Notes under the pieces: model-generated
Seen by the model: the letters and a program-made list of their open reading frames with translations, nothing else
Databases searched by the model: none
Told to the model about the DNA's origin: nothing
Shown: in pieces, positions 1-25,529 of the stretch
Layout: each line of letters begins with the position of its first letter
Position numbering within the stretch: position 1 is the first letter of the stretch
Virus record (IMG/VR): IMGVR_UViG_3300025157_000003
Location: 1-25,529 of that record
Strand: one strand, 5' to 3'
Origin: a virus
Length of the DNA stretch: 25,529 nt
Position numbers and translations under genes: made by a program

Positions 1-6
1 GCTCGC

Positions 7-543
7 GTGCGGGAACAGCTGCCAGCGCGCTTGATCATGGTGGGCGACGGCCCCGAGCGGCCGCGTGCCGCCGAGTGCGCCGAGCGGCTGGGCGTCGCCG
101 AGTACGTCACGTTCCTGCGCGGCAACCGCACGCCGCTGCACGAGAAGATCATCTACTTCGAGACCAGCCGTCCCGAGGCCGAGATCGAGCTGGCGATGCA
201 GTACGACGACGGGTACGCGGAGAACACGCACACCTTCGTCAACAACATCAACACGCACGAGGGCGGCACGCACCTGACCGGCCTCAAGGCCGCGCTCACC
301 CGCACGATCAACGACTACGCGCACCGCGCCGGGCTGTCGCTGTCGACATCGGATTTTGCCAAGTGCGCCGCAGCCGACTCGTCGAAGTTCCGCTCGATCG
401 TGGCCGAAGTCGTACGCGAGACGGAGGAGAGAATTTCGGAAGTTGCGGCGCGGGACGGCGAGGCGGTCCGGCCGGACGCGGATCCTCGCTTGTTGGCACC
501 TGTGCGGTGGTATTGTTCCCGTGACGAGGATCGGAAATCGTGA
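7..543 (+). CDS. Chimeric open frame: BshA-like GT piece + GyrB piece + phage-like C-terminus
   Basis: This 178-codon frame is probably not one natural gene. Residues about 6-39 read like the second Rossmann domain of a BshA-type GT4 glycosyltransferase ([11 protein letters not shown], then an AERLGV..YVTFL stretch). Residues about 40-110 read like the GyrB transducer domain ([36 protein letters not shown]). Residues 111-178 match neither. They contain a helical, charged segment ([20 protein letters not shown]) and end in a TGA that overlaps the next gene's GTG by the usual 4 bases, so only this last part is likely a true phage gene, missing its 5' end. The frame also has no start of its own that makes sense for either family. 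Assembly chimerism at a contig end is the simplest explanation. Confidence 0.55.
22..123 (+). pseudogene. BshA-like glycosyltransferase fragment
   Basis: Only about 34 residues are present. The motif MVGDGPERP followed by a helix and YVTFL is characteristic of the GT4 C-terminal Rossmann domain in BshA, the enzyme that makes N-acetylglucosaminyl-malate for bacillithiol. The conserved GKQD..E...ADLFLLPSE continuation of the family is absent, because the frame turns into GyrB-like sequence at about base 124. Another GT4 enzyme is possible; the fragment is too short to tell. Confidence 0.45.
124..336 (+). pseudogene. gyrB: DNA gyrase subunit B fragment (transducer domain)
   Basis: About 71 residues match the GyrB transducer region: [10 protein letters not shown], then [18 protein letters not shown], then [18 protein letters not shown] and NDYAHRAGL. 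The family would continue with a GDDxREGLxAVxSVK segment, which is absent here. No ATPase motifs precede it and no TOPRIM domain follows. It is therefore an internal slice of a housekeeping gene joined on both sides to unrelated sequence. The identification is secure; how it got here is not. Confidence 0.8.
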
Positions 544-746
544 CGGAAAAGAAGCGAAGTCGCGGGCGCGCCCGAACCATGCGATCTTCGCCCGGGCGAC
601 CTCCAGGTCGGGATCCTGCAACAACCGCGCGATACGTCGACGCCGGCTTCGGGTGGCTTCCGGACGCCGATGTGGCGCGTGCCCTCGGGATCACGCGGCA
701 GGCGGTTTCGGACTACCGCAGGCGCCATGGGAGCCGGAAGGCGTGA
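540..746 (+). CDS. Small helix-turn-helix DNA-binding protein
   Basis: A 68-residue basic protein. The N-terminus is Arg/Lys-rich ([10 protein letters not shown]) and the C-terminal half holds a helix-turn-helix of the form [23 protein letters not shown], with the AxxLGxTRQAVSxYRR pattern of a recognition helix. Such tiny HTH proteins in phages are candidate transcription regulators or small-terminase-like DNA binders; which applies here cannot be decided. The GTG start overlaps the previous TGA (GTGA) and its own stop overlaps the next GTG in the same way, so it is translationally coupled in a chain. No output or dimerisation domain is visible. Confidence 0.6.
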
Positions 747-838
747 GCGACCTCGACTGGTCTTGGCTCGGGCTGCTCGGGACGGGCGCGCTCGCATTCG
801 GGATCGCGGCGATCCGGGCTTGGGCTGGGGGGGAGTGA
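743..838 (+). CDS. 31-residue single-helix membrane peptide
   Basis: This very short gene starts at a GTG that overlaps the upstream stop by four bases and ends at a TGA at 836-838. The product begins with an acidic, Trp-containing head (SDLDWSW) and continues as one hydrophobic helix (LGLLGTGALAFGIAAIRAW). The coupling pattern and the clean membrane helix support a real gene. The function is unknown. It resembles 21442-21543 in size and layout, though not in sequence. Confidence 0.5.
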   Translation: MSDLDWSWLGLLGTGALAFGIAAIRAWAGGE

Positions 839-845
839 TCGAGAT

Positions 846-1187
846 ATGGGCATGCAGTCCGTGGGCGCGAGAGGAGGCGGGTTCCCGAAGCTCGTCGCCG
901 CCGATTCCGTGACGATGGAGGCGGGGGCGATCCAGGTTCTCCTCAAGTCCGTGCGGTTCTTCCGTTCGTTCACGGATTCGGCGTCGAGCATCCGCGTTTC
1001 GATCAACGTCGTTTCCGGCACCGGGACAATCGTCCTCAAGATAGACGGCGTGGAGAAGACATCCGCTTCCGCGGCACCTGGAAAGATCGACCTCCTGGCC
1101 CCCGTTCCATCCGCAGGGACTAGCATCCTCGTCGAGATTTTTGGGACTTCCGCGATCATCGACTTGACCGAAGTGCATCTAGTTTGA
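846..1187 (+). CDS. Hypothetical beta-rich virion protein
   Basis: A 113-residue protein made of alternating hydrophobic strands (SIRVSINVVSGTGTIVLKID, ILVEIFGT), suggesting a small beta-sandwich such as those found on virion surfaces. It ends in IIDLTEVHLV, echoing the LKLTEVYQIIL ending of the next gene, so the two may share a C-terminal beta domain. No strong SD precedes the ATG. Position in a run of fibre-type genes suggests a minor virion or fibre-associated role; this is inference from context. Confidence 0.55.
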   Translation: MGMQSVGARGGGFPKLVAADSVTMEAGAIQVLLKSVRFFRSFTDSASSIRVSINVVSGTGTIVLKIDGVEKTSASAAPGKIDLLAPVPSAGTSILVEIFGTSAIIDLTEVHLV

Positions 1188-1199
1188 CGAGGAGGCGTT

Positions 1200-1769
1200 T
1201 TGGCGATCGACATGCGCGGGCAGATCACGTCGGAGAAGATTGCAATCGGAGCGGTGGACGGGGACAAGCATATCATTGCCGGGACGGTGGGGACCGCGCG
1301 GTTCGCGCTCGCGTCGGTCACCTCGCAGGTTCTGGCGGACAACGCCGTCACGCCCGTCAAGGTCAACGAAAAAGTCCGCACGCGTCCGCTCGCTTCCGAC
1401 GATACGGAGGTCACGAACGCGGCGGCGACGGACAAGACCGTCGACTTCGAGGTAAAGAACGTCCGTTTCGCGGTGAAGGATGCCGTCGCCGGCATTCCGG
1501 ACAAGATCGTCGTGGCCGTGGAGATCAAGACGAGCGTCGCGACCTCGATGACCACGCTGTCCGCCTATCTCGACGACGAGGCGTCGCCGAGGGCGAGCGT
1601 GTCCACGGCCTCGACATCCTACGACCTCGTCACGATCTCCTTCACGGCGGGGATCGGAGCGGCGCAGATCGCCGACGGCTCGCACAGTCTCAAGCTCAAG
1701 ATCAAGTCCTCGCTCGCGATCGGGATCGCGAGCCTGAAACTCACCGAAGTGTACCAGATCATCCTCTAA
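1200..1769 (+). CDS. Putative tail-fibre / virion adhesion protein
   Basis: A 189-residue protein. The N-terminal 55 residues have the repeated linker style seen in phage fibres (QITSEKIAIGAVDG, then LADNAVTPVKVNEK), and the rest is beta-rich and ends in LKLTEVYQIIL. The start is TTG at 1200, chosen because a strong SD (GAGGAGG, 1189-1195) sits just upstream; an internal ATG at 1212 lacks this spacing. Its initiation region closely resembles that of the tail tube gene at 11096. Probable role: a short trimeric fibre or its attachment segment. Cellular location would be the virion surface. Confidence 0.6.
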   Translation: MAIDMRGQITSEKIAIGAVDGDKHIIAGTVGTARFALASVTSQVLADNAVTPVKVNEKVRTRPLASDDTEVTNAAATDKTVDFEVKNVRFAVKDAVAGIPDKIVVAVEIKTSVATSMTTLSAYLDDEASPRASVSTASTSYDLVTISFTAGIGAAQIADGSHSLKLKIKSSLAIGIASLKLTEVYQIIL

Positions 1770-1795
1770 TTGCGCTCTGCGAGAGCCGATCGAAG

Positions 1796-2440
1796 ATGGC
1801 CGGCGAAATCCAAATCCACGCGGACGTGACGGCGGTCACGCTCTACGCGCACGTCTGGAACTCGACGGGGAAGATATTCAACGCGACGACTTCCGCCTTC
1901 GAGACCTACGCGACCGCCAATATCGGCGACTACGACATCGCCATGACCGAACAGGGAACGGCGAGCCGGTTCTACCTGGGCGACATGCCGGCGGTCGTCG
2001 CCGGAATATACTACGTCACCGTGCAGCAGCGATTGCTTCTTGCGCCCGCCGAGAATGACACGCTCAAGGGAACCGAGAACGTCTATTGGGACGGCGCGGC
2101 CGCGATCTTCTCCCCGCTCTCGACGCCGTCTTCGAGGCTCGCGACGGACTCGGCGGGGCGGGTCACCATCGGATCAATTCTGGCGAACGCAGTGGATGCC
2201 GCGGCGATCAAGACGGATGCGCGCGAGGCACTGGCGAACGCGCTTCTCGACCTCACGAACGGGATCGAGATGGGATTCACGCTTCGTAAGACGATGCGCC
2301 TGATCGCCGCCGTCCTGTGCGGTAAGACGTCCGGCGGGGCGGCAAACCCGATCTTCCGGTCGATAGACGATACGACCGACCGGGTAGCGACGAAGGCCAC
2401 CGGAGACGGCAACCGTACGTCGGTGACCCTGACTCCTTGA
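1796..2440 (+). CDS. Conserved phage virion-associated protein of unknown function
   Basis: A 214-residue protein of a recurrent but uncharacterised phage type. Its layout is an N-terminal beta domain (TLYAHVWNSTGKIFN...FETY, YDIAMTEQGT..FYLGDMP, GIYYVTVQQ) followed by a helical C-terminal half (ALANALLDLTNGIEMGFTLR, MRLIAAVLCGKTSGG) and a terminal DDTTDRVATKATGDGNRTSV motif. I recognise the pattern from phage structural clusters but know no proven function. The ATG at 1796 was chosen over the longer open frame upstream because the upstream part overlaps the preceding gene in another frame. Confidence 0.65.
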   Translation: MAGEIQIHADVTAVTLYAHVWNSTGKIFNATTSAFETYATANIGDYDIAMTEQGTASRFYLGDMPAVVAGIYYVTVQQRLLLAPAENDTLKGTENVYWDGAAAIFSPLSTPSSRLATDSAGRVTIGSILANAVDAAAIKTDAREALANALLDLTNGIEMGFTLRKTMRLIAAVLCGKTSGGAANPIFRSIDDTTDRVATKATGDGNRTSVTLTP

Positions 2441-2453
2441 GCGAAATCTGGCC

Positions 2454-2996
2454 GTGGGCGGGTTGCATCAATTCGCTTCGTTCCACTTCGGGTCCCTGCA
2501 CTTCGCGCAACAGGGATACGGCTTGCAGCCGCGCGGGAAAGGCCGGGTCCAAGAAGTCCGGCCGCTCCTCGACCTTGGCTGGATCGAGACGACGTACCGG
2601 GAGCCCAAGCGAGCGCCGGCGATCCTCCCGCCGCCGAAGCGGAGGAAGCGGAATCCCGACGGATTCCCTTCCGCTCCGGTACCGATCGTGCCTGCGCCGG
2701 CGGTCCCTTTGCCGGAGGTCGAAGCCCTCGCCGACATCGTCTTCGGTCCAAGGCTTCCCCTGCCCGAGATCGGGTCCCGGGCTCCGACCGAGAAAAATAT
2801 CCATTCGATCCTTGACATTCCGCTGGCCGATCCTGTAATCTCGAAACCGTTCACCGCGCGGGTCCGGTCCCCGGGCGTCATGCCCGCCCGCGCGCGCGAG
2901 ATGGCGACGCACGTCGCCAAGTGCAGGGGCCGGGCGTTTCTGGGGGTGCGACGGCAGCAGGTGACGGTCCGACGACGCGAGAGGTTCTCCGGCTGA
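2454..2996 (+). CDS. Hypothetical virion protein with FxFGSLxF start and Pro-rich tail
   Basis: A 180-residue product that begins with an aromatic repeat-like segment (LHQFASFHFGSLHFAQQGYG) seen near the start of many small phage structural proteins, followed by a Pro/Arg-rich linker and a basic C-terminus. Third-codon-position G/C bias holds in this frame to nearly the stop, supporting it over the competing frame that ends at 2838. The start is uncertain: GTG 2454 or TTG 2463, neither with a clear SD. Its 3' end contains a sigma-70-like promoter and overlaps the next ORF. Function unknown. Confidence 0.5.
   Translation: MGGLHQFASFHFGSLHFAQQGYGLQPRGKGRVQEVRPLLDLGWIETTYREPKRAPAILPPPKRRKRNPDGFPSAPVPIVPAPAVPLPEVEALADIVFGPRLPLPEIGSRAPTEKNIHSILDIPLADPVISKPFTARVRSPGVMPARAREMATHVAKCRGRAFLGVRRQQVTVRRRERFSG
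2812..2841 (+). promoter_or_regulatory. Sigma-70-like promoter candidate inside the end of the 2454 ORF
   Basis: TTGACA at 2812-2817 (perfect -35), an 18-base spacer, and TAATCT at 2836-2841 (-10, matching the key T-A....T positions). It would fire into the composite protease gene and capsid genes, allowing them to be expressed apart from the upstream fibre genes. It lies within coding sequence, so chance occurrence is possible. Confidence 0.45.
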
Positions 2997-5398
2997 CCAA
3001 GACCGCCTCCGAGCGGTACAGGCAGGCCGTGGATTTCGCGCCCGCGCTCCCGGCCGACGCGGCCCTCGCCAGCGCTACGGCGAAGGCGATGGACGAGGAC
3101 TCCGGTGCGGACGCCACGCTCGAAGTCCTCGACTCGCCGCAGTGCGACGTCCGCGGCTCGACCGCGACCTGCCTCGTCAAGGGCGGGCTGCCTGGGCATG
3201 CCTACGCCGTTTCGGTCTTGGCGAATCTGACCACCGGCGAGCGCGTCGAAGAGTCGTTCATCCTCAAGATCGATGGCGGGAAGTCCGATTCCCCTTCGCC
3301 ATCGATCTCGGCGGCAGCGACCGCTTCTCTCGCCGCCTCCGGATTGCGGCAGGGCGACGCGGTCGCCAAGGTCGAGGCTTCCGAAATCTCGCGCACGCCC
3401 GAGACCGGCGACCGCAAGCCGTCGGGTCGGTTCACTTACCTCGGCTCCGGAGTCCCGGCCTCGACGCGCCGCGCCGACGCCTACGGCCGCGGCGAGGGCG
3501 ACCGACGCAGGATCGTCCTCCGTGCCGTGGGGATCCCGGCGGACCATCCCCCCGTCTGGCCCGCCGACGTGGACGAGTCGACCGCCGAAAAGAAGACCGT
3601 ACCCGTATCCAAGCTGGTGCTGACGCGGCCGACGGCCGTGCGCGGCCGGCTCGGGCGCGCGGCGAAGACGTTCAAGGCGGGCCTCAAGAACGAGGGCGAC
3701 GGCATCTCGCCGATCCTGGTGACGCCTCACGAGGACGGGTCGGACCGGTACGCCGTGGTCCGCGGCAGGGGCGAGCACCGCGTCGCCGCCGCCGCGCTGG
3801 AGGATCCGAAAGCGGAAGTTCCGGTACTGGTCGCGCCGAGGCGGACGGAGAAGGCGTTCGACCCGAACCAGCCCAGGGACGAGGGCGGACGGTTCAGCGA
3901 AGGCGGAACAGCCCGAGGGAAGAAACCGAAAGAATCGAAGAAGCCGAAGGAACCGAAGGAGCTTGAAATCAAGGCATGGGATGGCAAAGAAACGTTGGTT
4001 CCGGGGCACCTCGTGATGCTGGAAGGCGATGATGAACACGATCATGTCGTCTTGGAAAGCCAGGATGAGCGAGGGGACATTCCGCGCGTCTTAGTTCAAA
4101 CCCTTGGGACCGGATTCACGATTGCTCCTACGACCCGCGTTGCCAGGAATTTTATCAAGCCGAAATTGGCCAAGCAGCTTTCGACTTCGGTGTTCGGCGC
4201 GGGCGCTGAGCTCGCGCCCAGGGGATACGGGAGGCTGAAGACTCGCGATCGCAGGCTCGGCGCCGACGCGAAGCGGCAAGCTGCATCCGGCAAGAACCCT
4301 CCGAGCTGGGTGGCCGACGAGGTGATCTGGGAGAAGGCCAAGACCGCGGCGAAGAAGACCTACGACGAGGACGACGCCGCGTTCTGGCCCGTCGTCACGA
4401 CGATATACCGGAAGATGGGCGGAGAAGTCCGATCGACGGCCAAGAAGCAGGAGGACGACGTGAGCGACGCGGCGAAGAACAAGATCGAGATGCGCAAGCG
4501 CGAGATGGGTCTGTCGTCCTCCGAACTGCGCAACAAGATCAGCGCGGCCGTGAAGGCCAAGTTCGGGATGTACGCCTGGGTGATCGAGGTTTTTCCCGAC
4601 ACGCAATACGTCGTCGTGGACAAGGGCGGGTACGGCTACCCCGACTCCGGGGAAGGCCGGAAGCTCTGCCGGATCGAGTACGAGATCGGCGACGACGACG
4701 CGATCGAGCTCGGGGAGCCGGAGATCGTCGAGCTCGACTACGTGCCCTTGAAGAAAGAGAAAGAGGTCGAAGTCGAGGCCGCATGGGACGAAAAGACGGA
4801 AAAACACGTCGTCTCCTGCGCGAGTCCCGAAGAAGCGACGGCGCTCGCCAAGGCGCTCGCCGAAACCGGGAGCGCCACGGCGGTCGAGATCCCCGACGGC
4901 GAGTCCGCGTTCTCTTTTCGATTGACGGACGGATCGGCGGCAGGGAAATCCGCGCGCGTCTTCGCGGTCGCCGAGTACGAGGAATGGGGAGCGCCCGGGT
5001 CCGACCTCTCGGAGGTCGTGAAGTCGCTGGAAATCCTCGACGACGACGACGAGATCAGGAAGGCGGCGGAGGAGAAGGGCCTGCTGACCATGCTCGCCTA
5101 TCCGGCGAACAGGAAGGACAAGCAGAACGAGTGGACGGACGAGGACGAGCTGGAGAAGGCCGCGCACGGCTTCCTCGCCGAGCACAGGAGGATCAACCTC
5201 TTCCACAGGGACGACGATCCGAGCGAGGTCGTCGAGAGCTGGATCGCGCGGAACGATTGGAAGGTCGGTACGAGGACCGTCAAGAAGGGCGACTGGCTGA
5301 TGACGGTCAGACTTTCGGAAAAGGCGAAGAAGCTCTACAAGGAAGGCAAGATCCGGGGCGCGAGCATCGAGGGATCGGCCGTCCGGGTGCCGGCGTAG
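2921..5398 (+). CDS. Composite protein: fibre-adaptor-like and ParB-like domains plus C-terminal XkdF-type prohead protease
   Basis: An 825-residue frame with several units. Residues about 25-117 resemble the phage fibre-tail adaptor fold (VDFAPALPADAALASAT, LVKGGLPGHAYAVSV). Residues about 225-305 look ParB/Srx-like (ISPILVTP, GRGEHRVAAA). FDPNQPRDEGGRFS (313-326) is a common phage linker. Residues 348-425 come from lower-GC DNA. Residues 459-501 contain NPPSWVADEVIWEKA and IYRKMGG. Residues 725-825 match XkdF/Peptidase_S78_2: YPANRKD, INLFHRDD with likely catalytic H762, VVESWI, KKGDWLMTV, and GASIEGSA with likely nucleophile S815. The protease would trim scaffold and capsid precursor during head maturation. 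The start may instead be CTG 2993, which overlaps the previous stop. An internal SD+GTG at 4460 could yield the protease alone. Confidence 0.75.
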   Translation: MQGPGVSGGATAAGDGPTTREVLRLTKTASERYRQAVDFAPALPADAALASATAKAMDEDSGADATLEVLDSPQCDVRGSTATCLVKGGLPGHAYAVSVLANLTTGERVEESFILKIDGGKSDSPSPSISAAATASLAASGLRQGDAVAKVEASEISRTPETGDRKPSGRFTYLGSGVPASTRRADAYGRGEGDRRRIVLRAVGIPADHPPVWPADVDESTAEKKTVPVSKLVLTRPTAVRGRLGRAAKTFKAGLKNEGDGISPILVTPHEDGSDRYAVVRGRGEHRVAAAALEDPKAEVPVLVAPRRTEKAFDPNQPRDEGGRFSEGGTARGKKPKESKKPKEPKELEIKAWDGKETLVPGHLVMLEGDDEHDHVVLESQDERGDIPRVLVQTLGTGFTIAPTTRVARNFIKPKLAKQLSTSVFGAGAELAPRGYGRLKTRDRRLGADAKRQAASGKNPPSWVADEVIWEKAKTAAKKTYDEDDAAFWPVVTTIYRKMGGEVRSTAKKQEDDVSDAAKNKIEMRKREMGLSSSELRNKISAAVKAKFGMYAWVIEVFPDTQYVVVDKGGYGYPDSGEGRKLCRIEYEIGDDDAIELGEPEIVELDYVPLKKEKEVEVEAAWDEKTEKHVVSCASPEEATALAKALAETGSATAVEIPDGESAFSFRLTDGSAAGKSARVFAVAEYEEWGAPGSDLSEVVKSLEILDDDDEIRKAAEEKGLLTMLAYPANRKDKQNEWTDEDELEKAAHGFLAEHRRINLFHRDDDPSEVVESWIARNDWKVGTRTVKKGDWLMTVRLSEKAKKLYKEGKIRGASIEGSAVRVPA
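4449..4462 (+). promoter_or_regulatory. Internal ribosome binding site and GTG start within the protease ORF
   Basis: AGGAGG at 4449-4454, a 5-base spacer and an in-frame GTG at 4460-4462 (residue 514). Initiation here would give a 312-residue product starting (M)SDAAKNKIEM and containing the whole XkdF-like protease domain. The sequence before it is a charged linker, a natural domain boundary. Confidence 0.45.
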
Positions 5399-5466
5399 GA
5401 GACGCGCGCAAAAGACTCGAATCGGACAATTCGACCCCCGGCCCCCCTCCACAAGGGGCCGCGGAC

Positions 5467-5520
5467 GAGAACGGCGGCTTGCAGGAGCCTGCACTTCTGC
5501 GCGGCCGCCGTTCTCGTTTT
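5467..5520 (+). terminator. Strong intrinsic terminator between protease and capsid genes
   Basis: GAGAACGGCGGC (5467-5478) pairs perfectly with GCCGCCGTTCTC (5504-5515) to form a 12-bp stem, followed by GTTTT. The 25-base loop itself contains a TGCAGG/CCTGCA mini-hairpin. It lies in the 154-base gap between the protease gene and the next ORF and could limit or tune readthrough from upstream. A weaker hairpin (GGCCCC 5440-5445 with GGGGCC 5455-5460) sits just before it. Confidence 0.75.
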
Positions 5521-5552
5521 CGGTCGCATCGAACATCGAACGCGGAGGACTC

Positions 5553-5834
5553 ATGGCAGACTCGACCGGGACCAGGGGAAAAGCGAAGTTGGTCAGGATG
5601 CGCGTCACCAAGGTCAGCCTCGTGGACGCGCCCGCGACCGGGGAGGATTTCCTGGTCTACAAGGCGCACGGGGAGGCGGAGGGGCAGTCGCGACCGCTCG
5701 CGCTGTCGGACGTGCCCGGGCTGGCCGCGTTCGCCAAGTCGGAGCCCGACCGCGGGCCGGCACTCTCGTACGACGCGGGCGCCGTCATGCGCATGCTCGG
5801 TTCGATCGGGCGGAACGGTCCGCCGATCCCATGA
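5553..5834 (+). CDS. Small phage protein with VSLVDAPA motif
   Basis: A 93-residue protein whose N-terminus reads KLVRMRVTKVSLVDAPATGEDFLVYKA. The VxxVSLVDxPA pattern is frequent in phage prohead proteins and protease-associated segments next to major capsid genes. The C-terminal half is less distinctive. The ATG is preceded by GGAGG. From its place between the protease and the capsid protein it may be a scaffold-like or protease-linked factor; no catalytic residues are visible. Confidence 0.55.
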   Translation: MADSTGTRGKAKLVRMRVTKVSLVDAPATGEDFLVYKAHGEAEGQSRPLALSDVPGLAAFAKSEPDRGPALSYDAGAVMRMLGSIGRNGPPIP

Positions 5835-5911
5835 CGAATTTCGACACGGCTCTCGGCGCGTCGCCGATCGCCGGAATGGGAAGATGCGGCTGAACGAATC
5901 CAGGAGGAACG

Positions 5912-6301
5912 ATGACGGAACCCAAGGTGATCCAGGTCCAGGAGCCCGTCCTCCGCGCTTTTGCCGCGGCGGTCGGCGCCTTGAACAAGTCGGTCGAGGA
6001 CGCGATCAGGGAAGTCGCTCCGGACGAGATGGTCGCGCCCGTATTCGAGCGCCCGGAACCGATCGAGCACGCGACCAGCCTCGCCAAGACGGCGGAACAG
6101 AACGTCGGGATCCTTCGCAGGCTCTCGAAGAAGGCGAAGGAGGACGGCGAGCGCGCGGCGGCCGTCGCCAAGCGCCTGACGCGGATCCAGAAGGGCCAGA
6201 AGCCCTGCAAGGATTGCGACGGGACCGGCAAGGACCGGAAGAACGTGCAGAAGGACTGCAAGGCTTGCGACGGCGACGGCTTCGACGCCGCCGCGGCGTA
6301 G
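5912..6301 (+). CDS. Helical protein with C-terminal DnaJ-type zinc finger
   Basis: A 129-residue protein. Residues 10-95 are mostly helical and charged (RLSKKAKEDGERAAAVAKRL). The C-terminus carries two CxxCxGxG units: CKDCDGTG (C99, C102) and CKACDGDG (C116, C119), spaced as in one zinc module of the DnaJ cysteine-rich domain. No J domain is present. AGGAGG precedes the ATG. It lies directly before the major capsid gene, so a chaperone-like or scaffold role in capsid folding is a reasonable guess but not shown. The helical part plus zinc finger could also be a minor head protein. Confidence 0.6.
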   Translation: MTEPKVIQVQEPVLRAFAAAVGALNKSVEDAIREVAPDEMVAPVFERPEPIEHATSLAKTAEQNVGILRRLSKKAKEDGERAAAVAKRLTRIQKGQKPCKDCDGTGKDRKNVQKDCKACDGDGFDAAAA

Positions 6302-6316
6302 GGCCGGGGAGAAGAA

Positions 6317-6340
6317 CGCAACGCCCGGCCGCGCGTTGCG
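6317..6340 (+). other. Hairpin in the leader of the major capsid gene
   Basis: CGCAACGC (6317-6324) pairs with GCGTTGCG (6333-6340), an 8-bp stem with an 8-base loop. No T-run follows, so it is not a typical terminator. It could stabilise or process the capsid mRNA. Confidence 0.35.
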
Positions 6341-6391
6341 CCGGGACGGATATCCGGGGACCTAACGGCGTCTTTTCGATCAGGAGGAAGC

Positions 6392-7783
6392 TTGTTCGAG
6401 ATCGAAGTCCTGGAGCGCGACGCCGCGGACATCGTCCGCAAGGCGCTCGACGACTCCGCCAAGGGGAAGCGGCCGGGCAAGGCGGGAGGCCAGACCCCGC
6501 TCCGCAAGGCCGAACATCAGGTTCCCGGCGAGGACGGGAAGCCGGGCGACGCCATGGGCATCGGCGACGGGGACGACAATCCGTTCGATTCCGTCATCCA
6601 GCTCAAGAAGTCGGAGATCCCGACGGACATCCGCGACGACGTGGTCAGGCTCCAGGAGCTGAACGACAACTCGATCCTCCTGGCGAGCCTGCTCACCAAG
6701 CAGGACGACTTCGGCCGGAGGATTTTCGTTCGCCCGGAGGAGACGAGGTACTTCGCGCGCAAGGTCCGGCCGTTCCTGCTGAAGAACGACCGCCTCCTCA
6801 AGCAGATGGACACGGCGACCTCCGGAGAGGGCTCCGAGTGGGTGCCGCGCGGATTCAGCGCGCGGCTCTTCGAGCTGATCCAGAGCGGAATGACGGTCGG
6901 CTCGGAATTCGAGCAGGTCGACATGCCGCGCGGGTCGTGGGAATACCCGATCACTTCCGGGCGTCCGACGGCGTACCTCGGCAGCGAGCAGGCGGGTGAC
7001 GAGGCGGCCAAGACCTACGCCGCCTCCAACCCGACGACCGGGCGCGTCACGCTGACGGCGAAGAAGATCGGCATCCGCGTCCCGTTCAGCGAGGAGCTCG
7101 AGGAGGATTCGATCGTCCCGGTGCTCCCGGCGTTGCGCGCGAACACGGCGTACCACCTCGCGCGCAACCTGGAGGACGCGATCCTCAACGGCGACACGGC
7201 GAGCCCGCACATGGACAACGACGTGACGGCGGCGACCGACCGGCGCAAGGCGTGGATCGGCCTGCGCGCGCAGGCCGTGGATCTCGGGGCCGCGGTCCGC
7301 GTCTCGCTCTCGACCTTCAGCGCGGCGAAGCTGCGCCAGCTCCTTTCGGTCATGGTCGAGTACGCCATCGACGACCCGACGAACAACCTGGTCCTCGTCA
7401 CCGGCCCGAAGGCGTACTTCCGGCACTTCTCCGACCTCGCCAACGCCGCGCGGACGGACCCTCGGATCGGAGGCGGCGGACTGGTGAACGTCGGCGGAAA
7501 GCTGATGTTCGACGGCATCCCGATCAAGGCCAGCGCGGTCATGCGCGAGGACCTGAACACGGTCGGCGTTCGCGACTCGACGACCCAGGACAACTCGGCG
7601 GTGCTCGCGGTCCACAAGCCGAGCTGGAAGCTGGCGACGCTGCGCGGGCCGCGGATGCGGACCTGGCTCTCCACCCTGTACGACCAGCAGCACCTGATCG
7701 CGGACTGGCGCGGCACGCTTTTCACGCCGTGGACCACGACCGAACAGGTCGTCGCGATCGGGGTGGACATCGACGTTTCGTAA
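6392..7783 (+). CDS. Major capsid protein, HK97 fold
   Basis: A 463-residue protein forming the icosahedral shell. Typical HK97-family features include the N-arm/E-loop-like region followed by SARLFELIQSG, the GSWEYPITSGRPTAYL strand, KKIGIRVPFSEELEEDS (spine helix entry), LARNLEDAILNGDT, a domain with NLVLVTGPKAYFRHF, and GKLMFDGIPIKASAVM near the C-terminus. The first about 100 residues are charged and Gly-rich and may be a delta (scaffold) domain removed by the upstream protease. The TTG start is chosen because AGGAGG precedes it at good spacing. It follows the protease and zinc-finger genes and precedes a glycosyltransferase and connectors, a standard head order apart from the inserted enzyme. 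Confidence 0.85.
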   Translation: MFEIEVLERDAADIVRKALDDSAKGKRPGKAGGQTPLRKAEHQVPGEDGKPGDAMGIGDGDDNPFDSVIQLKKSEIPTDIRDDVVRLQELNDNSILLASLLTKQDDFGRRIFVRPEETRYFARKVRPFLLKNDRLLKQMDTATSGEGSEWVPRGFSARLFELIQSGMTVGSEFEQVDMPRGSWEYPITSGRPTAYLGSEQAGDEAAKTYAASNPTTGRVTLTAKKIGIRVPFSEELEEDSIVPVLPALRANTAYHLARNLEDAILNGDTASPHMDNDVTAATDRRKAWIGLRAQAVDLGAAVRVSLSTFSAAKLRQLLSVMVEYAIDDPTNNLVLVTGPKAYFRHFSDLANAARTDPRIGGGGLVNVGGKLMFDGIPIKASAVMREDLNTVGVRDSTTQDNSAVLAVHKPSWKLATLRGPRMRTWLSTLYDQQHLIADWRGTLFTPWTTTEQVVAIGVDIDVS

Positions 7784-7901
7784 CTCGGACCGTCAAGACG
7801 CGATCGGTCTTCCTTGCCTCGGATCGGACGGGGCGCGCGGAGCCGCGAGGTTCCGCCGCCCCTCCGGTCTAGGGGCGACGGGTCCCGCGAGGAGGCGGAG
7901 C

Positions 7902-8597
7902 GTGGGCAGGATCGTCGGCGCGATGAACGTCTACATGGATCTTCCCCTCTTGAGGGAGTCTCTCCCCGTGGTCCGCTCCCTCGTCGACGTGCTCGTCGTG
8001 GCCGACGGCCGGTACGCGCAGTTCCCCGACGCTTGGCACGGCGCGGCGAGCGCGGACGGGACTCTGGAGTACGCGCGCGAACGCGCCGATCTCGTCCTCG
8101 AGGCGCCCGGAGGGAATCCGTGGCCGAGCGAGATCGCGAAACGCAACGCCTATCTGGAGCGCTGCCGGCCGGGAGACGTCGTGCTCGTGGTCGATGCCGA
8201 CGAGGTCCTCGAGGGCGACCGGCCGGGGACGCCTCCCGTCCTCGACCGGGCGCTCGCCGGGTCGCGCGACGACTGGCTTCTGGATCTCTATCGCGAGGAA
8301 GACGCGGACCTGCGGCAGCCGATCCATCGGCTGTTCAGGATGCGCGAGGGGCTTCGATACGCGGGCGCGCACCACGCCGTGCACGTTGCCGGGAAACTCA
8401 TTCGGCCGCGCGACCTGGAGTGCTTCCCCGGAATCGTGATCCGCCACATCCAGCGGCGCAGGTGCTACGAGCGCAACCTCCCGAAGGCTCGCTACTACGA
8501 TTGGCTGACGTGCGACGAGCGCGGTTTCAGGTGCTCGCCGGAAGCGTCGGGGATGGACGCGGCGAAGTCGCCCGCTTCGGCGCGGGAGGGGAGGTGA
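7902..8597 (+). CDS. Glycosyltransferase-like protein (GT-A, DxD)
   Basis: A 231-residue protein with a GT-A type sugar-nucleotide domain: N-terminal RIVGAMNVYMD, strand VDVLVVADGRY, EIAKRNAYLERC, then GDVVLVVDADEVLEGD, where D98 and D100 form the DxD motif that binds metal and nucleotide sugar. Later IHRLFRMREGLRYAGAHHAVH and RHIQRRR resemble the acceptor half of GT2-like enzymes. GTG is chosen because GAGGAGG lies upstream. It sits between the major capsid and connector genes and ends 3 bases before the next start, so it is co-expressed with the virion genes. Its acceptor is unknown: a capsid protein or a host surface glycan are both possible. Confidence 0.7.
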   Translation: MGRIVGAMNVYMDLPLLRESLPVVRSLVDVLVVADGRYAQFPDAWHGAASADGTLEYARERADLVLEAPGGNPWPSEIAKRNAYLERCRPGDVVLVVDADEVLEGDRPGTPPVLDRALAGSRDDWLLDLYREEDADLRQPIHRLFRMREGLRYAGAHHAVHVAGKLIRPRDLECFPGIVIRHIQRRRCYERNLPKARYYDWLTCDERGFRCSPEASGMDAAKSPASAREGR

Positions 8598-8600
8598 GCC

Positions 8601-9158
8601 GTGGGCGATCTTTCCACCGTCGCGAGCTGCAAGGAGCATCTCGGCATCTCCGGCACGACGTTCGACGCCGTGATCGGGACGCTCCTCACGCGCGCGAGCG
8701 CGTGGATCGAGCGCTACTGCGGCCGGACCTTCGCGTCGACCGCCTACACGCAGGATTACGACGGGGACGGGACCGACACGCTGATCCTCCGCCAGTACCC
8801 GATCGTCTCGGTGACCACGATCCACGACGACCAGGAGCGGGATTTCGCGAGCGCGACGCTGATCGACGCGGACGACTACTACGTAGACGCCGACAAGGGG
8901 ATGGTCAAGCTGATCGCGGGTCGGTTCTCGCGCGGGCGCGGGAACGTGCGCGTCGTCTACACGGCGGGGCACGCGACGGTGCCGGCGGCCGTGGCGCTCG
9001 CGGCCGTGGAACTGACGGCGTTCTGGTTCAACCGCCGGAGATCGGCGGGCCGCGCGAGCGAGAGTCTGGGCGGGCTTTCGGTTTCGCACTTGGGCGACGT
9101 GCCGGGCGACATCAAGACGATGCTGGACGAATACGCGAGCCGCGTGGCGACGAGGTGA
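8601..9158 (+). CDS. Head-tail connector / adaptor (gp6-like)
   Basis: A 185-residue protein of the HK97 gp6 / SPP1 gp15 connector type, which sits beneath the portal and links head to tail. It starts with the family's short helical pattern (STVASCKEHLGISGTTFDAVIGTLLTRASAWIERYCGR), followed by a beta insertion (LILRQYPIVSVTTIHDD, VRVVYTAGHATVP) and a C-terminal helical part (AVALAAVELTAFWFNRR). GTG is preceded by GAGGTGA, which also holds the stop of the previous gene. It is the first of four consecutive connector/completion genes. Confidence 0.8.
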   Translation: MGDLSTVASCKEHLGISGTTFDAVIGTLLTRASAWIERYCGRTFASTAYTQDYDGDGTDTLILRQYPIVSVTTIHDDQERDFASATLIDADDYYVDADKGMVKLIAGRFSRGRGNVRVVYTAGHATVPAAVALAAVELTAFWFNRRRSAGRASESLGGLSVSHLGDVPGDIKTMLDEYASRVATR

Positions 9159-9161
9159 CCG

Positions 9162-9758
9162 GTGCTTACGTTCGCTCTGGAAGGCGGGATCGGGCCGAAG
9201 GCCGCGAAGGCGATGGCCGACGCGACGAAACGCGCCGTGTTGGCGGTCGCGCTCGACGTGCGCGAGGGCGTGATCGGGAACCTGCGCGGAGACCCGCTCA
9301 ATACCAAGAGCGGGACGCTGATCGGCAGCTGGAACCGGTTCCCGGAAACGGGCGAGGATTCCGGGGGCGCGTTCGCCAAGCTCGCCTCGTCCGTCGTCTA
9401 CTCCGCGATCCACGAATTCGGCGGGACGGTCGTCCCGGTGCGCGCGCGAAGGCTCACGATCCCGCTCGACGCCGTGAAGAACGCGTCCGGAACGCGGACG
9501 AAGTTCTCGGCGCGCGAGCTGTTCGACAGCCCCGGCTTGCTCGGCTTCGACCGGGTGTTCGTGCGCAAGGGCGGGCGCGCGGTCTTGGGTGCGCGTCCGG
9601 GCAAGGCCGGCGAGGTCGTCCCGCTCTTCGCCTTGGTGGACAGCGTGAAAATCCCTCCGCGGAAGTACGTGTCGGACGCGATCAAGGCGACGCGCGGGAG
9701 GGTCGCGCGGATCGTCAAGGACGCGGTGGAATTCGCGTTCGGTAGGGCCGGCTCGTGA
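9162..9758 (+). CDS. Tail/neck completion protein, HK97 gp10 or GpG-like morphogenesis type
   Basis: A 198-residue protein. The motifs VVYSAIHEFGGTVVP and LVDSVKIPPRKYVSDAI are typical of phage virion-morphogenesis / HK97 gp10-like neck proteins, where a Y-x-x-x-HEFGG strand and a terminal P-x-R-x-[FY] segment are conserved. It would act at the head-tail interface. The GTG start is 4 bases after the previous stop, with GAGGTGA as SD. The stop overlaps the next start in the GTGA/ATGA style. Confidence 0.75.
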   Translation: MLTFALEGGIGPKAAKAMADATKRAVLAVALDVREGVIGNLRGDPLNTKSGTLIGSWNRFPETGEDSGGAFAKLASSVVYSAIHEFGGTVVPVRARRLTIPLDAVKNASGTRTKFSARELFDSPGLLGFDRVFVRKGGRAVLGARPGKAGEVVPLFALVDSVKIPPRKYVSDAIKATRGRVARIVKDAVEFAFGRAGS

Positions 9759-10117
9759 TCCCGATCCTGGCGTTCGAGACCAAGACGTGCTCGGTCGCGC
9801 GTCCGACGCGAACGGACGCGGCGCACACGCTCCACCACAATATCGGTTGGGCCGACGTGTCGGGCATGTCGTCGGTTCCGATCTCGTTCCAGCCGCGCGG
9901 GCAAAGGCCCTTCGGGACCGATGTCGGCATAATCTATGACGAGGCGGCGGACGCTTGGATCGATTCCGACAACCTCCCGAGCGGGGGCGCGATTCTTACC
10001 GGAGACCGCCTCACGATTTCTTCCGTCGTTTGGGACGTGGTCTCGGCCGAGCTGATCGAGCAGGGCGGGATCGACCGGCACTACAGACTGTCGCTCCGCA
10101 AGGTGCAGAGCGCGTAG
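9755..10117 (+). CDS. Putative head-closure / joining protein
   Basis: A 120-residue beta-rich protein (RLTISSVVWDVVSAELIEQGGIDRHYRLSLRKV). Its GTG overlaps the previous stop. Size, position after the gp10-like gene and the ending fit a small head-closure (SPP1 gp16-like) protein, but no diagnostic motif stands out and the usual gene order would put head closure before gp10. The call rests mainly on synteny. Confidence 0.45.
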   Translation: MIPILAFETKTCSVARPTRTDAAHTLHHNIGWADVSGMSSVPISFQPRGQRPFGTDVGIIYDEAADAWIDSDNLPSGGAILTGDRLTISSVVWDVVSAELIEQGGIDRHYRLSLRKVQSA

Positions 10118-10130
10118 CAGAGGAGGCGGG

Positions 10131-10547
10131 ATGAGCGGCGCGTTGACCGAGAGCATGTACGTTCAGCCGCAGACGCAGCTCACGGGCGGAACGACGTACG
10201 CCGAGGTGGCCGGGACGAAGATCGACGCCCACGGGCAGCCGTACCGAACCGTGGGCTACTCGGTCGCGCTCCCCACGTCGAACTACGCGGCCGTCGTCAA
10301 GGTCCAGGGCAGGATCGCGCAGGACGACGACGGCGACTGGGTGGACCTCAAGGCGTTCGACGAGACCGGGACGCAGCACTCCTCGGCAGACGTGGACATT
10401 GCGGCCGGTGGGCGCAAGTACCTCATCCTGACGCCGAACGCGATCTCGGGAGCGCACTCCGCGTTCCGCGAGTATCGCGTCATGGCGAAGGCGAAGAATT
10501 CCGACGCCGATACGCACGTCCGCGTGCGCGGCATCGCGAAGATGTAG
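10131..10547 (+). CDS. Hypothetical small virion protein
   Basis: A 138-residue beta-rich protein (NYAAVVKVQGRIAQDDDGDWVDLKAFDETG, YRVMAKAKNSDADTHVRVRGIAK), starting at an ATG with a perfect GAGGAGG. The sandwich-like strand pattern suggests a virion surface domain or minor tail protein placed between neck and tail-completion genes. No family could be recognised. Confidence 0.55.
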   Translation: MSGALTESMYVQPQTQLTGGTTYAEVAGTKIDAHGQPYRTVGYSVALPTSNYAAVVKVQGRIAQDDDGDWVDLKAFDETGTQHSSADVDIAAGGRKYLILTPNAISGAHSAFREYRVMAKAKNSDADTHVRVRGIAKM

Positions 10548-10562
10548 CCGGAGGACGTGCGG

Positions 10563-11066
10563 GTGGCGACCAGCTTCGGAAGGAAGAGGATAGCCGAGTG
10601 GATCGGGACGCGCATCCGCCAACTCGACATCGACGACGAGCTCTCGCTCAAGACCGTCCAGTTCGGCTCGCTCGAGGAGTTCCCGGCGGTCAAGACTCTC
10701 TCCGACCACGTGCCGGCCGTTTTCGTCCGCATCGAGAGGATGAGCCCGACGAGGCTGGAGACGGCGAACGGCAAGACCTACTTCGACGAGTATCAGGGAC
10801 GCGCGGTGCTGGTGACGGCGATCCCGGACTCGGCGACTTCCGATCCGGAAGCCAAGAGGGACGACGTGGAGAGGATCGCGGACGTGGTGAGGGAGAACTT
10901 CGACGGGACGGGCCTGTCGCTGGGATCGACCCAGCAGCAGGTCTTCGCGTTCGTGACCGGGATCGAATACTACCCGCCCGAGGACGGGGCGGTCAAGGCG
11001 AGCGGCGCGCGCCTGATGGCGGGCGCCGTGACGTTCACGGTCCGCGTGCAAAGCACGCTCCTTTGA
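10563..11066 (+). CDS. Tail completion / terminator-like protein
   Basis: A 167-residue alpha-beta protein (FGRKRIAEWIGTRIRQL, VPAVFVRIERM, YQGRAVLVTAI, DVERIADVVRENFDG, ARLMAGAVTFTVRVQS) with the alternation and size of siphovirus tail terminator proteins that cap the tail and bind the neck. It directly precedes the tail tube gene, the expected place. GTG 10563 is preferred over GTG 10557, since GGAGG (10550-10554) is 8 bases away from the former and only 2 from the latter. Confidence 0.6.
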   Translation: MATSFGRKRIAEWIGTRIRQLDIDDELSLKTVQFGSLEEFPAVKTLSDHVPAVFVRIERMSPTRLETANGKTYFDEYQGRAVLVTAIPDSATSDPEAKRDDVERIADVVRENFDGTGLSLGSTQQQVFAFVTGIEYYPPEDGAVKASGARLMAGAVTFTVRVQSTLL

Positions 11067-11095
11067 TCGGCCGACCTTGACGACGAGGAGGACAT

Positions 11096-12073
11096 TTGGC
11101 TATCGCTCGCGGCCAGGAGAGCTACATCATGCTCGGCGAGGAGTCGACGTACGGCACGGCCGTCGTGCCGACCGCCGGACTCCTGCACAACACGGAGTCG
11201 CTGACCGTCACCGAAGAGATGACCCAGGCGAACTCGCTCAACCGGCGGGGCGTCCACAGCGGGATGCGGGCCCAGGGCAAGATCACGGTCGGCGGAAGCT
11301 TCGCCTTCGACGTCCGGTTCAACTGGCGGGCGTTTTCGATGCTGCTCAAGCACGCCATCGGCTCGGTCGCCACGTCGCGGCCGGACATCACGTCCAATCC
11401 GCTCGTCTACAACCACACGTTCACGCCGGCGACGGCGCTTCCGACCGGGTTGACCGTCGAGGTCGCCAAGGATCTGCACGCGCACCGATTCAGCGGCTGC
11501 AAGGTGCGTTCGCTGGAGCTGGCGTTCGCGGCCGGCGGACAGCTCGTCTGCACCGTCGACTTCGTCGGCAAGGACCAGACGTGGGTCTTCGGGCCGACCG
11601 CGCTCGCGCTTTTGGGCGGCGAGGGACAGCTCGCGACCGCGACGGCCGGCGCGCTCACGTGGGGCGGCGCGACGCAAGGCAAGGTTCTGGCGGGACGCTT
11701 CCGGGTGGACAATCCGCTCCAGGACACTCTCGCGATAGACGCGAGGACGATCCAGGAGCCGCAGCGCAACGGATTCCAGGTCTTCACCGGAGACTGGACG
11801 TTCCAGACCGAGGGCACGGATCTCCAGAGCGACTACCGGAACAAGACGCGGAGGGAACTCGTCGTCACGCTCGACGGCGAGACGATCAGCTCGACCTACA
11901 AGTTTCGCGTGCGTGCGACGATGTCGAACGCCGAGCTTCTGGAAACGCCCTTCCAGCCGGCCGACAATCAGGGGATCCTCCAGGCGACGGTCGGATACCA
12001 GGCGTTCGTGAACGAGAGCGTGGCGAACGAAGTCGCGTTCCTCTTGCAGAATTCGCACCCGGTAGCCGCTTAG
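11096..12073 (+). CDS. Tail tube protein
   Basis: A 325-residue protein. The N-terminus (ARGQESYIMLGEESTYGTAV) is a hallmark of siphovirus tail tube proteins, followed by beta strands such as GKITVGGSFAFDVRF, LELAFAAGGQLVCTVDFVGK, and a second half with related strands (DWTFQTEGTD, RELVVTLDGETI, ATVGYQAFVN), in line with a tube made of beta-rich subunits. It polymerises around the tape measure protein. The TTG start is supported by GAGGAGG, and the initiation region resembles that of the fibre gene at 1200. The chaperone pair follows at once. Confidence 0.75.
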   Translation: MAIARGQESYIMLGEESTYGTAVVPTAGLLHNTESLTVTEEMTQANSLNRRGVHSGMRAQGKITVGGSFAFDVRFNWRAFSMLLKHAIGSVATSRPDITSNPLVYNHTFTPATALPTGLTVEVAKDLHAHRFSGCKVRSLELAFAAGGQLVCTVDFVGKDQTWVFGPTALALLGGEGQLATATAGALTWGGATQGKVLAGRFRVDNPLQDTLAIDARTIQEPQRNGFQVFTGDWTFQTEGTDLQSDYRNKTRRELVVTLDGETISSTYKFRVRATMSNAELLETPFQPADNQGILQATVGYQAFVNESVANEVAFLLQNSHPVAA

Positions 12074-12093
12074 GGATCGGGAGGAAGAAAGAG

Positions 12094-12816
12094 ATGTCGC
12101 AGGAAGGCAAGGAAGAAAAGCCGGTCGGCATCGCGGAGGCTCTCGGTCGGAAGTGCGTGGAGTGGACGGACCGAACGGGCAGGCGGCACTCGCTCCCGAC
12201 GCTGGTCTTTTCGGACTGGGCCGAGATCGAAGACGAATTCGGTCCCGTGGACACGTGGGCGCAGCCGAAGAACGCGTGCGGCCGGATGTGGGGAGCCGCG
12301 ATCTGGAGGTCGATGCGCCGCGAAGGCTTGAGCCGCGCCGACGTGCTTGCCGCGAAGTGGACGCTCCGATTCGAACACGCTTGCGAGCTGGTTCCGGTCG
12401 GCACGGGCACGTTCGAGGCGGAGGACGCGTTCGGAACCGTCCAGACCTTCCATCCGCTCACGCTCCTCGATCTCGTTCTGGCCGAGAAGGACTTCGGACC
12501 GAGCGTCGAATGGGTCCCTCCCTTCCCCGTCCGGATGGTCCTGCGGCTCGTATGGCTGTCGCTGCGGAAGCAGGGGAAGCCTCCGGAGCTCGTCGCGACG
12601 GGCGACGCGGCCATGACGGAGAAGGAAGCGTCCGTCCTCTTCCCTCCGCAGGTGGCGTCGCGGGAGGAGTTCGCGCGCATCCTCGACCGCGACAGGATCT
12701 CCGGCGTCCAGAAGCTGTGGGCGGACCTCCTCGCGGGGAGCGGGATCGCGGTCAGGGCCGCAGCGGAGTCGCAAGCCTCGGACCCTCAGCCCGCCGCGCC
12801 GACTGGCGCGGCATGA
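12094..12816 (+). CDS. Tail assembly chaperone, first frame (gpG-like)
   Basis: A 240-residue protein between the tail tube and tape measure genes, the position of the lambda gpG/gpGT chaperone pair. It has an N-terminal SLPTLVFSDWAEIEDEFG segment, a helical LVLAEKDFGPSVEWVP / VRMVLRLVWLSLRKQ part and a Ser/Ala/Pro-rich end. ATG 12094 was chosen because GGGAGGAAG precedes it and the open frame upstream overlaps the tail tube gene. Its stop overlaps the next start (ATGA) and the second ORF is in the -1 frame. The protein would bind the tape measure before tube assembly. Confidence 0.6.
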   Translation: MSQEGKEEKPVGIAEALGRKCVEWTDRTGRRHSLPTLVFSDWAEIEDEFGPVDTWAQPKNACGRMWGAAIWRSMRREGLSRADVLAAKWTLRFEHACELVPVGTGTFEAEDAFGTVQTFHPLTLLDLVLAEKDFGPSVEWVPPFPVRMVLRLVWLSLRKQGKPPELVATGDAAMTEKEASVLFPPQVASREEFARILDRDRISGVQKLWADLLAGSGIAVRAAAESQASDPQPAAPTGAA

Positions 12817-12977
12817 TCGCGACGGCAGTGGCGTTCGGCGTCTCGCTGGCGGAGGTCGAAGCCATGGACATCCTGATGCTTCGCGACGTGCTCGACGCCA
12901 AGCGCAGACTCGCGGCGGACTCGGCGGTGTTGGGAAGCGGAGCGCTGTTCGGATCCGTGCCGCGTCCGGTCGGCTGA
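12813..12977 (+). CDS. Tail assembly chaperone, second frame (gpT-like)
   Basis: A 54-residue ORF beginning ATG 12813 within the upstream stop (ATGA), too short for most gene callers. It reads IATAVAFGVSLAEVEAMDIL then LRDVLDAKRRL, the small helical module (GVSxxEVxxM) common in the second chaperone ORF. It lies in the -1 frame relative to the first ORF, as in lambda G-T, and is open well upstream of the ATG, so it could be made either by reinitiation or as a -1 frameshift fusion. No convincing heptameric slippery site was found by eye. The 93-base gap to the tape measure gene holds a GCCCCT/AGGGGC hairpin (12992-13006). Confidence 0.6.
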   Translation: MIATAVAFGVSLAEVEAMDILMLRDVLDAKRRLAADSAVLGSGALFGSVPRPVG

Positions 12978-13070
12978 GTCAAGCCGCGAGTGCCCCTGGG
13001 AGGGGCGGTCAAGTTCGGGCGCGGCTCGTCGCGGAGGACGGGGGGGACCCGCTAGGGGCGCGAGAAGATC

Positions 13071-16000
13071 ATGGCGGAAGCGATCGGCTTGGAAGTCAGG
13101 ATCGGGGGCGACCCTTCCGCCGCCCTCGGCGCGCTCGACAAGGTCGACTCCGCCCTTAAACACACGACTTCGGGAGCGCAGGCCGCAACCTCGTCCTTCC
13201 TCAAGGTCGGACAGACCATTCAGGCTTGGGGCGACGCCCTCAAGCACGTCGCGGCCGTCGGCAAGCGGGCGTTCGACGCGATTCTCGGCGACGCCATCAA
13301 GGTCGCCGACGAGATCGGCACGTTCTCGAAGCAGACCGGAATCGCGACCGACTCGCTTCAGCGCCTGAAGTTCGCGGCCGAGCAGAGCGACGCCAGCTTC
13401 GGAACGCTTCGCGCCGGGCTCAAGATCCTCCAGCGCAACATGGGAGAGGCGGCGTCCGGCTCGAAGGAAGCCGCCGACGCGTTCGCCCGGATCGGCCTTT
13501 CGACCTCGCAGGTCGCCTCGATGGACGTGGAACAGGTCTTCGAGCGCATCGCGGACGTGATGGCCGACGAGGCCGTTCCCGACGCGCAGAAGATGTCGCT
13601 GGCGATGGACCTGATGGGCCGTTCGGCGAGCGAGCTCCTGCCTCTCCTCAAGCAAGGCGGAGAAGGCATCCGGGCCTTTGGGCAGGAAGCGGAGGAGCTC
13701 GGCGCGGTCATGAGCGACGAGACGATCCAGGCGACGAAGGACTTCGAGGACAATCTCAAGGCGATCAAGACGGCGATTTTCGGGGCGTCGTCCGTGATCC
13801 TGAAAGAGCTCGCGCCGTCGCTCAAGGAGTGGACCGACGCCGTCCGGAAGCGCATGCCGGAAGCGATCCAGTGGGTCAAGGACTTCGTCAAGGCGATCAG
13901 GATCGCGGCGGAGAACCTGCGCTACTGGGGAGAGATCGCCGGCATCGCCGTCGGGAACGTCATCGGAGGATTCCGCGACCTGATCAAATTCCTCGGGCTG
14001 TTCGGGCGCGAGTTCGTCGGGCTCCTGGGCGACATCCTGGACAATGCCGTGCCGCTCTTCCGATCGGCCGGAGCGGCGATGGTCGAGGCTCTCAAGGCGG
14101 GCCTGACCGGCAAGGCGTTCGACTTCGCTTCGGTGGTCGGGGGCCTGGAGCCTTTCCTCGGCAAGCTGTCCGAGCGCATCGCGACGGTCGCGAACGCGGC
14201 CGGAGAGGTGGTGGAGACGCTCTCGTCCGGATTCGAGTCCGCGGAGCGCAGGCACCGGCAGAACGTCGAGCGAATCGTCGAGGACCAGGAAAAGCTCCGC
14301 GACGCCTTCGATTCGACGGCGAAGGCCGCCGCGAGGATGACGACGCTCTCGGAAGAAGGCCGGGGTCGGCCAAAGAGGCCGGAAAGCGCGGCGTTCGGAC
14401 CGGAACGGCTCGTCGGAGGCCTCGTCGCTCCAGGTCAGGAAATCGCCGGCGCCGAGTTCGTCGCGAGGAGGAAGTTCGGAAGCCTGCTCGAGTACGAGCA
14501 GTTCAGGGAACGCGTCGCGCTGGCGAAGCGGTTCGCGGCCGGCGAAGGAAGCAGGATCGAAGCGCAGGCGCTGAGGACGAAGCACAAGCTCGAACGGGAA
14601 CTCGGGATGCGCTTGAACGACGAGCAGCTGAAGCAGGCGCTCGAATTGGAGAACGAGGTCGCGGAAGAGAGGCGGCGCATCGACGCGACGACGCGGGGCC
14701 AGGAACGGAAGGCCGCTCTCAAGGAACTGGAAGAGACGAGGAAGCAGGCGGTCAAGGCCTTGGCCGACAAGATGAAGGACGAGAAGGACAAGAAGTCGCT
14801 GCTGTACAAGCAGGAGAGAGAGCACGTCGACAAGATCGGGCAGCAGCGCAAGCGGATCGGCGAAGAGGAAGCGGCGGACCGGAAGAGGGTCCAAGACGAC
14901 GAGATGCGCCATCTCGACGAGGTGCTGCGGAAGAGGAAGGAGGCGGCGTCCTCGCCCATGGGAGTCTCGGCCGCCGGGCCGCTGGAAGCGACGGCGGGCG
15001 TGACGACCGGCGGCACGGGCATCTCCGGACTGTTGAGCGCGATCCGCGAATGCGTATGCCGCGCGCCCGAGGCCGTGGCGAGCATGTCCGGCATCGCGAC
15101 CGTCTCGACCGTCGCGGGAGGCGGTGCAGTCGCGTCGGGCGTCGAGAGTCTGCTGGGAACCGTGGTGGCGCTCTTGACGCAAGTCGTCGCGTGCGTGTGC
15201 CCCCGGTGCTGCCCGCAGCCGTTCCTGACGACCGGAGGCGGCGGAACGACCGGCCCGATCTCTCCCTACGCGGCTGGAGGGCGGTTTGCCGGCGGCGGAG
15301 TAGGAGGCGTCGCGCTTGCCGGCAATCTCGTCGGAGGCGCGGGCGCGCTCGGGCTGGCCCTCGGCGGCGGCGGCGGACTCATCAATCCGTTCGGAGGATT
15401 CGGAGCGGCCAATCTGTTCGGCGGGGGCGCCGCGTTCGGAGGGCCCGCCGCGGTCGGCGGCTGTCCTCCCGGCACGAATCCGGATCCGATCACGGGAGAA
15501 TGCGTCCCGTATGCGGCCGGCGGCGGAACCAGCGTGCTTTCGCTCTTCCAGAGCGGCCCTTTGGCGAACGATCCGCGCGCGCCATTGCTGGCGCAACAGA
15601 TCGCGCAGAAGTTCCCGGGCATGAATCCGGCATCCATCGCGATGCTCGTCCAGGCGATCCTCCTCGGCGGGGCAACGCCTCCGCCCGGTATCACGGTCCC
15701 GCAGATGCCGGCCGCGCCGCAAGGGCCGATGCCGACTCCGAGCGCGGGGCAGCGCGAGCTCGCTTCTCTCGCCGAGCGCGGCCTGCTCTCGATGGAGCAG
15801 ATCGCGCAGATCCAGTCCGGAGGAGGCGGGATGACGATGCTTCCCGGCTTCGATCCGACCGGAGGGATCGAGGCGGTAGACAGGTTCGGCAAGCCGATCG
15901 CGGGCGTTGGCGGAGGAGCCGTCGCCGCGCCCGCGTTCGACCTCTCGCGCTACGTCGGAGGTCTCGCGACGACGGGAATGGCCGAGGAGATCTTCGCGCG

Positions 16001-16274
16001 GCTGACCGGCGAGGCTCCGGGCGCGGCCGAGACGCCGGAAGAGGCCAACACCAAGGCGACGCAGGAGAACACGACCGCGCTCCGCGACATGGCGGCCAAG
16101 CTTCAGATGATCGGCGCGACCGGCGGGACGGCGACGACGCAAGGCGGCGGACAGACCGTCGTCTACAACGACTATTCGACCGGAGGGGACGCCGCGACCA
16201 AGGAGCGCTTCCGGCTCTGGCGCGAGCAGCGATGGGAAGTGCAGATGCGCGAGGCCCAGCAGGGGAACATCTAG
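13071..16274 (+). CDS. Tape measure protein
   Basis: A 1067-residue protein that sets tail length and is ejected ahead of the DNA. The N-terminal 250 residues are typical tape-measure helices (VGQTIQAWGDALKHVAAVG, EIGTFSKQTGIATDSLQRLK, AADAFARIGLSTSQVASMD, ASELLPLLKQGGEGI). Hydrophobic helices follow (WGEIAGIAVGNVIGGFRDLI), then a long charged coiled-coil at about residues 470-625. After that come Cys-rich clusters (ECVC; ACVCPRCCPQP; GGCPPGTNP...GECVP), Gly-rich stretches, and a C-terminal part with an ENTTALRDMAAKLQ helix. By the known ruler of about 0.15 nm per residue, it would give a tail of about 160 nm. The GTG of Dit follows 4 bases after its stop. Confidence 0.8.
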   Translation: MAEAIGLEVRIGGDPSAALGALDKVDSALKHTTSGAQAATSSFLKVGQTIQAWGDALKHVAAVGKRAFDAILGDAIKVADEIGTFSKQTGIATDSLQRLKFAAEQSDASFGTLRAGLKILQRNMGEAASGSKEAADAFARIGLSTSQVASMDVEQVFERIADVMADEAVPDAQKMSLAMDLMGRSASELLPLLKQGGEGIRAFGQEAEELGAVMSDETIQATKDFEDNLKAIKTAIFGASSVILKELAPSLKEWTDAVRKRMPEAIQWVKDFVKAIRIAAENLRYWGEIAGIAVGNVIGGFRDLIKFLGLFGREFVGLLGDILDNAVPLFRSAGAAMVEALKAGLTGKAFDFASVVGGLEPFLGKLSERIATVANAAGEVVETLSSGFESAERRHRQNVERIVEDQEKLRDAFDSTAKAAARMTTLSEEGRGRPKRPESAAFGPERLVGGLVAPGQEIAGAEFVARRKFGSLLEYEQFRERVALAKRFAAGEGSRIEAQALRTKHKLERELGMRLNDEQLKQALELENEVAEERRRIDATTRGQERKAALKELEETRKQAVKALADKMKDEKDKKSLLYKQEREHVDKIGQQRKRIGEEEAADRKRVQDDEMRHLDEVLRKRKEAASSPMGVSAAGPLEATAGVTTGGTGISGLLSAIRECVCRAPEAVASMSGIATVSTVAGGGAVASGVESLLGTVVALLTQVVACVCPRCCPQPFLTTGGGGTTGPISPYAAGGRFAGGGVGGVALAGNLVGGAGALGLALGGGGGLINPFGGFGAANLFGGGAAFGGPAAVGGCPPGTNPDPITGECVPYAAGGGTSVLSLFQSGPLANDPRAPLLAQQIAQKFPGMNPASIAMLVQAILLGGATPPPGITVPQMPAAPQGPMPTPSAGQRELASLAERGLLSMEQIAQIQSGGGGMTMLPGFDPTGGIEAVDRFGKPIAGVGGGAVAAPAFDLSRYVGGLATTGMAEEIFARLTGEAPGAAETPEEANTKATQENTTALRDMAAKLQMIGATGGTATTQGGGQTVVYNDYSTGGDAATKERFRLWREQRWEVQMREAQQGNI

Positions 16275-16277
16275 GCC

Positions 16278-17054
16278 GTGCCGACGACGATCTTCCGCTA
16301 CGACACTCTCGACCTTCAGGATGAGGCGAACGGCCTGGCGGTCTCGGCTTTCGTTCTGCCCGACCGGACCCGCGTTCCGAGCGAGGTCGCGCCGCGCCGG
16401 CACGGCGTCGTCCGCACGGAGGAACCGACGCTCACCGAGCGCGTGCTCGCGTTCTCCGGGACGATCAAGCAGGACACGGCGGCCCTTCTGAGGACCAAGC
16501 TCGACGACGTGCTCAAGACGATGAACGGGACGGAGAAGCAGTTCTACCTGTACGACACGACGCGCTACATCGTCTGCACGAAGACCGAATTCCGCTCGCG
16601 CTTCCGTCCGGGTCCGGCAATGACGGTACTCGACTACGACTGCGAGCTGTTCGCCTCGGACCCGTTCTGGATCGCGGCGACCGGGACGACAGACACGCAG
16701 ACGGCCTCGAATTGGCCGACGAGCGCGCTCTCTTGGACCCACACGAATTCGGGCAGCGCGCTCGTCTTCCCGACCTACACGGTTACGGCAAACGTCGCCG
16801 GGGCGGTGGCCGGTCCGATCACGCTCACGAACTCGACGACGGGCAAATCGTGGACGTTTTCGGCGACCATCGCGAGCGGAAAGTCCATGGTCTTCAACAC
16901 GGCGAACTTCACGGTCACGAACGACGGCGCGGACGCGATCAATTCGATGACCGGAGTTCCGGTCTGGCTCACGAGCGGATCCAACAGCTTGAGTTTCAGC
17001 GGCGGCAACGCCACCTTCAAGATCGCGTACAACGCGCGCTACTACGGACCCTGA
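16278..17054 (+). CDS. Distal tail protein (Dit-like)
   Basis: A 258-residue protein following the tape measure gene, the standard position of Dit, the hub that joins the tail tube to the baseplate. The N-terminal domain has the expected FSGTIKQDTAALLRTKLDDVLKTM and MTVLDYDCELFASDPFW segments. The C-terminal half (ITLTNSTTGKSWTFSATI...NFTVTNDGADAIN, VPVWLTSGSNSLSFSGGNATFKIAY) is a beta-sandwich of the galectin-like kind used by evolved Dits to bind host carbohydrates. GTG start, stop 4 bases before the next gene. Confidence 0.7.
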   Translation: MPTTIFRYDTLDLQDEANGLAVSAFVLPDRTRVPSEVAPRRHGVVRTEEPTLTERVLAFSGTIKQDTAALLRTKLDDVLKTMNGTEKQFYLYDTTRYIVCTKTEFRSRFRPGPAMTVLDYDCELFASDPFWIAATGTTDTQTASNWPTSALSWTHTNSGSALVFPTYTVTANVAGAVAGPITLTNSTTGKSWTFSATIASGKSMVFNTANFTVTNDGADAINSMTGVPVWLTSGSNSLSFSGGNATFKIAYNARYYGP

Positions 17055-17057
17055 ACC

Positions 17058-17393
17058 ATGGCTCTGCCGATCATCCTCGAAGGCTCGGAAGGCACGAGCG
17101 GCGGGACCTCCCCCGCCGACGATGCCGGCGCGTACTTCGAGCTGGAGCTGTGGCAGGTAGCCGGCCTGGACTTCGGCGCGACTCTCACGCGCAAGAAGGT
17201 CTTCCGCGCGCAGCTCGCCGAGGCGCACTGGGACTACGACCGGATCGGAGGCGCCGGGAAGGGCGAATTCGTCGTCGAGGGCGGTGTCGCCGACATGGAC
17301 GAGGCCGTGCAGACCCAGTGGGAGATACGGCTCCTGCGCGAGGGCGCGATCTGGTATCGCGCTCGCCTGACTGCCTACGAGCACTTCACCTGA
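17058..17393 (+). CDS. Baseplate protein, N-terminal part (ends at in-frame TGA)
   Basis: A 111-residue piece. After MALPIILEGSEGT it reads FELELWQVAGLDFG, WDYDRIGGAGKGEFVVEG and WEIRLLREGAIWYRARLTAYEHFT, the N-terminal half of a common phage upper-baseplate domain in which the WYRxR strand runs straight into an EGY..L segment. Here a TGA at 17391-17393 stops translation between these strands, and the same frame resumes the domain ([18 protein letters not shown]) without any shift. On its own the product would be missing half of the domain. It is either the short form of a readthrough pair, or a gene broken by a nonsense mutation or base error. Confidence 0.65.
   Translation: MALPIILEGSEGTSGGTSPADDAGAYFELELWQVAGLDFGATLTRKKVFRAQLAEAHWDYDRIGGAGKGEFVVEGGVADMDEAVQTQWEIRLLREGAIWYRARLTAYEHFT
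17391..17393 (+). other. In-frame TGA interrupting a baseplate/fibre gene
   Basis: The codons either side are in one frame (ATG 17058 and ATG 17418 are both multiples of 3 apart) and encode parts of one apparent domain. The stop is followed by C (TGAC), a context known to be leaky in bacteria. No SD stands before ATG 17418. TGA is used as a normal stop in many genes here (746, 838, 8597, 9758, 19769), so it is not a genome-wide sense codon. Confidence 0.6.
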
Positions 17394-20053
<2,660 letters not shown>

Positions 20054-20073
20054 CGCGACCTGGAATCGGACGT

Positions 20074-20102
20074 TTGACGCATACGGATCGCGACGCCATA
20101 AT
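20074..20102 (+). promoter_or_regulatory. Sigma-70-like promoter
   Basis: TTGACG (20074-20079), a 17-base spacer and CATAAT (20097-20102): five of six consensus matches in each box. It lies in the 84-base gap after the fibre module, and its expected start (near 20109) leaves a leader of about 29 bases with GAGGAGG before the GTG at 20138. It likely drives the following virion and lysis genes. Confidence 0.65.
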
Positions 20103-20137
20103 GGCTGCGTGACCGCTCGCTTGAGGAGGATACGCTC

Positions 20138-20485
20138 GTGCGCGGACAGATCAAACGCTTGGCCGGTCCGGCCTTTCTGGGCACTTCGGCGGCCGACGTG
20201 CTTGCCGAACCGGCCGCCGGCCACTACTACGTCATCTATCACATCCACGTCGTCAACGTCGGGGCCGCTTCGACGTATTCCCTGTTCCTGGGAGCGACCG
20301 GCGGCAGCGCGGCCGGGACGCAGATCGGCGGCGGAACGAGGTCGATCGGCGCGAACGCGCGCGACGACGTCTATTTTTCCGCCGGGCTCGTGCAGGAAAA
20401 CACGAAGTTCCTGTCGGGCATCGCGGCCGACGCTTCGCGTCTGGTCATTACCGTGATGGGCACGCACCACGTTTCCAGCGCGTAA
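20138..20485 (+). CDS. Small beta-rich virion-type protein
   Basis: A 115-residue protein with a jelly-roll-like strand pattern (YYVIYHIHVVNVGAASTYSLFLGATG, GANARDDVYFSAGLVQENTKFLSG, RLVITVMGTHHV). Similar short proteins are common in phage tail regions but uncharacterised. It has its own promoter and a perfect SD (GAGGAGG, 20123-20129), so it may be made in large amounts, as a decoration or tail-surface protein would be. The 86-base gap after it holds a direct repeat of GCGATCGGTCG (20487 and 20531). Confidence 0.55.
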   Translation: MRGQIKRLAGPAFLGTSAADVLAEPAAGHYYVIYHIHVVNVGAASTYSLFLGATGGSAAGTQIGGGTRSIGANARDDVYFSAGLVQENTKFLSGIAADASRLVITVMGTHHVSSA

Positions 20486-20571
20486 GGCGATCGGTCGTCG
20501 CGCCATGGCAATGCGATCCGATCCGGGCACGCGATCGGTCGGAGGCGCGCGAAGACGGACGGGATGAAAGC

Positions 20572-20973
20572 GTGGACGAGACGACGCAGGCGTTGGGCGC
20601 GCTGGCCGCGAGGCTCGACGGTCTCCAGCAGACCCTCTCGGGGCTGCTCTCCGACATCAAGGTCCAGATCGCGGCCACGGCCGAGATGAGGGCGAAGCTG
20701 GAGGAAGTCGGGAAGGATCTGAAGAGGCTGTTCGGCCGAGTCGAGAAGTTGGAAGAAGCCTCCGCGCCGAACGAGACGGAGATCCGGGACCGCGCGCGGC
20801 AGGAGATCGAGGAGGCGCAGCACGTCCGGGACGTAGACGCCAGGCTGGCGCGGCTTGAGCAGGCTCGCGCGGCGGTCCGCGGGGGCGCTTGGGACTTCGC
20901 GAAGTGGCTCGGAGCCGCGGCGGGAGGCGGAGGCGTCATGAAGCTGCTGGACTGGATCTTCGGAGGACCGTGA
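20572..20973 (+). CDS. Coiled-coil protein with C-terminal membrane segment (XhlA-like)
   Basis: A 133-residue protein: a long amphipathic coiled coil (LAARLDGLQQTLSGLLSDIK, AEMRAKLEEVGKDLKRLFGRVEKLEEA) followed by a C-terminal hydrophobic, Gly-rich segment (WDFAKWLGAAAGGGGVMKLLDWIFGG). This is the layout of XhlA/hemolysin-type phage membrane proteins that act alongside a holin. The GTG start gives the full coil; the upstream SD is weak. The next gene begins two bases after its stop. A coiled-coil membrane protein unrelated to lysis is also possible. Confidence 0.55.
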   Translation: MDETTQALGALAARLDGLQQTLSGLLSDIKVQIAATAEMRAKLEEVGKDLKRLFGRVEKLEEASAPNETEIRDRARQEIEEAQHVRDVDARLARLEQARAAVRGGAWDFAKWLGAAAGGGGVMKLLDWIFGGP

Positions 20974-20974
20974 C

Positions 20975-21445
20975 GTGGGCGCGTTGAGGGCTCTGGTCGT
21001 CGAGGACGACGCGAAAGTAGCCGAGCTCGTCCGCTGCGTTCTCGCGGAGGCGGGGGTCGAGGTCTCCGTGGCTGCGACGGTCGCGGAGGCCGAGTCGCTC
21101 ATGGCCGAGGCGATGCCGGACGTCCTGTTTACCGATCTGTCCTTGCCGGACGGAAGGGGCGAAGACATGCTCCGCCTCATGGAGATTCGGGGGGATCGAG
21201 TCCCGACGGTCGTCGTCAGCGGGGACCTGCCGGGAGCCGGAAATCTGCCTCGGTGGGCCGTGGCGGTCGCGAAGCCTCTGGAAATCGCGCGTCTGCCCGG
21301 GATCCTCCGCGACGCCGTACGCGGGCTCGGACCGGCTTGCTCGGGCCGCGGCGGGATCTCCGGCCTCTGCGACCGCGTCGAGGCCATGACGCGCGCGGTG
21401 GAGGAGACGAGGCGCGAGATACGCCACGCCGGGTGGGCGCGATGA
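20975..21445 (+). CDS. Stand-alone CheY-like response regulator receiver
   Basis: A 156-residue protein with a complete receiver domain: acidic pocket E10/D11/D12 (ALVVEDD), phosphoacceptor D54 in VLFTDLSLPDG, switch S82 in TVVVSGD and K100-P101 in AVAKPLE. The spacings (42, 28, 18) match the family. The remaining about 35 residues are a short helical tail (CDRVEAMTRAVEETRREIR) with no DNA-binding or enzymatic output domain. It sits between the XhlA-like gene and a one-helix membrane peptide and is coupled to the latter (ATGA overlap). Phospho-signals from a host kinase could act on it, or it might titrate phosphate or a partner. No kinase gene is present here. Confidence 0.85.
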   Translation: MGALRALVVEDDAKVAELVRCVLAEAGVEVSVAATVAEAESLMAEAMPDVLFTDLSLPDGRGEDMLRLMEIRGDRVPTVVVSGDLPGAGNLPRWAVAVAKPLEIARLPGILRDAVRGLGPACSGRGGISGLCDRVEAMTRAVEETRREIRHAGWAR

Positions 21446-21543
21446 CCCGGGACGAATGGGATGCGATGCGGATCGTCGGCATCGCGCTGCTCGTCGCGGC
21501 GGCCGTCTTCGTCGCCCTTATGGCCATCCCATGGAAGCAGTGA
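21442..21543 (+). CDS. 33-residue single-helix membrane peptide
   Basis: An ATG overlapping the receiver's stop (ATGA) begins a 33-residue peptide with an acidic, Trp-containing head (TRDEWDAMR) and one membrane helix (IVGIALLVAAAVFVALMAI), ending PWKQ. Tight coupling to the receiver gene suggests the two act together, for example as membrane partner or small holin/antiholin. This is inference. Confidence 0.5.
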   Translation: MTRDEWDAMRIVGIALLVAAAVFVALMAIPWKQ

Positions 21544-21552
21544 AGATTCGGC

Positions 21553-21581
21553 TTGACAGGGCACGTCGGGGCGTGTAACCT
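21553..21581 (+). promoter_or_regulatory. Sigma-70-like promoter for the lipoprotein gene
   Basis: TTGACA (21553-21558, perfect -35), a 17-base spacer and TAACCT (21576-21581, -10 with T-A....T conserved). It lies in the 116-base gap after the membrane peptide. Downstream the leader contains a perfect inverted repeat, CCGGCCTT/AAGGCCGG (21620-21636), before the GTG at 21660. Confidence 0.65.
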
Positions 21582-21619
21582 TCGCATCCGTCAGCCGCGA
21601 GACGAGATTCGCGGTCCCT

Positions 21620-21636
21620 CCGGCCTTCAAGGCCGG
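21620..21636 (+). other. Perfect hairpin in the lipoprotein leader
   Basis: CCGGCCTT (21620-21627) and AAGGCCGG (21629-21636) form a near-continuous palindrome in the leader between the promoter and the GTG at 21660. No T-run follows. It could affect mRNA stability or bind a dimeric protein. Confidence 0.4.
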
Positions 21637-21659
21637 GGGCCGTTGCGCGAGGGCAGGGA

Positions 21660-22277
21660 GTGGAAATCAGGAAGCATTCGCGGCTTGTTGCCGCGAACCC
21701 CACAGACACTCTCCTTTCCGATGCGGGGGAGCGGACCGGGAACCTCCTCGGTCCGCTCCGTCCTTTCCTGCTCGCTGCCGGGCTCCTGTGCGGAGCGTGT
21801 CTGCTAAGCTGCCAATCGCCCGAGGCCGTTCGCCACGGCGACCGGCTCGCCGCCCGATCCGAGGAAGCCTACGCGCGCGGAGTCGAGTCGCTCGTGCGCG
21901 CGACCGCCGAATCGCTGCGCAAGGCGCGCCGGCAGCATGCGCTCGACCTCTTCGACCTCGCCTGGGGCGAAAAGGTCGGGGCCGACGGGAAGATCGCCAG
22001 CGAGGACGCGAAGCGGCTCTCGGCCGACCTGGAGGCCAGGTACGGCGAGGCCGACGACGACTACGCGCGCGTCATGACGGCGCTCGCGAAGGCCCGCCTG
22101 AATCTGCAGGATGCCCGCGACCTCCGCGCCGCCTTGACCGACTACCTCGGCGCGGCCGGGGTCCAGAAGTCGACGGTGGACGCCGTGCTTGAGGAGGTCG
22201 GTAGGCGGGTCGGATCGGCCGATATCTTCCGCGCGCCGGAGGTTTCCGGGGCCTCGACGGGCGGCGGGGGGGAATAG
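21660..22277 (+). CDS. Putative phage lipoprotein
   Basis: A 205-residue protein with a lipoprotein signal: hydrophobic core PFLLAAGLLCGACLLSC with lipobox LLSC, lipidated Cys at about residue 51. The n-region is unusually long (about 34 residues), but no later ATG, GTG or TTG exists in frame before the core, so GTG 21660 is the only canonical start. The mature part is helical and charged (RLAARSEEAYARGVESLVRATAESLRKARRQ...) and ends in a Gly-rich tail. It could be a spanin-like lysis factor or a surface-exclusion lipoprotein carried as a moron. Its own promoter supports the latter, its position the former. Confidence 0.65.
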   Translation: MEIRKHSRLVAANPTDTLLSDAGERTGNLLGPLRPFLLAAGLLCGACLLSCQSPEAVRHGDRLAARSEEAYARGVESLVRATAESLRKARRQHALDLFDLAWGEKVGADGKIASEDAKRLSADLEARYGEADDDYARVMTALAKARLNLQDARDLRAALTDYLGAAGVQKSTVDAVLEEVGRRVGSADIFRAPEVSGASTGGGGE

Positions 22278-22289
22278 GGAGAAACCGCG

Positions 22290-22514
22290 ATGTCGGAACA
22301 GGATCGTCCGACCGAGGGAGCATCTGCTGCCGACAAGCTCCACAACCTGCGCTGGAAGAACGTGGACGTGTCCGGAGTCCCGGACCGGCAAGCCGGCGAC
22401 GAGGAGAAGGCGGCGGCGATCCAGGGGATCAAGGACGCGAAGACCGCGAAGGAGCTCGTCGCGCGCGCGATCGACCTCGCCGTGGGGCTCGGGGCGAAAT
22501 TCCTCGCGGGTTGA
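22290..22514 (+). CDS. Hypothetical small protein
   Basis: A 74-residue protein between the lipoprotein and the putative holin. The N-terminal half is charged (SEQDRPTEGASAADKL); the C-terminal half is a helical, increasingly hydrophobic segment (KELVARAIDLAVGLGAKFLAG). A GGGAGAAA sequence acts as a weak SD. No family recognised; a minor lysis-linked peptide is possible. Confidence 0.5.
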   Translation: MSEQDRPTEGASAADKLHNLRWKNVDVSGVPDRQAGDEEKAAAIQGIKDAKTAKELVARAIDLAVGLGAKFLAG

Positions 22515-22541
22515 CTAGTTCGATGTTTCGGAGACTCGATC

Positions 22542-22751
22542 ATGGCGCTGCTCAAGAGCCGCAAGTTCGTCGCGGCCGTGATCGGGGTCCTCGTCGTCGT
22601 CGCGGTTCATCTCGGGATCGACGAGGCGAAGGCGAAGCAGATCGCCGACTGGGCGGGGGCGCTGCTGCTCGCCTACATCGGCGGCACGGCGCTGGAGGAC
22701 GCGGGCGCGAAGCGCGCGAACGGAAATGGAGTCGGACATCCTCCGAAGTAG
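22542..22751 (+). CDS. Putative small holin-like membrane protein
   Basis: A 69-residue protein with two hydrophobic segments, FVAAVIGVLVVVAVHLGI and ADWAGALLLAYIGGTALEDAGA, separated by a short charged turn, and a hydrophilic C-terminus. The LLKSRKFVAAVIGV start and the AYIGGTALED second helix are typical of small phage holins and holin-like proteins. It follows the lipoprotein and XhlA-like genes, as lysis genes would. No endolysin is visible in the window, so the call is tentative. Confidence 0.55.
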   Translation: MALLKSRKFVAAVIGVLVVVAVHLGIDEAKAKQIADWAGALLLAYIGGTALEDAGAKRANGNGVGHPPK

Positions 22752-22787
22752 GTTCGGATCTCGGGCATTGGGGCAAGGGGGACGGAT

Positions 22788-23522
22788 GTGGAAACGGAGC
22801 GCGCGGCTCCCGTCTTGAGCTACGTCACCGGGACGGTCGATCGCCCCGAGGGCCTCGCTCGCCTGATCGCCTCCCTCGCCAAGCACACCCCTTTTCCCTG
22901 GGAGGCGCGCGTCGGCGACGCGTCCGAATCCGGCTACGCCAGAAACCATGAGTTTCCGCTCGGACGCGTAATCGTCGACCGCCAGCAGCCGCGGCCGACG
23001 ATGGTCCAGACCTACGATCGCCTCTTCCGCGCCTGCGCCGGGGCCTGGGTGCTCTGGCTCAACGACGACGCGGAGGTCATGCCCGGCGCTCCTGCAGCGG
23101 CACTGCGCTTCATGGAGGCCAACCCGGAAGTCGGATGCGGTGCGCTCTACTACCAGGAGGGGCTGGGCAGCGTCTGGCGCGTCAACGAGTACAAGGGGAT
23201 GGTCTACGCGAACTTCGGCATCCTCCCCCGCGAATTCGGCGACCGAATCGGATGGTTCGGGACGGAGCTCGCGAGCTACGGCTGCGACAACCGGATCTCG
23301 TTCGAGACGCTCTTGGCCGGGAAAGGCGTCGTCGGGATTCCGGACGCGCGCGTCGTCCACCACGTCGATGCCAACCCGCGCAAGGAGCGGCAGAGCCGGG
23401 AGTACCGGCCGCATGCCTCGGCGTGGCTGGAGAGCGCCTACGGTCGGAAGCTGACGGCCATGCGCGCCGTCCACGACCGCTTCGCGCGACTGAACCCGTG
23501 CGGCAACGTCTTGGAACGGTGA
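22788..23522 (+). CDS. GT2-family glycosyltransferase
   Basis: A 244-residue protein with a GT-A fold: SYVTGTVDRPEGLARLIASL, then TMVQTYDRLFRACAGAWVLWLNDDAEVMPG, where D93-D94-A-E96 lies at the metal/nucleotide-sugar position. FMEANPEVGCGALYY and IGWFGTELASYGCDNRISFETL follow and correspond to the acceptor/catalytic side, and VHHVDANPRKE ends the domain. It would transfer a sugar from a nucleotide donor to an unknown acceptor. GTG is chosen since the ATG two bases earlier hits a stop quickly. It starts a run of four genes with overlaps or short gaps, ending in a methyltransferase, and so may belong to a glycan-modification set. Confidence 0.75.
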   Translation: METERAAPVLSYVTGTVDRPEGLARLIASLAKHTPFPWEARVGDASESGYARNHEFPLGRVIVDRQQPRPTMVQTYDRLFRACAGAWVLWLNDDAEVMPGAPAAALRFMEANPEVGCGALYYQEGLGSVWRVNEYKGMVYANFGILPREFGDRIGWFGTELASYGCDNRISFETLLAGKGVVGIPDARVVHHVDANPRKERQSREYRPHASAWLESAYGRKLTAMRAVHDRFARLNPCGNVLER

Positions 23523-23523
23523 C

Positions 23524-23982
23524 ATGGACGACACGCAAGAGCCGGAAGATCGCGAGCGCCCTCGGGTCGCGAAGACGGTGTTCGACTACCTCGCGGACGA
23601 GGTGAAGATCGGAGCCGGCCCTTCGGCCACGGTCCAGACCGTCCGGGATCGCCTCGCCGAGCTGGTCCTGCGAAACCAGGGCGTCGACCCCAGGGTGTGG
23701 CCCGGGGTCGGTATCGAGACCCGCCCGGACTCGCCGACCGGATTCGTCGGCCTGACCCCGAACGAGTCGATGGAGCTCCAGAGGATGTTGGGGACCATCG
23801 ACGGGTTGACCGCTGCGGCCGGGGAAGTGGAGGCCGAGATCGAGGCCGCGATGAGGATCATCGGAGCCGCGATGGACGAGATCCGGGTGAAGATGAAGGA
23901 GACGGCGACGCGGGCAATCCTGACCGCGTCCAGGGGGATCTTGGGACCTGATGGGAAGCTGCGCGCGCGGGGGAGAGAGTAA
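23524..23982 (+). CDS. Hypothetical helical protein
   Basis: A 152-residue protein, starting one base after the glycosyltransferase stop. The middle has VGIETRPDSPTGFVGLTPNESMEL and the C-terminal half is a long helix (AAGEVEAEIEAAMRIIGAAMDEIRVKMKE), perhaps a coiled coil. The next gene begins 2 bases after its stop. No known family; position between sugar-modifying enzymes suggests co-expression, not function. Confidence 0.5.
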   Translation: MDDTQEPEDRERPRVAKTVFDYLADEVKIGAGPSATVQTVRDRLAELVLRNQGVDPRVWPGVGIETRPDSPTGFVGLTPNESMELQRMLGTIDGLTAAAGEVEAEIEAAMRIIGAAMDEIRVKMKETATRAILTASRGILGPDGKLRARGRE

Positions 23983-23984
23983 CG

Positions 23985-24167
23985 ATGTCTCGCCGCCACC
24001 GATCTTTCCCGCGTCCAGGTCGCGCGCTCGCCAAGAAGATGGACCGCGACGATCGCGGACTCTGTCGCGCGTGCGGGAAAGATCCATGTCAGTGCAAGTC
24101 CGCGGCTTGGTGGAGATCGGACGCGAACAAGACGGGGAAGAGAAAACGACCGAGGAGCAAGCCGTGA
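23985..24167 (+). CDS. Small basic protein with Cys cluster
   Basis: A 60-residue, strongly basic protein with a compact cluster CRACGKDPCQC (four Cys, CxxC followed by CxC) that may bind zinc, in an Arg/Lys-rich context (SRRHRSFPRPGR; KRKRPRSKP). It might bind nucleic acid. The stop overlaps the next GTG (GTGA). Function unknown. Confidence 0.5.
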   Translation: MSRRHRSFPRPGRALAKKMDRDDRGLCRACGKDPCQCKSAAWWRSDANKTGKRKRPRSKP

Positions 24168-25399
24168 GCGTTCGGCTTCACGTGGGGAGCGGGACCGTCT
24201 ACCTGGATCCCGCCGACGGCTGGCGGAACGTCATGCCGTCGGGGTACGGCGTCTTCCTCGCCTCCGAACGCCCGGACCTCGTGGAGAAGTGGCGGACGAC
24301 GGATGACGCCTATTACGCCCGCCACGATCGCACCGCGGACAGCCTGCGCGACGGTCCGGTCACGACCGAGGAGCTATGCGACGTCTACGGATCGTTCGAG
24401 CGCCTCCCGTGCGGGCTCGAACAGGCGGACGAGATCCTCGCGCGCCAGGTCTTCGAGCACCTGTCGATCAAGGAGGCGCGCCTTGCCTTGGACGAGTGCG
24501 ACCGCGTGCTCAAACCGGACGGAGTGCTGAGGCTGGACGTGCCCGACCACGAGGAGACGCTGCGGCGCTACCGGCTCACGGGAGATCCGTTCTTCGTCCG
24601 CCACGTCCTGGGCTCGAAGCGGAACGAGGCCGCGTACCACGTCATGGCCTACACGCGCGAGGCGCTGCGCGCCCTGGTCGAAGAGCACGGATTCGACTTC
24701 GAGGCGGAGGAGCCGAGCCCGAACGTCGCGCCCTCGTTCTGCCTGCGGTTCCGAAAACCGGGACCGAGGGCGGCATGGCAATACGTCCCGCAAGATCTTC
24801 TCGTCGTCCCCGACGAGGCGTTCGTGGTCGAGTTCGGCCCGGGCACGCGGCCGTGGCCGAGATCCGACGTGCTGATAGACCGCGATCGGGCTTTCCTGGA
24901 TTCCGCCACGGAAGTCAACTTAGTCGGGCGTCGGATCGAAAAGGTCGCGGCCGACCTCGATCTCGCGCTCAAAGGAGGCGACCGGCTACCGTGGGCGACC
25001 GGTCGATTCGACTTCCTCTTCGCGTCGCACGTCCTGGAGCACGTCAGGAATCCGGGAACGGTTGCGCAAGAGTTCGCGCGGATTGCCAAGCGCGGCCTGA
25101 TCGTCGTGCCGTCGATCCTCAAGGAGGGACTGACGGCGTTCGAGGAGGGAAGTCACATGTGGTGGAGCTTGCCGCCGAGGGAGGGATCGAAAGCCCTGCG
25201 GATGATCCGCGCGAACTACGAGTGGCGGTCCAAGATCGCCGACCCGGATGCGAGCGGGTGCCTATCGCGGATCTTTCGCACCGGCCCATTCCGGCTCGAC
25301 CACGATGCGCGCGTGCTGCGAAAATGGTGGAGGCGGGTCGAGCCCGCGCTCGACGTGGTGCACGCATGGCAGGGGACGCTGGAGGTCGAGTGCCTGTGA
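24164..25399 (+). CDS. Tandem SAM-dependent methyltransferase-like protein
   Basis: A 411-residue protein with two class I methyltransferase-like units. First: glycine loop LHVGSG (5-10), VFEHL (96-100), RVLKPDGVLRLDVPD (114-128). Second: VVEFGPGTRP (221-230), DVLID, FASHVLEHVRNP (286-297), IVVPS. The first unit's loop is followed by a segment lacking a clear acidic ribose-binding residue, so it might be inactive. GTG 24164 was chosen because it overlaps the previous stop and GAGGAGC lies upstream; the longer open frame overlaps two genes. It would methylate an unknown acceptor, plausibly a sugar or glycoprotein given the adjacent GT2 gene. Confidence 0.7.
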   Translation: MSVRLHVGSGTVYLDPADGWRNVMPSGYGVFLASERPDLVEKWRTTDDAYYARHDRTADSLRDGPVTTEELCDVYGSFERLPCGLEQADEILARQVFEHLSIKEARLALDECDRVLKPDGVLRLDVPDHEETLRRYRLTGDPFFVRHVLGSKRNEAAYHVMAYTREALRALVEEHGFDFEAEEPSPNVAPSFCLRFRKPGPRAAWQYVPQDLLVVPDEAFVVEFGPGTRPWPRSDVLIDRDRAFLDSATEVNLVGRRIEKVAADLDLALKGGDRLPWATGRFDFLFASHVLEHVRNPGTVAQEFARIAKRGLIVVPSILKEGLTAFEEGSHMWWSLPPREGSKALRMIRANYEWRSKIADPDASGCLSRIFRTGPFRLDHDARVLRKWWRRVEPALDVVHAWQGTLEVECL

Positions 25400-25529
25400 C
25401 CGACGTTCGCATGATCGAGGTCGCGCACCCGTATCGCGGTCCGAACGGCGCGCTCGACGTGATCGGGCAGGATGGACTCCCGTTCCCGGTCGCGCGAGCG
25501 TTCCGGATCGCCGGGGTCCCGCCTGGAGC
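25396..25529 (+). CDS. Partial hypothetical protein, cut by window end
   Basis: A GTG overlapping the methyltransferase stop opens a frame that runs without a stop to the window end: (M)TDVRMIEVAHPYRGPN and ALDVIGQDGLPFPVARAFRI. Only 44 complete codons are visible, too few to assign. The coupling suggests it belongs to the same operon. Confidence 0.5.
   Translation, partial: MTDVRMIEVAHPYRGPNGALDVIGQDGLPFPVARAFRIAGVPPG

Follow-up and report, generated by a model that had tools for sequence, protein, structure and literature searches.

An uninterrupted open frame of 825 codons on the plus strand of the window, the 25,529-nucleotide stretch of viral DNA that was analysed (positions 1 to 25,529 of IMG/VR record IMGVR_UViG_3300025157_000003), encodes a multi-domain chain that ends in an XkdF-type prohead protease (2921..5398, +). 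Prohead proteases placed behind other domains recur and have been described in part; the present chain combines a new set of parts, and a maturation protease in this position is not the curiosity of one contig. We judge the chances to be about even that the product is a polyvalent chain of the phage type, in which a C-terminal protease unit would carry an N-terminal cargo or adaptor half into the procapsid and release it at maturation.

Results

The 825-codon frame is intact

The frame was defined from the frame list, its codon signal and an identical second record. It begins with GTG at 2921 and runs through 825 codons to a stop, and it is open for 35 further codons upstream (860 in all), so its start codon is not certain; no Shine-Dalgarno match of at least three bases precedes this GTG. 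Frame length alone is little proof of coding, because the frame list for the window, whose DNA has about 67% GC, also includes frames of 738 aa and, on the minus strand, 1811 aa that overlap called genes. Coding is supported by the GC content at the three codon positions (0.65/0.48/0.84) and by the matches to the Gp77 and Peptidase_S78_2 families at the two ends, in the same frame. With a codon model trained on the same virus that was scored, the frame ranks third among 49 called genes, and the coding signal runs along it except where it falls off, at about codons 326-415. The identical, unbroken 825-codon frame is also present in a longer second record of this virus; the two records differ by 11 single bases over window positions 316-25529, none inside the frame, and are not fully independent because both may stem from one virus population. 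These observations confirm that the frame is real and uninterrupted. The initial annotation had proposed a single multi-domain frame and had named a lost stop as the alternative: both end domains do lie in one unbroken frame, and there is no sign of a missing stop in either record.

The C-terminal domain is an XkdF-type protease located among head genes

Residues 711-822 (5051..5386, +) match Peptidase_S78_2 (PF14550) with 64.2 bits (E 1.5e-17; curated cut-off 24), and the match ends three residues before the C-end of the 825-aa chain. Alignments identify D733, H762, E772, S773, G790, W792 and S815 as conserved protease positions. H762 and E772 are invariant in all three alignments, while S773 is invariant in two and at least 90% conserved in the third, and we regard His762, Glu772 and Ser773 as putative catalytic residues. 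AlphaFold models the protease with a pLDDT of 92-97 over residues 721-810, and the fold matches of the model in BFVD include named XkdF proteins. The Pfam match and the conserved His/Glu-Ser positions thus bear out the earlier assignment of an XkdF-type protease to the end of the frame.

The gene order is portal, MuF, the 825-codon gene, a VSLVD gene and capsid, with small genes between them, and the 825-codon gene sits in the portal-MuF-to-capsid interval, where a prohead protease belongs. The next called gene (5553..5834, +) has a scaffold-like start with the VSLVDAPATGEDF segment; the VSLVD pattern was composed after examples had been seen. The HK97-type major capsid protein is encoded at 6392..7783 (+; Pfam Phage_capsid E 1.4e-10; phrog_10).

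Modules preceding the protease

The fibre-adaptor-like unit of the initial annotation can be named: residues 27-115 (2999..3265, +) match Gp77, the podophage fibre-tail adaptor family (Pfam PF23148, E 1.1e-8), with 35.9 bits, above the curated cut-off of 27 bits. A ParB/Srx-like unit was also claimed, and its identity at about residues 223-306 (3587..3838, +), with a G-x-x-R type segment, GEHR, at 284-287, is weakly supported. A rough two-sequence ParB profile scores 4.3 bits on the unit, and 6 of 1000 shuffles score as high. ParB_N has no Pfam match in the 825-aa chain at E up to 1, PF02195 has none in the window's record at E up to 10, and a PDB sequence search gave none at E up to 10. The strand and helix order in low-confidence models, in which pLDDT over this part is mostly below 50, does not contradict a ParB/Srx-like unit. 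The full-length model matched no PDB fold at E 0.001 or better, and its VIA-align rows, all with Z below 8, were not taken as evidence; no ParB-titled chain occurs among the 50 matches listed in either the PDB fold search or VIA-align.

Structure prediction gave high pLDDT over the protease but no confident structure for the front half; residues 28-340 modelled alone had a mean pLDDT of 36.8, too low for a fold search. Residues 27-340 matched no phage by tblastn at E up to 1, residues 207-313 found only the same virus in IMG/VR, and the N-terminal half had no relative in the searches made. No enzyme domain above a Pfam cut-off was found in the front half, and no toxin domain was recognised in the chain.

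A FDPNQPRDEGGRF linker motif occupies residues 313-325 (3857..3895, +), and a variant of it is present in the MuF gene of this virus. Three modules lie between the linker and the protease. Module m3 (residues 452-504, NPPSWVADE...; 4274..4432, +) is modelled by AlphaFold with a pLDDT of about 90 over residues 471-500, and at locus L302 it also precedes a weakly recognised Mu-I-like protease. Module m4, the insert of the initial annotation (residues 550-612; 4568..4756, +), is backed by the AlphaFold model and by weak matches to Corynebacterium phage Dina gp4 and Thermoanaerobacterium phage THSA-485A Tsac_2860, at E 0.3 to 0.9 across the whole phage collection; the lower E values obtained elsewhere come from small sets picked because of that same match. 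Module m5 (residues 613-690; 4757..4990, +) is an alpha/beta unit predicted from the structure model, with no convincing sequence relatives in the loci searched. Because m3 and m4 accompany, as weak matches, prohead proteases of other families, the sequence suggests that residues of about 450-825 (m3, m4, m5 and XkdF) form one protease unit.

Long XkdF frames recur and probably have more than one origin

At least 300 residues precede the protease in 30 of 121 non-redundant XkdF frames (the longest is 1,758 aa in all), a count that is not a prevalence, because a survey of 296 genomes of one phylum held XkdF in four, with frames of 156-390 aa, none long; one of the four is the centre genome, chosen because it has XkdF. 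The sample is skewed to long frames: the scans kept the best 80 loci by likeness to the lead sequence, one was led by the long-frame protease of L029 and so enriched such frames, and the row with the most residues in front stands for its cluster. Front lengths are counted from the earliest ATG, GTG or TTG, which makes them upper bounds; when ATG is the sole start allowed, 29 of the 30 long clusters stay above 300 residues in front and 18 above 500. Among all 292 frames, the front part reaches 300 residues in 48 and 500 in 26. Shorter members also occur in five of the 30 long clusters (L157, L174, L180, L194 and L208), some of them perhaps cut by contig ends. The L219 frame is open at its left end, and the first part of L190 looks non-coding by eye.

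The protease match lies within 22 residues of the C-end in all 30 long frames. Pfam enzyme domains above cut-off are found in the front part of 18 of the other 29, namely DNA adenine methylase, DNA ligase, uracil-DNA glycosylase, 2H phosphoesterase and pyrophosphatase; the other 11 have none. The initial annotation considered long XkdF frames unusual, which as stated is not supported: they make up 30 of 121 in this skewed sample, and multi-domain proteins of phages that end in a prohead-type peptidase had already been described (PMC5512222, in the part covered here). It also proposed looking for the same fusion in relatives. Long XkdF frames do recur, but searches of the other 29 with ParB_N, at E up to 0.05 or 0.1, gave no match, and the pairing of a ParB-like unit with XkdF may therefore be new, if the ParB-like reading is right. 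Homologues in which the protease is a separate gene exist as well, as in Sonali gp5 (123 aa) and Mufasa8 gp4 (126 aa).

A quick protease tree was built from 115 of the 121 domains over 130 columns, six having been dropped by score or length. The 825-codon frame falls on a long branch among short-frame proteases, and in its own branch of the tree long frames number 2 of 45; the claimed rarity, though not supported overall, holds there. This grouping with short-frame proteases indicates that the fusion in the 825-codon frame probably arose separately. A single origin of all long frames was rejected by the AU test (p 0.00023), with the long-frame group defined by frame length at a cut chosen by the analyst and on the same 130-column quick tree, which suggests that the architecture arose more than once in XkdF-type phages.

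Discussion

Observed here are the single frame with its two end domains, the recurring architecture, the order of the genes and conserved residues that are putatively catalytic; from them we infer packaging, cleavage, release and a role for the front half. In the reading that we give about even chances, the C-terminal unit (residues of about 450-825) would be the prohead protease, and the Gp77-type domain, ParB-like unit and linker would be cargo or adaptor. During assembly the protease unit would bring the entire chain into a procapsid filled with scaffold. On maturation it would cleave itself as well as the scaffold and capsid proteins, and the front half would come free within the head, where it might stay as an internal protein or from which it might exit with the DNA at infection. 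In its favour are Gp77 and XkdF in one frame, the head-gene order, the 30 long frames in the skewed set of 121, all with the protease near the C-end, the front enzymes in 18 of 29, and the weak matches of m3 and m4 in proteins with other families of prohead protease; a C-terminal place and a processing role have been proposed for assemblin-like peptidases in polyvalent proteins (PMC5512222, in the part covered here). Against it, Gp77, the only well-supported front domain, is of a structural adaptor type and not an enzyme, the front half has no relative in the searches made and no confident structure, the protease groups with short-frame proteases on a long branch, and in 11 of the remaining 29 long frames no front enzyme passes a Pfam cut-off.

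It is possible, if rather doubtful, that the front half is instead assembly machinery, the Gp77-type and other modules tethering the protease to portal, MuF or shell and being discarded after cutting. Gp77 is named as a virion adaptor family, m3 and m4 weakly match companions of other prohead proteases, an FDPNQPRD-type motif is common to the chain and this virus's own MuF protein, and the front half lacks an enzyme domain above the Pfam cut-off. However, 18 of the other 29 long frames carry front enzymes for which a part in assembly is not evident, and a tether of this kind is missing from short XkdF proteases, Sonali gp5 among them.

We consider it unlikely that one frame yields two products, with the protease made alone from an in-frame internal start and the full chain minor or separate. 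Nested starts are known in phage protease-scaffold genes, and codon 514 (GTG 4460) follows AGGAGG with a 5-base spacer and would give a product of 312 aa, near common XkdF frame lengths; GTG 5018 (codon 700) has GGAG. Yet in this virus a signal as strong precedes 9 of the 413 internal in-frame starts, compared with 9 of the 46 starts of called genes, and across the 30 long frames the region near the protease shows no excess of signals of at least five bases (10 of 206 versus 38 of 818 elsewhere). An internal start for the protease is thus possible but no better than background. Finally, a lost stop or assembly error joining separate genes is very improbable: relatives do have stand-alone protease genes and one apparent assembly or strain junction lies at the left end of the window, but the frame is identical in the second record, its coding signal is continuous apart from the one dip, matches occur at four places in it, and many other long frames are of the same type.

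A more elaborate form of the cargo reading, which we regard as improbable, makes the protease domain a carriage tag for fused fronts, activated only through the scaffold, so that protease and scaffold would complete one another and cargo would be freed only once assembled; the 825-codon frame would have evolved independently, with a structural adaptor and a ParB-like nucleotide or DNA unit as its load. Such gating may hold because the VSLVDxxANxxxF segment, which closes the chain of the HK97-type protease and leads that of the PBSX-type XkdF, seems here to have shifted to the beginning of the following, scaffold-like gene.

Should the cargo be delivered, a prohead protease at the C-end would flag proteins that enter the cell together with the phage DNA and would offer an easy means of searching for them. 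Fused fronts may also explain the "DNA methyltransferase" label on short prohead proteases in many Pseudomonas phages.

The protease itself resembles the XkdF / Peptidase_S78_2 proteins of named phages (PBSX-like Bacillus, Lactococcus, Arthrobacter, Pseudomonas and others) in its D, H, E-S, G-x-W and C-terminal G-x-S positions and in its place in the head gene cluster. Those examined are 123-373 aa long, with HHTV-2 at 542 aa, and add to the protease a scaffold-like tail, a short front part or nothing, whereas here about 710 residues precede the protease and the chain stops three residues past the Pfam match. Arthrobacter phage Laroye gp18 is an example from a cultured phage of XkdF with a front domain, of the 2H type. 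Head-associated domains fused to extra domains are also known from the MuF polymorphic toxins of temperate phages. In those toxins the carrier is MuF (PMC5576092, in the part covered here); here it is the protease, with no recognised toxin domain.

There is a close likeness to the phage polyvalent proteins described in 2017, in which the assemblin-like peptidase, where present, is always C-terminal (PMC5512222, here and below in the part covered). The 825-codon chain shares with them at least two unlike domains above cut-off (Gp77 and Peptidase_S78_2), a late-gene, virion-gene neighbourhood and a prohead-type peptidase at the C end (711-822 of 825); ParB-like, adenine methylase, 2H and pyrophosphatase domains, treated in that description, occur here (ParB-like, weakly) or in the long relatives. 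Its main text contains neither "XkdF" nor "glycosylase", and its three mentions of ligase are RNA ligases. In the part covered we found neither the set of Gp77, ParB-like unit and XkdF, nor sets of DNA ligase or uracil-DNA glycosylase with XkdF, nor DNA ligase with uracil-DNA glycosylase as cargo, and the open-licence PMC literature gave nothing for prohead protease with uracil-DNA glycosylase, DNA ligase and phage. The order of the chain may be likened to that of phage P1 DdrB, which has a ParB domain in front and a C-terminal peptidase, and whose processed product is packaged in the head (PMC5512222). DdrB, however, has a zincin metallopeptidase, whereas the present chain ends in a serine prohead protease and its ParB likeness is weak.

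An intact frame at the prohead protease position

The 825-codon frame (window 2921-5398, plus strand) is counted from a GTG codon, has GC contents of 0.65/0.48/0.84 at the three codon positions, with a weaker signal at about codons 326-415, and ranks third by score among 49 called genes under a simple codon model. Pfam matches Gp77 at residues 27-115 and Peptidase_S78_2, the XkdF family of prohead proteases, at residues 711-822, bearing out the initial annotation of fibre-adaptor-like and XkdF-type units within one open frame. All eight PHROG matches lie at the C-terminal end, and three of these are named head maturation protease. The window is itself a virus record, of 25,529 bases; a second public record of the virus, IMGVR_UViG_3300009444_000017 (44,062 bases), spans window 316-25529 with 11 base differences. 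All of them fall outside the frame, which is the same in both records, arguing for an intact frame rather than a missing stop. Window 1-315, which contains a DNA gyrase B-like fragment, is without a match to this record, suggesting a junction of assembly or strain origin at the left end. An 1811-aa open frame on the minus strand opposite called genes (window 12786-18221) is probably a high-GC by-product, a caution against judging frames by length.

The gene neighborhood was taken from the longer record (L007 among the loci gathered for comparison). A ParB_N gene heads the series, followed by Dcm-like and Vsr-like genes identified by eye and, in the position of the large terminase subunit, by a long gene for which no terminase family match was obtained. 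This 962-aa gene (L007 4130-7018, left of the window) has an intein-like stretch near its C end (35.3 bits; cut-off, 35.8). Next are the genes for the portal and the MuF head protein and, after three small called genes, the 825-codon frame. Directly after it lies a gene opening with a VSLVDAPATGEDF segment (window 5553-5834); one small gene separates this from the gene for the HK97-type capsid protein, and connector genes follow. The frame thus occupies the expected site for a prohead protease. The MuF protein (L007 9199-11052) and the 825-codon protein (window 3857-3895) have a FDPxQxRDExGR linker motif in common. Inspection by eye also revealed a glycosyltransferase-like gene lying after the capsid gene and before the connector genes (window 7902-8597) and a response-regulator receiver domain-like gene beyond the tail genes (window 20975-21445).

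The protease unit and the front half

The protease was aligned with sets of 9, 11, and 54 other sequences or pieces. In the largest alignment D733, H762, E772, G790, W792, and S815 were invariant and S773 nearly so; neither E772 nor S773 varied in the two smaller alignments. An AlphaFold model is confident at residues 721-810 (block means 92-97), at residues 471-500 (about 90), and through most of 531-600 and 621-670, with the front half poorly modeled; XkdF-named proteins are among its BFVD matches. Modules lie between the front half and the protease. Module m3 (residues 452-504) matches, at 55% over 40 residues, a segment of locus L302 that directly precedes a weakly recognized Mu-I-like protease (E 0.02, below cut-off). 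Module m4 (residues about 551-610) matches Corynebacterium phage Dina gp4, which scores 24.5 bits with Mu-like_Pro (cut-off, 25.2) and is annotated as a head maturation protease. It also matches phage THSA-485A Tsac_2860, which scores 16.1 bits with Peptidase_S78 (cut-off, 21). Against the whole phage collection m4 gave weak matches to 16 records (E 0.3 to 0.9). Fourteen of these come from Corynebacterium phages, each carrying a capsid or head maturation protease annotation; the two from THSA-485A are annotated as hypothetical protein. Thus m3 and m4 probably accompany more than one family of prohead protease, and the stretch from about residue 450 to 825 looks like one protease unit.

For the front half (residues 1-450), the sequence searches made returned no convincing relative. 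The proposed ParB-like unit gave at most a weak signal. The order of segments at residues 223-306 (VPVSKLV, ISPILVT, YAVVRGRGEHRVAA, VPVLVAP) resembles the ParB/Srx pattern, but there was no ParB_N match (Pfam, E up to 1; PF02195 against the window's record, E up to 10) and no PDB sequence match (E up to 10), and a two-sequence ParB profile scored 4.3 bits, matched or beaten by 6 of 1000 shuffles. A ParB/Srx identity is possible.

Long XkdF frames and the origin of the fusion

We sampled 300 loci from IMG/VR scans with the protease, two of which yielded nearly identical sets, one GTDB genome scan, and named phage regions. Dropping eight copies of the same records left 292 protease-bearing frames, which formed 121 clusters at 80% protease-domain identity, each represented by the member with the longest front part. 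In this sample, which is skewed to long frames, at least 500 residues precede the protease in 20 of 121 frames and at least 300 in 30 (the 825-codon frame counted), a count that does not bear out the initial view of long XkdF frames as unusual. In all 30 long frames the protease match stops no more than 22 residues short of the C end. Among 296 genomes of one phylum, XkdF occurred in four, in frames of 156-390 aa. Proteases at least 80% identical can have unequal fronts (29 to 602 residues around L174, 298-588 around L157), which may reflect real gain and loss, perhaps as fast front-half exchange, or only cut contigs and start choice.

Pfam placed an enzyme domain over cut-off in 18 of the 29 other long frames: D12 adenine methylase in nine (L029, L144, L157, L161, L166, L170, L174, L179, L180), ATP-dependent DNA ligase in four (L150, L194, L203, L208), uracil-DNA glycosylase in three (L203, L208, L213), 2H phosphoesterase in three (L183, L190, L231), inorganic pyrophosphatase in L181, and SAM methylase in L208. 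No Pfam enzyme exceeded cut-off in the other 11 (L146, L147, L159, L168, L184, L185, L186, L187, L189, L202, L219). Arthrobacter phage Laroye gp18, joining 2H and XkdF, is a cultured example. The four ligase chains end in XkdF, two of them also carrying the glycosylase (L208 has a LigD-N match below cut-off); such chains are possibly a packaged DNA-repair set. Short XkdF proteases of about 150 aa labeled 'DNA methyltransferase' (L307 2438-2908, L310 2453-2911, L311 2450-2905, and other Pseudomonas phage records) probably carry a label taken over from methylase-XkdF fusions; a note on Vibrio phage 1 refers to a methylase-named protein of Haliangium. Arthrobacter phage Mufasa8 gp3 (L018 2003-5005; 1000 aa), which one record calls a portal protein and another a MutT/NUDIX hydrolase, appears by eye to be a portal joined to NUDIX-like and MuF-like parts; enzymes may have inserted into head proteins in this relative too.

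In a quick tree built by maximum likelihood from 115 of the 121 protease domains, the long-frame label must change 13 times, against a shuffled mean of 26.7, and well-supported branches force at least two changes. A single group of all 30 long frames was rejected on this tree (p-AU 0.00023). The protease of the 825-codon frame falls in a supported group of 45, whose other members are 43 short-frame proteases and a single long-frame one (L231), a position that is unsure because of its long branch (1.34). The fusion in this frame likely, though not certainly, arose separately.

A possibly relocated segment and a proposed mechanism

A VSxVDxxANxxxF segment, a pattern chosen after examples had been seen and scored over rows related by descent, stands at the start of the following gene in 60 of the 121 cases, including 27 of the 30 long frames, and lies ahead of the protease in the same chain in 13. 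It occurs in both places in 0 of 121 and in neither in 48, four of which have too little sequence past the stop to judge. Opposite-strand frames, 1,378,106 residues in total, gave a background of 0. A VSLVDxxANxxxF variant starts the window 5553-5834 gene and genes after long XkdF frames (for example L168, L144, and L157). In Tsac_2860 a like segment comes after the protease core (EVSVVDYPAYPKAKF). Hypothetically, the segment may be a strand of the protease fold that was relocated and finally split off into a scaffold gene. Its distribution bears on mechanism. In the best-supported reading, scaffold and protease unit would be drawn together into the procapsid, the whole 825-codon chain would enter along with the protease unit, and maturation cleavage would release the front half. 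What the analysis shows is the architecture, the conserved putative catalytic residues, and the gene order. Alternatively, the front half may act as a tether during assembly.

XkdF is named in PMC7824862 as an alternative head peptidase of some jumbo phages. Iyer and colleagues (PMC5512222) describe polyvalent proteins of phages encoded near late genes, cover ParB, adenine methylase, 2H, and pyrophosphatase domains, and report assemblin-like peptidases as limited in distribution, always C-terminal, and likely to function in virion assembly. Since polyvalent proteins with a C-terminal peptidase are already described there, the 825-codon frame belongs to a known kind but combines parts of its own.

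Follow-up and report, generated by a model that had tools for sequence, protein, structure and literature searches.

How phages couple the time of lysis to the physiology of their host is a long-standing question for which few worked examples exist, T4 lysis inhibition and phage N4 being among them. For N4, a preprint has described the pinholin gp63, which has a single membrane segment and is regulated via its cytosolic part (PMC12642591). Receivers encoded by phages have been placed in other contexts: those of phages V22 and A5 were published as class II auxiliary metabolic genes (PMC7289586, PMC10579305), that of phage R8W was published as PhoB (PMC8228385), and the A5/V22 receiver travels with a host-recognition module that is shared by transfer (PMC10579305). 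A phage protein able to bind host histidine kinases, PIT4, has also been described (PMC10714779). A lysis link for phage receivers was not found in the open-access literature; this link is proposed here, and the published work on the V22, A5 and R8W receivers did not draw it. The analysis concerned a stand-alone receiver gene in a virus record of 25,529 bases (IMGVR_UViG_3300025157_000003), the whole of which is referred to as the window. An earlier note, made from the sequence alone, had described the gene as a complete CheY-like receiver encoded in a phage lysis region.

The receiver gene and its surroundings in the window

The window derives from a marine, GC-rich, siphovirus-like phage, whose structural genes encode an XkdF-type protease, an HK97-like capsid protein, a head-tail connector, a tail tube, a tape measure and an SPP1-type Dit. 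In the IMG/VR search, a sister contig of 44,062 bases (IMGVR_UViG_3300009444_000017; L010), with 99.95% identity over window 6278-25529, was the sole close relative of the window, and in INPHARED no close relative was found of the window receiver or of the 25-kb DNA. A glycosyltransferase gene (window 7902-8597; phrog_7009, E=3e-6) separates the genes of the major capsid protein and of the head-tail connector. At window 1-330, what reads as glycosyltransferase and DNA gyrase B fragments is fused to phage sequence, and the sister contig carries another upstream gene at the matching joint (L010 11049-11525); this left end looks like an assembly chimera. The sister contig additionally holds a large-terminase ORF of 962 aa (L010 4130-7018) with an intein-like insert (GGCFAADTRIPLLDG...YDLEVDEWCNFGLCAGVFVHN) towards its C-terminal part, and a cytosine-5 DNA methyltransferase (L010 2251-3696) followed by a Vsr-like mismatch endonuclease (about 3660-4097), both recognised by inspection. 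Downstream of the lysis region, a cargo block (window 22788-25399 and L011) encodes a glycosyltransferase and tandem methyltransferase domains; inspection added sugar-cupin proteins and an aminotransferase of the DegT type. This content suggests changes to surface glycans.

By content and place, the ORF at 20975-21445 is a real gene (Table 1). Its product matched the Pfam profile PF00072 with E=3.4e-12 and 46.9 bits (cut-off 30.2) as well as phrog_731 (E=2.9e-13), and many solved PDB receivers were matched in the sequence search. An AlphaFold2 model based on an 8-row alignment of phage receivers (mean pLDDT 78, pTM 0.66) retrieved the KdpE, PhoP and PmrA receivers from the PDB with Foldseek (best E=1.8e-8, TM-score to target about 0.8), so that a CheY/OmpR receiver fold, (beta-alpha)5, is predicted; the single-sequence AlphaFold model reached a pLDDT of 63 and gave no significant structure match. 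The identity assigned in the earlier note was thus borne out by sequence and by predicted structure, and the signature residues that it named are present (E10/D11/D12, D54, S82 and K100), with D11, D54 and K100 invariant in an alignment of eight phage receivers. The word complete was slightly too strong: the PF00072 match spans only profile positions 2-78 of 111 and stops at residue 83, the distance from S82 to K100 is short, with 18 residues against 22 in CheY, and alpha4 is a mere turn in the AlphaFold2 model. An output domain, which the note had reported as lacking, was found neither as a second Pfam domain nor in the model, where past residue 118 there is only helix, alpha5 running on as one long helix to residue 151. 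No domain beyond the receiver was found in the window protein, and the labels PhoB and auxiliary metabolic gene, which refer to a DNA-binding output domain or a metabolic function, do not fit it.

The receiver gene is separated by 1 nt from the gene of a coiled-coil protein upstream and overlaps the putative gene of a 33-aa peptide downstream, and is probably translationally coupled to both. The coupling to a tiny membrane peptide claimed earlier agrees with this overlap and with the strong membrane segment of the peptide. At the RNA level, the folding predicted for 21442-21660 did not stand out (z=-0.34). The upstream protein has a clear coil and a weak membrane segment, and the positive-inside rule places its N-terminus inside and its coil in the cytosol. 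It had been called XhlA-like, which may hold for its topology and fails for family membership: with 17.0 bits against Pfam XhlA (PF10779) it reached about half of the cut-off of 34.7, and against phrog_937 it gave E=0.18. The region had also been labelled a lysis region. A weak holin match and a lipoprotein-like ORF within 1.3 kb speak for this label, the latter encoding a possible outer-membrane lysis partner, while among the long ORFs of the 44-kb sister contig no endolysin was recognised; judged from the window by itself, the region would have a weak claim to the lysis label.

Table 1. Features of the window around the receiver gene and gene orders of the receiver pair (membrane coiled-coil protein and receiver) in other phages and contigs
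Source	Feature or gene order	Position	Strand	Basis
Window	Collagen-repeat tail fibre, upstream end of the region	17418..19769	+	PF01391 Collagen E=2.2e-23; phrog_6320 tail fiber E=6.7e-41
Window	Coiled-coil protein of 133 aa, weak C-terminal membrane segment, XhlA-like topology	20572..20973	+	coiled-coil 0.76; mean hydropathy 1.03
Window	Shine-Dalgarno-like GGAGGA within the end of the coiled-coil gene, 7 nt ahead of the GTG start of the receiver	20962..20967	+	read from sequence
Window	Stand-alone CheY-like receiver, 156 aa, GTG start, candidate phospho-acceptor D54	20975..21445	+	PF00072, Foldseek, phage-relative alignment
Window	C-terminal helical extension of the receiver, residues 119-156	21329..21442	+	AlphaFold2: helix 104-151, low confidence at 119-130
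Window	Putative gene of a 33-aa peptide with one membrane segment, start overlapping the receiver stop (ATGA)	21442..21543	+	hydropathy 2.99
Window	Lipoprotein-like protein, hydrophobic leader followed by LLSC lipobox	21660..22277	+	translation; no Pfam/PHROG family match
Window	Small holin-like membrane protein	22542..22751	+	phrog_4712 holin E=1e-3, residues 3-27; weak
A5 (Schitoviridae)	Membrane coiled-coil, CheY-like, Rz-like, two-membrane-segment protein, endolysin
V22 (Myoalterovirus)	Amidase, membrane coiled-coil, receiver, Rz-like, holin-like
PB15	Coiled-coil with C-terminal membrane segment, receiver, M15-type carboxypeptidase, 3TM holin			coiled-coil: phrog_937 hemolysin (XhlA) E=1.8e-16; holin: PF11351 (GTA_holin_3TM) E=3.1e-16
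XX1924	Coiled-coil with C-terminal membrane segment, receiver, 3TM holin			coiled-coil: phrog_937 hemolysin (XhlA) E=1.2e-12
H4/4 and R8W (Foturvirus)	Class II holin, membrane coiled-coil, receiver, two-membrane-segment protein, terminase
R9Y2	Membrane coiled-coil, receiver, GH108 lysozyme beginning at the receiver stop			lysozyme E=1.8e-23
L040, L041	Pair with overlapping Rz/Rz1			Rz-like spanin profile-confirmed in L041
L042	Arrangement like A5
L052-L054	Pair with A5-type endolysin, Rz, holin-like ORF			endolysin phrog_3108; Rz-like spanin profile-confirmed in L052
L049	Pair; endolysin on opposite strand			phrog_465 E=1.6e-31
L027	Pair with holin-like and lipoprotein ORFs			inspection only
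L050	Pair, then terminase
L014, L015	Pair; no recognised lysis gene adjoining

Recurrence of the pair in other phages

Loci in other phages were found with receivers as queries only and never with the neighbouring genes, so that the neighbours were not selected for. INPHARED receiver matches that resembled misfiled bacterial DNA (Listeria LM 4-11-1 and 4-14-1, Acinetobacter MD-2021a, Salmonella contigs and similar) were left out, and Pseudomonas phage Komp_PAO1_1 was rejected as a stand-alone case, its protein being a full NarL-type regulator. In 16 phage genomes or contigs, no two of them identical, a stand-alone receiver immediately adjoins a small coiled-coil protein with a membrane anchor, and a spanin, holin or endolysin was also adjacent in most of them; a search for the same neighbourhood, which the earlier note had suggested as a check, was therefore largely positive. 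Isolated Alteromonas phages of several families carry the pair (V22, A5, PB15, XX1924, H4/4, R8W and R9Y), and in several unrelated phages it sits between tail-fibre and lysis genes. The window itself has the pair, with the membrane segment as its weak point. The count of phages overstates the number of independent events, because V22 and A5 share their module by transfer (PMC10579305). For related phage pairs, the dN/dS of the receiver was about 0.16 (H4/4-R8W), 0.06 (A5-L042) and 0.20 (V22-L041), and these receivers are under purifying selection. On contig L014, the receiver is followed by genes of exported proteins with CxxCH haem-binding motifs (6459-8243 and 8878-9816; CIGCH, CIACH).

In order to define the neighbour, a length of 80-140 aa, a membrane hydropathy of at least 1.0 and a coiled-coil score of at least 0.70 were used, thresholds that were set after examples had been seen and that just admit the weakest case, the window's own. 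With these post-hoc thresholds, four reference phages with 220 genes in total yielded five such genes, of which four immediately precede the receiver gene. The neighbour in R9Y2 has a coiled-coil score of 0.69, and that in Alteromonas phage PT11-V19 (V19) fails on the coil with 0.56. When profiles were compared, no homology was detected between the coiled-coil protein of the window and its counterparts in PB15, XX1924 and L027. By the positive-inside rule, the coil was predicted to be cytosolic in all 14 coiled-coil proteins, for N-terminal and C-terminal membrane segments alike, whereas Rz spanins of the same cassettes had the opposite, outward orientation in four of five cases, the fifth being a tie. 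The coiled-coil protein is therefore predicted to share the cytosolic compartment with the receiver, and its interpretation as an i-spanin was dropped, as the coil is predicted on the side opposite to that of true spanins. A role as mimic of a histidine kinase DHp domain was dropped as well, since there is no conserved His.

The link between receivers and lysis is not universal. In a scan of 29 loci, stand-alone receivers outside this arrangement were found on large contigs of 147-351 kb (L057, L058, L060, L062 and L068), in the proviruses L065/L074 and in L073, L075 and L064. Scattered receivers of this type without any tie to lysis genes had been named beforehand as evidence against the lysis link; they do occur in jumbo-phage contigs and some proviruses. 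Three of the large contigs (L060, L062 and L068; 219-351 kb) carry paired adjacent short Rcp1-like receivers ('IEDNEADFEL...'), which are a second, different phage use of receivers. The receiver of L030 is without the Asp, and V19 has a degenerate receiver (L077 3995-4447) that is without the phospho-Asp and the conserved Lys and still sits behind a small membrane protein; judged by its residues, it would serve as a natural phospho-dead comparison. Acidic pair, phospho-Asp and Lys are all retained in every cassette receiver except that of V19. In a tree, twelve cassette receivers cluster (88/90, below the program's star level), and those of the window, L014, L015 and L027 are placed with receivers of bacterial type. 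The position of the window receiver outside the main cassette clade has weak support, and independent recruitment of receivers into cassettes is suggested.

Possible roles of the receiver

It is considered plausible, with slightly more doubt than confidence, that the gene encodes a cytosolic stand-alone receiver of the late tail-to-lysis block that is paired with the upstream membrane coiled-coil protein and tunes the time of lysis. The computed basis consists of the receiver fold, the intact residues, the tight gene coupling, the recurrent pair, the cytosolic coil prediction and purifying selection on receivers of related phages. Receiver and membrane-anchored neighbour would function as a pair within the late gene block: the receiver would dock on the cytosolic coiled coil, would receive a phosphoryl group from a host histidine kinase or a small phosphodonor, and its state would alter the assembly of the coiled-coil protein or of a neighbouring holin, so that lysis might be advanced or delayed according to host physiology. 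Against this pair model stand the weak lysis matches of the window with no recognised endolysin, the marginal membrane segment, the coiled-coil protein for which homology to those of PB15 and L027 was not found, the placement of the window receiver outside the main cassette clade, the post-hoc thresholds for the neighbour, the stand-alone phage receivers outside cassettes and the degenerate receiver of V19. The wider claim, namely that tailed phages repeatedly put a phospho-receiver into the lysis cassette, where it controls a holin-type coiled-coil protein and the activity of a host kinase or the level of a phosphodonor sets lysis time, is rather doubtful.

The receiver could instead be a decoy or phosphate sink for host histidine kinases that rewires late host signalling, its place on the lysis side reflecting only a late operon or the usual site of accessory genes. 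PIT4 provides a precedent for phage proteins that bind histidine kinases, authors have named relatives of the receiver class II auxiliary metabolic genes or PhoB, and accessory genes (glycosyltransferase, methyltransferases, aminotransferase) do lie downstream of the lysis region of the window. However, a decoy leaves unexplained both the cytosol-facing membrane coiled-coil neighbour in all cassette examples and the insertion between the coiled-coil gene and the spanin or endolysin genes, and this role is judged unlikely. The co-transfer of the A5/V22 receiver with the host-recognition module (PMC10579305), a weak match of the L050 coiled-coil protein to the PHROG 'hol-like chemotaxis' (E=1.4e-3) and the occurrence of the pair in L014, L015 and L050 with no recognised lysis genes adjacent would fit a membrane-proximal signalling or exclusion module, e.g. 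for superinfection sensing or a change of taxis, that is unrelated to lysis and was transferred together with the tail-fibre and lysis block. Such a module appears improbable in view of the several phage families in which Rz/Rz1, holin or endolysin genes follow directly after the pair with overlapping start codons.

A similarly small probability is given to the receiver as an unphosphorylated, antiholin-like binding domain, whose conserved residues would reflect fold stability or recent acquisition. The degenerate receiver of V19 in the same place is in favour of this, and phosphorylation therefore cannot be essential everywhere; moreover, the window receiver is without a normal alpha4, which is part of the usual output face. 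The acidic pair, phospho-Asp and Lys kept by all other cassette receivers and the purifying selection in related phage pairs argue against this role.

The placement of receivers beside lysis genes in unrelated phages suggests an overlooked regulation of host-burst timing. If lysis tuning by the receiver and its membrane partner is true, host phospho-signalling would be linked directly to lysis, with two-component signalling acting on the lysis machinery itself and not on transcription, and a set of genes now listed under auxiliary metabolic genes or PhoB would have to be re-annotated. The question is testable now, since the isolated phages listed above have cultivable Alteromonas hosts.

Comparison with known systems

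The window receiver resembles CheY, Spo0F and DivK (PF00072) in its stand-alone receiver fold, acidic pocket, phospho-Asp, Thr/Ser and Lys. It differs from them in being phage-encoded, in its C-terminal helix and reduced alpha4, and in having a membrane coiled-coil protein as partner instead of a flagellar motor or a kinase. In its predicted topology, its putative partner, with its weak membrane segment, may be compared to XhlA of the PBSX type (PF10779, phrog_937), a small protein of the lysis cassette with a cytosolic coiled coil and a C-terminal membrane segment. The coiled-coil proteins of PB15 and XX1924 belong to phrog_937, whereas the window protein lies below the XhlA cut-off and most other cassette coiled-coil proteins carry the membrane segment at the N-terminus; to our knowledge, no known XhlA cassette contains a receiver. 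In N4, gp63 and the lysis regulator gp62 offer the parallel of a single-membrane-segment holin whose cytosolic helical part regulates lysis timing and lysis inhibition; N4 is without a CheY-type receiver, 'Receiver domain' being a mere name for a short stretch of gp63 (PMC12642591). Counterparts of the receiver gene are V22 gp30 and A5 gp11 (both CheY-like) and R8W g48 and H4/4 gp44 (both annotated as PhoB), which are of the same gene kind, share about 20-30% identity with the window receiver and occupy the same location after the tail fibre and behind a membrane coiled-coil gene, with a spanin, holin, endolysin or terminase coming next.
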